A stretch of 64,000 nt of DNA from positions 248,001 through 312,000 of the forward strand of contig JAECRL010000001.1 of the NCBI GenBank assembly GCA_016000265.1, in the 5' to 3' direction. The notes under the pieces are model-generated. The model did no database searches. It was not told the origin of the DNA and worked only from the letters and a program-made list of their open reading frames with translations. Below, one piece after another: positions 1 to 64,000 of the stretch. A program made the translations under genes and the position numbers. Each line of letters starts with the position of its first letter. Within the stretch, counting starts at the first letter, position 1. The stretch comes from Burkholderiales bacterium. Lineage in GTDB: Bacteria; Pseudomonadota; Gammaproteobacteria; Burkholderiales; Burkholderiaceae_C.

Positions 1-10
1 GTCGAGCAAA

Positions 11-1333
11 TCAGGTGCGGATTTCGCCCTGGCCCAGCACCACGTACTTCAGCGAGGTCAGGCCCTCCAGGCCCACCGGCCCGCGCGCATGGAACTTGTC
101 CGTGCTGATGCCGATTTCGGCGCCCAGGCCGTACTCGAAGCCATCGGCGAAGCGCGTGGAGGCGTTGACCATCACGCTGGCCGAGTCCACCTCGCGGATG
201 AAGCGCATCGCGTTGGGGTGGTTGGTGGTGAGGATCGAGTCGGTGTGGTGCGAGCCGTACTGGTTGATGTGCGCGATGACCTCGTCGAGCGAGTCGACCA
301 CCTTCACCGCGATGACGGGGGCGAGGTACTCCTCGAACCAGTCCTGCTCGGTGGCGTCGACCAGCAACGCGCCCTGCACGTCCGACAGGATCGCCTTGGC
401 GCGCGGGTCGCAGCGCATCTCCACGCCCTTGTCGGCGAAGACGCGGCCGATGCGGGGCAGGAAGGCGGCGGCCTGTGCGGCGTGCACCAGCAGCGACTCG
501 GTGGCGTTGCAGGGGCTGTACTTCTGCGTCTTGGCGTTGTCGGTGACCTTGACGGCCAATGCCAGGTCGACTTCGGCGTCGACGTAGGTGTGGCAGTTGC
601 CGTCGAGGTGCTTGATCACGGGCACCTTGGCCTCGGCCGTGATGCGCTCGATCAGGCCCTTGCCACCGCGCGGGATGATGACATCCACGAACCGCGGCAT
701 GGCGATCAGCTGGCCCACGGCGGCGCGGTCGGTGGTCTGCACCAGCTGCACGGCGTGGGTGGGCAGGCCCGACTCGGCCAGCGCAGCCTGCACCAGCTTC
801 CACAGCGCCAGGTTGGAGTGGATGGCCTCGGAGCCGCCACGCAGCACGCACGCGTTGCCGCTCTTGATGGCCAGCGAAGCGGCTTCGATGGTCACGTTCG
901 GGCGCGATTCGTAAATCATGCCGAACACGCCGATGGGCACGCGCATCTGGCCCACGCTGATGCCGGTGGGGCGGCGGCGCATCTGGGTGATTTCGCCGAC
1001 CGGGTCGGGCAGGGCGGCGACCTGTTCGCAGCTCTCGGCCATGGTTTCGATGACCTTGTCGGTCAGGCGCAGGCGGTCGACCATCGGGGCGGCCAGGCCG
1101 TTCTTCTCGGCGGCCAGGATGTCCGACTCGTTGCGCGCCTTGAGCTCGCCGGCGTGGGCCCGGATCTGCGCGGCCAGCGCCAGCAGCGCGGCGTTCTTGC
1201 CCGCGGTGCTGGCCGCGGCCATGGCTGACGCGGCGGTGCGGGCGGCCTGGCCCACGGCGGACATGTAGTCGACCACGGATTGGCCCTCGGACCAGGTGAT
1301 GGCGACGTGCGATGGGGATGCGGCGGTGTTCAT
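11..1333 (-). CDS. proA: Gamma-glutamyl phosphate reductase ProA
   Basis: Cytosolic NADPH-dependent reduction of gamma-glutamyl phosphate to glutamate semialdehyde, the second step of proline synthesis. The 440-residue protein is a normal family length plus a short N-terminal extension. It has the aldehyde-dehydrogenase-like fold signatures: the [10 protein letters not shown] segment, the LRGGSEA segment, and the catalytic cysteine in KYSPCNATE near residue 275. The start is the first ATG (1331-1333); a later Met near residue 24 ([10 protein letters not shown]) could also be used. It is divergent from the next gene, so the roughly 80 bp between them must hold both promoters. Family assignment is secure; only the exact start is uncertain. 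Confidence 0.96.
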
Positions 1334-1413
1334 GCCGCGATTGTCTCAAACCTGCCGAGTCCTTGCCGAGACCCTGCACCCGCTATGCTGCCAGGGCTGC
1401 CTGCCCACCCACC

Positions 1414-1728
1414 ATGCCCCCTTCCCACCAGGTCATCCACATCCACCCCGAGGCACCGCCCAAGCCACCCCTGGGCGAGCCGTGCAATGGCTGCGGCGTG
1501 TGTTGCCTGGCCGAGCCCTGCCCGGTGGGCATGCTCATCAGCCGCAAGCGCCGTGGGGCATGCGAGGCGCTGGTGTGGTCGGACCCCGACGGACGTTACC
1601 TGTGCGGCCTGTTGGCCACCCGTGGCCCGTCATCGGGCTGGCGGCGTGTTTGGCGCGCCTGGGTGCGCCGCCTGATCTCGTCGGGCAGCGGCTGCGACGC
1701 CAGCATGGTGGTCGAGCGGCCCCGTTGA
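1414..1728 (+). CDS. YkgJ-like cysteine-cluster protein
   Basis: A 104-residue protein whose N-terminal third carries a dense cysteine cluster: CNGCGVCC followed by EPCPVGM and a further Cys after RRGA and in YLCGL. This C-x2-C-x2-CC arrangement resembles the YkgJ/UPF0153 family of putative metal or Fe-S cluster proteins, whose biochemical role is not settled. I start at the ATG of MPPSHQV because the longer reading upstream overlaps proA and has no conserved character. The C-terminal part is Arg-rich and unremarkable. It is transcribed away from proA. Metal binding is inferred from the cysteine spacing only. Confidence 0.7.
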   Translation: MPPSHQVIHIHPEAPPKPPLGEPCNGCGVCCLAEPCPVGMLISRKRRGACEALVWSDPDGRYLCGLLATRGPSSGWRRVWRAWVRRLISSGSGCDASMVVERPR

Positions 1729-1825
1729 ATTGCGCCCTCACGCGGGGCTTGATCGCGGGATCCCATCGGGGGGTGGCGCCCTACGATGGGGCATCGACCC
1801 CAGGGTCACCACGCTCAGGAGCCCC

Positions 1826-1969
1826 ATGCGAAAGAAGCTGCTGCAAAACACCCTGTTTGCCGCCATCGCTGCGTGGTCGATTTACCTGGCGCAGGGCGCG
1901 GGTTCGGTCGACACCTCGGTCGTCACGGCCCACGCCGCCCCCAGCGCCATGTTCCTGGCTCAGCGCTGA
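1826..1969 (+). CDS. Small hydrophobic protein (47 aa)
   Basis: A 47-residue ORF (MRKKLLQNTLFAAIAAW...) with a basic start and one hydrophobic stretch of about 18 residues, followed by a short tail rich in Ala, Ser and Thr. This fits a signal peptide or a single-pass small membrane protein. A good AGGA ribosome-binding site lies 5 nt before the ATG (1817-1820), which is the main reason for calling it. It ends head-on against the flavin monooxygenase gene, and both stop codons sit inside one short hairpin. I do not recognise the family. Confidence 0.5.
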   Translation: MRKKLLQNTLFAAIAAWSIYLAQGAGSVDTSVVTAHAAPSAMFLAQR

Positions 1970-1983
1970 TCCACTGCGGATCA
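1967..1983. repeat. Hairpin containing the stop codons of two convergent genes
   Basis: TGATCC-actgc-GGATCA is a perfect 6-bp stem with a 5-nt loop. Its left arm begins with the TGA stop of the 47-aa ORF and its right arm ends with the TCA complement of the monooxygenase stop. There is no T-tract, so it is not a clear intrinsic terminator, and it may be chance. Confidence 0.4.
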
Positions 1984-3300
1984 ACGCCAGCCGAACATCA
2001 TGCTGCGCGCCAGCAGGCGCTTGACGGGGCCGAGCTGCTGCACCGCCCCCAGGCCCAGGCCGCGCGCCGTCGCCAGGATGGGCGCGGGCCACGTGAAGCT
2101 GCGCGCCAGGAAGTCCGTGGCGGCCATGAGGGCCCAGCGATCGGGCTGACGTCGCCGCTCGAACTGACGCAGGGAGCGCTGAACCTTCATCTGTCGCGTC
2201 TCGGCATCGTCATCGTGAGCCCAGGTCTGACTTTTGAGGGCGCCCAGGAGCTCGTGCACGTCGCGCATGGCGAGGTTGAAGCCCTGTCCGGCCACCGGGT
2301 GCAGGGTTTGCGCCGCGTTGCCGATGCGAACCACCACGCCGTCGCTCACCAGCCGGCTGTGGGCGTTGAGCCCCAGCGGGAAGGCCTTGAGCGGCGAGAC
2401 CTCGACGATGCGCCCCACACGCGGGTGGAACAGGGTGTTGAGCAGCACCAGGCGCTGAGCGTCGTTCAGCGTGGCCACCGGGTCGTCGTGGCGCTGCACG
2501 CACCACACCAGGGCCGCGCGCCGGCCGCTGTCGCCCGTGGGGCTGACCGCGCCACGCGGCAAGGGCAGCAGGGCCGCGGGGCCCGACGGCGTGAAGCGCT
2601 CGTAGGCCACGCCATCGGCCGCGCCCTCCTCAAGCCGGACCTGGCCCACCCAGGCGGTTTGCTCGTAGTCGCGGCTGAGGCCTTGCGGCCACTGCAGTTT
2701 GGCCTGGTCTGCGAACACCCCGCCTTCGGCGACGACGACCAGGTCGAAGCGCTCGGCGATGTCGGCGTCCACTTCCACCCCGGTGCCCAGGGGCTTGAAG
2801 CCGCGCACCGGGGTGCCAAAGCGCATGGCCAGTCGCTGCGGTTCGCGGGCGGCGGCCTCCAGCCAGGCCCGTTGCAGCGGGGCCACCAGGGTGCCGTAGC
2901 CCACCACCGCCCCCAACTGGGCCACGCCCTGCTCCTGGGCGCTGATGCAGACCTCGGGCTGCTGAGGGCCGGGCCACAACACGGTCGGTTGCTGCTGCGA
3001 GACGTGCACCTCGCGGATGTCGGCGTGTGCGCCCGAGCGCGCGATCGGGCCCCACACGCCCAGGCGGCTGAGCTCCTGCACCGTGCCCAGCGACAGCGCC
3101 AGGGTGCGGGCGTCGCGTGACACGTCGTGCTCGGCGGCGCGGGCGTCAAACACCGTGATGCGCGCTTGCGGCAAGGCGAGCGAGGCCTGCAAGGCCAGGC
3201 TCAGCCCGGCCGGCCCGGCGCCGATCACGGCCAGGCTCAAGGTCGGCGAGGCGTTCGTGGGGGAGGGAGATGGAGCGGGGGCCGGGCGGTGCAGGTCCAT
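1981..3300 (-). CDS. FAD-dependent monooxygenase, UbiH/UbiF/VisC family
   Basis: A 439-residue flavoprotein of the ring-hydroxylase family that includes the ubiquinone-pathway enzymes UbiH, UbiF and UbiI. An N-terminal dinucleotide fold is visible (VIGAGPAGLSLAL, residues ~25-40). Near residue 320 is the second FAD motif (RIGNAAQTLHPVAGQGFNL), which has Asn where most members have Asp in GDAAH. The start chosen is the ATG at 3298-3300, giving MDLHRPAP; the open frame continues far upstream only because it shadows ispB. It is divergent from ispB, which makes the octaprenyl tail of ubiquinone, so a ubiquinone role is attractive. Which ring position it hydroxylates cannot be read from sequence. 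Confidence 0.85.
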   Translation of the reverse strand: MDLHRPAPAPSPSPTNASPTLSLAVIGAGPAGLSLALQASLALPQARITVFDARAAEHDVSRDARTLALSLGTVQELSRLGVWGPIARSGAHADIREVHVSQQQPTVLWPGPQQPEVCISAQEQGVAQLGAVVGYGTLVAPLQRAWLEAAAREPQRLAMRFGTPVRGFKPLGTGVEVDADIAERFDLVVVAEGGVFADQAKLQWPQGLSRDYEQTAWVGQVRLEEGAADGVAYERFTPSGPAALLPLPRGAVSPTGDSGRRAALVWCVQRHDDPVATLNDAQRLVLLNTLFHPRVGRIVEVSPLKAFPLGLNAHSRLVSDGVVVRIGNAAQTLHPVAGQGFNLAMRDVHELLGALKSQTWAHDDDAETRQMKVQRSLRQFERRRQPDRWALMAATDFLARSFTWPAPILATARGLGLGAVQQLGPVKRLLARSMMFGWR

Positions 3301-3386
3301 GGTGCGTTCGGGATGAGGCGAGGCGGTGAGTCGGGATTGTGCGGCGCAATCGCGACCCGGGCCAAGCGAGTCGTCAAGGCGCTTTC

Positions 3387-3392
3387 TATAAT
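3387..3392 (+). promoter_or_regulatory. Possible -10 element for ispB
   Basis: A perfect TATAAT lies in the divergent gap between the monooxygenase and ispB, about 70 nt before the ispB start. The hexamer 17 bp upstream (AAGCGA) is a poor -35, so this is only a candidate. Confidence 0.35.
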
Positions 3393-3462
3393 CCGGCATC
3401 GGGCTGTGTTTCGGCCCCCTCATGGGCGGCCCCGTGGCGCCCCAAACTGCCAGCGACCTCGC

Positions 3463-4443
3463 GTGACCTCCTCCACCTCCCCCGCCAGCTACCGCACCCT
3501 CTCCGTGGCCGACATGGCCGAGGTCGATCAGGTCATCCACCGTCGGCTGTCGTCGCAGGTGGCGCTGGTCAACCAGATCTCGCACTACATCGTCAGCGCC
3601 GGCGGCAAGCGCGTGCGCCCCATGCTGCTGCTGCTGATCGCCGGGGCGCTGGGCAACCGCACGGCCGAGCGCCACGAGCTGGCCGCGGTGGTCGAGTTCA
3701 TCCACACCGCCACGCTGCTGCACGACGACGTGGTCGATGAGTCCGACCTGCGCCGAGGCCGCAAGACGGCCAACGCCCTGTTCGGCAACGCCGCCAGCGT
3801 GCTGGTGGGCGACTTCTTGTACTCGCGCGCCTTCCAGATGATGGTCTCGACCAACCGCCTGCGCGTCATGGAGGTGCTGGCCGAGGCCACCAACGTCATC
3901 GCCGAGGGCGAGGTCCTGCAACTGATGAACATGCACGACCCCGACATCTCGGTGGACGACTACCTGCGCGTCATCGAATACAAGACCGCTAAGCTCTTCG
4001 AGGCCAGCGCGCGCCTGGGGGCGGTCATCAGCGATGCACCCGCCGAGGTGGAGGCCGCCTGTGCCGACTACGGTCGGGCCCTGGGCACCGCCTTCCAGCT
4101 CATCGATGACCTGCTGGACTACGAGGGCTCGACGGCCGAGCTGGGCAAGAACATCGGTGACGACCTGCGCGAAGGCAAACCCACCTTGCCCCTGCTGGTG
4201 GCCATGCAGCGCGGCACGCCCGAGGAGTCGGCCCTGATTCGCCAGGCCATCGAGCAAGGCGAGGTGGAGCGCATGCCCCAGGTCATCGAGATCGTGCGCC
4301 GAACCGGGGCGCTGGAGGTCACTCGGGAAGCCGCACAAGCCCAGGCTCAGCAGGCCGAGCGTTGCCTGGAGGCCTTGCCCGAATCCGAATGGCGCGAAGC
4401 TCTGCTACAATTGTCGTTTGATTCGATCCATCGCTCAAACTGA
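3463..4443 (+). CDS. ispB: Polyprenyl (octaprenyl) diphosphate synthase
   Basis: Chain-elongating trans-prenyltransferase that makes the C40-type side chain of ubiquinone from farnesyl diphosphate and IPP. Both aspartate-rich motifs are present: HDDVVDESD (first DDxxD) and LIDDLLDYEG (second). The substrate-binding GGKRVRP motif lies near residue 50. The chosen start is GTG at 3463, giving 326 residues, close to the usual length. The alternative ATG at 3514 would trim the conserved N-terminal helix, and the frame upstream of 3463 is not IspB-like. tRNA-Pro follows 57 nt downstream on the same strand. Confidence 0.94.
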   Translation: MTSSTSPASYRTLSVADMAEVDQVIHRRLSSQVALVNQISHYIVSAGGKRVRPMLLLLIAGALGNRTAERHELAAVVEFIHTATLLHDDVVDESDLRRGRKTANALFGNAASVLVGDFLYSRAFQMMVSTNRLRVMEVLAEATNVIAEGEVLQLMNMHDPDISVDDYLRVIEYKTAKLFEASARLGAVISDAPAEVEAACADYGRALGTAFQLIDDLLDYEGSTAELGKNIGDDLREGKPTLPLLVAMQRGTPEESALIRQAIEQGEVERMPQVIEIVRRTGALEVTREAAQAQAQQAERCLEALPESEWREALLQLSFDSIHRSN

Positions 4444-4499
4444 GTTGCTGCCGAGCTTCATCGGCCACACAGCAACAACACAGCCAGCGGGGTCGACAT

Positions 4500-4576
4500 C
4501 GGGGTGTAGCTTAGCCTGGTAGAGCGCTACGTTCGGGACGTAGAGGCCGGAGGTTCGAATCCTCTCACCCCGACCA
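4500..4576 (+). tRNA. tRNA-Pro (anticodon CGG)
   Basis: A 77-nt cloverleaf with acceptor stem CGGGGTG/CACCCCG, anticodon loop TTCGGGA (CGG, reading CCG), T-loop GGTTCGAATCC and an encoded CCA end. It decodes a common proline codon in this GC-rich genome. Its 3' half (4530-4576) is the integration site of the genomic island; the integration event regenerates an intact tRNA because the same bases are carried at the crossover. A duplicate of the 3' half sits at 18690-18739. Confidence 0.97.
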
Positions 4577-4579
4577 GGA
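4530..4579 (+). repeat. attL: 50-bp direct repeat in tRNA-Pro
   Basis: Fifty bases from the 5' edge of the anticodon loop region through the CCA end plus GGA are identical to 18690-18739. The bases on either side differ, which defines the repeat limits. Confidence 0.93.
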
Positions 4580-4587
4580 CACACATC

Positions 4588-4622
4588 AAAAAGCCCAAGT
4601 GAATCAAGCACTTGGGCTTTTT
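4588..4622 (+). terminator. Intrinsic terminator after tRNA-Pro (island-supplied)
   Basis: AAAAAGCCCAAGTG and CACTTGGGCTTTTT form a perfect 14-bp inverted repeat around a 7-nt loop, ending in a T-run. It lies inside the island, so it replaces the original tRNA terminator, which was displaced to about 18745-18774. Confidence 0.85.
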
Positions 4623-4669
4623 GCTTTGAATCGTCATGAATGTCGTTTCAAAGCAAATTTCCGAACTCA

Positions 4670-4689
4670 GTGTCCCAAATTTGTCCCAA
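4670..4689 (+). repeat. Putative integrase arm-type site, left
   Basis: The 20-mer GTGTCCCAAATTTGTCCCAA contains two TGTCCCAA units 11 bp apart. An identical 20-mer in the same orientation lies at 18620-18639 beside the truncated integrase. In the excised circle the two would flank the att core, as arm-binding sites of tyrosine integrases do. The repeat is observed; its function is inferred. Confidence 0.6.
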
Positions 4690-4779
4690 GACTTGAATTG
4701 GCATGAATGCAGGCGTGCATGTCGCCAGGCTTAGCGCTTTGACACGCCACGCCTTTGGCTCTATGGTGTCAATGCACTC

Positions 4780-5154
4780 ATGAACAACGATTCAAGTCAC
4801 GCAGCCGTGACCACCATTCAGGACCTCAAGCGAGTACGCCACATCGCCCTTTGCGTTGCGGTGTTCGCCTGTGGCGTGGGGTTTCTTGCGTGCGTCGCTG
4901 AGCTGATCGGCATGCAGTTCGAGACAGCAAATTGGCTGCACCAGTTCTCTACTGCTCTGGCTTGGACAAGCCTGCTGGCCATCACCACAACCATTGGGGT
5001 GATGTTTTTGGTTTGGATGCCTGTTCACGACCAGATAGTGGCCTCTCTTCGCGTCACGCGGGATCGGCGCTTGAAGCGCTCACGTTACGTCGAGGCGTTC
5101 ATCTCTGCGCCACAGGGCCGCTCATCTCCGCCTCCCCGGCATCGCCATCGCTGA
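4780..5154 (+). CDS. Hypothetical two-helix membrane protein
   Basis: A 124-residue protein with two hydrophobic segments (about residues 22-46 and 60-85) separated by a short loop, then a basic, Arg-rich C-terminus ending PPPRHRHR. This predicts a small inner-membrane protein with a cytoplasmic tail. It is the first gene inside the island after the left attachment site. No clear Shine-Dalgarno precedes the ATG, and I recognise no family. It could be a spurious ORF, but the hydrophobic pattern and the lack of a better gene here favour a real one. Confidence 0.5.
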   Translation: MNNDSSHAAVTTIQDLKRVRHIALCVAVFACGVGFLACVAELIGMQFETANWLHQFSTALAWTSLLAITTTIGVMFLVWMPVHDQIVASLRVTRDRRLKRSRYVEAFISAPQGRSSPPPRHRHR

Positions 5155-5214
5155 ACTTGCGTCGCAGCACGTGTTCGTGCTGCCGTAGCGACTTGGTCGC
5201 TCAACGCCACAGTG

Positions 5215-5565
5215 ATGGTGAACGACATGCCCAAACCATTTGCCGCGCAGGACAGCGGCATCCCTCGAATCCTTTTCATTGAACAGCTGGCAGCCTTGAT
5301 TGGCAAGCGGGTCACGACGATTCGCACTTGCGCGACCAATGCCAAGTACCAGCACCTCATTCCCCAGCCGTTCAAGTTGCCCCACAGCAGGCGTCTTTGC
5401 TGGCACGAAGCCGACGTTCTTCGGTGGATCGAATCCACCCGGCCGGCCGAGCCGCCTCCACGTAAGCGCCCGCGCGGGCGGCCGACCAAGGTCGAGCAGT
5501 TGGCCCGAGAGCGTTGGGCCCAAACCTCCGCAGCTCGCGCCCCCATGGAAGGGGGTGCCCAGTGA
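5215..5565 (+). CDS. AlpA-like helix-turn-helix DNA-binding protein
   Basis: A 116-residue protein whose central part reads like the AlpA/excisionase fold: ILFIEQLAALIGKRVTTIR for the helix-turn-helix, then the wing-like RRLCWHEADVLRWIEST. A basic tail (RKRPRGRPTK) may add DNA contacts. Such proteins serve as recombination directionality factors or transcription activators of integrase genes in islands. I start at ATG 5215; GTG 5212 or ATG 5227 are possible. Its stop overlaps the GTG start of repA (GTGA), so the two are translationally coupled. The family call is good; activator versus excisionase cannot be decided. Confidence 0.72.
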   Translation: MVNDMPKPFAAQDSGIPRILFIEQLAALIGKRVTTIRTCATNAKYQHLIPQPFKLPHSRRLCWHEADVLRWIESTRPAEPPPRKRPRGRPTKVEQLARERWAQTSAARAPMEGGAQ

Positions 5566-6449
5566 GCGCGGAAAAACTGATCAACGCCAATGTAGCCATC
5601 TGCATGGATGCCCCCGCAGGCGACGAGCTGATGTTCTGCCACTCGATCATGAGCCAGATCGGACTGCCCCGAAGCCAAGTCAAGGGAAGAGAGTTCCACC
5701 ACACCGTTGGGGCTGCCTGGATGAGCATCCAAGCAGGCATGCTGGACGAAGGGGCGGGGCCTGTGGAGCAGCCTGTGCCGTATGGCGCCACAGCACGACT
5801 GGCACTGACCTGTGTTTCAACCCTGGCGTTGCGGCACAAGAATCGTGAAATTGACATCGGGCGCAGCGCAGCAGAGTTCCTGTCAATGCTGGGGCATGAC
5901 CTCCAGGGGCATTGGTATCGGATGCTTCGACGGCAAATGCATGCCTTAGCTGCGTGTCGCCTGCAGCTTGGGTTCCAAGGGCGAACCGTCAACAGCCTTC
6001 CCATCCAACAGTTCGATGCCTGGCAGCCACGCTCTTTCGAATCCGCCTCGCGCTGGCCGGGGCTTCTTGTGCTGAGCGCAGAGTTCTACGCTGAGCTCAT
6101 CGAACACAGCGTGCCGCTGGACGGTCGTGCCCTTGCGGCGCTCAAGGGCTCGGCTCTAGCCCTGGACATCTACACTTGGCTGGCCTACCGCCTGCACCGC
6201 ATCCAAGGTGGCCCCGTCGCCATCCCGTGGGCTGCTCTGATGCGCCAGTTCGCCCATCAGCCCCAAGGGCTGCATGCCAAAGAGACCTTCCGACGAGGGT
6301 TCCTGCATGGCCTTCACAAAGTCCAGATGGTCTACCCACAGGCGAAGGTCGAACCTTTCGACGGCGGCCTGGCGCTGCACGCATCCCCGCCCCCTATCGC
6401 CAAGCAGGTCTTTGCTGCAGCCAAGCTGCAGGGAGGCCCGCATGAATGA
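5562..6449 (+). CDS. RepA-type plasmid/island replication protein
   Basis: A 295-residue protein matching recalled plasmid RepA (RepA_C-type) sequences across its length: KGREFHHTVGAAWMSIQAG near residue 45, the RQMHALAACRLQLG block, IQQFDAWQPR, and the long block from LSAEFY to WLAYRLHRI. These proteins start replication at iteron origins, and also occur in integrated elements. The start is GTG 5562 with an AGGGGG ribosome-binding site 6-7 nt upstream, overlapping the AlpA stop. It runs into the recombinase gene with an 8-nt overlap, making a three-gene operon. Activity is unproven, and the origin is not identified. Confidence 0.78.
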   Translation: MSAEKLINANVAICMDAPAGDELMFCHSIMSQIGLPRSQVKGREFHHTVGAAWMSIQAGMLDEGAGPVEQPVPYGATARLALTCVSTLALRHKNREIDIGRSAAEFLSMLGHDLQGHWYRMLRRQMHALAACRLQLGFQGRTVNSLPIQQFDAWQPRSFESASRWPGLLVLSAEFYAELIEHSVPLDGRALAALKGSALALDIYTWLAYRLHRIQGGPVAIPWAALMRQFAHQPQGLHAKETFRRGFLHGLHKVQMVYPQAKVEPFDGGLALHASPPPIAKQVFAAAKLQGGPHE

Positions 6450-7497
6450 CCTCATCGAAGTCTTGAAGGCCAAGCTGCTGCATGCCACCGAGTTGATTCA
6501 ACATATCGCCTCGGGGCGCAATCGCAGAACTGGCCGCTCCCCCAACACCGAGCACGACTACCTGCGGCTTGGCCAGACCTTGCTGATGCGCGCCAAAACG
6601 ACGAATGGTGGGCTGATCGGTGCCGTGTCGGACACCCGCCGCCCAACCACCTTCCAGAAGCGCATCGCCGCACTGCGTTTCACCTTGCAGTCGAGGCAGC
6701 TGGAACTGCTGGACAGCATCGTGGAGCCGGTGACACCAGAGCTGGCTCAGAAGTGGCTGTGCTTGCTCGACGAGCAGATTGACCACATCCAATCGGTCAT
6801 TGAACTCAAGCAGCAGGGCCTGGTGGGCCAGAGGGCGCGGCGCCGCAGCAAACGAGTTGCCTTGGGCGGACTGCCCCCAGACTGGCGGGAGCAGTTGTGT
6901 CATCGAGGCGGCACCGGCCGGTACTCCGACGCCTTGCTGCTGGCGGCGCTGACAGGGTGTCGCCCCTCCGAGCTGGAGAGGGGAATTGAGGTCTCGCGGG
7001 TGGTCAATGCCGAGACCGAGCAATCACTGATCCAGATCGTCATCGACGGGGCCAAGGTCAAGAAATCGCAAGGACAGCCCATCCGCCGATTGCGATATGC
7101 CGAAGACGATGACCACCCTCTGGTGCTCATGCTCAAAGAGGCATTGAGCCAGTCGCAGCAATCGCCCATGGTCGTCCAGATCGACCACGCGGGCAACTTC
7201 TCTGTGGAGGTGCGGCGATTGGCTGCCAGCCTCTGGCCCGCGCATCCGCAGCCAATCACGGCGTACTGCTTGCGACACCAGTGGGCAGCGGATGGCAAGC
7301 GGATTGGTGATGCAGGTGCTGTCAGTCGTGGGCTGGGACACCTGTCTGACAAGACTCAAAGGCTGTATGGGACGGCATCACAAGGAAGGCGTGGACATCT
7401 TCTGCAACCTGTGAGCGTGGAGGCAGAACGGCCCGTCAAAGGTGCGTCACCCCAATCCACTGTAGTCGAGCTAGACGATCCTGACCCGGCCGGCTGA
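6442..7497 (+). CDS. Tyrosine-recombinase-like protein
   Basis: A 351-residue protein. The C-terminal half has the recombinase active-site pattern: first Arg in ALTGCRPSELE (near residue 173), a candidate Lys in DGAKVKKS, LRHQW carrying the second Arg, H in GLGHLSDKTQ, and the nucleophile Tyr in RLYGT. The position usually occupied by the first His of HxLR is Tyr (AYCLRH), a variation that may lower activity. The N-terminal half is helical, without the usual arm-binding domain. It is coupled to repA by an ATG-TGA overlap. It may resolve multimers or catalyse excision; it is not the integrase expected from the att-proximal position. Confidence 0.72.
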   Translation: MNDLIEVLKAKLLHATELIQHIASGRNRRTGRSPNTEHDYLRLGQTLLMRAKTTNGGLIGAVSDTRRPTTFQKRIAALRFTLQSRQLELLDSIVEPVTPELAQKWLCLLDEQIDHIQSVIELKQQGLVGQRARRRSKRVALGGLPPDWREQLCHRGGTGRYSDALLLAALTGCRPSELERGIEVSRVVNAETEQSLIQIVIDGAKVKKSQGQPIRRLRYAEDDDHPLVLMLKEALSQSQQSPMVVQIDHAGNFSVEVRRLAASLWPAHPQPITAYCLRHQWAADGKRIGDAGAVSRGLGHLSDKTQRLYGTASQGRRGHLLQPVSVEAERPVKGASPQSTVVELDDPDPAG

Positions 7498-7564
7498 TAA
7501 GCGCCTTGGACTAGACGGCCGTTTTTGCCCGAACTGCGACCGAAACAGGGCAGTCCGTCTATAG

Positions 7565-7596
7565 ATTGGGGCAATGACGCGGCTCATTGCCCCAAT
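7565..7596. repeat. Perfect 13-bp inverted repeat upstream of parB-like gene
   Basis: ATTGGGGCAATGA and TCATTGCCCCAAT are exact reverse complements around the loop cgcggc. No T-tract follows, so it is either a Rho-assisted terminator of the repA operon or an operator/recombination site. It sits in the 312-bp gap between the recombinase and the parB-like gene, where I see no ORF of substance. Confidence 0.7.
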
Positions 7597-7809
7597 TGCG
7601 CCTGGCGCTCCTCAGCGCCTGCAGATGCAAATTGCCGACCAGACGATGGCGCCTTACGCGCAAAGTACGAGCAGGGCGCCGAAGTAAAGGTGGAATCAGA
7701 CCGCCCGGACGCTTGACCGGACGCGAACCGCCCTTGTTAAACTCAGTGAACGTGAAGCTGGGTTGAAAGTGCTTCTGGACTACAAGATCAACGCCTGCTG
7801 GGAGCACCG

Positions 7810-8958
7810 ATGACAACAAAAGCGAAAGATCAGACGATGGACACAATCCTTCGCAACACACCCGCGAAAAGCGAGTTGTGCCGTGTGAAAGATCTTGACT
7901 TCGACGCGAACAACCCTCGCTTCCCTCAGAAGATCGCCCAGGGGCCTGTAGAAGCGCTGCTCCAGCGATTCGTTCGTGACGAGCGACTGTTGGAAGTCGT
8001 AGAGTCCATCGGCAACCACGGGTTCTTTCCTGGCGAGCCCCTGCTGGTCGTACCAGTTGGAAATCGCTACCGCGTTGTTGAGGGCAACCGCCGACTGGCG
8101 GCACTGAAGTTGCTGACGAAGGAGCTAGAACCCCCATCGGGTCGGACAACCATTCAAGATGCGGTCGAGGCTGCACAGTTTCGGCCAGCCCAGGTTCCGT
8201 GCTTGATTTTTGACGATGAGAACGAGATCCTTAGATACCTCGGCTTCCGGCACATCACGGGCATCAAGGCCTGGAGCGCTCTTCAAAAGGCTCGGTATGC
8301 GGAACGGATGTACCAAAAATACAAGTTGCTTCCCGAAGAAGAAGGCCTCCGTCTGCTTGCTCGGGAAACCGGTAGCAGAAAGGACACCGTCGGTCAGATG
8401 CTGACCGCATTGCGGCTGTACGACAAGGCAGAAGAGAAGAACTTCTACGGTTTGCCGATCGTGCCCGATCAGATCGAATTTTCTGTACTCGGGACAGCTC
8501 TGAGCTATACCGCGCTCACCGATTTTCTCGGCCTGGAATCGCGCACCGATATCAATATCCAAGGGTTAGAAGAACACGCGCTGAAGGACCTTTTCGACTG
8601 GCTTTTCGTCGTTGAAGGCCGTTCTAAGCCTGTGGTGTCTGAGTCCCGAAACCTACGCAAGCTCGCCGCGGTTGTGTCTTCGGATACAGCCATCGTGGCA
8701 CTCCGAAAATCGGGAAATCTAGACGAAGCATACGAACTCAGCAGCGGTCCAGAGGAGGCGCTAACTGAGAGTTTAAGAACTGTCTTGCGCCGTCTCGAAT
8801 CCGTGCAGGCGCTGATCCCGAAGGTCACAAAAATCAGTGAAGAGCATGTCGAATTTGCCGAAGGGGTCATTGAAGCTGCTCTAGCTGTTCAAGATCTGGT
8901 GAACGGCGCGCATCGCCGTCAAAGGCTGCGCCGCCCAGCATCCAAGTCGCGGGAATAA
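7810..8958 (+). CDS. ParB/sulfiredoxin-fold N-terminal domain protein
   Basis: A 382-residue protein. Residues ~20-110 form a ParB-like N-terminal domain: CRVKDLDFDANNPRF, then the box-II-like VVEGNRRLAALKLL, with GNRRLAA standing for GERRxxA of chromosomal ParB. Residues ~150-210 hold a probable helix-turn-helix (LARETGSRKDTVGQMLTAL). The C-terminus is helical and basic (HRRQRLRRP). It is not a partition ParB: there is no parA beside it and the family motif is divergent. A GGGAG ribosome-binding site lies 5-6 nt before the ATG. It shares an operon with the nuclease candidate 4 nt downstream. Proteins of this type recur in defence islands; the nucleotide or DNA substrate is unknown. Confidence 0.78.
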   Translation: MTTKAKDQTMDTILRNTPAKSELCRVKDLDFDANNPRFPQKIAQGPVEALLQRFVRDERLLEVVESIGNHGFFPGEPLLVVPVGNRYRVVEGNRRLAALKLLTKELEPPSGRTTIQDAVEAAQFRPAQVPCLIFDDENEILRYLGFRHITGIKAWSALQKARYAERMYQKYKLLPEEEGLRLLARETGSRKDTVGQMLTALRLYDKAEEKNFYGLPIVPDQIEFSVLGTALSYTALTDFLGLESRTDINIQGLEEHALKDLFDWLFVVEGRSKPVVSESRNLRKLAAVVSSDTAIVALRKSGNLDEAYELSSGPEEALTESLRTVLRRLESVQALIPKVTKISEEHVEFAEGVIEAALAVQDLVNGAHRRQRLRRPASKSRE

Positions 8959-8962
8959 CGCG

Positions 8963-10042
8963 ATGGCGACATCCAAAAAGAAGCCGAAGGCGGCTAAGCC
9001 TATCCTTGATAGCGCGATGGGTCGTCCCAACGGAAGTGACCTCTACATCTGGTGCGACTTCATCGAGTTGCGCTGCCTCGTTGACAAGGACCGCAAGTTT
9101 TCAAGGGGGCGCCTCCTTGAGATCCTTGACGAAACTGCCCAGATGCATGGTGAGCAAACCGATGCTGATGTGGTGACTCTTCCGGACGAGGCCCTTGTGG
9201 CAGCAGCTTTTGACGCTGATGATGAAGACGACGCCGCCGGTGACGTCATCGCTGCTGGCCAAGTCGGGACCCGAAATGAGATGCGGGTGGCTGGCTGGTT
9301 TGCAAACCTGGCCTTTAGGGCCAAGATCTTCGGCGAGGCCTACCCGTTCAAGCTTTCGGACGATGGTCAAGAGCTGGAAGTCCAACCAGTAGACACCAGC
9401 CTTCGCAAGCTGTACGTGCAGATGTTGATGTCGGCCTCGCTACGTTTAGTGCCGAAAGACCGGCGCGACGAATTGACCGAGTCCTTCGAGGAAACGTCCC
9501 ATGAGATCTTCAAGCAGTTGATGCCAAGAGGCTGGGAAGTACATCGTTTCGGCGCCAAAGGCGCTAGCCGTTACGAAGGCTTGCTGTTCGATAAGCTCAC
9601 AGCTCTCTGCAAAGATCTTCGCGGCAGGTTCCAGTTGCAGAAGAAGGATTTCAAACCGAATGACCGAGGGGACGGGGGGCTGGACCTTGTTGCCTGGCAC
9701 CCAATGGGTGGCGATGAGCGTGACGGCTTGCCTGTCGCGTTAGCGCAATGCGGATGCACTTCAGAAGGAGATGCCTGGAGCAAGAAATCCCTGGAAGCCG
9801 CCCCCGCAAAGCTGAGGCCGCATATCCACTTGCTGCATCCCTGGTCTGCCTACTACTTTATGCCTCACGACCTCACCGAGGCAACTGGCAACAAGATCGA
9901 CTGGCAGCAACGCGCTAACCTCACCGAGACGATCATCATTGATCGCTCGAGGCTCATCCGGCTTGCCTCTCTTTACGAGAGTGTTGACCAATGCGTCACT
10001 GCTGAAGTTTGCGTGATAGAGGCGTTAGCACTCGCTTATTAG
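8963..10042 (+). CDS. Candidate PD-(D/E)XK-like nuclease
   Basis: A 359-residue protein with a Lys-rich start, an acidic stretch (DADDEDDAAGD, residues ~85-95) and a C-terminal domain resembling restriction endonucleases. The core reads GDGGLDLVAW (Asp near residue 240), then ALAQCGCTS (Gln near 261), then DAWSKK (Lys near 272). This is a D...Q-x(n)-W-x-K arrangement of the kind found in divergent PD-(D/E)XK enzymes, in which the classical ExK is not in register. An upstream Glu (FEETSHEIF) could complete the site. It follows the ParB-like gene by 4 nt and converges on the large methylase. Nuclease activity is an inference from motif and context. Confidence 0.6.
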   Translation: MATSKKKPKAAKPILDSAMGRPNGSDLYIWCDFIELRCLVDKDRKFSRGRLLEILDETAQMHGEQTDADVVTLPDEALVAAAFDADDEDDAAGDVIAAGQVGTRNEMRVAGWFANLAFRAKIFGEAYPFKLSDDGQELEVQPVDTSLRKLYVQMLMSASLRLVPKDRRDELTESFEETSHEIFKQLMPRGWEVHRFGAKGASRYEGLLFDKLTALCKDLRGRFQLQKKDFKPNDRGDGGLDLVAWHPMGGDERDGLPVALAQCGCTSEGDAWSKKSLEAAPAKLRPHIHLLHPWSAYYFMPHDLTEATGNKIDWQQRANLTETIIIDRSRLIRLASLYESVDQCVTAEVCVIEALALAY

Positions 10043-10143
10043 CTCGGTCCCTACCAAATCGAATCCGGCAGGGCCTTTGCCACTGCGGCGAACAGCGGTT
10101 TGATTGTGATTAACCCACCAATACCTAGTTATATAGCCCGCTA

Positions 10144-13100
10144 TCAGATCCCAATAAGCGTTCGAACTAGGGAGTCTAAGAGGAAGAGGTCGTTCGGTTG
10201 GACGTCCCCGAATCGTTTAGTCAGATCACGCGCGATAGCGCCAATGGCAGCCATTTGCTCATTGGCCTCATCGAACTTCGGGATGTTGAGATACTCAGCA
10301 ACGCTGGCGCCCAAGCTGAGCTGTGCCGCATAGGCAGACACTGCCTTGGCAATAGTCGGAGCGTTCAAGAAGCCCGTTAGGTAGGCCGCTTCGGACTCCG
10401 TTTCGACCGGAATGAAGTAGAGCTTGTGGTCAGGCACAACGATCTTTTCGCCTGCGTATTCTATCGGTGCGCTACCGATGTATGCCGCGGCGAAGGTGTT
10501 GCCCATCTCGCGCCAAAGCACCTTAAATGGAGCGAAGGTGTAGGGGCCAGTGCTCCAGAGCGAATAGAACTCCTGTCCTCTCTGGAACCTCTTCAAGCTG
10601 GACCTCTGTTCGAGGTGGCTTTTAAACCGGTTGAGGAACTTGAAGGTATGCGGGCTGGTGGCTGGCAGGTCTGGATCGCCATGCATGCCGCGTTGGGGAA
10701 CCAAAATGCGGAGGTCTGCTTCCGGCACGGCATTGAACGGTGCGACACCGCGCCCACGCAAAAGCGGGAAGAGGTGTTCTGACTCCACAGCGGCGATGAT
10801 CTGGGGTATCCCCTTCGTTTTGCCGATGTCTGCTGCGTTTTGCACCGTTACCAGGCCGGCTCCAACCGTACCAGTGGCATGGACCCAGAAGATGCCGTTA
10901 CGATCGGTCGTGATGCCCTTCCGCGCCTTGTATTCAGGCTTTGCTTCGGCCGCAAAGACCTTGGAGAACACAGCTTGGTCTTGCTCAGACCCGACAAGCC
11001 ATGGTCGCGCTCCATCGCCGCCTGGTACTGGTACGGCAATTCCTTCAATACGTTTGGCAGTGTGGCGGAATTGTTCCGCTGAAGCGTAGGTCTTTTGATT
11101 TGCGCTGCAGTTTGGATCTGTTGTCCATGAGAGATAGGGAACAGGGTACGCAGTTGCTGCGTCCCGTTGGAGCATCAGGAACGTTGGAAGGTTGCTGACA
11201 CCGTCAAACGGCTTGATGTCCTGGTAATCTTCAACCAGCAGTACGCGGCACTGCAAATTGCCGTTGTCGATCGAGAAGCGCCTGAAGCCAGCGCTGGACT
11301 CAGTTGTAAACACGGATCCGGGCAGGAAGAAGCCCAAGCGCCCATCGCGCGCTAGATAGTGCTTCACTGCCTGGTATGTGATCACAGTCGAGATGTCCGC
11401 CTCGATGCCACCTACCCATTTGTCGGTGCTGAACACACCGAGACCTTGGCAATGCTTTTGGATCGACTGGGCATAGTCTTTTGGCAAATTGCTCCACTTG
11501 ATCCACGGTGGGTTGCCGCAGATGTGGGAGGAGGGAGGGATCGCACCAGCGGCGAAGCGGTCTGCCAGGATCGAGCACCATATGCCGTTCCATCCTTGGT
11601 CATGAAGTTCGACCAGGTTGACGACTGTCGTGCTGACGATGGAAATCTCAGACGGATCAAGCCCCATGGATTGCAGGTCCGAAAGGATCGTGCTGCAAAT
11701 CTTGGCTGCTGGGTAGTTTGCATCGATCAGCATCCGAACCTTCGCGAAGATGCGGAAGAAATCGGAATGTCCGATCATTTTCTCAGGTACGGAAAATTCC
11801 TTGGGGCCGACTTCCGTGTGCAGGATGTGGCTGTAGTTCGAGAAAAAGTCCACCGAAGCTGGGTACACCGCGTCCGCTAAGTACACGGGCAATCGGATAG
11901 GGTGTTCGGGGTCGAGATGCGGCGACAGGAACACGGCAAGCGACCCCTTCGCTGCAAGGACAGCAAGCGGGTTGAGGTCGATGCCATGGATGCCCGCGAG
12001 CAGCGATTGGGCTGTCGCGCTGCTATCGGCCTTGCGCCGGCGGCGGATCGCCTCGAGCAAGAAGGTACCCGAGCCGCACGTCGGATCGGTCAACGAGTCG
12101 GACGGCTGCCATTCGAGTAGATCCATCCCATGTTCAGCCAGCCAGTCCGGCGTGTAGAACTCACCAAGCGCATGCCTGACTTCACGGGGAATGAACCGCT
12201 CGTAGATGCCTTTGAATAGGTCCCGCGTCGTGTCTGCGTGCTTCTTCGATACGGCGAAGTCGACACCGCCCAGCCTGCCCAACATGGCGTCGAGAGGAGC
12301 TTGGTAGCGGAGCCAGTCGCTGTCGTCCAGGTACCAAGAGAAGAAGTCGCCGCTTAGCATGTTCAGGATGCCGGCATGCTCAAACAGCTCGCCTGTCTCC
12401 ACTGCACGCAGCCGTTCCGTTATCGGCACTCCCGGCTGTAGCACATCTTGGCTGGCTCTCGGAAGGGCGCAGGCGGCCACTACTTTCGCGATGATAGCGA
12501 TGTATGTGTTTAGCGCGAACAGGTACGCCGCAGGGTTCTCCTGGTACGGCTGGTCGTGAGAAATCTTCTGCCGGGCAAGCAGCTTTTTCATTTGAGCAGG
12601 CTGGAACCCTACGACTTGACTGAACAGCCTGCGCCACTCCGAAAACAGCATCTTTGTTTTCGTTGTGGTAGGCGACGCGTCTGCTTTGCAGATGCTGGCG
12701 TAGAGCTCTGGAATCAGTGCCGTGCCGTACTCGGAGTCAGGCCCCACCAATGCTTGCAGTAGCTGCGGGTGAACTAGCGGGCGGCCATTGCTTTCCAGTG
12801 CGGAGAGGAGGCGTCTAGCCGAGATTTGGTCGAACGCAACAACATCATCCCAGGCGGCAGTCGTGCCATCGAAATGGCCGAAAGTGATGTGCGCGCCGTC
12901 CCATGCGACCAGAACATACTCGTGAAGTGCGCGTCCCTCTTCGGCAGAAATCAGCTCTGCATATTCCTCTGCCTGTTGGCGAGCGTGGTTCGCCTTTGCG
13001 CCAGCGCGTCCGCTAAACGACCTAGGCGGCTCATACTCGATGACCACGGCACCGTGCGCCACGTCGGCGAATTTTGTGGGCTTACCCTTCGCTTTGAGAG

Positions 13101-13257
13101 CACGTTCAAGCTGGAATGGCGTCCAAGGAATGAATAATTCCGCGCAAGCCTGTTCCAGCGCATTCTCCAGCTCGTGCCGCAGCTGCGCTTCGTTCTTGGA
13201 AATCTCCGCTGCAGATAGGGCAGAGCTAACGAGTGACGTGGTAATTGCGTTGCTCAA
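10144..13257 (-). CDS. Eco57I-type N6-adenine DNA methylase, possibly with nuclease-like N-terminus
   Basis: A 1037-residue protein. Motif X-like GEFYTPDWLAEHG is followed by SAM motif I DPTCGSGTFLLEA (near residue 392) and catalytic motif IV NPPW (near 582), the amino-methylase signature. The C-terminal ~400 residues resemble the target-recognition region of large type IIG-like enzymes. Residues ~60-110 carry FADVAHGAVVIEYEPP followed by ARQQAEEY, which looks like a PD-(D/E)XK core with Glu in place of the catalytic Lys. The start is TTG 13257, supported by AAGGA 6-7 nt upstream; the stop is TGA. It lies 42 nt after the cytosine methylase on the same strand. Whether it restricts or only modifies is unresolved. 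Confidence 0.82.
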   Translation of the reverse strand: MSNAITTSLVSSALSAAEISKNEAQLRHELENALEQACAELFIPWTPFQLERALKAKGKPTKFADVAHGAVVIEYEPPRSFSGRAGAKANHARQQAEEYAELISAEEGRALHEYVLVAWDGAHITFGHFDGTTAAWDDVVAFDQISARRLLSALESNGRPLVHPQLLQALVGPDSEYGTALIPELYASICKADASPTTTKTKMLFSEWRRLFSQVVGFQPAQMKKLLARQKISHDQPYQENPAAYLFALNTYIAIIAKVVAACALPRASQDVLQPGVPITERLRAVETGELFEHAGILNMLSGDFFSWYLDDSDWLRYQAPLDAMLGRLGGVDFAVSKKHADTTRDLFKGIYERFIPREVRHALGEFYTPDWLAEHGMDLLEWQPSDSLTDPTCGSGTFLLEAIRRRRKADSSATAQSLLAGIHGIDLNPLAVLAAKGSLAVFLSPHLDPEHPIRLPVYLADAVYPASVDFFSNYSHILHTEVGPKEFSVPEKMIGHSDFFRIFAKVRMLIDANYPAAKICSTILSDLQSMGLDPSEISIVSTTVVNLVELHDQGWNGIWCSILADRFAAGAIPPSSHICGNPPWIKWSNLPKDYAQSIQKHCQGLGVFSTDKWVGGIEADISTVITYQAVKHYLARDGRLGFFLPGSVFTTESSAGFRRFSIDNGNLQCRVLLVEDYQDIKPFDGVSNLPTFLMLQRDAATAYPVPYLSWTTDPNCSANQKTYASAEQFRHTAKRIEGIAVPVPGGDGARPWLVGSEQDQAVFSKVFAAEAKPEYKARKGITTDRNGIFWVHATGTVGAGLVTVQNAADIGKTKGIPQIIAAVESEHLFPLLRGRGVAPFNAVPEADLRILVPQRGMHGDPDLPATSPHTFKFLNRFKSHLEQRSSLKRFQRGQEFYSLWSTGPYTFAPFKVLWREMGNTFAAAYIGSAPIEYAGEKIVVPDHKLYFIPVETESEAAYLTGFLNAPTIAKAVSAYAAQLSLGASVAEYLNIPKFDEANEQMAAIGAIARDLTKRFGDVQPNDLFLLDSLVRTLIGI

Positions 13258-13299
13258 AGCAATCCTTGTGCAGACTCACCGGCTAGTGGGTTTTGGGTC

Positions 13300-14397
13300 C
13301 TAGGCAGTCTTACGGGTAGATGGAGTGTCCAACGCGACTAGGCCTGCACCAGAGAACAGGTGTGTAAATATGGCCGCCGCAAGTTTTGGCGGAACGGCGT
13401 TTCCGATCTGAGTGAATTTCGAGTCTGTTTCGCCAACTGGCGTGAATTTGGCATCGAAGGTCTGGATGCGCGCACATTCGCGCCAGGACAGCCTGCGCGG
13501 GGTTTCGAGCTTCTTGCGTTTCGGGTTTGCTTCTAGGTGTTCGTACTGGTCGGAAAAGTCCCAGCGCTGTTTCCATCCATCAGCAAGGTTCGACCATGTC
13601 AGTGTCATCACCGGGCTGGCTGGATGTAGCGTGATGTGCCTCCAGTTTGCGACGACTGTGAAGGCTGGGTCCGCCCATTTAGCCTTTCGGTTCCTGGACA
13701 TGTAGTACCAAGAGAAGTGGCCTTCGGGATCATGCGGGCGCTCGTAGAACTCACCTTCCGGCCATAGCGGTAGGTCCTTGATCGCATCGCCGTGAGATGC
13801 GTACGGGAGGAGAGGTCCTGAAGCTTTGGTCGATTTGCCGTGAGTTTCCTTCGGAAACTCGAAGGCCTGGTTTAGGTCCTTCCTGATTCCGACAATGAAT
13901 AGCCGCTTCCGAGACTGCGGCACGCCGTAGTCCTTAGCGTTCAGCAACTTATAAGTGACGTTGTAGCCCGCCTTGCCGTAAGCTTCAAGTTGCTCTTTTA
14001 GGAAGGCCCCGCTGCTCAAAGCTTTCAGTCCAGATACGTTCTCGGCGACGAAATACTTAGGGCGGACGAGGCTGACCACGCGAAGAAACTGTTTGTACAG
14101 GTTTGTTCGCTCATCTTTTTTAGGATCCCGGTTGCCGGCCATGGAGAAGGATTGGCAGGGATAGCCGCCGACGACAACGTCAGCGTCGGGGAAAGCCTGG
14201 ATGCCTGAAATATCTGCATTGCGGATGTCAGCGCCTGGAAAGTATTTTTCCAATGTCTTGCAGGCATCCGTGAGGATGTCGTTCGAAAAGATGACGTGGC
14301 CGCCGGCCGCTTCCACACCGAAGTCCATGCCGCCGCAACCTGAAAATAGGGATAGAACCCTGATTTCGTTGCCGCTTTGTTCAAATGTCTTTTTCAC
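13300..14397 (-). CDS. Cytosine-C5 DNA methyltransferase (Dcm/HhaI family)
   Basis: A 365-residue enzyme with the ordered motifs of the family: I (LSLFSGCGGMDFG, residue ~20), IV with catalytic Cys (GGYPCQSFSMAG, ~80), VI (FVAENVSGL, ~119), VIII (KDYGVPQSRKRLFIVG), IX (RLSWRECARIQTF) and X (QIGNAVPP near the C-terminus). The target-recognition region lies between VIII and IX, so the recognised site cannot be read by eye. The GTG start (14395-14397) overlaps the stop of the ribbon-helix-helix gene as GTGA. It is upstream of the adenine-type methylase in the same operon, and a dead vsr lies just beyond the regulator. All visible catalytic residues are intact. Confidence 0.93.
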   Translation of the reverse strand: MKKTFEQSGNEIRVLSLFSGCGGMDFGVEAAGGHVIFSNDILTDACKTLEKYFPGADIRNADISGIQAFPDADVVVGGYPCQSFSMAGNRDPKKDERTNLYKQFLRVVSLVRPKYFVAENVSGLKALSSGAFLKEQLEAYGKAGYNVTYKLLNAKDYGVPQSRKRLFIVGIRKDLNQAFEFPKETHGKSTKASGPLLPYASHGDAIKDLPLWPEGEFYERPHDPEGHFSWYYMSRNRKAKWADPAFTVVANWRHITLHPASPVMTLTWSNLADGWKQRWDFSDQYEHLEANPKRKKLETPRRLSWRECARIQTFDAKFTPVGETDSKFTQIGNAVPPKLAAAIFTHLFSGAGLVALDTPSTRKTA

Positions 14398-14633
14398 GCT
14401 CTCTCGCTTGTCTGCTGCGCATCCTCGGCGTCGGTGCCTTGCGGGAGAAGGGGCCATTTGGCCTTCAAGTAGCCATCAATTGCGTCGCGTACGACCCAGG
14501 CAAGAGATACCTTGTTCTCTACCGCGATCTTTTCCAGAACTTGGTACTGATCCTCCGGGAAGCTGATAGACGCGCGGATCGTGCGCTCTTGCGCCCCGCT
14601 GGCATGGCGTTTTACCTGGGCCCGCATAGCCAT
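14394..14633 (-). CDS. CopG-like ribbon-helix-helix protein
   Basis: A 79-residue protein with basic N-terminus, a beta-strand RTIRASISFPE and two helices (DQYQVLEKIAVENKV and LAWVVRDAIDGYLKA), the pattern of ribbon-helix-helix repressors. It is the first gene of the methylase operon and is translationally coupled to the C5 methylase (GTGA overlap). By position it is a likely controller of methylase expression, comparable in role, not in fold, to the C proteins of type II systems. That it represses its own promoter is inference; I did not find a convincing operator in the upstream bases. Confidence 0.72.
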   Translation of the reverse strand: MAMRAQVKRHASGAQERTIRASISFPEDQYQVLEKIAVENKVSLAWVVRDAIDGYLKAKWPLLPQGTDAEDAQQTSERA

Positions 14634-14708
14634 TCTCCGAACTGAAGATCGAGCTCACCATCTTACACCACAGTGGTGAACGGCTGCCAATGCTGGAGAG
14701 GGGTGGCT

Positions 14709-15020
14709 TCAACCCGACTGCACAGAACGTCCCGGGCAGTTGTGCAAAAACGCTCGCAGGCATTCCTCGGTTTCTTGCAGATCGCGGATTTCACACTCTC
14801 ATAACTCAAGGACATCCCAGCCCAGATCTTGGTTGGCCATACGGTTGCGGTCGTCTCGAGCCCGGTTCGCTTCGATCTTCGGTGATCAGTACTCGGTATT
14901 CGACTTCGGTCCTAGAGCAATCTTGCAAAGATGGCCCTGCCAAGAGCAGCCAACGACCTACCAAGGCGCGGTGCACCTGCTTGACGACCGGTACGCGCGG
15001 GCAGAGGTCCAGCCCCTCTT
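14709..15020 (-). pseudogene. vsr: Decayed vsr (very-short-patch repair endonuclease)
   Basis: Read on the minus strand, one frame gives GCSWQGHLCKIALG, PKSNTEY, stop, SPKIEANRARDDRNRMANQD, LGWDVLEL, stop, ECEIRDLQETEECLRAFL, then a proper end. This matches Vsr: the GCFWHGH metal/catalytic region, the TEYW...KI.N..RD helix, and the GW.VL..WECE strand. Both internal stops are TGA exactly where Vsr has Trp (EYW and LWEC). Just upstream a second frame gives LDLCPRVPVVKQVH, the strand leading into GCFW; the two frames are separated by a 19-bp insertion. The N-terminus is missing. Vsr normally repairs T:G mismatches from 5-methylcytosine deamination and is commonly found beside a dcm gene, which is the case here. 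Confidence 0.85.
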
Positions 15021-15049
15021 GCCGCGCTGGTGTGCAGTGGGGAATGCGG

Positions 15050-15528
15050 TCAAGGCGTGAGCCACTTCCATGCGTCGGGCAGCACGCGGGCACGCCGATG
15101 GCCCCGCTGCCCAACACCAGCCAGTCCATTTCGGTGACCTGGGCTGGCAACACGGTGAAGTAGCTGGCTTCGACCAATGGCTTTGATAGGCCCACCGCGT
15201 CGGCTCTCGGCGTCCCCGGTGCCGCAGGCGACAGGTAGTCTGCAGATGAGGCCGACCGCCTGACGCGTTGCCACAGTGCGTCCACCTCAGGACCGCTCCC
15301 CTGAACAGACACGTGGACCAGAGCTCGCAACTGCCATCGCAGCCTGTTGCGCCAGAAAACCAGCATAGCGCTTGGGCGGTGTCCGACGTCGGCCACCTTG
15401 CGGCTGCGCTGGTCGGTGAAGAACACCAGGGTGCCGAGGGCCGCGTCCACGCGCCGCAGCACCACGGTGCGCGCATCAACCCCGCCGTCCTCTGTCGCGG
15501 TCGCCAGGACGGGCATGCGCAAGGCGGA
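15050..15528 (-). pseudogene. Pyridoxamine 5'-phosphate oxidase-like remnant
   Basis: Minus-strand reading gives MPVLATATEDGGVDARTVVL, VFFTDQRSRKV, AMLVFWRNRLRWQLR and VLPAQVTEMDWLVLG, the FMN-binding split-barrel pattern of PNPOx-like flavoproteins. The first ~30 residues of the family are absent. A one-base deletion at about 15111 shifts the last part into another frame (GHRRARVLPDAWKWLTP), which is the usual C-terminal end. It abuts the vsr remnant on one side and a lipoprotein gene on the other, so the truncation probably marks an old recombination joint. It is a broken fragment without a plausible product. Confidence 0.75.
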
Positions 15529-15534
15529 GTCAAC

Positions 15535-15912
15535 TCACTGACACTTGCCAGCAGCCTTGAGCAAGGCATTGCACGAAGCCGAACTGCCGCCGCCGCCCGC
15601 CGGAGCTGCAGGCTTGGACGAAGGCCGACCTTGCTGTGCTTGGCAAATGGCATCAGAGACAACGCGGCCCGTGATGCCCACAGAGCCGGTCACGTAGCAG
15701 CTGTACAACTTGCCAGTATTGGTTTTGACGACGTAAGTGGACTTCACGCCATCATCCACTCGGTCAGAAATGGTGAAGCTTCCCTTGGGCAAGCCGAGGG
15801 TGAACGCTGTGTTTTGTTCGATGGCATCGTTGCTGACGGCGACAGATGCACAGCCTGCTGTGGATGCGATCAGGGCGAGGGTTGCGATACGTGCAAGAAA
15901 CGAGTTTTTCAT
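15535..15912 (-). CDS. Putative lipoprotein
   Basis: A 125-residue protein with a lipoprotein signal peptide: basic MKNSFLAR, a hydrophobic stretch, and lipobox LIASTAGC (Cys near residue 21). The mature part has a central domain (FTLGLPKG to VVSDAICQ) with Cys residues, a Pro/Ala/Gly-rich linker (KPAAPAGGGGSS) and a C-terminal SASCNALLKAAGKCQ, whose two Cys may pair with the others. It is presumably tethered to the outer membrane. It is an island cargo gene of unknown role. The start is the only Met consistent with the signal peptide. Confidence 0.75.
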   Translation of the reverse strand: MKNSFLARIATLALIASTAGCASVAVSNDAIEQNTAFTLGLPKGSFTISDRVDDGVKSTYVVKTNTGKLYSCYVTGSVGITGRVVSDAICQAQQGRPSSKPAAPAGGGGSSASCNALLKAAGKCQ

Positions 15913-16184
15913 GACAGGGCAAGGTCGGTAAGAAGTGGGAATCTGTTCTGCTTATGGAATCACTTTACCTGCTCGGTGGTGGGCAGATGCGGGTGTCCTG
16001 TCTACGGGGTGGGCTGTGTCGCTACCTGCTATTGAAAGTCAGGATCGCATAGACCAACCTGACGCAGCTCCTCAAGGTGCGAAAACGGCAAAGGTGTAGC
16101 GCTCCAGCCCCATACCGCCAATGTTGGTGGGCGGCTAGGTTTTGCCTGTAGGGGCGCACAGGTCCGTGTCATGGTCAGTCACTT

Positions 16185-16886
16185 TCAGATGCTCAAGGAT
16201 CTGGCGAGTGCTTCAGCCCGTTCAGCAAGCGGGAGCAGTACAGGCATCGCGACGACCACCCCAACGAGCAACAACCCTAGGCCGCGTGATCTCGCCGAGT
16301 CGTTGTCGTCGTCAGCCAAAACAAACATCATCCTCAGAACGGACCAGACAACTGCCGCATGCATTGCAGCCAGAGCCACCACGAATGAGAAACCCAACGC
16401 ATTGCGCCAGTATCCAGTGACCAGGGCCAGTGTGGCAAAGCATGCTGATGCAGTGGCGACAAACATCAGCCCGCTCATGAGCGTTACATAGCAGCCTGTC
16501 ACTACCTTCGTTAGCGCGTCACCTGGTGTGCTGTCCAAGCCGCCATTTTTGATTCGACTGACGCCAGTCAAGAAGGTCAACATCAACAGTGCCGCCATCC
16601 ACAACATGGGACTCAGCAACTCGCCCACGAAGGCTTCAAGCGTTTTGTTCGCCGAGTGTTTGCCAAATACATCAAGCATCTCAATAGCGAACGCAGGCAG
16701 CTCGTGGATGTGTTCCAAGTAGGACAACGTGCCGCCGCCCATGCCAACGGCGATTCCAATCCAGCGCCCAGCGCTTGTTTGGCGCCAAACAAATTCGGGC
16801 GTCACCAGATAGGGCCGTCCCAGCCCGAACTCCAGCATTCCCCAGCTCACTGGCTTGCGTACCCGCCTGAACATCGGTCTCGTCAT
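16185..16886 (-). CDS. Hypothetical multi-pass membrane protein
   Basis: A 233-residue protein with about four strongly hydrophobic segments: SPMLWMAALLMLTFLTG, the VTLMSGLMFVATASACFATL region, FSFVVALAAMHAAVVWSVL and GLGLLLVGVVVAMPVLLPLA. The N-terminal ~80 residues are soluble-like and the C-terminus is short and polar. It is an inner-membrane protein in the decayed right half of the island. I do not recognise the family. The 270 bp between it and the upstream lipoprotein contain nothing I can identify. Confidence 0.65.
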   Translation of the reverse strand: MTRPMFRRVRKPVSWGMLEFGLGRPYLVTPEFVWRQTSAGRWIGIAVGMGGGTLSYLEHIHELPAFAIEMLDVFGKHSANKTLEAFVGELLSPMLWMAALLMLTFLTGVSRIKNGGLDSTPGDALTKVVTGCYVTLMSGLMFVATASACFATLALVTGYWRNALGFSFVVALAAMHAAVVWSVLRMMFVLADDDNDSARSRGLGLLLVGVVVAMPVLLPLAERAEALARSLSI

Positions 16887-17131
16887 CTTGGCCCCGGTTG
16901 ATTTGATCTGAATGGCGACTACATCTTATGTGTTGGCCCTATCAAGAGCTACGACGCAGATCACGCGCTGAAGTAACGAAGAGTTATTTGTGCCGCAGCT
17001 GTGGCGGCATGTCGGCCTGTGGCCGCAACAGGACGCCAACGAAGCCATCTCAACGCTGGACGCAAACATTCACGCCCTGTCCCCAATATGGCCGCTGGCC
17101 GCGATTCCTGGCGAAATCGCAACCAACGGCC

Positions 17132-17169
17132 ACATTCTTTGTGCTTTGGAAAGACAGCACAAAGAATGT
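17132..17169. repeat. 14-bp perfect inverted repeat in a non-coding stretch
   Basis: ACATTCTTTGTGCT and AGCACAAAGAATGT are exact reverse complements around a 10-nt loop. The surrounding 16887-17450 stretch has no ORF I would defend; its notable content is this hairpin and the phased repeats at 17218-17325. No T-tract follows, so a simple terminator is unlikely. Confidence 0.7.
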
Positions 17170-17217
17170 TCAGGGCTGCTGGGGACAAACCGATTTGATG
17201 TTGCGTCCATCCAAGAA

Positions 17218-17325
17218 TGTGGCTGACATGGCGTCAACCCTGTGCCAACAGAGTGTCAGCAATGTGGCGTCTTGATGGCGCGCACTGTGTCAGGTCTGTG
17301 TGAAGCCTGTGTCATCCATGTGCGA
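17218..17325 (+). repeat. Array of TGTG-type units at ~11-bp spacing
   Basis: Short units TGTGGCT, TGGCGTC, TGTGCCA, AGTGTCA, TGTGGCG, (weak unit at ~17274), TGTGTCA, TGTGTGA, TGTGTCA and TGTGCGA start at 17218, 17229, 17241, 17252, 17263, 17286, 17297, 17308 and 17319. The 11-bp step is about one helical turn. Related TGTG units occur at 16989, 17000 and 17364. It could be a phased binding array or iteron-like region; chance is not excluded. Confidence 0.45.
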
Positions 17326-17450
17326 ACAACCAGCCGATGCGCTGTCAACATGTTGCCGATCAGTGTGTGATCAGTTGCGCGCATGCGCTAATCTCTGCGG
17401 CCCGAGGCAGGCTTCGGAAGCATCTAAAAATCTTCAAGGGATCAAACATC

Positions 17451-18038
17451 ATGCAAGTGACTCATCTCGTTCGCGCAGTCATCGTGGCGGCAACCTCTAC
17501 GGCTTTAACTGGGTGTCTGGTGCCGGAAAAGTTCAACGCCTCGGTAACCGTTCGCCCTGATGGCGCCTACACCTACAAATACCAGGGCACAGCAGTGCAT
17601 ATGCTGGCAGCCATGGAGATCAAGAAAAGCGGGAGCTTGAGCGCCAAGGCGGAAAGCCAGCTCAAGGCAGATGCCGATAAGGCGGCAAAAGCGCCGGGCG
17701 TCAAGAAGCTGACCTATCAAGGTTCAGGCCGATATGAAGTGTCGGTTGACCGTGACTTGAAGGTGGGGCAGCGGGCGGAGGTCTTGAGCATCGTCTCCCT
17801 GACCACGTCGAAAGATGGCGTGTACACCCTGTCGGCATCTCAGTTGAAGGAGAAAGAACGAGCTGAACTGATGGGCCTGGGCATCAAGGTAGATGGCACC
17901 GTGGAGGTGACGCTTCCTGCCAATGCAAAGGTGCTGACGCAGAACGCAAGTAGCACGCCGGGCCTGTTTTCAAAGTCCTTTTCGTGGAAGGTCAATGGGT
18001 ACGATGCCAAGCCTGCGATGACCTTTACCCTGAATTGA
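17451..18038 (+). CDS. Putative lipoprotein
   Basis: A 195-residue protein with a signal peptide and lipobox (MQVTHLVRAVIVAATSTALT followed by GC, Cys near residue 22). The mature region is a soluble, beta-rich sequence (FNASVTVRPDGAYTYKYQG, later LFSKSFSWKVNGYD) with no Cys pairs and a Lys/Ala helix in the middle. I start at ATG 17451 because the signal peptide begins there; AAGGG lies 10 nt upstream, and the longer frame lacks a signal. It is an envelope protein of unknown role at the right side of the island, preceded by the phased TGTG array. Confidence 0.75.
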   Translation: MQVTHLVRAVIVAATSTALTGCLVPEKFNASVTVRPDGAYTYKYQGTAVHMLAAMEIKKSGSLSAKAESQLKADADKAAKAPGVKKLTYQGSGRYEVSVDRDLKVGQRAEVLSIVSLTTSKDGVYTLSASQLKEKERAELMGLGIKVDGTVEVTLPANAKVLTQNASSTPGLFSKSFSWKVNGYDAKPAMTFTLN

Positions 18039-18144
18039 TAAGTGCAGGCCCTTTGCGAGTAAGTCATCGGGACCGATACATTGACTGTAATGTCCCGTAG
18101 CAAATGGGCTCGGGTGACCAGCTTGCTGTCGTGGCATCCGCCTA

Positions 18145-18612
18145 TTACGGGCGGACACGTCCTGTCTCATCTGAATTGCGATCATCCCACTCGCGGCGGG
18201 CATGGTTGAAGACGGCGGACAGCACATCAATTTCACGATTGACGGTGGCGCCACTGACTTGCTTGAGGCGGCGGTCTCGCCAACTGGCGACCGCACTGCT
18301 GGTGACTGCCGACATCTTGAGCTTGGGCAGGGTCGCGTCTTTCATGATGACGTCGATCTTCACGGACTCGATGTCGGCCGATTTCTTGGACGGCGTGACC
18401 TCCGTTTGATAGCGGCGCAGAATGGCTCCGAGGGTGTTCTTCTCAGCCTCGCGCCGATCCACCACACCGCCCGTGTCGGCGGCACGCTCCAGCTCACGAA
18501 CCCACTTCTCGGCGTCCTCTTTGTAGGAGAAGGTGCGTGACTGTGCGGGGTAGCCCTTGCGCCGCACCTTGGCTTGCCACTGCAATTCGCCGCGTTTCGT
18601 GATCGTGCCCAT
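18145..18612 (-). pseudogene. Truncated tyrosine integrase (N-terminal part only)
   Basis: The 155 residues from ATG 18612 match the N-terminal arm-binding domain (MGTITKRGELQWQAKVRRKG, then SRTFSYKEDAEKWVRELE) and the core-binding domain (VTSSAVASWRDRRLKQVSGA, VNREIDVLSAVFNHARREW) of phage-type integrases. After HARREW the family sequence ends and a stop follows 13 residues later. The catalytic domain with its Arg, His and Tyr residues is missing. It lies next to the right attachment repeat and reads into the island, the expected place for the integrase that inserted this element. The fragment could still bind DNA but not recombine it. Confidence 0.85.
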
Positions 18613-18619
18613 GTCTCTT

Positions 18620-18639
18620 GTGTCCCAAATTTGTCCCAA
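18620..18639 (+). repeat. Putative integrase arm-type site, right
   Basis: Identical 20-mer to 4670-4689 (two TGTCCCAA units, 11 bp apart, same orientation). It ends 7 nt from the integrase ATG, so it overlaps where the int promoter or leader should be, and lies 50 bp from the att core. Confidence 0.6.
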
Positions 18640-18689
18640 TTAATGCTGAGGCAGCTTAGAGCACTATTGAATACTGGTAAAGTTCCCAG

Positions 18690-18739
18690 CGTTCGGGACG
18701 TAGAGGCCGGAGGTTCGAATCCTCTCACCCCGACCAGGA
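18690..18739 (+). repeat. attR: displaced 3' end of tRNA-Pro
   Basis: A 50-bp perfect copy of 4530-4579, starting inside the anticodon stem. The 5' half of a tRNA is absent here, so this is not a second tRNA gene. Confidence 0.93.
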
Positions 18740-18744
18740 TTCAC

Positions 18745-18775
18745 AAAAAGCCGTTCCATGGGGACGGCTTTTTTG
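18745..18775 (+). terminator. Original tRNA-Pro terminator, displaced
   Basis: AAAAAGCCGTTCC-atg-GGGACGGCTTTTTT forms an 8-bp GC-rich stem (one G-T pair) extended by A/T pairs and ends in six T. By position relative to attR it is the pre-insertion terminator of tRNA-Pro. Confidence 0.75.
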
Positions 18776-18912
18776 TTTCCAGGTGTCAATGTGCGAGTGT
18801 TTGCCTGCAGACACCTGGCGCCACACCTGTCTAGACTGTGTTCAAAACCAGGGCACCACGGCCCCAGCCGTGTTCGACCCTGCACCCACACAAATCAGAC
18901 GGGGGTTGCGCC

Positions 18913-19806
18913 ATGAACGCACAGTCGGGGTTCTCCATCGCGCCGGAGCTCTACCGAGCCTGGCTTCGCCTGGCCTGGTTCGCGCGCAGCACATTCGGCG
19001 TCAGGGCCCGGGGCATCGGCTGGATGGCCAACCGGGTTCGCGAGGGCTTCGACTTCCGTTTCCAGGGTGTGCCGTTCCACTTCTCGCCCGAGGCCGCTCG
19101 CAGCTACTGCCTGATCCCGGCGGGCATCCCCAACGAGCCCGAGACCCACCGATTCCTGCGCCGCGTCTTGTCGGACCGCAGCGGGGTGCTGTTCATCGAC
19201 GTCGGCGCCAGCATCGGCGAGTTCGCCCTCCCGATGGCCGTGCACCCGGCGGTCTCCCAGGTGCTGGCCTTCGAGCCCCACCCCCAGAGTTGCCAGGCCT
19301 TGAGGGCATCGGCTCGCTTGTCGCCCCAAGGTCGGTTGGAAATCATCCAGAAGGGCGTGGCCGCCCGCACGGGCCAGGCGAGTTTCGACACCAGCCAGTC
19401 GGCCCCCACCGCCGCGGGCCTCACTCAGGTTGAGGCCCCAGGGGGCGCGGAGTCGACCGAGCACATCGAGGTGTGCATGCTCGATGAGGTGGTCGACCCC
19501 GATGACGTGCGACCCGTGGTGATGCTCATCGACATCGAAGGCGGCGAGCTGGATGCGATGACGGGCGCCATGGGCCTCATCGAGCAGCGCAACCCCCTGA
19601 TCATCTTTGAGTACAACGAGACCACGCGTCGTCATTTCGACCTAGCGCAGGCCCGTGAACTGCTGGGCGAGGGCTACCGCCTGTTTCGCATGCGCTCCGG
19701 CGACGGGCTGCTGGACAGCCAGTTCGAGTCGACCTGGAACGTCGTGGCCTTGCCCATCCGCGGGCACTGGCGTGCCCTGCGCACGCAGGCTGCCTTGTTC
19801 GCCTGA
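18913..19806 (+). CDS. FkbM-family methyltransferase
   Basis: A 297-residue SAM-dependent methyltransferase. Motif I is LFIDVGASIGEFALPM (near residue 95), followed by LAFEPHPQSCQAL, with the family acidic motif VVMLIDIEGGELDAM near residue 205 and IIFEYNE after it. FkbM proteins O-methylate sugars, polyketides or other small molecules; the substrate here cannot be told. The start is ATG 18913, since the reading upstream is not conserved. It is the first chromosomal gene after the island, so it was the original neighbour of tRNA-Pro, downstream of its terminator. It is probably transcribed alone. Confidence 0.85.
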   Translation: MNAQSGFSIAPELYRAWLRLAWFARSTFGVRARGIGWMANRVREGFDFRFQGVPFHFSPEAARSYCLIPAGIPNEPETHRFLRRVLSDRSGVLFIDVGASIGEFALPMAVHPAVSQVLAFEPHPQSCQALRASARLSPQGRLEIIQKGVAARTGQASFDTSQSAPTAAGLTQVEAPGGAESTEHIEVCMLDEVVDPDDVRPVVMLIDIEGGELDAMTGAMGLIEQRNPLIIFEYNETTRRHFDLAQARELLGEGYRLFRMRSGDGLLDSQFESTWNVVALPIRGHWRALRTQAALFA

Positions 19807-19839
19807 CGGGGCCTGGAGGCCGGGGCAGGCAGGTCGGCA

Positions 19840-20631
19840 TCACCCCGCTTGACGAAGCGCATCCAGGAGGGTGCGCAACTCGGTGTCGGCCCGCTCTCGG
19901 TGCCGCGCCATGGCCTGCTGCACCGTGTGGGCGTCGGCGCGTTCGCGGTGGCCGTTGCGCGCCCGGCTGATGAGCCGCAGCGTCGGGTGCAAGGCGTGCA
20001 AGGCATCGAGCTCGGACAGCGCGTCGTGACGCTCTGACATGAGGCGCAGGGCCTCGGTGCGTGCGTCGGGTGTGAGCTCGTCCAGAGAGACCAGCAGACC
20101 TTGTGGGGCTCGCCCCGTGCGGGTGGTCACGCTGAGGGTGATTTGCTGCGACTCGCAGCGCACGCCCGCAAGCAGGCGGGGCGAAGCCTCCGGGTCCGGG
20201 GTGATGGCGACCTGACCGTCCGGGCCCGTGCGCCAGGTCAGGCCGCGCGCTCGCGCGGCGTCTCGCCCGAGCGGCTCGGTGCGCAGGCGGTCGGTGTCGA
20301 AGGCGACCTGCGGCAGGGCGTCCAGCGGGGCGTGAAGCAAGTCGTGAAGCTGAACCCAGCGGAGGTCTGGCGTGGGGTCGGTGGCGGCGGACGCGCCAGG
20401 TGTGGCAGGTGCCGTGGGTGCGTCAGGCCCGTCGCCCCAAGGGGACGCCACGAACTGCAGCACGTCGGTGACGCCGCAGTACACGGCGGCCCGCAGGGCG
20501 AGTGCTTCAGTTCGGGCTTGCCCCGGGCTCACCGCGTAGAACGGGTGCGCCCCCAGCGGCAGGCTCAGGTCGGGTGCCCCCAGCGGGATCAGGCGGCCCA
20601 ATTCGATGGCCCTGTCGATGTAGATGTCCAT
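19840..20631 (-). CDS. Hypothetical protein
   Basis: A 263-residue soluble protein starting MDIYIDRAIELGRLIPLGAP, with a Pro/Ala-rich linker around residues 80-100 (DAPTAPATPGASAA) and a C-terminal half rich in Arg and Leu that may form helices (ELDALHALHPTLRLISRAR). No signal peptide, membrane segment or catalytic motif is visible. I do not recognise a family. A Met 11 codons upstream (MRHVNQPGVAA) is an alternative start. It follows the membrane protein gene on the same strand after about 85 bp. Confidence 0.65.
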   Translation of the reverse strand: MDIYIDRAIELGRLIPLGAPDLSLPLGAHPFYAVSPGQARTEALALRAAVYCGVTDVLQFVASPWGDGPDAPTAPATPGASAATDPTPDLRWVQLHDLLHAPLDALPQVAFDTDRLRTEPLGRDAARARGLTWRTGPDGQVAITPDPEASPRLLAGVRCESQQITLSVTTRTGRAPQGLLVSLDELTPDARTEALRLMSERHDALSELDALHALHPTLRLISRARNGHRERADAHTVQQAMARHRERADTELRTLLDALRQAG

Positions 20632-20717
20632 GGCGGCAACCCCTGGCTGATTCACGTGACGCATTGCACGCAGACAAGCCAAAGTTTGCCACACGGGCGG
20701 CCCGCCCGCGAGGGGGC

Positions 20718-21341
20718 TCAGCCCGCCACTGCGTTGAGCTCGTCGTCGAGGTCTGCACCACTTTGGCGCGCGGTGGGGCGCGGCGCCGAGCGGGGCGCCA
20801 TCAACATGGGGCGCACCCAACGCAGCGACACGGTGATGGCGGCCGACACGGCCAGGGCGTAGAGGGTCACGAAGCCGCTGAAGCCCAGGATCGGGGCCCA
20901 GGCCTTGGCCACGCCCAGGAAGATGGCGTAGCCCCAGGAGGCCGCGCTCACGGCGCCCAGGATGGCCGCCAGGCGCACCTGCTGCTCGGTCGGTTGACGC
21001 TGGCCGCCCAGTGCGCTGAGCGTGTAGCGGTGCAGCAGGAACCCATTGGCCGTCAGGATGAGGACCACGGTCAGCTTGGCCTGCAGCTTGGGGGCTTTCG
21101 ACAGGATCAGCGAGGTGGTGGACAGGTCCAGGGCGATGATCGACAGCCCCGTCAGCCACAGGCCGCACAGCGACCAGGTGACGGCTTTGCTGGCTTTGAT
21201 CATCAGGTCGCGGTTGACCGGGCGGTGCCTCAGGATGGCGTAGTCGCCGAAGGCGATGGAGATGCCGGCGGCCAGCATCGCGGCCAGGTGAAAGAAAATC
21301 AGCAGGGAGCGGATGAGTTCGAAAGCTTGGGGGTGCTGCAT
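20718..21341 (-). CDS. Integral membrane protein, uncharacterised
   Basis: A 207-residue protein with four to five hydrophobic helices: LLIFFHLAAMLAAGISIAFG, AVTWSLCGLWLTGLSIIALD, AKLTVVLILTANGFLLHRY, LAAILGAVSAASWGYAIFLG and FSGFVTLYALAVSAAITV. His residues in helix 1 (FFHLAAM) and helix 3 (LLHRYT) could be heme or metal ligands, but this is a guess. The C-terminus is polar. The start ATG has AGGAGG-like bases upstream (rc of cctcctggg). The function is unknown. Confidence 0.72.
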   Translation of the reverse strand: MQHPQAFELIRSLLIFFHLAAMLAAGISIAFGDYAILRHRPVNRDLMIKASKAVTWSLCGLWLTGLSIIALDLSTTSLILSKAPKLQAKLTVVLILTANGFLLHRYTLSALGGQRQPTEQQVRLAAILGAVSAASWGYAIFLGVAKAWAPILGFSGFVTLYALAVSAAITVSLRWVRPMLMAPRSAPRPTARQSGADLDDELNAVAG

Positions 21342-21503
21342 GGGGGTCCTCCTGGGTTCACAGCGGGCTGTTGATCGCCCTTTTCAAGGTGAGGTTGTAC
21401 CCAAGGTTCGTGCCATGCGTCACGTTCGCCCCCCAAGTTTCCGGACGTAAATTGTTTCAAGCCGTGAGAACTGTCCGCAAAGCAAACAGGCTTGTCGCAG
21501 GGC

Positions 21504-21536
21504 AAAAAAAAGCCCGACCGGTGAGGGGCGGGCTTT
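21504..21536 (-). terminator. Intrinsic terminator of ssrA
   Basis: On the minus strand AAAAGCCCGCCC and GGTCGGGC pair around a short loop, followed by eight T. It lies 8 nt past the tmRNA 3' end. Confidence 0.8.
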
Positions 21537-21544
21537 TCGGGAGG

Positions 21545-21915
21545 TGGTGGAGCCGGGGGGAATTGAACCCCCGTCCGTCAGCCATCATCGAGCAGATCTA
21601 CATGTTTAGCTGTCTGATTTGAATCTCGCCGACCTGATCGCGCAGCAGCACGCTACCAGGTCAGCCAGTCACTTGATCTCGACCTCACCCGAGTGACCCG
21701 GGTGAAGCCCAGCCTATGTGAATGACCTCTCAGCTATCGTCTTGCGACCACAGCCCAGCCCATAGGCCAACTGTTGAGAGGCTCACCGGTATTAAGCGGC
21801 GAGTGCGAACTTTTGATCGTTTGCAGTTAGTTTTTTTCCAGTGGATTTACGAGCTGACTGGTGCTCGACATGCCCTGTCCCGAATCCGCACCAACGTCGA
21901 AACCAGGTCGGCCCC
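21545..21915 (-). ncRNA. ssrA: Transfer-messenger RNA (tmRNA)
   Basis: A 371-nt RNA that rescues stalled ribosomes by acting as alanyl-tRNA and then as mRNA for a degradation tag. The ends form the tRNA-like domain: 5' GGGGCCG pairs with CGGCTCC before the 3' ACCA, and the T-arm GGTTCAATTCCCCCC is clear. The D-region GGTTTCGACGTTGGTGCGG is typical. The resume codon GCA (21822-21824) starts the tag ANDQKFALAA, ending with TAA at 21792-21794. The conserved LAA end is the signal read by ClpXP. An intrinsic terminator follows. Confidence 0.95.
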
Positions 21916-22017
21916 AGGGAAATGGGTGTCTCATTGTAGGCTGGATCCTCCAGGTCCGTTGCCTTGACGTGCTCAGGAGATGGGGTGGACCCCGGGGATT
22001 TCAAGGGGGCGCCCGAT

Positions 22018-23286
22018 TCAGGTGCCCTCAGAGGGCAACAGGGCCACACAAAAGCCGTCGAGGGCGTCTTGTTCCTCGCCAGCCAGGTCGCCAGCGGCCA
22101 TCCGGGCGGCGCGCTCGATGTGACCCAGGCGTCGGCTCAGGGCGTCTTGCACGGCTTCGGCTTCGGCGATCTGGTCGACGCCGATGGCGCCCGGGCCCCA
22201 CAAGCCGCTTTCGTTCCAGCCCTGGCGAAGCTTGTGCAGCAGGTGGCGGCTGAGGTCCGCGGCGCGTTGCAGGCCGGGGCTGGGGGCTTCGGGCAGCATG
22301 AGGTCGAGTCGGTTCATCGCGCCTTGCAGCGAGAAGTCCAGCTGCGCGAGTTGGTGCAGCAGGTCTTCACCCGATTGGCGCGCGGTCAGCGGGGCCACGA
22401 CCCGGGCAGCGGCGGCCAGCGGGCCCGCCAGGTGCTCGTCGAACTCGCCGGGCACCACCCGCAGCGCCACGCTGGCGTGGTGCAAGGTGCTGCCTGGCAG
22501 GCGCAGGGCCGCGAGGGCTTCTTCCATGGCCGACAGGAGCCGGCCCAGCGGAGACAGCTGGGGGCCGCTGAGGCGGTGTGGGTAGCCGGAGCCGTCGATG
22601 CGTTCGTGGTGTTCGGCGACGGCCCGCACGATGTCTTTGGGGTAGTCGGTGAGCTGGCCCAGCAGCAGCTGGCCGATGTGGGGGTGCACGACGAGCTGGC
22701 GGTAGGTCTCGACGTCCAGGGAGAGGGCGGCGTCGGCCTCGCCGTAGTCGGGCGCGATGTACATCTCGCCGACGTCGTGCAGCAGCCCGGCCGTCATGGC
22801 CTGGGAGACGAGGCGGTCGTCTCCCCCTTGGGCGTGCATGAGGGCGCCCGCCACGGCCATGGCGTCGAGCGCGTGCGCGAAGGCGGCGGGGCGGGCGGTT
22901 TCCACGGCGCTCAGCAGCAGTTGCACCACCGAGTGCAGGCGCACGGCGGCGCTGCCTTTGAGCAGGGCCGCGGCGTGCGGGCGCAGCAGGGGCGTCAGCG
23001 GGCCTTCGGCATCCAGCAGCTGGCGCAGCGCCGATTGCAGCGAGGCCGGTGTGACGCCGTCTTCGGCCATCAGGCAGGTCTCCAGCGGCTTGCGCAGGGA
23101 GCGGTCCATCAGCTTGCGCTGCAGGTCCTGGGAGACGGGCTGGTTGCGCGCCCAGAGCTTCATCCCGTTGATGTCGAAGATGTCGCTGGAGGCGATGATC
23201 GAGCGGGTCTCGCTGGCTTCCAGGATGGTGGCCAGGGCATGGGGGTTGGCCACCTTGAAATCGGTGTCCGCGGCGGATGGGCTCAT
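22018..23286 (-). CDS. HD-GYP domain protein (putative c-di-GMP phosphodiesterase)
   Basis: A 422-residue cytosolic protein. The N-terminal ~110 residues lack recognised motifs. The middle holds the HD-GYP core: GLLHDVGEMY (HD pair, near residue 170), VHPHIGQLLL, and EHHERIDGSGYPHRLSG (near residue 225), which keeps the HHExxDGxGYP signature. Such domains hydrolyse cyclic di-GMP. The C-terminal ~170 residues (to LLPSEGT) are a helical region of unknown function. It is downstream of argJ on the same strand, with a 99-bp gap. Active-site residues look intact; in vivo substrate and input are unknown. Confidence 0.8.
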   Translation of the reverse strand: MSPSAADTDFKVANPHALATILEASETRSIIASSDIFDINGMKLWARNQPVSQDLQRKLMDRSLRKPLETCLMAEDGVTPASLQSALRQLLDAEGPLTPLLRPHAAALLKGSAAVRLHSVVQLLLSAVETARPAAFAHALDAMAVAGALMHAQGGDDRLVSQAMTAGLLHDVGEMYIAPDYGEADAALSLDVETYRQLVVHPHIGQLLLGQLTDYPKDIVRAVAEHHERIDGSGYPHRLSGPQLSPLGRLLSAMEEALAALRLPGSTLHHASVALRVVPGEFDEHLAGPLAAAARVVAPLTARQSGEDLLHQLAQLDFSLQGAMNRLDLMLPEAPSPGLQRAADLSRHLLHKLRQGWNESGLWGPGAIGVDQIAEAEAVQDALSRRLGHIERAARMAAGDLAGEEQDALDGFCVALLPSEGT

Positions 23287-23385
23287 GGCGACTCCCTTCC
23301 CTGCAGAGGCAGGGCAAGGGTCATTATGAGACGCACGCCGCCGTGGCGCACACGTGGAAACGCCAGCTTCGCCCCAAAGTGCCGA

Positions 23386-24615
23386 TCAGCTGCGGTAGTC
23401 GGCGTTGATGGTGACGTAGTCGTGGGAGAGGTCGCAGGTCCACACGGTGGTGGTGGCGGTGCCGCGGGCCAGTCCGACGCGGATGGTGATCTCGGATTGC
23501 TTCATCACGCGCTGGCCGTCGGCTTCGGTGTACTCGGGGCGGCGGCCGCCTTTCGTCACCACGTGCACGTCGTCGAGGTGCAGCTCGATGAGGCTTTGGT
23601 CCAGGTCGTCGATGCCGGCGTAGCCGACCGCCGCCAGGATGCGGCCCAGGTTGGGGTCGCTGGCGAAGAACGCGGTTTTGACCAGTGGCGAGTGGGCGAT
23701 GGCGTAGGCGGCCTGGGCGCATTCGGCTTCGGTGCGCCCGCCTTCGACGGTGATGGTGATGAACTTGGTGGCGCCTTCGCCGTCGCGCACGATGGCCTGG
23801 GCCAGTTGCTGGGACACGGCGATGAGGGCGGCGCGCAGGGCCTGGCCGTCGGCGCTGTCGAGGTCGGTGATCTCGGCGTGCCTGGCCTGGCGGGTGGCGA
23901 TCAGCACGAAGGAGTCGTTCGTGGAGGTGTCGCCGTCGATGGTGATGCGGTTGAAGGAGGCGTTGGCGGCTTCGGTGACCAGGGCTTGCAGCAGGGCCGG
24001 GGCCACGTTGGCATCGGTGGCGAGGTAGCCCAGCATGGTGGCCATGTTGGGCTTGATCATGCCCGCGCCTTTGCTGATGCCGGTGATGGTGACCGCCTGG
24101 CCGCCGAGGGTGATTTGCCTGGACGCGCCCTTGGGCAGGGTGTCCGTGGTCATGATGCCTTCGGCGGCGGTGGCCCAGTGGTCGGCCTGGAGGTCGGCCA
24201 GGGCGGCGGGCAGGCCGGCTTCGATGCGCTCGACGGGCAGGGTCTCCATGATCACGCCGGTGGAAAACGGCAGGATCTGTTCGGGTGCGACGTTGAGGTG
24301 GCGGGCCAGGGCGATGCAGGTCTGGCGGGCGCGGATGAGGCCGTCTTCACCGGTGCCGGCGTTGGCGTTGCCGGTGTTGATGACCAGGGCGCGGATGTCG
24401 GCGTTGGCGGCCAGGTGCTGGCGGCACAGCTGCACGGGCGCGGCGCAGAAACGGTTGCGGGTGAACACGCCGGCCACGGCGCTGCCCTCGTCGAGCGCGA
24501 TCACGGTGAGGTCGCGGCGGTTGGCCTTGCGCACGCCCGCTTGGGCGATGCCCAGCTTCACGCCGGGGACAGGGTGCAGGTCAGCGGGGTTCGGGGCGGT
24601 CAGGTTGACGGGCAT
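23386..24615 (-). CDS. argJ: Bifunctional ornithine acetyltransferase/N-acetylglutamate synthase ArgJ
   Basis: A 409-residue enzyme of the cyclic arginine pathway that moves acetyl from N-acetylornithine to glutamate. The self-cleavage site is visible in [10 protein letters not shown], with the nucleophilic Thr near residue 189. Other conserved parts are [15 protein letters not shown] (near residue 80), [16 protein letters not shown] (near 210), the [15 protein letters not shown] segment and [18 protein letters not shown]. The start is the ATG at 24613-24615; the longer frame upstream shadows the response regulator. The open frame is complete. Confidence 0.95.
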
Positions 24616-24671
24616 GGTGTGGGGCTCGGGTTCTCCAGCGGGGAAGGCCGATTGTGCCGCATCGCCGTCCG

Positions 24672-25481
24672 CTACATGGCCTTGAATCGGTGTGCGTACA
24701 TGCGGCTGACCTCCAGCGTCTCGGCGCGCCCGCGGATGTGGATGCGCAGCTTGCCGCCTTCTCGGATGACGCGGTCGATGGCCGTGACGTTGACCACGGC
24801 GCTGCGGTGCACCTGCCAGAAACGGCTGGCATCCAGGCGGGGCAGCAGCTCGCGCAAGGGGGTGCGGATGAGCAGTTCGCTGCTGCCGGCTCGGTCGGTG
24901 ACGACGCGCACGTACTTGTCGGCGGCCTCGAAGCACAGCACCTCGTCGACGGGGACCATGACGAGGCTCTGGCCGGCGGCGACCTGGATGATCGACAGGG
25001 GGGCGGGGCGTTGCAGGGCGGGGTCCTCGGTCAGGCGGGTGGTGGGCTCCGTGGGCAGCGGCGCGGAGGGCGCGTCGCCCGCGTGGCCTTGCTGACGCCA
25101 GCTGAGCTGGTTTTGCAGGCGCGTGATGGTGGTGCTCAGGCGCGAGGACTGGACGGGCTTGAGCACGTAGTCCACCGCCGCGTGCTCGAAGGCGGCCAGC
25201 GCGTAGTGGTCGTAGGCGGTGACGAAGACCAGCAGGGGCAGGGGGCGGTCGTCGGGCCAGCGCTCCAGGATCACGTCGGCGGCGTCCAGGCCGTTGAGGT
25301 CGGGCATCTGGATGTCGAGGAAGAGGATGTCGGGCAGGGCGTCGAGCGCGGCATCGATGGCGGCTTGCCCGTCGGGCGCGGGGGGCAGCACGCTCAGCTC
25401 GGGCCACAGGCGCTGCAGCATGCGGCTGAGGGCGTCGGCGAGCAGGGGTTCGTCTTCGGCGATGAGGGCCAGGGCGTTCAT
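24672..25481 (-). CDS. LytTR-family response regulator
   Basis: A 269-residue regulator. The receiver domain (residues 1-125) has acidic ED at 10-11, the phospho-acceptor Asp56 in [10 protein letters not shown], Thr in FVTAYD and Lys in YVLKPV. A Pro/Thr-rich linker follows. The C-terminal LytTR DNA-binding domain (residues ~165-265) shows [16 protein letters not shown] and [13 protein letters not shown]. Its ATG overlaps the stop of the partner kinase by 4 nt (ATGA), so the pair is coupled. It resembles the AlgR/LytR group. The target genes are unknown; the adjacent TRAP transporter is a natural candidate. Confidence 0.9.
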
Positions 25482-26677
25482 GGCAGGAAGCGGGAGGGGC
25501 CGAAAGGAGAGGGGTCCGGGGTGGACGGCGGGATTTCGTGGCGACTGGGTTGCAGAGGCATGCGGACCGTGACGTGGGTGCCGATGCCGTCTGCGCCGGG
25601 CGCCATGTCCAGGCTGATGTCGTCGCCGTAGGCCGAGCGCAGGCGTTCGCGCACGCTTTGCAGCCCGAAGCCCGGGCCGCTGGTGGCGGTGTCGTCTTCC
25701 GACAGGGTGCGCCCGGTGTTGACGACGTCGAGCAGCAGGTGGCTGTCGACCTGGCGGGCGCGCACGGTGAGCTTGCCGCCGCTGCGGCTGGGCTCCAGTC
25801 CGTGCTTGATGGCGTTTTCGACCAGGGGTTGCAGCAGGAGCGACGGGACGTTGATGCCGGCGAGGGCCGGGGGCAGGTCGACGTCGACTTGCAGGCGCGA
25901 ACCCATGCGGATCTGCATGAGCGCGAGGTAGTCCTGAAGGCGCGCGAACTCGTCGCGCAGCGAATGGCTCAGCGCCCGGCTGCCGATGAGGGTGGCGCGC
26001 AGGAAGGTGATGAGGCGCTCCAGCATGGCCTGGGCGCGGGGCGGGTCGGCGTCGATCAGGGCGTGCAGGTTGGCCAGGGTGTTGAACATCATGTGCGGGT
26101 CGAGCTGGGCCCGCAGGAGTTGCAGCTGGCTTTCCACGGCCTGGCGCTGGGCGGCCTCGGTGCGCACCTCGTTGGCCGCCAGCCTCACGCGCATGTAGTC
26201 CAGCGTGAAAGTCAGCAGCGCGATGCTGCAGGTCATCACGAGGGAGACCCCAAAGGGCAGGGTGTCGTGGCTGGTGCCCCAGGGCCAGGGCAGGCTCAGC
26301 AGGGCGCGCGCCAGGAAGGTGCCGAATCCACAGGCCAGCGGCATGCAGACCAGGGCGCACAGCACGTGCGTGCGCCAGCGCACCAGCCCGTAGACGCCGC
26401 TGTGCAGGTAGCGCTGCCGCATCTCGGGCTGCTGGCGCCAGATGTGGCGCGCTTCGGCCAGGAAGACGATGCCGGTCAGCGTCCAGGCCCAGTAGCCCAG
26501 GCTGACGGCGTGCGTCAGGTAGACGAAGAGGCCGTGGCTGACCCCCTCGTCGGGCGAGGCGAGCTCGACCGCCCACATGAACAGGGCGATGGCCACGCTC
26601 CAGGCCAGGTTGAACCAGCCGGTGCGTGGGATGGAGCCGAGCGTGGTCGGGTCACGGGGGAGGGCTTGCGATGCCAT
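25478..26677 (-). CDS. LytS/AlgZ-type sensor histidine kinase
   Basis: A 399-residue membrane kinase. Four hydrophobic segments lie in residues ~20-160. The phospho-His is in [20 protein letters not shown] (near residue 194), typical of the His_kinase family, and the ATP-binding part has [14 protein letters not shown] (N box) and [13 protein letters not shown] (G box). There is no obvious periplasmic sensor domain, so the membrane segments may sense directly. The gene lies 27 nt after the TRAP permease stop and overlaps the response regulator. Confidence 0.9.
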
Positions 26678-26704
26678 GCCCCGATTCTCCTGCTTGTCAG
26701 GCCT

Positions 26705-28897
26705 TCATCGCACCGTTGGCATGATCCAGCCCTTGAGCCAGGCCTGCAGTTCCGGGAAGGACTGCACGGCCAGCGGGGCGAACGACACCAGGATCAGGCC
26801 CAGCGTCATGACGGCGCAAGGCAGGATCCAGCGCTCGTAGCGACGGTAGAAGGACTGGTGAGCGACCTCCTCGTCGGCGGCCTCGATGAGCGCGTCGCCC
26901 ACGACCTGGCGGGCCAGCAGCTGGTTGAGGGCCACGGGTGGCATCAGGTAGCCGAGCTCGAAGGCCACCAGCACCATCACCCAGAAGTGCACCGGGTCGA
27001 TGCCGCTCTTGTAGGCCAGCGGCGCCAGGGTGCCGGAGACCAGGAAGATGGCGCCCAGGGGCTCCATGAACATGCCCAGCACGACCAGGACGATGGACAT
27101 GAAGGCCATGGCGGTCCAGGCGCTGTCGAACACGTCGGGGGCGTAGTGGATGATGCCCGAGCGCTCGATGACGCCGCCCGCGGCCTGCGACAGCAAGATC
27201 AGGAAGAGGTAGCCGCCGAGGTGTTCCACGGTCTCGATGGTGGCCACGCGGATGGACGACTCCACGCCCTTTTCGCGGTGCATGGCGAACGCCAGCTTGG
27301 CCGATTGCGGGCCGATGCCGCGCGCCAGCAGCAGCTTGTCGAAGATGACGATGAAAATCATCATCACCGGCATGATGATCGGTGCGGTGATCTCGTTGAG
27401 CGGGGCATCCAGCACCGTGTCGTAGAAGGTCGTGACCATCAGGACCACGGCGATGTACGGCAGCAGCGTGGGGATCTGGCGCAGCATGGCCGGCAGGGCT
27501 TCGCTGACCGGGGCGACGTCGATGGTGTGGCGCTCGCGACGCAGTTGCGAGGCCACGAAGAACAGCGTCGAGGTCAGGAAGAAGATGTAGAGGCCCCAGT
27601 GGAAGAGTTCGTCGCTGGTGACTTCCTTGTTGACGGCCACGATGGCGACCACCAGCAGGCTGGGGCGCAGCACCACGCCCAGCGAGCCGGACATGGCGGT
27701 GGCGGCCAGCGCGAACTGGCTGCTGCCGCCGACGGCGCGGATCTCGTGGTAGATGATGGCGCCGGCGGCCATCACGAACGCGCCGGAGCCGCCGGTGTAG
27801 GCCGTCGGGATGGCGGCGGCCAGCAGGATCATGTAAGTGAGGGCCTCGGGCGAGAGCTTCCAGGGCCGCAGCAGGTTCATGAACACGTCGACCATGCGGC
27901 TTTGCTTGAACAGCATGCCGCCCCAGATGAACAGCGCCAGCTGCAGCGGCAGGGCGGGGAACTCCATCAGGGCGTTGGTGTAGATGGCCAGGCCGGACGG
28001 GTGGTCGGCGCCGAAGAAGTAGTTGGCCGAGCTCAGCGTCATCAGGCCGGCCAGGGGCACGGTCTTGAGCGCGTTCAGCCAGCTGCCTTCACCGATGTGG
28101 TGGGCGTCGTTGGGGCGGTGCGGCTTGAGGGTCTGCCAGGCGCTGACGATCATCAGCGAGCCGAACAGGGCCATCCAGCCAAAGTGGATGTGCGGTTCTT
28201 CGATGGCCACGCCCGAGTCGAGCGAGATCTGGTAGTAGCGGATGGCCGACCACATCGACAGCGAGGAGGCGCCCAGCATGGTCCAGGCCTGGATCTTGAA
28301 GTCGCGCGGGTAGCGCGGGGCGACCAGGCTGATGTGGTGGTAGCCGATGGTCGTGGCCAGGATGGTCACGCCCATGAGCAGCAGCAGGATGAGGGGGCGG
28401 TTGTCGGTGCCGAACTGGAAGAGGCCGAAGAAGCTGGTCTCCACGGTTCGGTAGGCCACGACCATGGGCGTCATGTGCGTGACGACGCGCTGGTAGAGGT
28501 TGTGCTTTTCCTGACACTGCGCCAGCGCCTGCGTGAGGGCTTCGCGGCGGGCGACTGGGTCCACGGGGGTGGCGGCGAACAGGTCATCGAGCACGTCGCC
28601 GCTGCCCTTGGCGGCTTCGGCCACCTGGCGGGCCACCGTGGCGTCGATGTCTTCCTTGGGGTCGCAGGTGGGCAGCTCGGGGTCGCCGCGCAGCATGAAG
28701 TACTGCACCCCGGTGTCCGGGTTGCCAAACAGGGTCTCCCCCATGCGAAGCAGCTGGCCGTGCAGCATCTCGCCGGTGCCGATGACCAGCACCAGCAGCA
28801 GCAAGGTGATGGTGGGCAGGCCGATGAACCATTCATGCACCGTGCGACCCATGAGGGTCAGCCTCGGCGCGGCGCGCAAGGTGGTGTCTCCAGACAT
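26705..28897 (-). CDS. TRAP transporter, large permease with fused small-subunit-like N-terminus
   Basis: A 730-residue membrane protein, far longer than a DctM subunit alone (about 430). The C-terminal ~430 residues have DctM-like features: many helices, IPTAYTGGSGAFVMAAGAII, MFMEPLGAIFLVSGTLAPLA and FELGYLMPPVALNQLL. The N-terminal ~300 residues contain one helix, a ~100-residue loop rich in charge (a Cys pair in PTCDPK and AQCQEK), then about four helices, suggesting a fused DctQ-type subunit. The start ATG 28897 (MSGDTTLR) is preferred over a longer reading. No solute-binding protein gene is adjacent. The substrate is unknown; dicarboxylates are the family default. Confidence 0.8.
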   Translation of the reverse strand: MSGDTTLRAAPRLTLMGRTVHEWFIGLPTITLLLLVLVIGTGEMLHGQLLRMGETLFGNPDTGVQYFMLRGDPELPTCDPKEDIDATVARQVAEAAKGSGDVLDDLFAATPVDPVARREALTQALAQCQEKHNLYQRVVTHMTPMVVAYRTVETSFFGLFQFGTDNRPLILLLLMGVTILATTIGYHHISLVAPRYPRDFKIQAWTMLGASSLSMWSAIRYYQISLDSGVAIEEPHIHFGWMALFGSLMIVSAWQTLKPHRPNDAHHIGEGSWLNALKTVPLAGLMTLSSANYFFGADHPSGLAIYTNALMEFPALPLQLALFIWGGMLFKQSRMVDVFMNLLRPWKLSPEALTYMILLAAAIPTAYTGGSGAFVMAAGAIIYHEIRAVGGSSQFALAATAMSGSLGVVLRPSLLVVAIVAVNKEVTSDELFHWGLYIFFLTSTLFFVASQLRRERHTIDVAPVSEALPAMLRQIPTLLPYIAVVLMVTTFYDTVLDAPLNEITAPIIMPVMMIFIVIFDKLLLARGIGPQSAKLAFAMHREKGVESSIRVATIETVEHLGGYLFLILLSQAAGGVIERSGIIHYAPDVFDSAWTAMAFMSIVLVVLGMFMEPLGAIFLVSGTLAPLAYKSGIDPVHFWVMVLVAFELGYLMPPVALNQLLARQVVGDALIEAADEEVAHQSFYRRYERWILPCAVMTLGLILVSFAPLAVQSFPELQAWLKGWIMPTVR

Positions 28898-29035
28898 GTG
28901 GGGTGTCTCCGTGTTCTCGTACAGGCAATCGGCCGCGACTCTATGCACAAGTGGTCGCCAGGCGTATTGGGAGAAGATGGTTGGGCGGTTTTCGGCGCGA
29001 AGCGACGTTCTGGCGGTGTGAGTGACGCGGGGGTG

Positions 29036-29064
29036 AAAAAAAAAGAGCCCCGAAGGGCTCTTTT
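29036..29064 (-). terminator. Intrinsic terminator of secA
   Basis: AAAAAGAGCCC-cgaa-GGGCTCTTTT reads on the minus strand as GAGCCC-ttcg-GGGCTC followed by nine T. It lies between secA and the TRAP gene, both on the minus strand, so it ends secA transcription. Confidence 0.85.
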
Positions 29065-29087
29065 CGTGACGCAGGCGGGGGCCTGGA

Positions 29088-31832
<2,745 letters not shown>

Positions 31833-31946
31833 GGAGCGATCTATCCAATCAGTCGGTGCGGGGTGCACGGGGTTGACCCAGGCAGGTGGCCCGGTCAACC
31901 AAAGCGAAAAAGTGTAGCACCGGGGGGTGACGGCGCCGTGGCAGGC

Positions 31947-32723
31947 TCACCCGTCCCTTGAATGAGGGATCAGGCCGCCCGCGAGCAGGCTCACCGCGGC
32001 CATGGCCACCACCACCACGGCGCCGGAGGGCAGGTCCAGCCAGGCCGACAGGCTCAGGCCCGAGGCGTAGGCCAGCGCGCCGGTGAGCCAGGCCAGGGGC
32101 AGCTGCCAGCGGGGCCTGGCCAGGCGCACGGCCAGGGCCGGCATGATCAGGCTGCTGAAGACGAGGTAGACGCCCACCAGCTGCACCGAGGCGGTGACCG
32201 CCACCGCAAACAGCAGGTAAAAGCCGGTGCGACCCAGGCGCGGGCCCAGCCCGAGCCACAGCGCCAGCAGCAGCGCCGTGAGCGCCCCCGTCGTCAGCAG
32301 TTGCGAAGGCGTGACCCACAGGATCTGGCCGACCAGCAGGTCTTGCAGGTGCTCGCCACCGTGGGGGTTGCCCGCCAGCAACAGGATGCCGGTGCAGGAC
32401 GCCAGCACGAACAGCGTGCCGATGAGCGCTTCCTGGATGTCGGGCCAGCGGCGCTCCATCCAGGTCATCAGCAGCGCACCGGCCGCCGCGGCGCCCATGG
32501 CCGCCGCCTGAACGGACAGGCCTTGCGGCTCCCAGCCCATGGCGCTGGCGGCGATCACGCCCAGCCCGGCGATCTGCGCGATCGCCAGGTCGATGAAGAC
32601 GATGCCTTTGCGCAGCACCTGCACGCCCAGCGGCACGTGCGTGGCCAGCACGAGCAGGCCGGCCATCAGGGCGGGGCCGAGGATGCCCCAGTCCAGGGTG
32701 TGCAGGTGCAGCGCGTCGGTCAT
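31947..32723 (-). CDS. Metal ABC transporter permease (ABC-3 family)
   Basis: A 258-residue inner-membrane protein with about eight hydrophobic helices, in the ZnuB/TroC/MntB family. Typical signatures are VLRKGIVFIDLAIAQIAGLG and VYLVFSSLIMPALAV. Its ATG overlaps the stop of the substrate-binding protein by 4 nt (ATGA), so they are one operon. The role is import of zinc or manganese. No ATPase subunit gene lies in the cluster (31.9-35.5 kb), so the ATPase must come from elsewhere. Confidence 0.88.
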   Translation of the reverse strand: MTDALHLHTLDWGILGPALMAGLLVLATHVPLGVQVLRKGIVFIDLAIAQIAGLGVIAASAMGWEPQGLSVQAAAMGAAAAGALLMTWMERRWPDIQEALIGTLFVLASCTGILLLAGNPHGGEHLQDLLVGQILWVTPSQLLTTGALTALLLALWLGLGPRLGRTGFYLLFAVAVTASVQLVGVYLVFSSLIMPALAVRLARPRWQLPLAWLTGALAYASGLSLSAWLDLPSGAVVVVAMAAVSLLAGGLIPHSRDG

Positions 32724-33649
32724 CGGGCGGCCTTCAGGAGCTGATCGAGGGTGTCGTCAAACAGACCGAACAGGTCTTTGGCCCGGTCGTTGGCGCCCAC
32801 CGTGAAAGGCAGCACCACGACGGGCAAGCGGGCCCGCTCGGCCAGCCACTGGGCGCCCCGCCCGTCGTTGTAGGCCGCCCGAACGATGACGCGGGCCGGC
32901 TGGCGCTGCAGCTGGCTCAGCACGCCCGAGAGGTGCGTGCTGCTGGGCTCGACGCCTGGTTTGGGCTCCAGCGCCGCCACCTGCCGCAGGCCCAGCCAGG
33001 CTTCCAGGTAAGGGAAGCCCTGGTGCTGCACCACGATGGGCAGGCCCTTGAGCGGTGCCGCCGCCTGCGTCCAGCGTTGAACGGCCTGGCCCCATCGTTG
33101 GTTGAAGTCGGCCAGGCGGCGCTGGTAGTCGGCGGTGTGAGCGGGGTCCAGCTCACCGAGGCGGCGCGACAGCGCTTGCGCCACCAGCCCGATGTTGCGC
33201 GGGTCGGTCTGGATGTGGGGGTTGCCTTCGGCGTGCACGTCGCCATCGGCGCGGTCAAGCCGTGTGGGCACCTCCAGCATGCGCACGTGCTCGGCGGCCT
33301 CGAAGAAGCCGGGCTTGCCGGGCTGCACCGCCGCGTTGCCGGATTGCCGAAGCAAGACCGGCAGCCAGCCGACTTCGAGCTCGGCGCCGGTGCAGACCAG
33401 CAGCTCGGCGTTGCGAACCGCCGCGATCAGGCTGGGGCGGGCCTGGATGGCGTGTGGGTCTTGCAGGGCCTGGGTGGCGGCGTACACGCTGGCGTGGGCG
33501 CCGGCCAGCTCCTGCGTGAGCGCGGCCCATTCGGGCTCGCACGCCACGACCTTGAGGGGGTTGAGGGCGTGCGCAGGCAGGCAGATGGCCAGCATCGCGA
33601 CAGCGCGCCAGGTCACCCGGGCGGCCTGGCGGAGGGAGGGGTTCAACAT
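32720..33649 (-). CDS. Metal ABC transporter substrate-binding protein (ZnuA-like)
   Basis: A 309-residue periplasmic protein with an N-terminal signal peptide (VAMLAICLPAHA, cleaved near residue 29). The cluster A-I-type fold is seen in VACEPEWAALTQELAG, and ligands in QDPHAIQARPS, EGNPHIQTDP and VVQHQGFPYLE give the usual three His. A short His-poor middle loop (RADGDVHAEGN) distinguishes it from the His-rich ZnuA of enterics. The start is ATG 33649; ATG further up would precede the signal peptide. The downstream gene is the permease, and a porin-like outer-membrane gene is upstream. Confidence 0.87.
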   Translation of the reverse strand: MLNPSLRQAARVTWRAVAMLAICLPAHALNPLKVVACEPEWAALTQELAGAHASVYAATQALQDPHAIQARPSLIAAVRNAELLVCTGAELEVGWLPVLLRQSGNAAVQPGKPGFFEAAEHVRMLEVPTRLDRADGDVHAEGNPHIQTDPRNIGLVAQALSRRLGELDPAHTADYQRRLADFNQRWGQAVQRWTQAAAPLKGLPIVVQHQGFPYLEAWLGLRQVAALEPKPGVEPSSTHLSGVLSQLQRQPARVIVRAAYNDGRGAQWLAERARLPVVVLPFTVGANDRAKDLFGLFDDTLDQLLKAAR

Positions 33650-33665
33650 GCGTGTCCTCCTCGGC

Positions 33666-35075
33666 TCAGAAGCCATGCGCGCCGTGTGCGCCCAGGTTGA
33701 CCTGGTAGCGCAGGAAGAGCTGGTGGTCGACCTCGCCGGGGCGGGCGCGGTCTTCGCTCAGCTGCAGGCGCCAGCGGCTGAATTCGCTGGGTGACCAGTC
33801 GAACATCAAGCTGGTGCGTTGGGGCTTGTGAGCCGGGGTGCCCAGCAGTTCGCTGTTGCTGGCGAAGTCCACCGTGCCGCTGTCGAGCTGGTCGAAGCGC
33901 AAGCCGGCGCGCCACTGCGGCATGAACTGGTAGGTGCCTTGCAGGTACCAGCCCGATTGAGCCGAGCGGTAGGCGTCGGTGAGGTTGAGGGTGGCCGTGT
34001 CGTGCGTCACGTCGCCTCGCTCCTGGCGGCGGAAGTATTCGCCTTGAAGCTGGACGTTGGTCGACTTGGCGTTGCCGTTGGGCGCCCATTTCCAGACGCC
34101 ATCCAGCACCCACAGGCGGCTGCGGCCCGTGAAGCTGTTGACCAGCGGGTCGCCGCCGTTGGGGTCTTCGGTTTGCCACTCGCGGCCGTCCGCGCGCGTT
34201 TGCAGCCAGGAGGCGCCGGCGCGCCAGCTGTGGCTCAGGCCGACGTCTCCCCCCGTGTGGGCCGACAGCAGCAGGGCACCGGCCCCGTTGCGGTTGCGCT
34301 CGTTGCCCGGGAAGCCGTTGCCGTTGCCCAGCTCCAGGCCCAGCTCGACGTAGCGCTCCAGGGGCAGCACCCAGCGGGCTTGCAGCCCTTCTTGCTTGAG
34401 CTGGCCGCCCAGGAAGGCCTGGTGCGTCAGCGGGGCGTCCACGAAGTCCCAGGCGTGGCTGTGCTGCTCGTTGAGGTAGCCCAGGCCGGCGAAGAAGCGG
34501 CCGGCGCGCAAGCGCAGACCGGCGGGCAGCGCCGTGGTCTGCACGTAGCCTTCTTCCACTTCCACCGTGTTCTCCGGCGTGACGGCAAACGTCAGGGAGC
34601 CGTAGAACAGGTGGTCCACGTTGGCGCTGAGCGTGATCTCGGACTCGCTGAGCGTGAAGCCGCGCACGCCCGGGCCCAGCTCGTCCCCGCCGGGGATGAA
34701 GCCGCCGATGCCCCAGGTTTCGGGGTCCTTGGACAGGCCGTTGTAGCCCCCGCTGAGCACGACCGAGACGGCCGGGTTGAAGCGGTTGTCGCCGCTGCGG
34801 CTGACCGGGCGGGCCGGGTCGAGCGGTGCGGCGGGGCCGTCCTGGGCGCTGGTTGGACGCTGGGCTTGCTGTTGAGCCTGTTGTTGCACTTGCTGTGCTT
34901 GCTGCAGCCGGCCCTCCAGGGCCTGGATGCGGGCGTCGTACTGGCGGCGCATCTCGTCGATCTGCTGGCGCAGCTCGTTGAGGGTGTCGGCGTTCGCGGT
35001 TTGTGCCCAGACGGGGGGGGTGGCCACGAGGCAGGCCAGGGCGAGGGCGGTGAAGGTGGGTTGGTTCAGAGACAT
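33666..35075 (-). CDS. Outer-membrane beta-barrel protein, probably metal-associated
   Basis: A 469-residue protein with a signal peptide (ALALACLVATPPVWA), a coiled-coil-like helix rich in Gln (QQAQQVQQQAQQQAQ, residues ~55-75), and a C-terminal barrel with alternating strands and a terminal Phe (AHGAHGF), the recognised C-terminal signature of outer-membrane proteins. It fits TonB-independent porins of the zinc-regulated outer-membrane group often found beside znuA. The gap to znuA is 16 nt, so they are probably one operon. The substrate is inferred from neighbours only. Confidence 0.75.
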   Translation of the reverse strand: MSLNQPTFTALALACLVATPPVWAQTANADTLNELRQQIDEMRRQYDARIQALEGRLQQAQQVQQQAQQQAQRPTSAQDGPAAPLDPARPVSRSGDNRFNPAVSVVLSGGYNGLSKDPETWGIGGFIPGGDELGPGVRGFTLSESEITLSANVDHLFYGSLTFAVTPENTVEVEEGYVQTTALPAGLRLRAGRFFAGLGYLNEQHSHAWDFVDAPLTHQAFLGGQLKQEGLQARWVLPLERYVELGLELGNGNGFPGNERNRNGAGALLLSAHTGGDVGLSHSWRAGASWLQTRADGREWQTEDPNGGDPLVNSFTGRSRLWVLDGVWKWAPNGNAKSTNVQLQGEYFRRQERGDVTHDTATLNLTDAYRSAQSGWYLQGTYQFMPQWRAGLRFDQLDSGTVDFASNSELLGTPAHKPQRTSLMFDWSPSEFSRWRLQLSEDRARPGEVDHQLFLRYQVNLGAHGAHGF

Positions 35076-35184
35076 GGCAAAGCTTCCCAGGGTCGATGGC
35101 CGCGGGCGCATCGACTGGCAGATCAAAGGCGAGGGCTTGCGGCGGTCAGGCCAGCACGGCCCGCCGAGCAAGACGGAGGCGAGA

Positions 35185-35493
35185 TCAGCTCAGGGAAGCC
35201 GGCGGGGCACGGGCGAGGAAGCCCGTTTGCACCGGTGGCTGGTGCGGGAGGCTGGTGTCGACGTGGGGCGTCGACGGGGCCCCGCCGGGGGGCAGGGTGA
35301 GGGTGGGGGAGGGCGCAGCGGCGTGATCGACCGCGTGAAACGCCAGGCAGCTCAGGCACTGGCTGTGCGCCACCGGGCCTTCTTCGTGCGCGTCGTGGTG
35401 CAGGCTGTGGCGCAGCGCCGCCTGCTGCGTCAGCAGCATCAGCAGGGCCAGCATCCAGTGCCAGCCGGTTTGCATCACGGTCTTGCGGTTCAT
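35185..35493 (-). CDS. Small His/Cys protein at the head of the metal-uptake cluster
   Basis: A 102-residue protein with an N-terminal signal anchor (WHWMLALLMLLTQQAAL), a metal-binding-looking segment RHSLHHDAHEEG with several His, and CLSC in HSQCLSCLAFHAVDHA. The C-terminal part is Pro-rich (TLPPGGAPSTPHVDTSLPHQ). It resembles small periplasmic proteins that accompany zinc-regulated outer-membrane genes, such as DUF2946 proteins, but the match is loose. It lies 12 nt from the M23 gene's stop and heads the metal cluster. Confidence 0.6.
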   Translation of the reverse strand: MNRKTVMQTGWHWMLALLMLLTQQAALRHSLHHDAHEEGPVAHSQCLSCLAFHAVDHAAAPSPTLTLPPGGAPSTPHVDTSLPHQPPVQTGFLARAPPASLS

Positions 35494-35505
35494 CGGGTGC
35501 AGAGC

Positions 35506-36501
35506 TTAACGGATCGCGCCCGGGCTGGGCTTCTGGGCCGTGGACGACCCCATGCCTTGCAGGAAACGCGCGGGGTTCTGCTGCACCCCTTCGACCAGCA
35601 CCTCGAAGTGCAGGTGAGGTCCGGTCGAGCGCCCGGTGTTGCCGACTTCGCCGATGAGCTGCCCCCGCTTGACCAGGTCACCTTGCTTGACCAGCATGCG
35701 CGAGGTGTGGGCGTAGCGCGTCACCAGCCCGTTGCCGTGGTCCAGTTCGATGAGCTGCCCGTACTGCGGGTGTGGGCCCGCCGACAGCACGACACCGCCT
35801 GCCGCCGCGACGATGGCGGTGCCGGTCTCGGCCGGGAAGTCCAGTCCGGTGTGCAGGGCCGGGCGTCCGGTGAACGGGTCGCTGCGAAAGCCGAAACCGG
35901 AGCCCACGGGGCCGTTGACAGGGGGGCTGCTGGGCACCATCAGGGCGTCGAGCTTTTTCTCGAACAGGTGGGATTCGATGAGCGTGAGCACGTCCGACTG
36001 GCGTTCGCTGAGCGATTGCAGTTGGCCCATTTGCGAGTTCAAGGCACCCAGCACGTCGCCCGACGATGTGTGGTTGTGCGGGTCTCGCAAGCCCACCAGG
36101 GGCCCGCCCGCGGCCGCCGAGGAGGCCCCGGGCGCGGGCGGCGTGGGGATCTGCTTGAACTCTTCGGCCTTCATGCCTGCCATGCCCGCCACGCGCTCGC
36201 TGACGGCTTCCAGGCGCAGCAGCCTGGCCTGCATGTCGCCCACCTTGACGGCGATGGCGTCGAGGTTTTCGCGCATGTAACGGTCGCGTTGCGCGAGCTC
36301 CTGGCGCTCCACGAAGCGCACCGCCTCGGAGATGACCGGCCAGCGTTCATGGGCCGCTTTGAGCACCACGGCGTGGTACAAAAGCAGGCTCACGATCATC
36401 ATCGGGATGAGCAAGGCGAGCAGGGCCACGGCCAGGCTCCAGGGGGTGAACTGCATCACCCTCGGCCTGGAGAGCACGCTCGTCGTGATCAGAATCTGCA
36501 T
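35506..36501 (-). CDS. M23-family peptidase (LytM/NlpD-type)
   Basis: A 331-residue membrane-anchored protein: one N-terminal helix (SLAVALLALLIPMMIVSLLL), a helical coiled-coil-like stalk, and a C-terminal LytM domain. Zinc ligands are seen in HTGLDFPAETG (HxxxD) and the terminal GPHLHFEV (HxH). It should hydrolyse peptidoglycan cross-links or activate another hydrolase. Its start is divergent from the DciA-like gene. All catalytic residues are present, so it may be an active enzyme and not an inactive activator. Confidence 0.9.
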   Translation of the reverse strand: MQILITTSVLSRPRVMQFTPWSLAVALLALLIPMMIVSLLLYHAVVLKAAHERWPVISEAVRFVERQELAQRDRYMRENLDAIAVKVGDMQARLLRLEAVSERVAGMAGMKAEEFKQIPTPPAPGASSAAAGGPLVGLRDPHNHTSSGDVLGALNSQMGQLQSLSERQSDVLTLIESHLFEKKLDALMVPSSPPVNGPVGSGFGFRSDPFTGRPALHTGLDFPAETGTAIVAAAGGVVLSAGPHPQYGQLIELDHGNGLVTRYAHTSRMLVKQGDLVKRGQLIGEVGNTGRSTGPHLHFEVLVEGVQQNPARFLQGMGSSTAQKPSPGAIR

Positions 36502-36558
36502 GCAGCACGTCCTTCGCTGACAAACCTACGCCTTGCCCCTGGTGGGGGCATCCTCACC

Positions 36559-36927
36559 ATGAGCCCTCGATCCCAGCCGCCGGCCACGCGCCGCATCCGC
36601 ACCGTCACCGCCACGGCGACCTGTCGGCCCATGGTGCCCGACGTGCCGCCGGTGACCCGGGCGCTGGATCAGGCCGCCCCGCTGGCCAGCCTGCTGCAGC
36701 GGCTGAAGTTGTCCCAGGCTTGCCTGGACGCCGTGCGCCGCATCCTGCCGGATGGGCTGTCTTCCCAGGTCAAGGCGGGGCCGCTCGATGAAGAGGGCTG
36801 GACCCTCCTGGCGGCGAACGCGGCGGTGTCGGCCAAGCTGCGCCAGTTGCAGCCCCGCCTGCATGAGGCGTTGGCTGCGAGGGGGCTCAAGGTTAACGCA
36901 ATCCGCGTGAAGGTCCACGGACGCTGA
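36559..36927 (+). CDS. DUF721/DciA-like protein
   Basis: A 122-residue protein with a disordered basic N-terminus and a C-terminal KH-like segment (PLDEEGWTLLAANAAVSAKL, then RQLQPRLHEALAARGLKVN, then IRVKVHG), the shape of DciA, which helps load the replicative helicase in bacteria without DnaC. The start ATG 36559 is the only reasonable choice. It is divergent from the M23 gene, the genomic arrangement common in Burkholderiales. Confidence 0.75.
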   Translation: MSPRSQPPATRRIRTVTATATCRPMVPDVPPVTRALDQAAPLASLLQRLKLSQACLDAVRRILPDGLSSQVKAGPLDEEGWTLLAANAAVSAKLRQLQPRLHEALAARGLKVNAIRVKVHGR

Positions 36928-36962
36928 TCAGAGGGGGCCGGGGCCCAGGGGCAGAAGGCAGG

Positions 36963-38153
36963 TCAGGCCAGGATGGCCGGCACCTGGGCCGCGAAGGCCT
37001 GGCGTTGCGCCGTGGCCTTGCCCTGCAAGGCGAAGCCCAGCAACCGCTCTGGTGCACCCGAGTCGGCCGGGGCCACGAAGCGCGCCTCGATGGCCTCGTC
37101 GGTCTCGTTGACCACCCACTCGCCCTCGGCGCCTGCCGCCGGCGGGCAGACCACGGTCGGCCACGCGGGGGTCTTCACGACCACCGGCATGGCGGGGTAG
37201 GCCACGGGCGTCGGCTTGCCTGAGAGGGTGGCGGCGAGCGCGCGGGCCTGGCCCATCAGGGGCAGGACGTAAGGCAGCAGGTGCCCTTCGACTTCGGCGC
37301 AGTCACCCACCGCGTAGACGTGCTCCGCGCTGGTGGCCAGCAGGCGGTTGACCTGGATGCCGCGCGCCACGCTCAAGCCGGCGTCGGACGCGAGTTGCGT
37401 GCGGGGGCGCAGGCCAATGGCCGACAGCACCAGGTCGGTCTCCAGCGTCGAGCCGTCGGTCAGGGTCACGGTCAGTCCGGACCCATTGGCCGAGCGGCTG
37501 ACGGCGCTGGCGCCCACGCCGAAGCGGAAGCTCGCGCCGCCTTCTTGCAGCTTGGCTTGCAGCCGGGCGCTGGATTGCGGCGGCAGCAGGCGGGGCAGCA
37601 CGCGCTCGGCGAGGTCCAGCACGGTGGGCTGGATGGCGCGGTGCAGCAAGTCGTTGGCGAACTCGCAGCCGATCAGGCCGGCGCCCAGGATGGCCACCCG
37701 CTTGACGGGCTGGCCGCTGGCGGCGGTGTCCAGGGCCTCGGCGAAGCGCGCGAAGTCCTCCAGGTCGTTGACCGACAGCACGGTGTCTGCCGCGTCGCCC
37801 TGCAGGGGCAGGCGGATCGGGTCGGCGCCCAGCGCCAGCACCAGGTCGCGGTACGGCAGCACCTCGCCGCTGGAGAGCGTGAGCGTGCGCGCCGTGGTGT
37901 CCAGCCGGGTCACGCGGGTCTGGGCCAGCACGCGCAGCTTGACTTCCTCGGCCATTTTCTCAGCGGACTTGGTGACCAGCGAGGCCGCCGTCTTCTTGCC
38001 CGCCAGGGCGTTGGAGAGCATGGGCTTGGAGTAGAAGCCGGCCTGGTCTCGGCTGACCAGCACGATGGGGACTTCGGCATCCGCCTTGCGCAATTCGCGC
38101 GCGACGTTGTAGCCCGCCAGCCCGGAGCCGACGATGACGACCGCTTCACTCAT
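36963..38153 (-). CDS. Rubredoxin reductase-like FAD/NAD oxidoreductase
   Basis: A 396-residue pyridine-nucleotide flavoprotein. The FAD fold begins MSEAVVIVGSGLAGYNVA; the NAD fold has VAILGAGLIGCEFANDL near residue 170; the second FAD motif is VYAVGDCAEVEG near 290. The family includes AlkT/RubB and NADH:rubredoxin reductases. The rubredoxin gene lies 12 nt upstream on the same strand, so the two form a NAD(P)H-to-rubredoxin electron pair. Electron acceptor partners are unknown; alkane hydroxylase is not in view. Confidence 0.86.
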   Translation of the reverse strand: MSEAVVIVGSGLAGYNVARELRKADAEVPIVLVSRDQAGFYSKPMLSNALAGKKTAASLVTKSAEKMAEEVKLRVLAQTRVTRLDTTARTLTLSSGEVLPYRDLVLALGADPIRLPLQGDAADTVLSVNDLEDFARFAEALDTAASGQPVKRVAILGAGLIGCEFANDLLHRAIQPTVLDLAERVLPRLLPPQSSARLQAKLQEGGASFRFGVGASAVSRSANGSGLTVTLTDGSTLETDLVLSAIGLRPRTQLASDAGLSVARGIQVNRLLATSAEHVYAVGDCAEVEGHLLPYVLPLMGQARALAATLSGKPTPVAYPAMPVVVKTPAWPTVVCPPAAGAEGEWVVNETDEAIEARFVAPADSGAPERLLGFALQGKATAQRQAFAAQVPAILA

Positions 38154-38165
38154 GCCCGCGCTCCT

Positions 38166-38330
38166 TCAGATCTCGATCATTTCGAAGTCGGACTTGCCGA
38201 CGCCGCAGTCCGGGCATTCCCAGTCGGCGGGCACGTCTTCCCACTTGGTACCGGGGGCGATGCCGTCTTCGGGCACACCTTTGGATTCATCGTAGACAAA
38301 GCCGCAAACAACGCACTGATAGGTCTTCAT
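38166..38330 (-). CDS. Rubredoxin
   Basis: A 54-residue iron-sulfur-type electron carrier with two CxxC loops: [10 protein letters not shown] and [11 protein letters not shown], which bind one iron. Conserved aromatic residues (Tyr, Trp in ADWECPDC) are present. The start is the ATG at 38328-38330. It is upstream of its reductase in a two-gene operon. Length and ligands are fully normal. Confidence 0.95.
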
Positions 38331-38481
38331 GGTTTCTTCCAAAAACGGGACTGAATTCTGAGGCAAGCGGGCCCGCGGGTCAGGGCTTGCCCGCGTCAAA
38401 GAGGGGGTTTGGGCGTCAATCCGGCGCCTCGGCGAAGCCGACCGGCGTTTGTCGTGGGGGCCGCGGCGCCTGAGCCTGTGT

Positions 38482-38712
38482 TCATGGCAGCGCGCCAGGG
38501 TCATCCAGCAGGTCTTCGGTGGTGGGTTTGGCCTCCACGCGGTAGGACTCGCTGGCCCAGGCCCCCAGGTCGATTGCCTTGCAGCCTTTGCTGCAGAAGG
38601 GGCGGTAGGGGTTGTCGGTGCGGTAGGGGTGCATCACGCCGCAGGACGGGCAGCGCACTTCCAGGGCCTTGCGCTCCGAGGGGGCGGGCGCGTTGGGGGC
38701 GTTGGCGGACAT
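38482..38712 (-). CDS. yacG: DNA gyrase inhibitor/zinc-binding protein YacG
   Basis: A 76-residue protein with the YacG zinc ribbon: [11 protein letters not shown] and [16 protein letters not shown]. YacG binds GyrB and blocks DNA binding in E. coli. It is in the usual cluster with zapD, coaE and pilD, reading away from pilBCD. The C-terminal tail ends [10 protein letters not shown]. The assignment is solid; its cellular role is modest. Confidence 0.9.
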
Positions 38713-38734
38713 CGGAAAAACGCTTGAAGGGGGG

Positions 38735-39538
38735 TCAGGCGCACAGCGTCAGCTCGAAGCTGGCGTCGGTGTCGGAAGCGATCTTGAGCTTGCCATCGGC
38801 GTCGGCGCGCATCAGGCGGATGGACACCATCAGGCGGTTGGCGCTGATCTCGGGCACCAGGCCCAGGGCCGGGTCGATGCGCAGGCGCAGCAGGTGGTAG
38901 CTGCGGCTGTCCTTGAGGTTTTGCTGGTACTGGCCGCAAGGCGCCGCCACCATGTGAGGGTGACCGCCGTCGCGCAGCAAGCCCAGCACCAGCTTGACGG
39001 CTTCGGCAAAGGGCGTCAGGGTGCCAACCCACTGCTGCAGGTCCTGCTGACGCTTGGCCGCCGGCTCGTGTTGCCAGGCGAAGTAGGACGGCAGGTCGAA
39101 CTCGCAGGTGCCGCCCGGGATGCTGATGCGGCTGCGGATGCCCATGAGCCAGTCGTTGGAGGCCAGGGACTGCCCGGCCTTGCCGTTGACCTGGTTGAGC
39201 CCGTGGTGCGCGCGTTCGATGCGCGCGAGCACCTCGTCGAGGGCGGCCTCCTGGATCGCCGGGTTGCCCCGCCAGGACATGAACTGCTGCTTGTAGCGGT
39301 CGAGGTCGCGCAGGAGGTCGCTCTTGAGGTCGGCGCGCGCGGCGACGTCCATGATTTCGAAGACCGTGCCGAGTGCGAAGTGGTGGTCGATGGGGTCTTC
39401 TCGCCACATCAGCACCCCGAGCCGGTCGAAGAGGTGTTCCAGCCGCAGCGTCGTGCGGATGCTTTCACCGAAGGGGTATTCGTAGAGGATCAACGCGCCA
39501 CCTGAACCGTCGAGCTGGGTCAGTCGGTATTGTTCCAC
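38735..39538 (-). CDS. zapD: Cell division protein ZapD
   Basis: A 267-residue FtsZ-bundling protein with the typical start [20 protein letters not shown] and characteristic segments [20 protein letters not shown] and [14 protein letters not shown]. The start is GTG 39538, overlapping the end of coaE by 19 nt, so translation is coupled. It is followed by yacG. No domain is missing. Confidence 0.92.
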
Positions 39539-40161
39539 AGGCGCCAGAGCTTCTCGACCTCCGCACGCAGTTCTTCCAGGCTCAATCCGTCGTTGAGCAA
39601 CACATGGTCGGCCAGGGCGCGGCGGGCTTCGCGCGTGGCCTGCTTGGCCAGCACCTGCTCGACGGCCTCGCGGGGCCAGCCGGAGCGGACCATCACGCGG
39701 GCGATCTGGGTCTCGGGCTCGGCGTCGACCACGAGGATGCGGTCGACTTTGTCGCGCCAGCGTCGCCCTGACTCGGCCAGCAGCGGCACGTCGTAGACGA
39801 TGTGCTGGTCGGGCAGGGCCAGGCCGGCGTGCGCATCGGCGTGCTGGCCGATCAAGGGGTGCAGGATGCCCTCCAGGCGCGCCAGCGCGCCGGGGTCGGA
39901 GAACGCCAGCTCGCGCATGCGGGTGCGATCCATGGCGCCCTGTGCATCGATCAGGTCGGCGCCGAACTGGGCCGCGATGTGCGGGATGGCTGCGCCACCG
40001 GCGGCCGTCAGGGAGCGGGAGATGGCGTCGGTGTCCACGAGGTGCGCGCCGAGGTCCGTCAACATGCGGCTGACGGTGGACTTGCCGCTGCCGATGCCCC
40101 CGGTCAGCCCGATGACCAGGCCGGCTCCATTCGGGTGCCGACCGCTTGGGCTCAGGCCCAT
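39520..40161 (-). CDS. coaE: Dephospho-CoA kinase CoaE
   Basis: A 213-residue P-loop kinase for the last step of CoA synthesis. The Walker A motif is [14 protein letters not shown], followed by the [11 protein letters not shown] and [13 protein letters not shown] motifs. The start ATG 40161 overlaps the pilD stop by 10 nt, as the pilD-coaE pair often does. It overlaps zapD at its 3' end. Confidence 0.94.
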
Positions 40162-41051
40162 CCCATCCACCCCAGCACGGCTTCGGAGCCCGCCAGGGCC
40201 ACCACCAGGCCCGCGCCGGCCAGGAACGGCCCGTAAGGCACGTACACGCCTTCGCGCAACTGGCCCGTGACCTTCATGCCGATGCCCACCACCGCGCCGA
40301 TGACCGAGGAGCCCAGCACGATGGGCAGGATCATGGGCCAGCCCAGCCAGGCACCCAGCGCCGCCAGCAGCTTGAAGTCGCCATGGCCCATGCCCTCCTT
40401 GCCCGTGGTGAGCTTGAATAGCCAGTACACCGACCACAGCGAGAGGTAGCCGGCCACCGCGCCCCACAGCGCGTCGGGCAGGGGCAAGGTCCAGTCCAGT
40501 GCCGCGGCGATCAGGCCCGCCCACAGCAGGGGCAAGGTCAGGTCGTCGGGCAGCAAGGTGGTGTCCCAGTCGATGGCCGAGGCCGCCACCAGCACGGCCA
40601 CGAAACCGCACCACAGCAGCGTGGTGGGCTGGGCGCCAAACTGCAGGCCACACAGCGCGAAAAGCGCCGCCGTCAGCAACTCGACGAGCGGGTAGCGAGC
40701 CGAGATGCCGGTGCCGCAGGCCGAGCACCTGCCGCGCAGGGCCAGCCAGCTCAACAGGGGGATGTTCTCGTACCAGCGGATCTGGTGCCCGCAGGACGGG
40801 CAGCGCGACGCCGGCCGCGACAGGGTCAGCCGCTCGGCCGGGTCGGGCTCGGCCACGGGTGCGGTGGCGGATGCGGTCGCGTCGTGCCCCAGCGTGTAAG
40901 CGGCGTCGAGTTTCCACTGCGCCTCCAGCATCTTGGGCAGGCGGTGGATGACCACGTTGAGGAAGCTGCCCACGCACAGGCCCAGCACGGCCAGGCCCCA
41001 GGGCGTGAGGATGACGCCGGTGAAAACCGGCCAGAAGGCGTCAGGCTGCAT
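40152..41051 (-). CDS. pilD: Prepilin peptidase/methyltransferase PilD
   Basis: A 299-residue inner-membrane aspartyl protease that cleaves and N-methylates type IV pilins. Two CxxC pairs in [13 protein letters not shown] and CSACGTGI form the usual zinc loop. The catalytic Asp residues lie in [15 protein letters not shown] and in the [14 protein letters not shown] signature (GxGDxK-like). About eight hydrophobic helices follow. It is downstream of pilC in the pilBCD operon, 18 nt apart. Confidence 0.93.
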
Positions 41052-41069
41052 CGGTGACTGCGGAGGCGA

Positions 41070-42287
41070 TCAGACCACCTGGCCGATCTTGAAGATGGGC
41101 AGGTACATGGAGACCACGATGCCACCGATCAGGGTGCCCAGGATCACGATGATGAACGGCTCCATCAGGCTGGAGAGCGCTTTGACGGCCTCGTCGACTT
41201 CCTGCTCGTAGAAATCGGCGGCCTTGCCCAGCATCTGGTCGAGTGCGCCGGACTCTTCCCCGATGGCCGACATCTGCAGCACCATCACCGGGAAAAGGTT
41301 GGCCGCCTGCATGGCGTTGGTCAGGCTGGTGCCGGTGGAGACGTCTTTCTGGATCTGCTCGGTCGCCTCGGCGAACACGGCGTTGCCCGCCGCGCCGCCC
41401 ACCGAGTCCAGGGCCTCCACCAGGGGCACGCCCGCGGCGAACATGGTCGAGAGGGTGCGCGTCCAGCGGGCCACGGCCGACTTGAACAGCAAGCTGCCGA
41501 AAATGGGCATCTTCAGCAGCATGCGATCCATGCGTTTTTGCATGGGCTCGGAGCGCTTCCACGCTTGCAGGAAGAAGTAGATGCCACCGCCGATGGAGCC
41601 GAAGATGGCCCACCAGTACTTGACGAAGATGTCGGACATCGCCATCACGAACAGGGTCGGGGCGGGCAGGTCGGCGCCGAAGGAGGTGAACACCTCCTTG
41701 AAGGCCGGGATCACGTAGATCATGATGACCGCCACCACGATGAAGGCGACCACCAGAACCGCCACTGGGTAGGTCAGGGCGGACTTGATCTTCTGCTTGA
41801 TGGCGATGGTTTTTTCCTGGTAGAGCGCCAGGCGGTCCAGCAGGGTCTCCAGGATGCCGGCTGCCTCGCCGGCTTCCACCAGGTTGCAGTACAGGGCATC
41901 GAAGTACATCGGGTGCTTGCGGAAGGCCGCCGACAGGCTCGTGCCGGTCTCCACGTCGCCGCGGATGTCGTTGAGCAGCTTGGTGACCCGCGGGTTGGTG
42001 CTGCCGCGCGCAACGATGTCAAAGGACTGCAGCAACGGCACACCGGCCTTCATCATCGTGGCCAGCTGGCGCGTGAAGATGGCGATGTCCTTGGGCTTGA
42101 TGCTGCCGCCGGCGCTCAGGCGGCGCTTCTTGACCTTTTGCACCAGGATGCCCTGGCGGCGCAGCGTGGCACCCACCACCGCTTCACCGCCCGCGCGCAT
42201 CTCGCCGCGCACGACCTTGCCCTGGCGGTCTTTGCCTTCCCATTCGTAGATGGCTTCCTGGGGTTTTTTGGCGGTTGCCGTGGCCAT
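41070..42287 (-). CDS. pilC: Type IV pilus inner-membrane platform protein PilC
   Basis: A 405-residue platform protein with two GspF-type domains. Each contains a T2SF helical bundle: residues ~70-190 (FTRQLATMMKAGVPLLQSF, VETGTSLSAAFRKHP) and ~275-395 (WTRTLSTMFAAGVPLVEAL, VSTGTSLTNAMQ). Three hydrophobic helices are visible. It sits between pilB and pilD, the usual order. It anchors the assembly ATPase and extracts pilins. Confidence 0.94.
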   Translation of the reverse strand: MATATAKKPQEAIYEWEGKDRQGKVVRGEMRAGGEAVVGATLRRQGILVQKVKKRRLSAGGSIKPKDIAIFTRQLATMMKAGVPLLQSFDIVARGSTNPRVTKLLNDIRGDVETGTSLSAAFRKHPMYFDALYCNLVEAGEAAGILETLLDRLALYQEKTIAIKQKIKSALTYPVAVLVVAFIVVAVIMIYVIPAFKEVFTSFGADLPAPTLFVMAMSDIFVKYWWAIFGSIGGGIYFFLQAWKRSEPMQKRMDRMLLKMPIFGSLLFKSAVARWTRTLSTMFAAGVPLVEALDSVGGAAGNAVFAEATEQIQKDVSTGTSLTNAMQAANLFPVMVLQMSAIGEESGALDQMLGKAADFYEQEVDEAVKALSSLMEPFIIVILGTLIGGIVVSMYLPIFKIGQVV

Positions 42288-42308
42288 GTCGGGACTCCGT
42301 GACAGGGA

Positions 42309-44033
42309 TTATTCGTTGGTCACCGAAATGACCTCTTCGAGCGAGGTCTGGCCGGCTTTGACCTTGACGAGGCCGGATTCGCGCAAGTCTCGCACGCCTT
42401 CCAGCTTGGCTTGACGCGCGATGTCCATCGCGGTGCCTTGAGTCAGGATGATCCGTTGGATTTCCTCACTGATGGGCATGACCTGGTAAATGCCGACGCG
42501 GCCTTTGTAACCGTTGTTGCAGGAAGAACAGCCAATCGCCTTGTAGGGCTTCCAGCTGCCGTCGAGGTCGTCTTCCTTGAAGCCGGCCCGCAACAGGGCC
42601 TCGCGGGGGTAGTCCGCCGGGGACTTGCAGACCTCGCACAGCTTGCGCGCCAGGCGCTGGGCGGTGATCAGGATGACCGACGAGGCGATGTTGAACGGCG
42701 CCACGCCCATGTTCATCAGGCGCGTCAGGGTGGTGGGGGCGTCGTTGGTGTGCAGGGTGGACATCACCATGTGGCCGGTCTGGGCGGCCTTGATGGCGAT
42801 GTCGGCGGTGTCGAGGTCGCGGATTTCGCCGACCATGATCACGTCCGGATCCTGGCGCAGGAAGGCCTTCAGCGCGGTGGAGAAGTTCATCCCCGCCTTG
42901 TCGTTGACGTTGACCTGGTTGATGCCGGGCAGGTTGATTTCCGCCGGGTCTTCCACGGTCGAGATGTTCACGCCCGGCTGGTTGAGGATGTTCAGGCAGG
43001 TGTAGAGCGACACCGTCTTGCCCGAGCCCGTGGGGCCCGTGACCAGCACCATGCCGTAGGGCCGCACGATGGCGTTCATCAGGCGGTCTTTTTCGATCTG
43101 CTCGTAGCCCAGGGCGTCGATGCCCAGCTTGGCCGAAGACGGGTCGAGGATGCGGATCACGATCTTCTCGCCGAACAGCGTGGGCAGGGTGCTGACGCGG
43201 AAGTCGATGGCCTTGTTGCCGAACTTCAGCTTCATGCGGCCGTCCTGCGGCACGCGCTTTTCGGCGATGTCCAGCTTGGAGATCACCTTGATGCGCGAGG
43301 CCAGCTTGTCCTTGATGGCCACGGGCGGCTGGGTGACCTCGCGCAACTCGCCGTCCACCCGGAAGCGCACGCGGTAGTTGTATTCGTAGGGCTCGAAGTG
43401 CAGGTCGGAGGCACGCGCGTTGATGGCGTCGATCAGCATCTTCTGCAGGAAGCGCACCACGGGGGCGTCTTCGACGTCGGCGGTGGCGGCGTCGGCCTCG
43501 GGGGCCGGGGCCATGTCATCGCTGACGTCGAACTCGAAGTCCGACGAGGCGATGGCGTTGAGCTGATCTTCGGCGCTGGCCGTCAGGCCTTCGAGCATCT
43601 TGGACAGCTTGTCGTGCTCGACGATGACCCATTCGGGCGTGAGCTGGGTGGCGAACTTGATGCGCTCGATGGCCTCCTGGTCGGTCGGATCGGCTCCGGC
43701 CACGAAGAGGCGGTTGCCGCGCTTGGACAGCACGACGACCTGGTACTGGGACGACAGCTTGTTGTCGATGACGCCCTTGGGCAGGCGCTGGACGTCCACC
43801 GCGGACAGGTCCATCAAGGGCACCGCCAGGGCCTGCGACAGCGTTTGCGCCAGCTCGGTGGGCTGGATGCGACCGCTGCCCACCAGCGCGCTGACGAAGC
43901 TGCGTTTTTGCTCGCGGGCGGTGCGCGTCAGGGTCTCAGCCGCCTTGGCGTCGAGCTTGCCGGCGTTGACCAGCACGCGAGCGACCCCGGAGAGGGTGCC
44001 GGGGGAGTCTGCCAGGGTGGACTCAGCTGCCAT
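42309..44033 (-). CDS. pilB: Type IV pilus assembly ATPase PilB
   Basis: A 574-residue hexameric ATPase that drives pilus extension. The N-terminal MshEN-like domain (residues ~10-150) precedes the motor: Walker A GPTGSGKTVSLYTCLNI, the Asp box TVEDPAEINLPG, Walker B DPDVIMVGEIRD and the His box QTGHMVMSTLHTND. Near the C-terminus, CEVCKSP and CSSCNNGY form the family's tetracysteine zinc site. It is the first gene of the operon. Confidence 0.95.
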   Translation of the reverse strand: MAAESTLADSPGTLSGVARVLVNAGKLDAKAAETLTRTAREQKRSFVSALVGSGRIQPTELAQTLSQALAVPLMDLSAVDVQRLPKGVIDNKLSSQYQVVVLSKRGNRLFVAGADPTDQEAIERIKFATQLTPEWVIVEHDKLSKMLEGLTASAEDQLNAIASSDFEFDVSDDMAPAPEADAATADVEDAPVVRFLQKMLIDAINARASDLHFEPYEYNYRVRFRVDGELREVTQPPVAIKDKLASRIKVISKLDIAEKRVPQDGRMKLKFGNKAIDFRVSTLPTLFGEKIVIRILDPSSAKLGIDALGYEQIEKDRLMNAIVRPYGMVLVTGPTGSGKTVSLYTCLNILNQPGVNISTVEDPAEINLPGINQVNVNDKAGMNFSTALKAFLRQDPDVIMVGEIRDLDTADIAIKAAQTGHMVMSTLHTNDAPTTLTRLMNMGVAPFNIASSVILITAQRLARKLCEVCKSPADYPREALLRAGFKEDDLDGSWKPYKAIGCSSCNNGYKGRVGIYQVMPISEEIQRIILTQGTAMDIARQAKLEGVRDLRESGLVKVKAGQTSLEEVISVTNE

Positions 44034-44177
44034 GGGAACGTGGGTGTGCTCGCGGTTGCGACGTTGGGGAGGGGGTCGGATGAACGGCTGATGGTACAGC
44101 GCGCGCCTGACTGTGCCATGCGGGGTTGCAGGGGGAAGACAGGAAATGAGGGGGTTTGCTGGCTTTGCCCCGGTCGC

Positions 44178-44978
44178 TCAGCGCATCAGCCCCAGCAGGC
44201 GCATCGCTTTGTAGCGCACGTAATGCCAGGGGCGTTGGGGCCCGGAGGACACCAGGGGCATCTTCACGCGGGTGTAGTGCTGTTTGAACAGGCCCATGTG
44301 TGAGCTTTGCCCGGGGGGCAGCACCAGGGACGAGTACACCAGGCCCTCCGCGTCGCTGTCGAAAAAGCGGTGCGGGTGCCGGTCGAGCAGGGGCTCGATG
44401 GCCCGGGTGTAGGCCAGCGGGCCGGTGGTGCGCAGCACACCGAACTTGCCGACGCCTTGTTGCCGCATGGAGTACGTGTGGAGGTTGTGCAGCACGGAGT
44501 CGATGACGGCCTTCATCAGCGGGTGGCCGGGGCGGCAGATGATGTGCCAGTTTTGCAACTCGCTGGGCACCCCATCGTCGATGTGCGCGCCCCAGCCCGC
44601 GAATTTCTCGCCTGGTTGGTTGTTCCAGCGAGACAGCAGCAACTCGTCGCCTGGGCGGATGACCGTGTCCAGCGGCTGGGTGCAGCCCGATTTGACGTCG
44701 AGGTACACACCGCCGTCCTGGAACATCAGCAGGTAGCGGAAGAAGTCGGCGCGGGCGGCGCCGTACAAGGGGTTGATGCTGTTGTAGGCGCTCAGAACGT
44801 CGGCACCGAAGTGCTTGCTGACGTAGTGCAGGATGTCGCCGTCGTCGTGCAGCACGTGGCGCCAGCCTGGGTTCATGGCTTGCAGGCGGGCGATGTTGTC
44901 GGCGATGCCGGGGGCCAGGCGCTGCTTGTCAGGCAATGTCTGGTGGATGACTCGGGGGATGGTTCGGCTGGCGTGCAC
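44178..44978 (-). CDS. Glycosyltransferase with DXD sugar-binding region (Gly_transf_sug type)
   Basis: A ~266-residue protein resembling mannosyltransferase OCH1/capsular polysaccharide glycosyltransferases: RVIHQTLPDK at the start, ADFFRYLLMFQDGGVYLDVK (DxD in YLDVK context) near residue 80, and GVLRTTGPLAYTRAIEP further on. Such enzymes add a sugar to a surface glycan. I place the start at GTG 44978; the frame is open further upstream but unconserved, so the 5' end is uncertain. It begins the surface-polysaccharide region. Confidence 0.72.
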   Translation of the reverse strand: MHASRTIPRVIHQTLPDKQRLAPGIADNIARLQAMNPGWRHVLHDDGDILHYVSKHFGADVLSAYNSINPLYGAARADFFRYLLMFQDGGVYLDVKSGCTQPLDTVIRPGDELLLSRWNNQPGEKFAGWGAHIDDGVPSELQNWHIICRPGHPLMKAVIDSVLHNLHTYSMRQQGVGKFGVLRTTGPLAYTRAIEPLLDRHPHRFFDSDAEGLVYSSLVLPPGQSSHMGLFKQHYTRVKMPLVSSGPQRPWHYVRYKAMRLLGLMR

Positions 44979-45433
44979 GGAAGGGCGGCATCTGAGTGGG
45001 CTGGCGCAATGTAACCCGGAGATCAGGCCAGGCGGGGGAGTTGCAGTGCGATCGCCTCGCCAGCAGCCGTCACACTCGGCCGTCCGTCCAATCTGGCCCA
45101 CCAGCGGCACTTCCCATGCGGTGTGCCGCCATTTCACAGCAGGGTGTCGCCCGGTGGAAGCGACTCGTCGCGCACGTGAGCCCCGCGTATTGCCCGATGT
45201 CACTTACGCGTTGCCTGCATTGGCTGTCGTGTCGGGCTTTTCGGTCGGCGCGCGGGTGTTTCCGGCTTGACCCTTCCAAGCCAAAAGATTGGCACGCCAT
45301 GCCAAAAAACCGCGGGTCGAGCACTTCGGGCGACACGCGGGGCTGATGGGCTGAGGGGCGACTCGGAATGGCGGCGACCCGCTTGCGCGGACCGCTCGTG
45401 GCTCATTGCACGGTCCGGGCCGCTGCAGGTGCT
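44979..45433 (+). other. 455-bp stretch without a convincing gene
   Basis: Several short overlapping ORFs exist on both strands but none has recognisable protein character or a ribosome-binding site. It may contain the promoter of the adjacent minus-strand glycosyltransferase. A short TTGGCA-cgcca-TGCCAA inverted repeat lies near 45290-45306. Confidence 0.5.
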
Positions 45434-45900
45434 TCAGAGGCCTCTTCCTTTGGTTTGGCGCTTGCGGCGAGCAAAGCGGGCGCCCATGCTGTTGCGCAGC
45501 GTTTCCAGCCCCGAACCCTCGCCGACGATGCGCAACAGCGCGTAGCCTTCCAGCGAAGCGTTCATGACGTCGCTGCCCAGGTCGGTGAGGGTGTCGTCGA
45601 TCTTGCCCATCGCACTTCCAGGCGGGCGGCGCGTGTGCGCAGCAGGTCGAATTGCGCGAGATTGCGTTGCGCCTCTGCCAGGTAGAGCGTGGGCGGCAGC
45701 ACATGGTGGTTCTGGTCGAGCACACGCAGGGCCTGGCGGCAGAAGGTCTCGGACTTGTCGTCCATTTTGTTGAGGCTGCGGCGGTCGGCTGTGGACAAGT
45801 TGACCAGGTTGACGGCGTGGCGCTCCAGCACGGCCAGGGCGGCGTCGATGTCGGCCTAGTCAGCGTCGGTGAGGCTGAGGAATAGGAGGTTTTGAGACAT
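45434..45900 (-). pseudogene. Broken hypothetical gene (nonsense and frameshift)
   Basis: From ATG 45900 the frame reads MSQNLLFLSLTDAD, then TAG, then ADIDAALAVLERHAVN and on to RTRAARLEVR. A one-base slip near 45610 then moves the reading to KIDDTLTDLGSDVMNASLEG, continuing YALLRIVGEGSGLETLRNSM to RKRQTKGRGL and a stop. Joined, it would be about 150 residues, helical and soluble. I do not recognise its family. Two independent lesions make a functional product unlikely. Confidence 0.7.
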
Positions 45901-46228
45901 GGTGACGCCTGTGTGAGTGCTTGGCTGCGGATTGTCGGGATGAGCGGGCCGAGGGGTACTTTGGGTAGGCACAGGAGGGGTGGGAATCGTCCTGAAGGAC
46001 GGATCTTGTGGGCAGAGGTGACGGCAGGAGGGTGTTGGGCTGTTGGCGCCTCAATGCAGGAGGTGACTGCATGCATTCTGATAACTTGAAAGCATGGGGC
46101 AAGTCGCGGCTTCGGTTGCGCAAGCCAGACGCGGAAGCTCCAGCCGTTGAAGGCTGCTCTGTCGGCTGCCTCGCTGCTGCATGCCAAGGCATATCATCTG
46201 CCTACAGCCGCTCTGCCAACTCTTCTGA
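45901..46228 (+). other. 328-bp intergenic stretch
   Basis: Between the broken gene (minus) and the DUF5672-like gene (plus). The region must hold two divergent promoters, but I see no clear -35/-10 pair and no credible ORF. Confidence 0.5.
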
Positions 46229-47065
46229 ATGGTCGTCTCCAGCCCCCGTCCGTCCAAGCTGTCACTGCATGATGTCACCTTGGTGTGTGTTGACACGCGC
46301 ACGCCTAGGCAAGCGCTTGAGGCGGTGCAAAAGTGCATCTCCCAAGTCGATTTTGGACGCGTGATTTTCTTTGGCAACGAAGGTGCAGATTCTTGCGCGA
46401 TGCCCTTGGATGGCATCGATTGGATCGGCATCCCTGCATTACGAAACATTGGCGAGTACTCACGTTTTGTTTTGCACGGCCTGCTGCCTCACATCCAGAC
46501 CAGCCATTGCCTGATCGTGCAATGGGATGGTTTTGTGGTGGATGCCTCCATGTGGCGCGATGATTTCCTGTCGGTGGACTACATCGGGCCGCCGTGGTAT
46601 CACAAAAGTCAAGCCATTGGCGTTGGCAATGGTGGTTTCTCCTTGCGCAGCAGGCGCTTGCTGGAAGCCTTGGCGCAGTTGCCTTGTGATGGGGATGATG
46701 CAGAGGACGATGTCATTTGCAAGCACCTCCGACAGCAATTGATCGAGCGTTTCGGCATCGAGTTCGCGCCAGCGGACATGGCGGCTCAATTTGGCATCGA
46801 GCAAGGGCCCTTGCGCCCAACGTTCGGCTTCCATGGCATCGAGCACTTCGCCAGGATGTTCTCGGAAACCGAGCTTGAAGCCTGGTTGAACGCCGCACCG
46901 GATGAGTTGATCCTGCACAAGCACACCCGCAAGCTGGTGAAGTCATTGATCGCTGAAGGGCGCAGACGTCAGGCGTGGCGTTTGAATGCACGGCGCGCCC
47001 AGAAACAGGGGTGGCGCATGGACCACGTGAAGCTGGCGATCAGGGCTTGTCTGCTGGGTGGATGA
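46229..47065 (+). CDS. DUF5672-family protein
   Basis: A 278-residue protein of the DUF5672 type, found among surface-glycan genes and thought to be glycosyltransferase-like: LSLHDVTLVCVDTRTPRQAL at the start, then CLIVQWDGFVVDAS, WRDDFLSVDYIGPPWYHK and NGGFSLRSRRLLEAL, with FGFHGIEHFARMF further on. The DxD-like QWDGF motif may bind a nucleotide sugar. The ATG has no obvious ribosome-binding site. The next gene follows after 28 bp, suggesting cotranscription. Confidence 0.75.
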   Translation: MVVSSPRPSKLSLHDVTLVCVDTRTPRQALEAVQKCISQVDFGRVIFFGNEGADSCAMPLDGIDWIGIPALRNIGEYSRFVLHGLLPHIQTSHCLIVQWDGFVVDASMWRDDFLSVDYIGPPWYHKSQAIGVGNGGFSLRSRRLLEALAQLPCDGDDAEDDVICKHLRQQLIERFGIEFAPADMAAQFGIEQGPLRPTFGFHGIEHFARMFSETELEAWLNAAPDELILHKHTRKLVKSLIAEGRRRQAWRLNARRAQKQGWRMDHVKLAIRACLLGG

Positions 47066-47093
47066 CCGAGATCACGGGGCCCGCTCACGGATA

Positions 47094-49007
47094 ATGTCGA
47101 GTTCGACAGCTTCAGTGGCCCTGTTCATGCGTTCTGCCAGCCCGGCCTACGTTCCCGAGATTGACGGTCTGCGCGCCATCGCGGTGATGGCAGTCATCCT
47201 CTTCCACCTCCAGGTGGCCACGCTGACGGGTGGCTTCGCGGGCGTGGATGTCTTCTTCGTCATCAGTGGCTATCTGATCACGAGTGGCTTGTCGCGCGAA
47301 CTGGCCGAGAGCGGCACCGTGAGCTTGCGGCGTTTTTACCTGCGCCGCGCCCGACGCCTGTTGCCGGCGCTCTACGTCACGCTGTTCGCGTCGGCCATCG
47401 CGGCGGTTGTTTTGCTCTCACACCACCGGCTGATGGCGTTTGGCGCGAGCCTGGTGTCTGCAGCGCTGTCCATTTCCAACATCCACTTTTACCTGGGCAG
47501 CGGCTATTTCGACGCGGCATCGGACTACAAGCCGCTGTTGCACACATGGTCGCTGGGGGTCGAAGAGCAGTTCTACCTGCTGTGGCCGCTGCTGCTGCTC
47601 GTCGCACGGACTGGGCGCTGGTTCCGTCTGCTGGCTGTCGTGCTTTTCCTGCTGGCGCTGGGCTTGGCCGAGTGGTTGTCTCATGCTGCTCCGGCCGCTG
47701 CGTTCTTCCTGGCGCCCTTCCGCATCCATGAGTTCGTCATTGGCGCGCTGCTCGCCACCGGTGTGGCGCCGTGCGCGAAGGGGACGGGGAAAGCCGATGT
47801 TGCTTTGGTGGCGGGCCTCGGCTTGATCGCCGTGGCGATCTTTGGCTTCGGTGCCCGAACGGCATTCCCTGGCTTGAATGCGCTCGTGCCTTGCTTGGGC
47901 GCCGCCCTGGTGCTGTGGGCCGGCGCGTCCAGCCGATGGGCTTGGCTGCTCAACAACCCTGTGTCCGTCTACCTGGGGCGGACCAGCTATTCAACCTACC
48001 TCGTGCACTGGCCCTTGGTGGTGTTCCTGCGCGTGGCCAAGGGCCGCGAGCACTTCACCGTGAAAGAGCAGGTCATCCTGTTGGCCGTCACCCTGGTGCT
48101 GGGGCACCTGGTGCATCGCCTGGTGGAGCAGCGCCTGCGGCAGGTGCCCGCTGGGGGCAACCGCCGCTTCCTTGTGGGTTTGCTGCTGTCAACGGCCACC
48201 TTGCTGGGCGCGGGGTGGGCGATGCAGCAAGAAAGCTGGGTCCAGATGCGCTCCTGGGCGGCCAGCCAGGTCACCCCGAAAGAGGTTGAACTGCGTCGCA
48301 AGGCGCGCTTCCAGTTGCGCCAGCAGGTGTGCATGGTCAAGGTTTCGGACCATTGCGATGACCGTGTGCCGGGCAAGCGCAACGCCCTGGTCATCGGCGA
48401 CAGCCATGCGGTGGATGCGTACAACGCTTTTGTCACCCGTTTTCCTGGCGACAACTTCACGCTGTCTGATTTGGGGGGGTGTCCGCCACATCCCAGCATC
48501 GACAAGATCGTCGCTGCAGGGCACCCCGATTTGCCGCAGTGCCTGGAACTCAACCGCAAGCACCACAACCCGGCCTATTTGCGGCTCTACGACTACATCG
48601 TCATCAATGTGTACGTGGACTGGTACACCGGGCAGTACCTTGCCGATTACTTGCAGTTCCTGCATGACCAGGGCGTGCAGAAAGTTGTGGTGTTTGGCCA
48701 GACGTGGCGTGTGCATGACGACCTGCCTGAGATCGTCAATCGTGTTGGCCTGGATCGCGCTCGGCTCATGCCTTTGCTCAAGGCCGCGCCCTCAGATCAA
48801 GTGGTTGCCAGCACTGCCGCTCGATTGGGTTACCTGTTCATCGACAAGACGGATGCATTGACAACCGATGGGCACTTTGACGTGTTCGATGCCAGTGAAA
48901 TTCTTTTCACCTACGACAAGCACCACTTGTCGCTGGAGCATTCAAAGCGACTTTTGGGGCGTCAGTCAGAAGCTGTTAACTACTACTTGCTACATCCAAG
49001 TAATTAG
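47094..49007 (+). CDS. O-acyltransferase with C-terminal SGNH domain (OafA type)
   Basis: A 637-residue two-domain enzyme. Residues ~20-380 are the acyltransferase-3 membrane domain with about ten helices and the signatures PEIDGLRAIAVMAVILFH, FFVISGYLITSGL and the loop RFYLRRARRLLPALY. After a linker, the periplasmic SGNH domain shows GDSHAVDAYNAF (block I) and DKHHLSLEHSK (block V). It probably acetylates O-antigen or other surface glycan. The start is ATG 47094; the upstream in-frame part is not conserved. Confidence 0.9.
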   Translation: MSSSTASVALFMRSASPAYVPEIDGLRAIAVMAVILFHLQVATLTGGFAGVDVFFVISGYLITSGLSRELAESGTVSLRRFYLRRARRLLPALYVTLFASAIAAVVLLSHHRLMAFGASLVSAALSISNIHFYLGSGYFDAASDYKPLLHTWSLGVEEQFYLLWPLLLLVARTGRWFRLLAVVLFLLALGLAEWLSHAAPAAAFFLAPFRIHEFVIGALLATGVAPCAKGTGKADVALVAGLGLIAVAIFGFGARTAFPGLNALVPCLGAALVLWAGASSRWAWLLNNPVSVYLGRTSYSTYLVHWPLVVFLRVAKGREHFTVKEQVILLAVTLVLGHLVHRLVEQRLRQVPAGGNRRFLVGLLLSTATLLGAGWAMQQESWVQMRSWAASQVTPKEVELRRKARFQLRQQVCMVKVSDHCDDRVPGKRNALVIGDSHAVDAYNAFVTRFPGDNFTLSDLGGCPPHPSIDKIVAAGHPDLPQCLELNRKHHNPAYLRLYDYIVINVYVDWYTGQYLADYLQFLHDQGVQKVVVFGQTWRVHDDLPEIVNRVGLDRARLMPLLKAAPSDQVVASTAARLGYLFIDKTDALTTDGHFDVFDASEILFTYDKHHLSLEHSKRLLGRQSEAVNYYLLHPSN

Positions 49008-49067
49008 GGTGTTTGTTGAGCTTTATTTTTGGTGTAAAAAATCTCTGAAAATCAGATTGGATCAATC

Positions 49068-49958
49068 GTGAGTGAAGTCAGGACCTACCGAAAATTGTTG
49101 ACCACTGCTGGTCAGGCTTCCCCCCCATGGGTTGCGCATGAAGTGATTGACATGTTCAAAGAGATGCAAGCTGCGAATGTCATCCAGAACGGGGTGTCTG
49201 TGATTGATGTCGGGTGCGGCTTGGGTCATCAAATGCGACTCATCAAAGACGCGCTTCCCGGCTTGTTTGCCCGGGTCGAAGGCATCGATTGGTCTCCGGC
49301 CACAGTCGCCAAGCATCAGAATGATCAACACTCTGTTTATGACAAGGTGACTTTGTGTGGGTCTGACAAACTTCCCTGCCTAGACCAGGACTTTGATTTC
49401 GCTTTGTCAATGGAGAATTTAGAGCACCTGTATGGTGATCGCTCCATCGGTGCCATTTCGGAAATGATGCGCGTTGCCCGAAGATTGATTGTGACGACGC
49501 CGCTTCCATCCGAATGTATCAATTTTGCATGGATTTACCCGGAGATCGTCGAAGCCATCTTGGATGATGTTCCTCTGTCAGAGCATGATTTCATCTGTTT
49601 GGAGAGTGCGGTCCACAAATCGACGGTATTTCCTTCAAGCATGGTTGATGCAGGCTTCACTCACCTTCCCAAAGGTCATGGGTATTACTGCGGGAATTCG
49701 TCTGCCATTGATGTTTCTTTGATCAAGTGCGTTGGCGTTGATGAGCGGGCGGTTTATGCAGTGGATGCGTTTGAAAACTCATCATTGAAGACTCGCTATC
49801 TCAAGCTGCTCGCTCATTCAGTCGAGTTGCACAAATCGATTCTCGCCTCTCCGCATCACCAAGCCATGCAGCCTGCGCTGCAACCCACGCAGCAGCCAGT
49901 GCATGTGGCGGACGAGCGCAAGCGATCCTGGATGCCGAAGATTTTTCGAGGCAAGTGA
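49068..49958 (+). CDS. Class I SAM-dependent methyltransferase
   Basis: A 296-residue protein. SAM motif I is VSVIDVGCGLGHQMRLI (near residue 45), with a following acidic residue in VEGIDWSPA and post-motif DFDFALSMENLEHLYGD. The N-terminus (MSEVRTYRKLLTTAGQAS) and the C-terminal ~60 residues are family-specific, ending in a basic tail (KRSWMPKIFRGK). Start is GTG 49068. It is likely to modify a glycan or lipid precursor in this region; the target is unknown. Confidence 0.75.
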   Translation: MSEVRTYRKLLTTAGQASPPWVAHEVIDMFKEMQAANVIQNGVSVIDVGCGLGHQMRLIKDALPGLFARVEGIDWSPATVAKHQNDQHSVYDKVTLCGSDKLPCLDQDFDFALSMENLEHLYGDRSIGAISEMMRVARRLIVTTPLPSECINFAWIYPEIVEAILDDVPLSEHDFICLESAVHKSTVFPSSMVDAGFTHLPKGHGYYCGNSSAIDVSLIKCVGVDERAVYAVDAFENSSLKTRYLKLLAHSVELHKSILASPHHQAMQPALQPTQQPVHVADERKRSWMPKIFRGK

Positions 49959-50031
49959 GTTCTTGAAAATCGCATGCTCGTACTGACGTAAAAATGCTGT
50001 ACCTGGTCGATACCTCGTGGGGGCGGACAGG

Positions 50032-50814
50032 TCAGTGCGTCTCTATGAACACGGTCATGCTGTCCGCCACCTTCATGAGGTCAACCCCGCATTCGCACTT
50101 GAAGTCGGTGTAGTTGAATGCGGTGGAGTTGCACGCCCAGCACCGCGTCGGCAAGGTTGTGCGCTTGAAAAACTCGATGCGCTTGATCTTTGCGAACATC
50201 GCTTTGAGCTGCGCCTCGGTCATGAATCCTGGCGTTGTGAACTGACGAAGCTGTTGCGGATTCAGCGACTGGCCCGTGCGCAGCAGGTGCTCAAAGCAAA
50301 GCAGCAAGGACAGGACCGTCGGGTGTTGTTGTGCGTCGTTGGGTGGGCGAGCCTCACCCAACTCCTCGCGGTACAGCTCGTGTTGTGGGTGCGAGCTGTG
50401 GATGTCTTCCAAGACGTACAGACCGCCTTGCTTCAGGTGCTCCAGGCCCAGACGCAGGCAGCGTGCCTGGTGACTGGGGATGTGGGAGCCGTCTTCGATG
50501 ATCATGCCTGGCTGGCCGATGGAGCGGAAAAACTCTGCCACCGCACGCTCATTCGACTGATCGACGCATCGGTACTCCACCCGGTCCGATGTGGGCCATT
50601 CCGGCTGAATCTGAAGGATGTCCACGCCATAGATTTTGGCTGCCGGGTAGGTGTCCAGCAGCCACCGGATCGAGTGACCGTGAAAGACGCCGAATTCAAC
50701 GATGGGGTCGTTCATCACCTTGGGCAGCAGGCGACCGTAAAAATCCAGGTAGCCATGCCAGAAGGACTTGTCGCTCTCTTCCAGAAGCGGCGAATGCATG
50801 TGGGTATCGGTCAT
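50032..50814 (-). CDS. SAM-dependent methyltransferase with C-terminal zinc-ribbon-like end
   Basis: A 260-residue protein. Motif I is VEFGVFHGHSIRWLL (near residue 40), followed by IYGVDILQIQPEW and IIEDGSHIPSHQ, the pattern of sugar methyltransferases such as MycE/rhamnosyl O-methyltransferases, with YVLEDIHSSHP. The C-terminus carries CWACNSTAFNYTDFKCECG, a C-x2-C...C-x-C cluster that may bind zinc. It overlaps the acyltransferase start by 4 nt. Confidence 0.72.
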   Translation of the reverse strand: MTDTHMHSPLLEESDKSFWHGYLDFYGRLLPKVMNDPIVEFGVFHGHSIRWLLDTYPAAKIYGVDILQIQPEWPTSDRVEYRCVDQSNERAVAEFFRSIGQPGMIIEDGSHIPSHQARCLRLGLEHLKQGGLYVLEDIHSSHPQHELYREELGEARPPNDAQQHPTVLSLLLCFEHLLRTGQSLNPQQLRQFTTPGFMTEAQLKAMFAKIKRIEFFKRTTLPTRCWACNSTAFNYTDFKCECGVDLMKVADSMTVFIETH

Positions 50815-51890
50815 TTGGATTCTGCTGTGAGGGTGGTGGGGGCAGCGGCAGTGGTGCTGCGCAGCAGCCGCTTCTTGAGGCCCATGGCGGGTTGTTCAAT
50901 CAAGTGCCAGGACAACAACGCCATCGAGAACGCCATCAAGCTGCTTTGAGCCGTGTTGGCCAGGTTGCTCGAGGTTGGCCACCACATCAGGGCCAGTTGC
51001 TGACAAGGCCAGCCGTAAAGGTAAATGCCGTATGAATAGTCGCCTGCGCGATTGAACCACGACAGGCCAGGCAGGTAGGCCGCCACGAAAACGAAGTATG
51101 GCAGCGCCAGTGTGTATGCCAGTCCGAAGTAGGGCGTTTTGTGCAGCGCCGACGCAAACAGCAAGAGGAGCACGGCCACGGCCGGGTTCATCGGGATGTC
51201 GTTTCGGTTGACCCACATGAATGCCCCGATCAGGAACATCAGGGTCACGTCGCGGTGGTTGTCGTACTGGATCAGTGGCGTCCACACTTCGGGTCTGGCC
51301 AAGCTGATGGCCATGATCAGGGCAAACACGGTGTTGAATGCACTCCTGCGTGTCAAGAGCCCCGCCCACAAGAAGACGAGCACGATGATGTACAGCCTGA
51401 CTTCGACTGCCAGCGACCACAAAGAGCCATTGACCGCATGGTCACGGTTCGTCAAGAAGACCCCCGGCAATTCGTACTGGGTTTTCCAGGCGGTCATGTT
51501 CTGCCAAAGGTAGACCCAGGATTGCCGCGAATGGAAGTAGGCGCCAAGGTCCAGGGTCGTCAATGCGGGGCCGAGCAGGAAGACCGACAACAGAACGCAG
51601 ACGATCAGTGCCGGGTAGATGCGCAGCAGCCGTGAGGTTGCGTAGTACGCGAGGCCACGCTGGCTCAGTGCGCTGCTGGTGATCAGGAAGCCGCTCAGCA
51701 CGAAGAACACATCGACGGCCACGCCACCGATGAACTTGTGGCCGACGCTTCGCAGGAAGAAGTCGGCAGGACCCTGGCCCGTGATGGCGCCCGCATGCCC
51801 ATAGATCACGGCCAGGGCTGCCAGCACGCGAATCAGGTTGAAGTTGTTGGCTCTTTCTTCAAAGAGCTGTCCCAGGCTTGGACGGTTCAT
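50811..51890 (-). CDS. Acyltransferase-3 family membrane protein
   Basis: A 359-residue protein of about ten hydrophobic helices. The N-terminal signatures are NLIRVLAALAVIYGHAGAIT and DVFFVLSGFLITSSALS. It lacks an SGNH tail, unlike the gene at 47.1 kb. The role is probably acetylation or similar decoration of a surface polysaccharide. The stop overlaps the methyltransferase start by 4 nt (ATGA), so the two are coupled. The next upstream gene is 25 nt away. Confidence 0.87.
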   Translation of the reverse strand: MNRPSLGQLFEERANNFNLIRVLAALAVIYGHAGAITGQGPADFFLRSVGHKFIGGVAVDVFFVLSGFLITSSALSQRGLAYYATSRLLRIYPALIVCVLLSVFLLGPALTTLDLGAYFHSRQSWVYLWQNMTAWKTQYELPGVFLTNRDHAVNGSLWSLAVEVRLYIIVLVFLWAGLLTRRSAFNTVFALIMAISLARPEVWTPLIQYDNHRDVTLMFLIGAFMWVNRNDIPMNPAVAVLLLLFASALHKTPYFGLAYTLALPYFVFVAAYLPGLSWFNRAGDYSYGIYLYGWPCQQLALMWWPTSSNLANTAQSSLMAFSMALLSWHLIEQPAMGLKKRLLRSTTAAAPTTLTAESK

Positions 51891-51915
51891 GGCGTGTGGG
51901 GTGGTGCAAAAACCG

Positions 51916-53340
51916 TCACTGCGCCGGGACTGGCGTCAGCAAGCATTGCTTGTTGAGTTTCAGAGCCAGGGCACCTTGCGGCGCGGCTTGGTCCACTTCG
52001 TTGGCGTGAAGGTTCACGCCCTTGTGTCCGCCGACCTGGTCACGACCGGTGATCAACCTCAGCAGCAGGTGCTTGGGTGCGAACTCCTCCGTCGAGAAAT
52101 ACACGTCTTTCGACGCACCAGCGGCAACGTGATTGGCTTCCAGGGTGATGGCGATGCGGTCCATGCAGCGCCCGACTTTGTAGATCTCGCCTTGGAACCG
52201 AAGTCCGTGATAAACCAGAACGACCGCCAGCGCGATGCCCAAGGCCTTCACCGCCGTTTTCGAATGGGTGGCAAGGCATGCCAGAGCGATGCTCAAGGGG
52301 ATTGCCGAGGCAAACAGGTAGTGCGATCCCTTTTGCGGAATGAACAAAACGGGCAGCAAGAAAATCAGGTAGAAGAAAAGGTACAGCAAGGCTGCTCGCC
52401 AACGGAACACCACCGCGACCATCGCAACCAACAGACAGTGGGCGCCAAATGCGAGCCAAAGAGACCAGAGCGGCTTGCTCTGCCAGGCGATGGCCTCGCC
52501 AATCAGCGGGTGGAATGGGTATTGCCAGTAGACAAACAAGTTGTCGGCGATGTAGCGCAGCGAGGCGGCGTAGGGGTCGCTCTGTCCCGCGTGAAAGGAC
52601 GATTGGATGGCCGTTGCCCGGAAGAGCAAGTAGCCCAGGATGGGCAGTGACCATGCCGCGCCAGCGACCAGCAGCCGACGCCAACGCGGCAACACCAACT
52701 GGGGCGTCAAGGCCATCGGCAGCAGCAGCGTGGCGGGGAAGATGATGCCTGTCTCCTTCGACAGCACGGCCGCCATGCCACTGATGGCAATCGGCAGCAG
52801 GCTCAAGGGGCTTGCCTGTTCGTCACGGACATACCGATCGGCCAGGTAGAGGGTCAGGAGCCCAAACGATACGTACATCTGGTCCATGAGTGCGGCAGAC
52901 CAGCCTGTCGCCAGCGTCGTCATGGGGTTCAGCATGAACAGGGCAGCCGACAACATCGCGCTGCGCCGCGACAGGCCGAAACGCATGCAGCCTGCATACA
53001 AGGCGATGGCCACTGCGAGCGTGTTGGCCACGCTGATCAGGTGCACCAAGAATGGATGACTTTGAAAGACCAGGCTGTGGACGCCCTGAACTAGGAAAGC
53101 CAGTGGGCGCACAGGTGTGCCAAAGCCGGATCCGACGCTGATTTGCCCATAGGCCAGTGCGTAAGACTTGAAGCCGTGGTTGATGTAGTGATCGAATTTT
53201 TGCCACTCGTCATGCGAGAAATAACCCGGATTGGCAATCAGGGTGATCAGGCCTAGGACACCGATCAGAACGAGGATCAGGATGTCGTGTTTGCGTGGCC
53301 GATGACGGGCATCTTGGCCTTGGGGATCCTCAATGGGCAT
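51916..53340 (-). CDS. Polytopic membrane protein, glycosyltransferase-39/ polymerase-like
   Basis: A 474-residue protein with about ten hydrophobic segments. The first external loop has NPGYFSHDEWQKFDHY (an acidic pair, DE, after the first helix), a feature of lipid-linked-sugar GT-C transferases. It could transfer a sugar to a glycan or be a polymerase; sequence alone does not decide. It starts at ATG 53340 and overlaps gtrA by 11 nt. It lies in the gtrBA operon, which makes an O-antigen modification role plausible. Confidence 0.6.
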   Translation of the reverse strand: MPIEDPQGQDARHRPRKHDILILVLIGVLGLITLIANPGYFSHDEWQKFDHYINHGFKSYALAYGQISVGSGFGTPVRPLAFLVQGVHSLVFQSHPFLVHLISVANTLAVAIALYAGCMRFGLSRRSAMLSAALFMLNPMTTLATGWSAALMDQMYVSFGLLTLYLADRYVRDEQASPLSLLPIAISGMAAVLSKETGIIFPATLLLPMALTPQLVLPRWRRLLVAGAAWSLPILGYLLFRATAIQSSFHAGQSDPYAASLRYIADNLFVYWQYPFHPLIGEAIAWQSKPLWSLWLAFGAHCLLVAMVAVVFRWRAALLYLFFYLIFLLPVLFIPQKGSHYLFASAIPLSIALACLATHSKTAVKALGIALAVVLVYHGLRFQGEIYKVGRCMDRIAITLEANHVAAGASKDVYFSTEEFAPKHLLLRLITGRDQVGGHKGVNLHANEVDQAAPQGALALKLNKQCLLTPVPAQ

Positions 53341-53758
53341 GTTTGTAGGTCCAGAGGGTGTGCATGGTGAACGTGATGGGGGGCATGGCGGCTGAAACGA
53401 TGAGCACGGTCAAGATGTCTCCCGCACCTGCCCAGCTGGCGCCCGACGCGATGAGGTAGGCCAGTACGGCGCAGATGGCCGCCACCGAACAGAAGCGGAC
53501 GAACAACGGCAGTGTCGATTCACGTTTCGCACCCAGCAAGGTGTTGATGTAGTACGAGGCAATCGACGCCACAACGAACGCAAGGCCATTCGCCGGCCCG
53601 GCAGTCCATCCGAATTGACGTGTGGCTGTCAAGGCCACCAAGGCGTGCAGCGACGTTGCGATCAGACCAGAGACGGCGAACCAGCCGATGCGTCGGCGCA
53701 TGGGTGCTGACAGGAGTGCGGATGCTCGCAACATGTGGACCCGTTGGCTGCTGTTCAA
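53330..53758 (-). CDS. GtrA-family membrane protein
   Basis: A 142-residue protein with four hydrophobic helices. The family signature is seen in RIGWFAVSGLIATSLHALVA, NGLAFVVASIASYYINTLLG and MPPITFTMHTLWTYKH. GtrA is thought to flip bactoprenol-linked glucose. A TTG start (53758) overlaps the GtrB stop by 4 nt (TTGA); ATG 53734 is an alternative. It follows gtrB directly, the usual pairing. Confidence 0.85.
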   Translation of the reverse strand: MNSSQRVHMLRASALLSAPMRRRIGWFAVSGLIATSLHALVALTATRQFGWTAGPANGLAFVVASIASYYINTLLGAKRESTLPLFVRFCSVAAICAVLAYLIASGASWAGAGDILTVLIVSAAMPPITFTMHTLWTYKHAH

Positions 53759-54741
53759 TGCTGCGGTGACTGCGCCTGCCCAGACTCCCGGACGACGTAG
53801 ACAGGTCGCTTCTTGGTTTCAAGATAGGTTCGCCCCAGATACTCGCCGAGCACGCCAATCCCGATCAGCTGCAAGCCGCCCAAGAAGCAAATGGCGACGA
53901 TCAGGGAGGCGTAGCCCGGCACATCTGTGCCAATCACCAGAGATCGCAAGACGATGAAAATGGCGTAAACCAGCGACGGGATCGCCACTGAGAAACCGAT
54001 GTAGGTCCAAATCTGCAGGGGAGCGGTGCTGAAGCTTGTCAGTCCCTCCATCGCGAAATTCCAGAGTTTCCAGCCGTTGAATTTGGTCTGTCCGGCCACC
54101 CGTTCCGAGCGGGTGTAGCTGATCTCGACCGTCTGAAAGCCGATCCAGGCGAACAAGCCTTTCATGAAGCGGCGAGACTCGGGCAGTCGATTGAGCGCTT
54201 CCACCACCTTCCGGTCCATCAAGCGGTAGTCGCCCACGTTGTCTGGGATCTTGGGCGTGGCCAGCCAGTTGTGCACCTTGTAGAACCACGAGGCCGTGGC
54301 GCGCTTGAGGACGGTGTCTGAGTCACGGTTCGCGCGTCGTGCCAGCACCACCTCGGCGCCCTCGCGCCAGCGAGCCACCATCTCGGCGATCAACTCAGGA
54401 GGGTCTTGCAGGTCCACATCCATGGGAATGACGGCATCGCCAGTGGCATGTTCCAGTCCGGCCGTCATGGCGGCTTCTTTCCCGAAGTTGCGACTCAGGT
54501 CGATGTAACCCACGAAAGACTCTTGCAGCTGCAACGCCCGCAAAATTCGCAAGGTGGCATCGGTGCTGCCGTCGTTGACGAACAGCACCTCCAGTTTTGC
54601 ATGGAGGGTATCCAGGCTGACCTTGCGGATTTCCTCAATGAACAGAGGAATGGCCTCTTCTTCGTTGAAGACGGGTACCACCAAGGTGATGAGTGCGGTG
54701 TTGGGGCTCAATGGCGTGCCATCTGGGTAAAAGATTGACAA
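53755..54741 (-). CDS. GtrB-type bactoprenol glycosyltransferase (GT2)
   Basis: A 328-residue protein with an N-terminal GT2 domain: LVVPVFNEEEAIPLF, FVNDGSTDATLRIL, DVDLQDPPELIAEM (DxD) and the downstream GDYRLMDRKVVEAL. Two C-terminal helices (APLQIWTYIGFSVAIPSLVY and ASLIVAICFLGGLQLIGIGV) anchor it in the membrane. It makes undecaprenyl-phosphate-sugar that GtrA translocates. The start is TTG 54741; it overlaps gtrA by 4 nt. Confidence 0.92.
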   Translation of the reverse strand: MSIFYPDGTPLSPNTALITLVVPVFNEEEAIPLFIEEIRKVSLDTLHAKLEVLFVNDGSTDATLRILRALQLQESFVGYIDLSRNFGKEAAMTAGLEHATGDAVIPMDVDLQDPPELIAEMVARWREGAEVVLARRANRDSDTVLKRATASWFYKVHNWLATPKIPDNVGDYRLMDRKVVEALNRLPESRRFMKGLFAWIGFQTVEISYTRSERVAGQTKFNGWKLWNFAMEGLTSFSTAPLQIWTYIGFSVAIPSLVYAIFIVLRSLVIGTDVPGYASLIVAICFLGGLQLIGIGVLGEYLGRTYLETKKRPVYVVRESGQAQSPQH

Positions 54742-54759
54742 AGTAGGCGAAAAAGCCTG

Positions 54760-57720
54760 TCAGAGTTCACCAAAGTACGGGTACAGGGTGCTCAGCAGTG
54801 AACGCAACTCGTTTGGCAATGTGTGGGTGTCAAAGGGCACGAAAGCTTCATCTCTTTCGAAGATGTCTTTTTTCTGCTGAATCATGGCGCGGATGCGATT
54901 GGCATCCCGGATGTACTCGGTGTTGTATTCTTGGTGTGAGAACGATTGGATTTTGTCGGCAATTTGTTCCGGCGACATGAAATAGCTGAAGTGCCAGCCT
55001 CCATTTTCCAGAGGCTTCCACTTATAACGCTTGCTTCGGATGTCCTGGTTGCTCATGCGTGCAGCCACTTCGCTGCCGATCACGATCGTGCCGGCCCAAG
55101 GCTCAGCTTTGAGGCAATGAGGATTGTAGTAAAAGAAGGACTGTCGGAATGCGCGTGGCTCTTTTTGAACCCACCGCCTGAACTGGCGGTTTTGACGCAG
55201 CAGTTTGAGTGTTTCTGCGTTTGGGATTTCATCCACGTCGCCCATCAGCAGGATGTCATTTGCGCTCATGGTTTCAGGGCGAATGGCATTGCGTTGGGTG
55301 GCTTCGATTTTCCAGAAATCGGTTGTGGGGTCGTAGCTCTCAGGGCGAGCGTCCAATCGCATCTGGCTGGTGTCGATGTGAATGGATCGAATACTGACCT
55401 TGTCGGCCGCCCATGCGAAGCGGCTCGTTGCCATCAATTCTTTCAGCAAGAAGGGTTTGGCTTCTCCGCTGAATTTGTGATCTGCCTCGACAATAAGAAA
55501 CTTGTCCACATAGGGGTACAGGTACCTCAGTCGCAACTCAAGCATGTCCACCTCGTTGTAGAAAGTGAAGCCGTCAATGATGTGCTGTACTTGAGTATTG
55601 GTCGCATTCGCCTCTTGAGCGGCCTCATCGGCCGAATCTGACAGGCTTCCCAGCAGGTCTAGGAATCGCTGCTGCATTTGCGTGGTTGAGAAATGCGAAC
55701 GTACGTATCGGGTTTGGGACGAACTTCGGGACATCCACAGCTCGTCGGAGCGGAGCAGCGCAATCAATTCCGCAGCGATTTGCGCGGGCATGTCGTGCGG
55801 CTGGAGCGCGCCGCCAATGCCTGGCAGGCCTTGCAAACCGACGCTGGTGGTTACGATTGGAACGCCAGACTGCATGGTTTCCACCACTTTGAGCTTGACG
55901 CCTGCACCAAACCGTAAAGGCACAACCGACACGCGGGCTGAGGCGTAGTGCTGGGCCAATTCTTCGGCAGTCACGCTGCCGGTGACCGTAACGCGCAGAA
56001 TCTTCGACAGGGCCTTTACATCAGTGGTGGGCTTGGAGCCGACCAGGTACACCTGTGCGTCAGGCACGCTTTCCCAGACTTGGGGCATGACGTCCTTGAT
56101 CAACCATTGAGCGGCGTCCACGTTGGGCGAATGCTGGAAGCCTGCGACGAACAGGATTTTGAGCCCAGCGTGTGCCTTTGACTTGACCTCAAAGGTGTCA
56201 AATTGAAATGGTGGCACGAAAGCGGCGTTCGTGCGGGGTGCCATCGCAAGGATGGTGTCCACCTCTTCTTGAGAGGGATACAACACAAGGTCAGACTTAG
56301 ACCAGATGTCCATCTCCGTCGTTCGCATTTTCTCCGCTGCATCGGCAATGGCTGGCGCTTTTTTCACCTCCGCCTCCATGTGCATGCGCGAGAAGTGCAG
56401 ATCGTGTCCGTAGTAAATGACCTTCGCGTTGGTGTACCGGCGGACTGCGTCAAAATAAAATGGCGCGACTGTGGGGCGACTCAACAGGACGTGTGTGATG
56501 TCCTTGCCAGAGGATTCGATCCATTTTTCAAATGATTTTTGATACGGGCCCCGGAATGTCTCGACACCCATGTGCTCCAGCATGTGAACGTATTGAGGAG
56601 TGCCAATCAGATTTTGCGGCCAGAACTTTACGACGTAGTTCAAGGCCTGCAGCGTCCGGATGAACTCGATCATGTTGCGCGAGCCTGCATCCACATCGGG
56701 TTCTGGCAGGTAGTGGTCAACAATGAGCACCAAGCCTTCGCGTTTTCGCATGGTATCGACCGACCGATAGCTCAGATCGCCAGAGTAACCCTTGCACTTG
56801 CGCAAGTAATCCTCGTGCGCGGCGATGAATTTTTCCCGGTTGATGACTTGATATGCTTTGATGCCGTGGCGAGTAGAGGTGCCGTTGCTGACCCCCTCGC
56901 AGTGAACAACCACCGAGCGTGGTTCATACAGCGTAGGGTGGCCGTTTTTTTGCAAACGAATCGACAGATCGGTGTCTTCGTAATATGCAGGGGCATAGCG
57001 CTCGTCAAAGCCACCCATGCCATTCCACAGATCGCGCCGCAACAAAATGGATGCGCCTGATATGTAGTCAGCTTCCCGGAGGTAGTTGTAGCGTGGTTCG
57101 TTGGGGTCTTGGTTGCGGCCGTAGTTGGCGGCGTCCCCGTTGGACCACACGATGCCGCCAGCTTCTTGCAAGCGCCCCGTCGGGTAAATCAGCTTGGAGC
57201 CAACAATGCCAGCTTCCGGGAACGCTTTGGCTGTTTGAACCAATGCTTCCAACGCGCCCGGAAGCAGGATGGTGTCGTTGTTGAGCAGATAAATGAACTG
57301 GCCGCGCGCCTGCTGCGCCGCCTTATTGCATGATCGGAGGAAGCCGAGATTTTCCTGATTCCAAATCAATGTGATGCCCTTGACTTGGCGCAACTGGTCG
57401 GCTGAGGCGTCTCCTGAGGCATCTTCCACTACCAGTACTTCGTAGCTGCAATTGCCTGCACCTGTCACCAGTGACTTCAGGCAACGCAGTGTGTACGCGG
57501 CTTTGCCGTATCCAGGGATGATGATAGATATTTCGGGATCGTCAGAGGGGGTGAGTTGGATGGATGTGGGACGGACGATTTCTTCAAAATTTATTCCTTC
57601 GCACAGATTCGGGCCTCTGGGGCTTTGGGATGCGTGGCGTTTTGCCAAGCGCGCCCTGTTCTTCTTGCGCAGCCATTCCTTGAATTTTTGCACGCTGATC
57701 CTCGTGGTATTTTGCGTCAT
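54760..57720 (-). CDS. Three-domain glycosyltransferase (GT2 + GT4-like + GT17-like)
   Basis: A 986-residue protein. Residues ~60-280 are a GT2 domain (SIIIPGYGKAAYTLRCLKSL, EVLVVEDASGD, FIYLLNNDTILLPGALEALV). Residues ~330-690 are a GT-B glycosyltransferase (LILFVAGFQHSPNVDAAQWL-like region, PDAQVYLVGSKPT, VVPLRFGAGVKLKVVETMQS, GVPIVTTSVGLQG). Residues ~720-985 resemble GT17 (DGFTFYNEVDMLELRLRYLY, ILLMGDVDEIPNAETLKLLR). Such fusions couple several sugar transfers. Acceptor and donor are unknown. It lies just upstream of gtrB. Confidence 0.85.
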   Translation of the reverse strand: MTQNTTRISVQKFKEWLRKKNRARLAKRHASQSPRGPNLCEGINFEEIVRPTSIQLTPSDDPEISIIIPGYGKAAYTLRCLKSLVTGAGNCSYEVLVVEDASGDASADQLRQVKGITLIWNQENLGFLRSCNKAAQQARGQFIYLLNNDTILLPGALEALVQTAKAFPEAGIVGSKLIYPTGRLQEAGGIVWSNGDAANYGRNQDPNEPRYNYLREADYISGASILLRRDLWNGMGGFDERYAPAYYEDTDLSIRLQKNGHPTLYEPRSVVVHCEGVSNGTSTRHGIKAYQVINREKFIAAHEDYLRKCKGYSGDLSYRSVDTMRKREGLVLIVDHYLPEPDVDAGSRNMIEFIRTLQALNYVVKFWPQNLIGTPQYVHMLEHMGVETFRGPYQKSFEKWIESSGKDITHVLLSRPTVAPFYFDAVRRYTNAKVIYYGHDLHFSRMHMEAEVKKAPAIADAAEKMRTTEMDIWSKSDLVLYPSQEEVDTILAMAPRTNAAFVPPFQFDTFEVKSKAHAGLKILFVAGFQHSPNVDAAQWLIKDVMPQVWESVPDAQVYLVGSKPTTDVKALSKILRVTVTGSVTAEELAQHYASARVSVVPLRFGAGVKLKVVETMQSGVPIVTTSVGLQGLPGIGGALQPHDMPAQIAAELIALLRSDELWMSRSSSQTRYVRSHFSTTQMQQRFLDLLGSLSDSADEAAQEANATNTQVQHIIDGFTFYNEVDMLELRLRYLYPYVDKFLIVEADHKFSGEAKPFLLKELMATSRFAWAADKVSIRSIHIDTSQMRLDARPESYDPTTDFWKIEATQRNAIRPETMSANDILLMGDVDEIPNAETLKLLRQNRQFRRWVQKEPRAFRQSFFYYNPHCLKAEPWAGTIVIGSEVAARMSNQDIRSKRYKWKPLENGGWHFSYFMSPEQIADKIQSFSHQEYNTEYIRDANRIRAMIQQKKDIFERDEAFVPFDTHTLPNELRSLLSTLYPYFGEL

Positions 57721-57783
57721 ATTATTTGGTATTTGTGGAAATCAGGGGCTTCACGTGCGATGCATCGAGTGCTGTACGCTGAA

Positions 57784-58764
57784 TCATCGATAGACGTCCG
57801 CCCGGGTCAGGTGCTTGCCCACGTAGTCCGCCACCCCGCGCTCCAGCGAGTGGAAGTCCCCGCTGAAGCCGGCTTGCTTGAGTTTGGCCATCCTGGCTTC
57901 GGTGAAGTACTGGTAGTTCGGTCGGATGCTCTCGGGCATGTCCACGAACTCGATGTTCACGGGTTTGTTCAGCGCCGCGCCGATGGCCTGCATCAGGTCC
58001 ACGAAGCTGCGGGCCTGGCCCGTGCCGAGGTTGAAGACGCCGCTGGCCTGGCGGTTGTCGAGCAGCCACATCATCACGGCGCAGCAGTCCTTGACGTAGA
58101 CGAAGTCGCGCAGCTGCGCGCCGTCGGCGTAGCCTTCCTTGTGCGACTTGAACAGGCGGATGGTTTCACCGCGGGCGATCAGTTCGGTGTTCTTGGCCAC
58201 CAGGCTGCGCATGTCGCCTTTGTGGTACTCGTTGGGGCCGTAGACGTTGAAGAACTTCAGGCCGGCCCATTGCGGCGGGGCGTGGCCTTCGGCGGCGCGC
58301 TCCACAGCCCACTTGTCGAACTGGTGCTTGGACCAGCCGTAGAGGTTCAAGGGCGCGAGCTGGTCGAGGGCGTCGGGGCTCTGGTCGTCGTTGAAGCCCT
58401 GGTGGCCGTCGCCGTAGGTGGCGGCCGATGAAGCGTAGATGAAGGGGGTGCCCGTGTGCGTGCACCACTTCCACCAGGCCATGGTGGCGTGCAGGTTGAC
58501 GCGCAGGATCTCGTCGCCGTCGGTGGACGTGGTCGACGAGTTGGCGCCCATGTGGAAGACGGCATCGGCGGCCTTCAGCGTGGGCAGCAGGCGGTCGAGG
58601 TCGCGGTAGTCGACCAAATCCAGGAAGCGCCGCTTGGCGATGTTCTTCCACTTGCCCTGCGTGCCCAGGTCGTCGACCAGGAGCACGTCGGTGCGCCCGC
58701 GTGCGTTGAGGTCGGCCACGATGTTGGAGCCGATGAAGCCGGTTGCGCCTGTGACGATGATCAT
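57784..58764 (-). CDS. hldD: ADP-L-glycero-D-manno-heptose 6-epimerase
   Basis: A 326-residue short-chain-like epimerase making the L,D-heptose donor for LPS core. The nucleotide fold MIIVTGATGFIGSNIVADLN starts the protein; the active-site Tyr-x3-Lys is in NLYGWSKHQFD. Typical segments are LYGWSKHQF, FFNVYGPNEYHKGDM and VFNLGTGQARSFVDL. It lies downstream of msbA on the same strand with a 28-bp gap. It pairs with hldA and the RfaE2-GmhB fusion nearby. Confidence 0.94.
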   Translation of the reverse strand: MIIVTGATGFIGSNIVADLNARGRTDVLLVDDLGTQGKWKNIAKRRFLDLVDYRDLDRLLPTLKAADAVFHMGANSSTTSTDGDEILRVNLHATMAWWKWCTHTGTPFIYASSAATYGDGHQGFNDDQSPDALDQLAPLNLYGWSKHQFDKWAVERAAEGHAPPQWAGLKFFNVYGPNEYHKGDMRSLVAKNTELIARGETIRLFKSHKEGYADGAQLRDFVYVKDCCAVMMWLLDNRQASGVFNLGTGQARSFVDLMQAIGAALNKPVNIEFVDMPESIRPNYQYFTEARMAKLKQAGFSGDFHSLERGVADYVGKHLTRADVYR

Positions 58765-58792
58765 CTGGGGACTCTCTGGTGGGCTGGGGTGT

Positions 58793-60523
58793 TCAGTTGG
58801 CCGACTGGATGCGCACCATGCCGGCGTACAGGCCGCCTGCGGCGATCAGCTCGGCGTGGGTGCCTTGTTCCACGATTTTGCCCTCCGACATCACGCAGAT
58901 GACGTCGGCGTTGCGGATGGTGCTCAGGCGGTGGGCGATGAGGATGAGCGTCTTGGCGTGGCGCAGGTCTTCGATGGAGCGCTGCACCACGGCTTCGGAC
59001 TCGGAGTCGAGGGCCGAGGTGGCTTCGTCGAAGATCCAAATGGCGGCGTCGCGGTAAAGCGCGCGGGCGATGGCCAGGCGCTGGCGCTGGCCACCGGACA
59101 GCATGCTGCCGTTCGTGCCCACGCCCGTGTCCATGCCGTCGGACATGGTCGAGACGTGCGACCACAGGTTGGCCGCGCGCAGGCAGCGCTCGACCTTGTC
59201 GCGGTCGATGCCTTGCGGGCTGGCGTAGGCCACGTTGGCGGCCACGCTGCCGTCGAACAGCACGATGTCCTGAGACACCACCGCGAAGTGGCGCCGCAGG
59301 CTGGCGAGCTTGAGCTCATCGATGGGCTCACCGTCCAGCCGGATGCCACCGCTGGTGGGGTTGGCAAAGCGCAGCAGGGTGTTGACGACGGTGGTCTTGC
59401 CCGCGCCTGACGAGCCCACGAGGGCCACGGTCTGTCCCGGCTGGATGTGCAGGGTGAAGCCGTCCAGCGAGGGCATGGCGGCGCCTTCGTAGTGAACCTT
59501 CACGTCGTTGAACTCGATTTCGCCGCGCGACGTGGGCATCTCCTTGGTGCCGTTGTCGGGCTCGATCGGTGCGTTGACCAGGTCGAAGGCACCGCGTGCG
59601 GTGATGAGCGCACCGGTGACGGGCTGGTAGACGTCGGTGAGGTGGCGCATCGGGGAGATGGTCATCAGCAGCGCGGTGATGAACGAGACGAACTCGCCGA
59701 CGGTGGTGGAGCCCTGGCTGGCCTGGTGGATGGCCAGGGTGATGATGATGGACACGCCGATGGCGGCCACGACCTGGGTCAGCGGGGTGATCAGCGAGCT
59801 GGTGGCCATGGTCTTGAGCACCATGCGCCGCAGCACGTTGGCTTCTTTGTCGAAGCGTGCGAGCTCGAAGTCGGCGGCGTCGAAGGTGCGCACCACGCGC
59901 CAGGCGCGCGCGTTGTCGTCCACGGTGTTGACCAGGCGTTGCTGCGATTCGTACTGCGCTTGCCCCACCTGCGACAGGCGCTTTTGCACCTTCTTGAGCA
60001 GGAAGCCCAGCAGGGGCATGCTGATGAACGACAGCAGGGTGAGTTGCCAGTTCAGGTACAGCAGGTAGCCCAGCAGGAAGATCAGGGACATGGTGTCCTT
60101 GATCACCGAGATCATCACGTTGCCCAGGGTCTGCGAGGCCATCTGGGGGTCGTTGATGATCTTGGTGACGGCCAGGCCGGGGCTGATCGTCGTGAAGAGC
60201 TTGGCGTCGGCTCGCAGCAGGCCGCGCATGAGGTCTCGACGCAGGTCGAGCACCACGCTGGAGATGCTCGAGGTCATGCTGTAGTTGCCCGCGAAGTTGA
60301 AGGCTCCGCGGATCAGGAACAGGCCGATGATGACGATGGGCACCAGCCACAGCGGGTAGTTCAGGCCTTCCTTGAAGCCCGAGTCGATCAGCTTCTTGAA
60401 CAGCGCCGGGATGACCGGCTCCACGGCCGCGCCGATCGTGAAGAACAGGAAGGAGGCCGCGAACATCTTCCAGTGCGGCTTGCCGTACCCGATGATCTTC
60501 TGGCCGGTTTCTTTGAGTTCCAT
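58793..60523 (-). CDS. msbA: Lipid A export ABC transporter MsbA
   Basis: A 576-residue half-transporter with six membrane helices (residues ~20-310) and a C-terminal ATPase: Walker A VGSSGAGKTTVVNTL, signature LSGGQRQRLAIARAL, Walker B IWIFDEATSALDSES and a final AHRLSTIRNAD. It flips lipid A-core across the inner membrane. The start ATG gives MELKETGQKIIGYGKPHW; the open frame extends 10 codons further up. It follows the heptosyltransferase gene by 7 nt. Confidence 0.9.
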   Translation of the reverse strand: MELKETGQKIIGYGKPHWKMFAASFLFFTIGAAVEPVIPALFKKLIDSGFKEGLNYPLWLVPIVIIGLFLIRGAFNFAGNYSMTSSISSVVLDLRRDLMRGLLRADAKLFTTISPGLAVTKIINDPQMASQTLGNVMISVIKDTMSLIFLLGYLLYLNWQLTLLSFISMPLLGFLLKKVQKRLSQVGQAQYESQQRLVNTVDDNARAWRVVRTFDAADFELARFDKEANVLRRMVLKTMATSSLITPLTQVVAAIGVSIIITLAIHQASQGSTTVGEFVSFITALLMTISPMRHLTDVYQPVTGALITARGAFDLVNAPIEPDNGTKEMPTSRGEIEFNDVKVHYEGAAMPSLDGFTLHIQPGQTVALVGSSGAGKTTVVNTLLRFANPTSGGIRLDGEPIDELKLASLRRHFAVVSQDIVLFDGSVAANVAYASPQGIDRDKVERCLRAANLWSHVSTMSDGMDTGVGTNGSMLSGGQRQRLAIARALYRDAAIWIFDEATSALDSESEAVVQRSIEDLRHAKTLILIAHRLSTIRNADVICVMSEGKIVEQGTHAELIAAGGLYAGMVRIQSAN

Positions 60524-60530
60524 GTCTTGC

Positions 60531-61562
60531 TCAGTGAGGGGTGGCGGACGCACGGCGTGCGTCGCGCAGCAGGTTCAGCACCCGCTCCACCGTGATGTCG
60601 GAGAGTTTCGCCGCGGTCACGTTGTGCATGTTCACCGGATCCTGGTCCAGCGTGGGCCGCGAGCCGATGACGACGAAGCTGGGGCGGCCCACCGCCGCGC
60701 CCACGTTGACCATGCCCGTGTCGTTGCCCACGCAGAAGTCGGCCACCTGCAGGGCGGCGGCGCTGCCCAGCACGGGCGCGTCGGTCACCAGGGTGAGGGC
60801 GTGGCGGGCTTTTTCAGGGATCAGGGCCTCGATGTCTTTGGCGAGCTGGACCTCGGCTGGCCCACCCAGCAGCATCACCCCACCGCCTTCGGCGATGAGG
60901 GCGCAGGCCAGGTCGGCGAAGTTCTGAATGCCCCACTGCTTGTGGGTTTCGCTGGTGCCGATGGCGAAAGCGTAGAGGGGGCGAGGCAGGTGGGCCAGGC
61001 GGGCTTGCATGTCGGCCAGCAAGGCGGTGGGGGGATCCAGGCGGGGGACCAGGGGGGCGGGGCAGAAGCCGTGGGCCACCATGAAGGCGCTGGCCTCGGG
61101 GTAGACGGCCAGTGCCGGGCCCTGGTAGGCCTCGATGAACGGGCCCCGGTTGAGGAACATGCGCTGCAGGAAGCGGTAGCCGAAACCCATGCGGGTGGGG
61201 ATGCCGCTGAGCCAGGCGATCAGGCCGCGACTGGGGCGACCGGAGAACAGGATGATGCGATCGAAGTGGCCCTCGCGCAGCTGCCGGGCCATGCGCCACA
61301 TGCCTTTGAAGCCGGCGTGGGCGCCGCGGCGGCGGTCGGAGCGGCGGGGGCGGTGGTCGTGGTCGATGACGGCCTCGACCCAGGCTTCCTTGCCGATGAA
61401 GCCGCGCGTCAGCGTGGAGGGCTGGGCCACCACGGTCACCTTGCCCCCCTGGCTCTGATCGGCGATCAGCTTGAAGTAGGGGATGTGCCAGACCAGGTCG
61501 CCGATGCCTGCGTACTGCAGCATGACGACCGTGCGCGGCCGGGTGTCTTGGGTGTCGGGCAT
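60531..61562 (-). CDS. Glycosyltransferase family 9 (heptosyltransferase-like)
   Basis: A 343-residue GT-B enzyme. Signatures are VVMLQYAGIGDLVWHIPYFK at the start, AFAIGTSETHKQWGIQNFAD in the middle and VGNDTGMVNVGAAVGRPSFV near residue 270, which matches the donor-binding block of RfaC/RfaF. It transfers a heptose (or related sugar) to the LPS inner core. The family block usually has GNDSGxxHxA; here His is Asn (MVNVGAA), a notable change. It is divergent from hldA. Confidence 0.85.
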   Translation of the reverse strand: MPDTQDTRPRTVVMLQYAGIGDLVWHIPYFKLIADQSQGGKVTVVAQPSTLTRGFIGKEAWVEAVIDHDHRPRRSDRRRGAHAGFKGMWRMARQLREGHFDRIILFSGRPSRGLIAWLSGIPTRMGFGYRFLQRMFLNRGPFIEAYQGPALAVYPEASAFMVAHGFCPAPLVPRLDPPTALLADMQARLAHLPRPLYAFAIGTSETHKQWGIQNFADLACALIAEGGGVMLLGGPAEVQLAKDIEALIPEKARHALTLVTDAPVLGSAAALQVADFCVGNDTGMVNVGAAVGRPSFVVIGSRPTLDQDPVNMHNVTAAKLSDITVERVLNLLRDARRASATPH

Positions 61563-61716
61563 GAAAAACGCTTGGGGGCAGGGAGCAACCCGCTATTTTG
61601 CCTTGCCTGGAGGGTCATGGGCCGTCACGCCTTGTCCAGGGGGGCTTGCGGGCTTCTGACACATTTGTGCGGACAATACGGGGCTCGTCCGAGTCGCACT
61701 CACAGAACACATCAAC

Positions 61717-62658
61717 ATGAATCCGATTGCCCATCCGTCCAGGGAGACCCTCGCCGCGCACCGTGTGCTCGTCGTGGGCGACGTCATGCTGGACCGTTAC
61801 TGGTTCGGCGCCGTCGAGCGCATTTCCCCCGAGGCCCCCGTGCCCGTCGTGCGCGTGGCCAGCGAGGAGGAGCGCGTGGGCGGGGCCGCCAACGTGGCCC
61901 TCAACATCAAGACGCTGGGGGGCAACGTCACCTTGCTGAGCATGGTGGGCCAGGACGAACCCGCCCGCCGCCTGCGGGAGTTGCTGGAAGGCCACGGCGT
62001 GGGCACCGTGCTGGGGCAGGACCCGGGCATGCAGACCATCGTCAAGCTGCGCGTGATCGGCCGCAATCAGCAGCTGTTGCGCGTGGATTTCGAGCGCGAG
62101 CCCACCCACGAGGTGCTGGCGCAGATGCTGGGCGACTTCGAGCGCGAGCTCGCGCGCCACGACGTGGTGCTGTTCTCGGACTACGGCAAGGGCGGCCTGG
62201 CCCACATCCCCCGCATGATCGAGATGGCGCGCCAGGCCGGCAAGCCGGTGCTCGTCGACCCCAAGGGCAGCGACTACAGCCGCTACGCCGGTGCCACCGT
62301 GATCACCCCCAACCGCGCCGAGCTGCAGCAGGTGGTGGGCAACTGGAAGGACGAGGCCGACCTGACCGCCAAGGCCCGCGCCCTGCGCGAGCAACTCAAG
62401 CTCCAGGCCCTGCTGTTGACCCGCTCGGAGGAGGGCATGTCCCTGTTCGAGGGCGACGCCATCCACCACGTGCAGGCGCAGGCCCGTGAGGTGGCCGACG
62501 TCACCGGTGCGGGAGACACCGTGATCGCCACCATGGCCCTGATGCTGGCCTGTGGCCTGTCGCTGCAAGACGCGATGGCCCACGCCAACCGCGCCGGTGG
62601 CCTGGTGGTGGCCAAGTTCGGCACCGCCACGCTGAGCTACGAGGAGCTGTTCGCATGA
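61717..62658 (+). CDS. hldA: D-glycero-beta-D-manno-heptose-7-phosphate kinase (HldE kinase domain)
   Basis: A 313-residue ribokinase-family enzyme, equal to the N-terminal half of E. coli HldE. Typical signatures are LVVGDVMLDRYWFGAVERIS, EERVGGAANVALNIKTLGG, FSDYGKGGLAHIPRMI, DPKGSDYSRYAGATVITPNR and the anion-hole motif DVTGAGDTVIATMAL. In this organism kinase and nucleotidyltransferase are separate genes, as in many betaproteobacteria. It overlaps the next gene by 4 nt (ATGA), so translation is coupled. Confidence 0.92.
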   Translation: MNPIAHPSRETLAAHRVLVVGDVMLDRYWFGAVERISPEAPVPVVRVASEEERVGGAANVALNIKTLGGNVTLLSMVGQDEPARRLRELLEGHGVGTVLGQDPGMQTIVKLRVIGRNQQLLRVDFEREPTHEVLAQMLGDFERELARHDVVLFSDYGKGGLAHIPRMIEMARQAGKPVLVDPKGSDYSRYAGATVITPNRAELQQVVGNWKDEADLTAKARALREQLKLQALLLTRSEEGMSLFEGDAIHHVQAQAREVADVTGAGDTVIATMALMLACGLSLQDAMAHANRAGGLVVAKFGTATLSYEELFA

Positions 62659-63698
62659 GCGAGCGCGCCCAGCCCCAGCTGATGGACAAGGTCTGCGCCC
62701 GCGAAGACCTGCCGGCCCGCCTGGCCGACCTGCCCCGCCCCATCGTCTTCACCAACGGGGTGTTCGACGTGCTGCACCGCGGCCACGTGGCCTACCTGCA
62801 CAACGCCAGCCAGTTGGGTGGCTCGCTGGTGGTGGCGGTCAACTCCGACGCCTCGGCGCGATCGCTGGGCAAGGGCCCTGACCGACCCCTCAACCGCGCA
62901 GAAGACCGCGCCGCCGTGCTGGCCGGCCTGGCCTCGGTGGCGCTGGTGACCTTTTTTGACGAGCGCACGCCCGTGTCCCTGATCAAGGAGGCCCGCCCCG
63001 ATGTGTACGTCAAGGGCGGCGACTACGACATGGAGGCGCTGGAGGAGACGGCGGTGGTGCGCTCCTGGGGCGGCGAGTCCCTGGCCATCCCCTTCGTGGA
63101 CGGCTACTCGACGACCTCGCTGGTCAAGCGCATCCGCGCCGGGGCGCCGCGCAAGGCGGCCTTCCTGGATCGCGACGGCGTCATCAACCTGGACCGCGCT
63201 TACGTGCACCAGTGGGACGAGTTCGAGTTCGTGCCCGGTGCCGTCGACGCCATGCGCCGCCTGCGCGAAGCCGGCTACGCCCTGGTCGTGGTGACCAACC
63301 AGTCCGGGCTGGCGCGCGGCATGTACACCGAAGCGCAGTTCCAGGAGCTGACGCGCCACATGCGGGCCGCGCTGGCCGAGGCGGGCGCCGAGGTGGAGGC
63401 CGTGTACCACTGCCCGCATCACCCCAAGGGCAGCGTGCCGGAGCTGGCCGTCGATTGCGATTGCCGCAAGCCCGAGCCCGGCATGATCCTGCGCGCGGCC
63501 AAGGAGCTGAACCTGTCGCTGGCCGACTCGTTCCTGGTGGGCGACAAGCCCTCGGACATCGAAGCGGCCCGGGCGGCCGGCCTGGGGCGCGCCTACATCG
63601 TGCAGTCGGACAACGAGGAGTCGACCGACGGCCTGGCCGGCGCCGATGCGGGCTACGCCGACCTGGCGGCTTGCGTGGACGCGTTGCTGGCGCGCTGA
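62655..63698 (+). CDS. Fused heptose-1-phosphate adenylyltransferase (RfaE2) and heptose bisphosphatase (GmhB)
   Basis: A 347-residue two-domain protein. Residues ~25-155 form a cytidylyltransferase-like fold (IVFTNGVFDVLHRGHVAYL with HxGH, VYVKGGDYDM), the HldE C-terminal activity. Residues ~165-345 form a HAD phosphatase (AAFLDRDGVINLDRAY with DxD, VVVTNQSGLARGMYT, CPHHP and CDCRKPEPGMI with zinc Cys/His, LVGDKPSDIEAARAAGLG), equal to GmhB. The two normally separate steps flank one another in ADP-heptose synthesis: GmhB removes the 7-phosphate, then RfaE2 adds ADP. The 3' end overlaps the convergent glycosyltransferase by 46 nt. Confidence 0.92.
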   Translation: MSERAQPQLMDKVCAREDLPARLADLPRPIVFTNGVFDVLHRGHVAYLHNASQLGGSLVVAVNSDASARSLGKGPDRPLNRAEDRAAVLAGLASVALVTFFDERTPVSLIKEARPDVYVKGGDYDMEALEETAVVRSWGGESLAIPFVDGYSTTSLVKRIRAGAPRKAAFLDRDGVINLDRAYVHQWDEFEFVPGAVDAMRRLREAGYALVVVTNQSGLARGMYTEAQFQELTRHMRAALAEAGAEVEAVYHCPHHPKGSVPELAVDCDCRKPEPGMILRAAKELNLSLADSFLVGDKPSDIEAARAAGLGRAYIVQSDNEESTDGLAGADAGYADLAACVDALLAR

Positions 63699-64000
63699 TA
63701 GACCGCGAGGTTGCCCGCGACCATCGCGTCGATCGAGAAGCGCTGCTCCACCCACCGGCGCCCCGCAGCGCCATAGTGTTGGCGCAGCTCGGGCGAGGCC
63801 AGCAGCTTGCTGAGCTCGCGCACCAGCGCGCCGGTGTCGCCGGGCTCGATCAGCTCGCCGTTCAGGCCGGGCTGGATGATCTCGGGGATGCCCCCGGCGC
63901 GACCGCCCACCAGCGGCACGCCGCAGGCCGCGGCTTGCAGCAGGGACACGCCCAGGCCCTCCATGAAGGCGGGGTGAGCCAGCACGTCCAGGCAGGGCAG
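63653..64000 (-). CDS. Glycosyltransferase family 4, C-terminal part (truncated by window end)
   Basis: The window keeps about 115 C-terminal residues: LDVLAHPAFMEGLGVSLLQA, ACGVPLVGGRAGGIPEIIQP and GLNGELIEPGDTGALVREL, the GT-B donor-binding region of GT4 enzymes with the EGLGVSLLQAAACG block. The 5' end lies beyond the window, so the start shown is the edge. It belongs to the LPS core or O-antigen set. It converges on the RfaE2-GmhB gene with a 46-nt overlap. Confidence 0.85.
   Translation of the reverse strand: MPCLDVLAHPAFMEGLGVSLLQAAACGVPLVGGRAGGIPEIIQPGLNGELIEPGDTGALVRELSKLLASPELRQHYGAAGRRWVEQRFSIDAMVAGNLAVYQRASNASTQAARSA

Follow-up and report, generated by a model that had tools for sequence, protein, structure and literature searches.

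A conserved ParB-like and PD-(D/E)XK-fold candidate pair beside a foreign methylase operon that seems to stand in for its lost C5-methylase

Introduction

ParB clamps act as DNA-loading switches in chromosome segregation. According to the available text of Vassallo et al. 2022 (PMC9519451), PD-lambda-5, which joins a component A to a DNA methylase, protects E. coli against phages. In LlaJI, an NTPase, a nuclease and methylases form one restriction-modification (R-M) system, and MspJI has a PD-QxK active site, both as given in the accessible part of PMC12707154.

Here we analyse a 64,000-nt stretch of a Burkholderiales genome (the window), in which an initial annotation had read five neighbouring genes as one possible defence system. 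We find that they are two separate DNA-related modules placed side by side in one island, namely a ParB-like protein with a nuclease candidate, X, and a foreign methylase operon. The ParB-X pair is widespread, conserved, tied to DNA modification genes and apparently undescribed: no description was found in the open literature searched, including the available text of PMC12704722, PMC9519451, PMC12373910, PMC9122126, PMC12839542, PMC10952713 and PMC11411939, and likewise of PMC10853773, PMC11662687, PMC4507180, PMC3812077, PMC3032704 and PMC12707154, the last of which does not contain the term 'ParB' in its accessible text.

Results

All five open reading frames (ORFs) lie where the initial annotation had placed them. 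On the plus strand, the ORF of the 382-aa ParB-like protein (7810-8958), with a ParB N-domain, an EGNRR nucleotide motif, an HTH region and a helical C-terminus, is followed after 4 nt by that of X, a 359-aa PD-(D/E)XK-fold nuclease candidate by conservation and modelling (8963-10042). The minus strand carries the foreign operon, whose first gene encodes a 77-aa ribbon-helix-helix-like protein (14394-14627), a label read from the sequence and supported by no profile search. It is followed by a C5-cytosine methylase (13300-14397) and, after a 42-nt gap from the end of that ORF at 13300, by a 1037-aa type IIG-like N6 methylase (10144-13257). The proposed GTGA coupling holds, the likely GTG start of the C5-methylase at 14397 overlapping the stop of the small ORF.

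The gene set sits in an island flanked by direct repeats of 56 nt, in which the 3' end of tRNA-Pro (4500-4576) is contained; the left attachment-like repeat (4530-4585) and the right one (18690-18745), both on the plus strand, are 96% identical. A RepA_C plasmid replication protein-like gene (5514-6449, plus strand; PF04796, E 1.7e-17) lies in the same island. A weak tyrosine recombinase-like ORF (6274-7497, plus strand; PF00589, E 0.12, below cut-off) overlaps this RepA-like gene with its first part, and its start position is provisional.

The ParB-fold partner and the PD-(D/E)XK-like candidate, proposed as a unit, indeed form a conserved pair. A search with X only, which did not require an adjoining ParB, gave 92 loci, and in 90 of them ParB adjoins X. 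As a sample of X they are biased, since near-identical phage copies are included and every locus passed the single seed pattern DGG[ILV]D[ILV][VI]AW; a contig end cuts ParB in L018, L028 and L031. A DNA-modification module lies near ParB-X in 85 of the 92: a C5-methylase in 52, Dnd phosphorothioation in 13, a Z1-type module (usually with a C5-methylase) in 13, D12 in 5 and N6/N4 in 2, the names coming from profile searches of representatives and, for the remaining members, from clustering. The 13 Z1-type loci each hold a member of one single-linkage cluster, in which Z1 was shown in one protein while another had no PADLOC match; 11 of these loci have a C5-methylase within 2.5 kb and 6 the Vsr cluster. 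In 42 of the 52 C5 loci the methylase is convergent and at most 20 nt from X. The ten others have it on the same strand (L019, L032, L033, L058 and L067), at 50 nt (L029) or 26 nt (L049), beyond one intervening gene (L095), in a cut form (L027), or next to an interrupted X (L105). No modification gene was found in seven loci, four of which (L018, L069, L071 and L101) are close to the end of a contig and one (L038) is itself a 3-kb contig, while L039 and L075 have no such excuse. P2-like phages carry ParB-X with a convergent C5-methylase, and 140 of 5,426 E. coli genomes match ParB-X plus C5-methylase, with 103 of them covering 80% or more of the query; the presence of the module in E. coli prophages makes it testable in laboratory strains.

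In the window, this native methylase is reduced to a stump. The last 15 codons and stop of a C5-methylase gene remain at 10051-10098 on the minus strand, where tblastn with residues 301-315 of the L015 enzyme gives 93% identity (E 2.4e-4), and the blastn similarity of the window to L015, L016 and L017 stops at 10098/10099 in all three. As judged from these alignments, a second C5-methylase gene has been deleted except for its 3' end, which this segment represents. A junction at 10099-10143, assigned to neither strand and placed by sequence comparison, separates the ParB-X side from the foreign operon. The same kind of remnant was not detected in L018 at E 0.05, and in L095 only the present C5-methylase was matched.

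The operon beyond the junction has relatives that lack ParB-X. DNA similarity to them spans 10217-14952 (minus strand), at 82.6% over 10217-14682 for L114 and 74.8% over 10220-14952 for L115, and translations resembling the small ribbon-helix-helix-like protein stand directly upstream of the C5-methylase in L114, L115 and L108, the last a 6.1-kb contig only. The operon of L114 has no ParB or X match within 19 kb; that of L115 lies in 10.8 kb without either, barring an 862-aa ORF in which 106 aa weakly match ParB (29%). In the flanking sequence retrieved for the other 92 ParB-X loci, the IIG gene does not occur. The idea of a single five-gene system is thus rejected: the five genes recur together nowhere searched, so that the two modules may be merely adjacent.

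The predicted C5-methylase is complete (PF00145, E 1.1e-70) and, by sequence identity, belongs to the clade of the IIG operon (78-92%) and not to that of ParB-X (42-45%). Its best solved match is M.HaeIII (E 1e-47). The HaeIII-type recognition core is found in 46 of 46 native-type and 4 of 4 window-type C5-methylases, as well as in L029 and L095, versus none of 30 control C5 segments. These controls come from 29 loci and are of one class only, each of 29 genomes being represented by its best-scoring match, and the count is HMM-based, a regular expression having reached only 15 of 29. Against the match of cores stands that window and native enzymes are only 53% identical there, compared with 43-46% elsewhere, while native enzymes share 82% in the core. 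A search of the genome (assembly 93% complete) gave PF00145 for the window enzyme only, so that no other C5-methylase was seen that could protect it. Judged by its recognition core, the foreign methylase seems to replace the native one that was lost, and the earlier proposal that the methylases protect the host becomes plausible in a changed form, with the replacement sharing the core of the native partners.

The 1037-aa protein, initially annotated as an Eco57I-type methylase, matches N6_Mtase (E 5.6e-9) and, with 633 bits, the PADLOC model REase_MTase_IIG. Its N-terminal nuclease motif reads D-x8-E-Y-E, a glutamate replacing the lysine of its relatives: the lysine, as E(Y/F)K, is kept in 6 of 9 sequences, and EYE occurs in the window, L114 and L115. 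Because the nuclease lysine is gone, this protein probably methylates only and would have lost cutting.

One alternative is that the window ParB-X is an orphan relic, silent or inactive, beside which the foreign operon happened to land with no joint function. The solitary operons of L114 and L115 and the missing IIG gene in the 92 loci agree with this account, as does L027, in which ParB-X is kept beside a C5-methylase cut to 101 of 315 residues, so that survival of the pair without an adjoining methylase may be possible. However, the window ParB and X are intact ORFs with all family-invariant residues and, as estimated against L015 and L016 (dN 0.16-0.19, third positions 39-41% identical), they are conserved at the protein level, a conservation that may predate the swap. 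Moreover, the incoming methylase carries the recognition core absent from all controls, and a second locus, L095, also has a methylase of the window type. In the tree of X, a quick search of 83 rows with L027 labelled as native C5, with L017, L028, L105 and others left out as too short or redundant, and with long-branched, unsure deep forks, the window X nests within the native-C5 clade (SH-aLRT 100) and L095 nests elsewhere in it. We regard the relic account as somewhat unlikely.

The ParB fold proposed for the 382-aa protein is backed by its AlphaFold model (pLDDT 92.0), for which Foldseek returned 17 ParB/Spo0J/Noc matches (E 6.6e-6 to 5.6e-4), and the model matches the CTP-clamp ParB. The Pfam ParB_N match (19.5 bits, E 0.001) falls below the cut-off of 26.3, phrog_3694 is matched at E 1.8e-90, and the residues E91-G92-N93-R94-R95 are invariant across 76 ParB sequences.

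X matches phrog_3984 (E 1.5e-58), and its AlphaFold model (pLDDT 88.9) suggests a PD-(D/E)XK core fold. The best Foldseek match is MspJI (4f0p; E 1.5e-3, probability 1.00), and the top six PDB matches are all restriction enzymes (MspJI three times, Bse634I and EcoT38I twice). The nuclease assignment made earlier for the 359-aa protein is thus supported in its fold by model and Foldseek, but no PDB match reached E<=0.001, the X-normalised TM-scores are at most 0.29 among the 50 PDB matches listed, and the sequence of X matched no solved structure at E<=1. Conservation over 83 sequences points to D237, D241, Q262 and K275 as candidate active-site residues. D241 and Q262 are invariant and K275 is kept in at least 90% of the rows; the usual lysine two residues past Q262 is missing, so that K275 would have to serve.

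The likeness to MspJI raises the alternative that ParB-X, like MspJI or SspE, depends on DNA modification and is activated rather than blocked by a modified base or phosphorothioate. MspJI is 5mC-dependent according to the accessible text of PMC12707154, Dnd genes stand beside ParB-X in 13 of the 92 loci, and one described E. coli dnd cluster has, next to dndBCDE, DndI, a nickase that senses phosphorothioation and belongs to the ParB-like superfamily (PMC11662687, available text). Yet a 5mC-activated nuclease beside a C5-methylase would attack its host unless the targets differed. Neither Pfam nor PHROGs matched a reader domain in ParB or X, whereas MspJI, as described in the accessible part of PMC12707154, reads 5mC through a separate SRA-like domain and only its overall fold is matched here. 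We consider this alternative unlikely. A role of the ParB-like protein in plasmid or phage partition, with X as an accessory, is very improbable: the RepA_C gene and the clamp fold would suit it, but Pfam found no ParA among 10 window proteins scanned (a subset of the island ORFs), DNA modification genes accompany the pair repeatedly, and the fold of X resembles restriction enzymes.

Discussion

The reading towards which we lean, with some reserve, is that ParB-X restricts DNA, that self-protection has passed to the replacement methylase and that the IIG protein methylates only. In the nearest relatives, ParB-X and its convergent HaeIII-type C5-methylase make up a three-gene R-M-like system. 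The ParB-like protein would recognise unmodified DNA via its HTH and close as a nucleotide-dependent clamp; it would recruit or license X, which would then cut, possibly in defence against phages. C5 methylation of a GGCC-like sequence would keep ParB-X off host DNA. In the window genome, the foreign operon occupies the former place of the module's own methylase, and its C5-methylase, with the same kind of recognition core, would give protection.

A broader proposal, which we put forward tentatively, is that ParB-X is a portable restriction effector, a ParB nucleotide clamp licensing a PD-(D/E)XK nuclease, that can be plugged into chemically different self-marks (5mC, N6/N4-methyl or phosphorothioate). 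The window would then record one change of plug, its own methylase deleted to a stump and a compatible foreign one in place. A ParB clamp switching a restriction enzyme would, if true, be a new way of controlling cutting. One effector found next to genes for methyl marks as well as for phosphorothioate marks would point to self-marks that can replace one another, and in the stump one can see directly how a restriction system may come to change its protective half.

The window only partly resembles named systems. The initial annotation had given no named system of this composition, which stands for X (no PADLOC match at E<=0.1, and none at E<=0.01 for four relatives), but ParB, the IIG protein and the C5-methylase match models of PD-lambda-5, REase_MTase_IIG and DruM, respectively. 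In Druantia, DruE, a very large helicase, stands beside DruM; no complete ORF longer than 1037 aa exists in window positions 1-20000, so that no DruE was seen there and the set does not qualify as Druantia. The PADLOC candidate PDC-M38A, considered as a ParB-X fusion, was also discarded: the proteins retrieved for it resemble the ParB profile only over the first half of their length, and none matches the X profile at E 10.

PD-lambda-5 shares the N-terminal half of its component A with the ParB of the window (hhalign of five A proteins, 99.9% over 234 columns), and the models of component A (~430-590 aa) match ParB only N-terminally, mostly at residues 24-167. The C-terminus of component A differs and is unrelated to X (hhalign 0.1%), which leaves the idea that it is a divergent X unsupported. 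The model for the PD-lambda-5 methylase agrees with a D12 adenine methylase (L055); in the window genome, the component B model PDLC04018 matched nothing at E<=1e-40. LlaJI differs in using McrB/McrC-related proteins, not ParB. DndI, SspE and GmrSD resemble the pair as a ParB-superfamily NTPase and a nuclease next to DNA modification genes (available text of PMC12373910, PMC11411939 and PMC11662687). There, however, DUF262 and an HNH-type domain mostly share one protein, in contrast to the ParB-type protein and separate PD-(D/E)XK-like protein seen here, and Pfam found neither DUF262 nor DUF1524, the GmrSD type IV domains, in ParB or X at E<=1. The MspJI family (PD-QxK, Mrr-like) shares the fold and the conserved D ... 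Q with X, which differs in having no lysine two past Q262 and no matched SRA-like domain.

The gp98-gp96-mth genes of the P2-like phage Wphi, a prophage of E. coli W, for which no published function was found in the literature searched, have ParB, X and C5-methylase in the same convergent layout, with identities to the window proteins of 39%, 35% and 42%, respectively, and 67% between the Wphi and L015 C5-methylases. Unlike the window, Wphi keeps its own C5-methylase intact and has no IIG or ribbon-helix-helix gene in the stretch read. In a type IIG enzyme, a methylase and an active PD-(D/E)XK nuclease form one protein, whereas the EYE motif of the window protein suggests an inactive one. Of the type II R-M features, a target sequence common to nuclease and methylase was approached through the recognition core of the methylases. 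The other, a methylase gene beside a nuclease gene, is present, with PF00145 in the window, a C5-methylase in 52 of the 92 loci and other modules in 33 more.

Conservation of the ParB-X pair

ParB (382 aa, 7810-8958, plus strand) and the PD-(D/E)XK nuclease candidate X (359 aa, 8963-10042, plus strand) form the conserved unit of the cassette. We gathered X loci with one seed pattern, which gave 61 genome and 31 viral loci, 92 in all; the sample is bound to this single pattern, and many of its phage loci are near-copies. A ParB relative lies directly upstream of X in 90 of the 92, the exceptions being L034, at a contig edge, and L017, a locus without ParB in which X is truncated and the C5-methylase intact. 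Among 250 genomes of the window's family, 8, the window genome counted, encode an X homologue (E≤1e-5); further homologues came from 11 phage records (E≤0.01) and a single plasmid record. No match to X was obtained from Pfam at E≤1 or from PADLOC or NCBIfam at E≤0.1, and PHROG 3984 (X) and PHROG 3694 (ParB) are both of unknown function. A Cellulomonas locus (L036:5168-10059) holds two tandem ParB-X pairs.

ParB and X, together with a C5-methylase in convergent orientation, are found in the P2-like phage Wphi and its relatives and also in Pseudomonas phage D14A. Cassette-matching DNA is present in 140 of 5,426 E. coli genomes; in 103 of these the match spans 80% or more of the query, and some copies are interrupted by an insertion sequence. 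Hotspots of antiviral systems carried by P2-like phages are described in PMC9122126. E. coli W is termed restriction-minus, lacking hsdMRS, mcrBC and mrr, in its genome paper (PMC3032704); there, Wphi prophages are listed, one putative 5-methylcytosine restriction system is placed elsewhere, and the treatment of restriction makes no mention of the ParB-X cassette.

Predicted folds of ParB and X

The AlphaFold model of ParB (pLDDT 92.0) matches CDP-bound ParB, Spo0J and Noc with E values of 6.6e-6 to 5.6e-4, and E91-G92-N93-R94-R95 is invariant in 76 sequences. For the X model (pLDDT 88.9) no PDB match reached E≤0.001; the best was MspJI (E 1.5e-3, probability 1.00), ranks 1-6 were all restriction enzymes, and unrelated proteins were intermixed from rank 7. 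D237, G239, D241 and Q262 of X are invariant in 83 sequences, with K275 nearly so. The active site of MspJI is given as PD-QxK (PMC12707154). Since X, unlike MspJI, has no lysine at that place, we infer that K275 may substitute for it.

The modification partner varies between loci

The partner of ParB-X differs from locus to locus. By profile searches of representatives, with the remaining loci assigned by custom profiles and clustering, a C5-methylase is present in 52 of the 92 loci (in 42 convergent with and at most 20 nt from X), Dnd genes in 13, a protein of a Z1-type cluster in 13, usually together with a C5-methylase, a D12-cluster protein in 5 and an N6/N4 methylase in 2; in 7 no modification gene was seen. 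The representatives yielded DndB, C, D, E, G and H at L037, Z1 and Vsr at L052, D12 at L055, N6_N4 at L059 and L064, and a C5-methylase at L033. Additionally, in two genomes (G441 and G510) ParB-X shares its contig stretch with a PD-Lambda-5_B-type methylase.

In the dnd clusters of L037, L044, L045, L047, L050 and L062, ParB-X sits between dndH and dndE; in L044, L045 and L047 one additional gene adjoins the pair. In the E. coli dnd cluster described in PMC11662687, DndI, another ParB-superfamily nuclease, adjoins dndBCDE. Directly upstream of ParB-X, L055:216-2340 encodes a protein with weak N-terminal PD-Lambda-5_A similarity and a D12 methylase that matches PD-Lambda-5_B at 364 bits; L065 and L073 have the same layout, a possible link of PD-lambda-5 to ParB-X.

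A methylase swap within a genomic island

A 56-nt stretch that includes the 3' end of the tRNA-Pro gene (4500-4576) recurs at 18690-18745 with 96% identity, so the ParB-X and methylase genes are housed in an island of ~14 kb (4500-18745). ORF calls bore out the gene coordinates of the initial annotation. They likewise confirmed that ParB and X are 4 nt apart, that 42 nt separate the C5-methylase from the IIG gene, and that the small ribbon-helix-helix-like gene overlaps the C5-methylase by GTGA. The chromosomal island also contains a RepA_C plasmid replication gene (5514-6449, Pfam) and, near the right 56-nt copy, a 164-aa ORF (18145-18639, minus strand) that by eye resembles the N-terminal part of a tyrosine integrase. 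A tmRNA gene (tag ANDQKFALAA) lies at 21545-21915. The region 46229-58764, mostly of lower G+C with ORFs resembling acyltransferases, glycosyltransferases and a sugar-nucleotide epimerase by eye, is probably a surface polysaccharide cluster.

In the closest relatives of the window's ParB-X (L015, L016 and L017), a C5-methylase is convergent with X, and DNA similarity to the window stops at 10098/10099 in all three. What the window retains is a stump (10051-10098, minus strand) 8 nt past the X stop, comprising the final 15 codons and stop of the native C5-methylase at 93% identity (tblastn E 2.4e-4, search space 8 kb). The present C5-methylase (13300-14397) stands between the small gene (14394-14627) and the IIG gene (10144-13257, 1037 aa), all on the minus strand. 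It is 78-92% identical to those of three foreign-operon relatives (L108, L115 and L114) versus 42-45% to six native partners, and by sequence belongs to another clade than the latter. The small gene, the C5-methylase and the IIG gene recur as a set in L114 and L115, with ParB-X absent beside them over 19 kb and 10.8 kb, respectively; L108 has the three genes on a 6.1-kb contig ending within the IIG gene. None of the 92 ParB-X loci has the IIG gene within the fetched flanks, and among 250 family genomes X and a close IIG relative occur together only in the window genome (cut-offs 1e-5 and 1e-60). In that assembly (3.56 Mb, 93% complete; the window is 248001-312000 of its contig), there is no PF00145 match besides the replacement C5-methylase. 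In the X tree the window falls within the native clade and L095 in a different part of it, which suggests two separate changes to the incoming methylase type. Between X and the incoming-type C5-methylase of L095 lies a 273-aa ORF (L095:7945-8766), which could be the restriction enzyme belonging to that methylase.

The IIG protein scores 633 bits against the PADLOC type IIG model. The motif near its N-terminus reads D-x8-E-Y-E in the window as well as in L114 and L115, and E-(Y/F)-K in six sequences (L108, L116, L117, L174, L175 and L176), four of which (L116, L117, L174 and L175) are identical there. We infer that the IIG protein may no longer cut. A distant relative on a Mesorhizobium plasmid is preceded by a gene annotated as ribbon-helix-helix.

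Sequence compatibility of the two C5-methylase types

M.HaeIII is the best solved-structure match for both C5-methylase types. It methylates GGCC, and its residues 220-243 are the ones named as important for recognition (PMC3812077). Over this region 13 of 24 residues are common to the window enzyme and M.HaeIII, 9 of 24 to the L015 enzyme and M.HaeIII, and 12 to the window and L015 enzymes. The recognition core pattern occurs in 46/46 native-type C5-methylases scoring >500 (two from phage loci L009 and L012), a count that is partly by construction as the pattern was composed after viewing the sequences; this does not apply to the 0/30 found among C5 segments of 29 control loci. All 4 window-type enzymes have it, as do 2 of 21 lower-scoring C5 ORFs, L029 and L095, which show 49% and 57% window-type identity and 39-42% and 37-39% identity, respectively, to the two native C5-methylases compared. 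By plain identity the core likeness of window and native enzymes is modest, 53% versus 43-46% elsewhere. Sequence compatibility and conservation suggest that the window's ParB-X is functionally linked to the foreign methylases in this single genome.

Comparison with known systems

The best-supported reading is that ParB-X is a restriction-modification-like system, with cutting, methylation and defence all predicted: the ParB clamp would serve as switch and X as nuclease, and host methylation would block restriction. If the nuclease side were harmful unless the methylase is present, loci with damage to ParB or X but an intact C5-methylase would be expected; L017, L028 and L105 are of this kind, and L027 is the reverse case. 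A precedent for this logic is LlaJI, described as an NTPase-nuclease pair with methylases (PMC12707154). PD-lambda-5 shares its ParB part with ParB-X and has a methylase; it protects E. coli against phages (PMC9519451), which speaks for a role of ParB-X in defence only through kinship.
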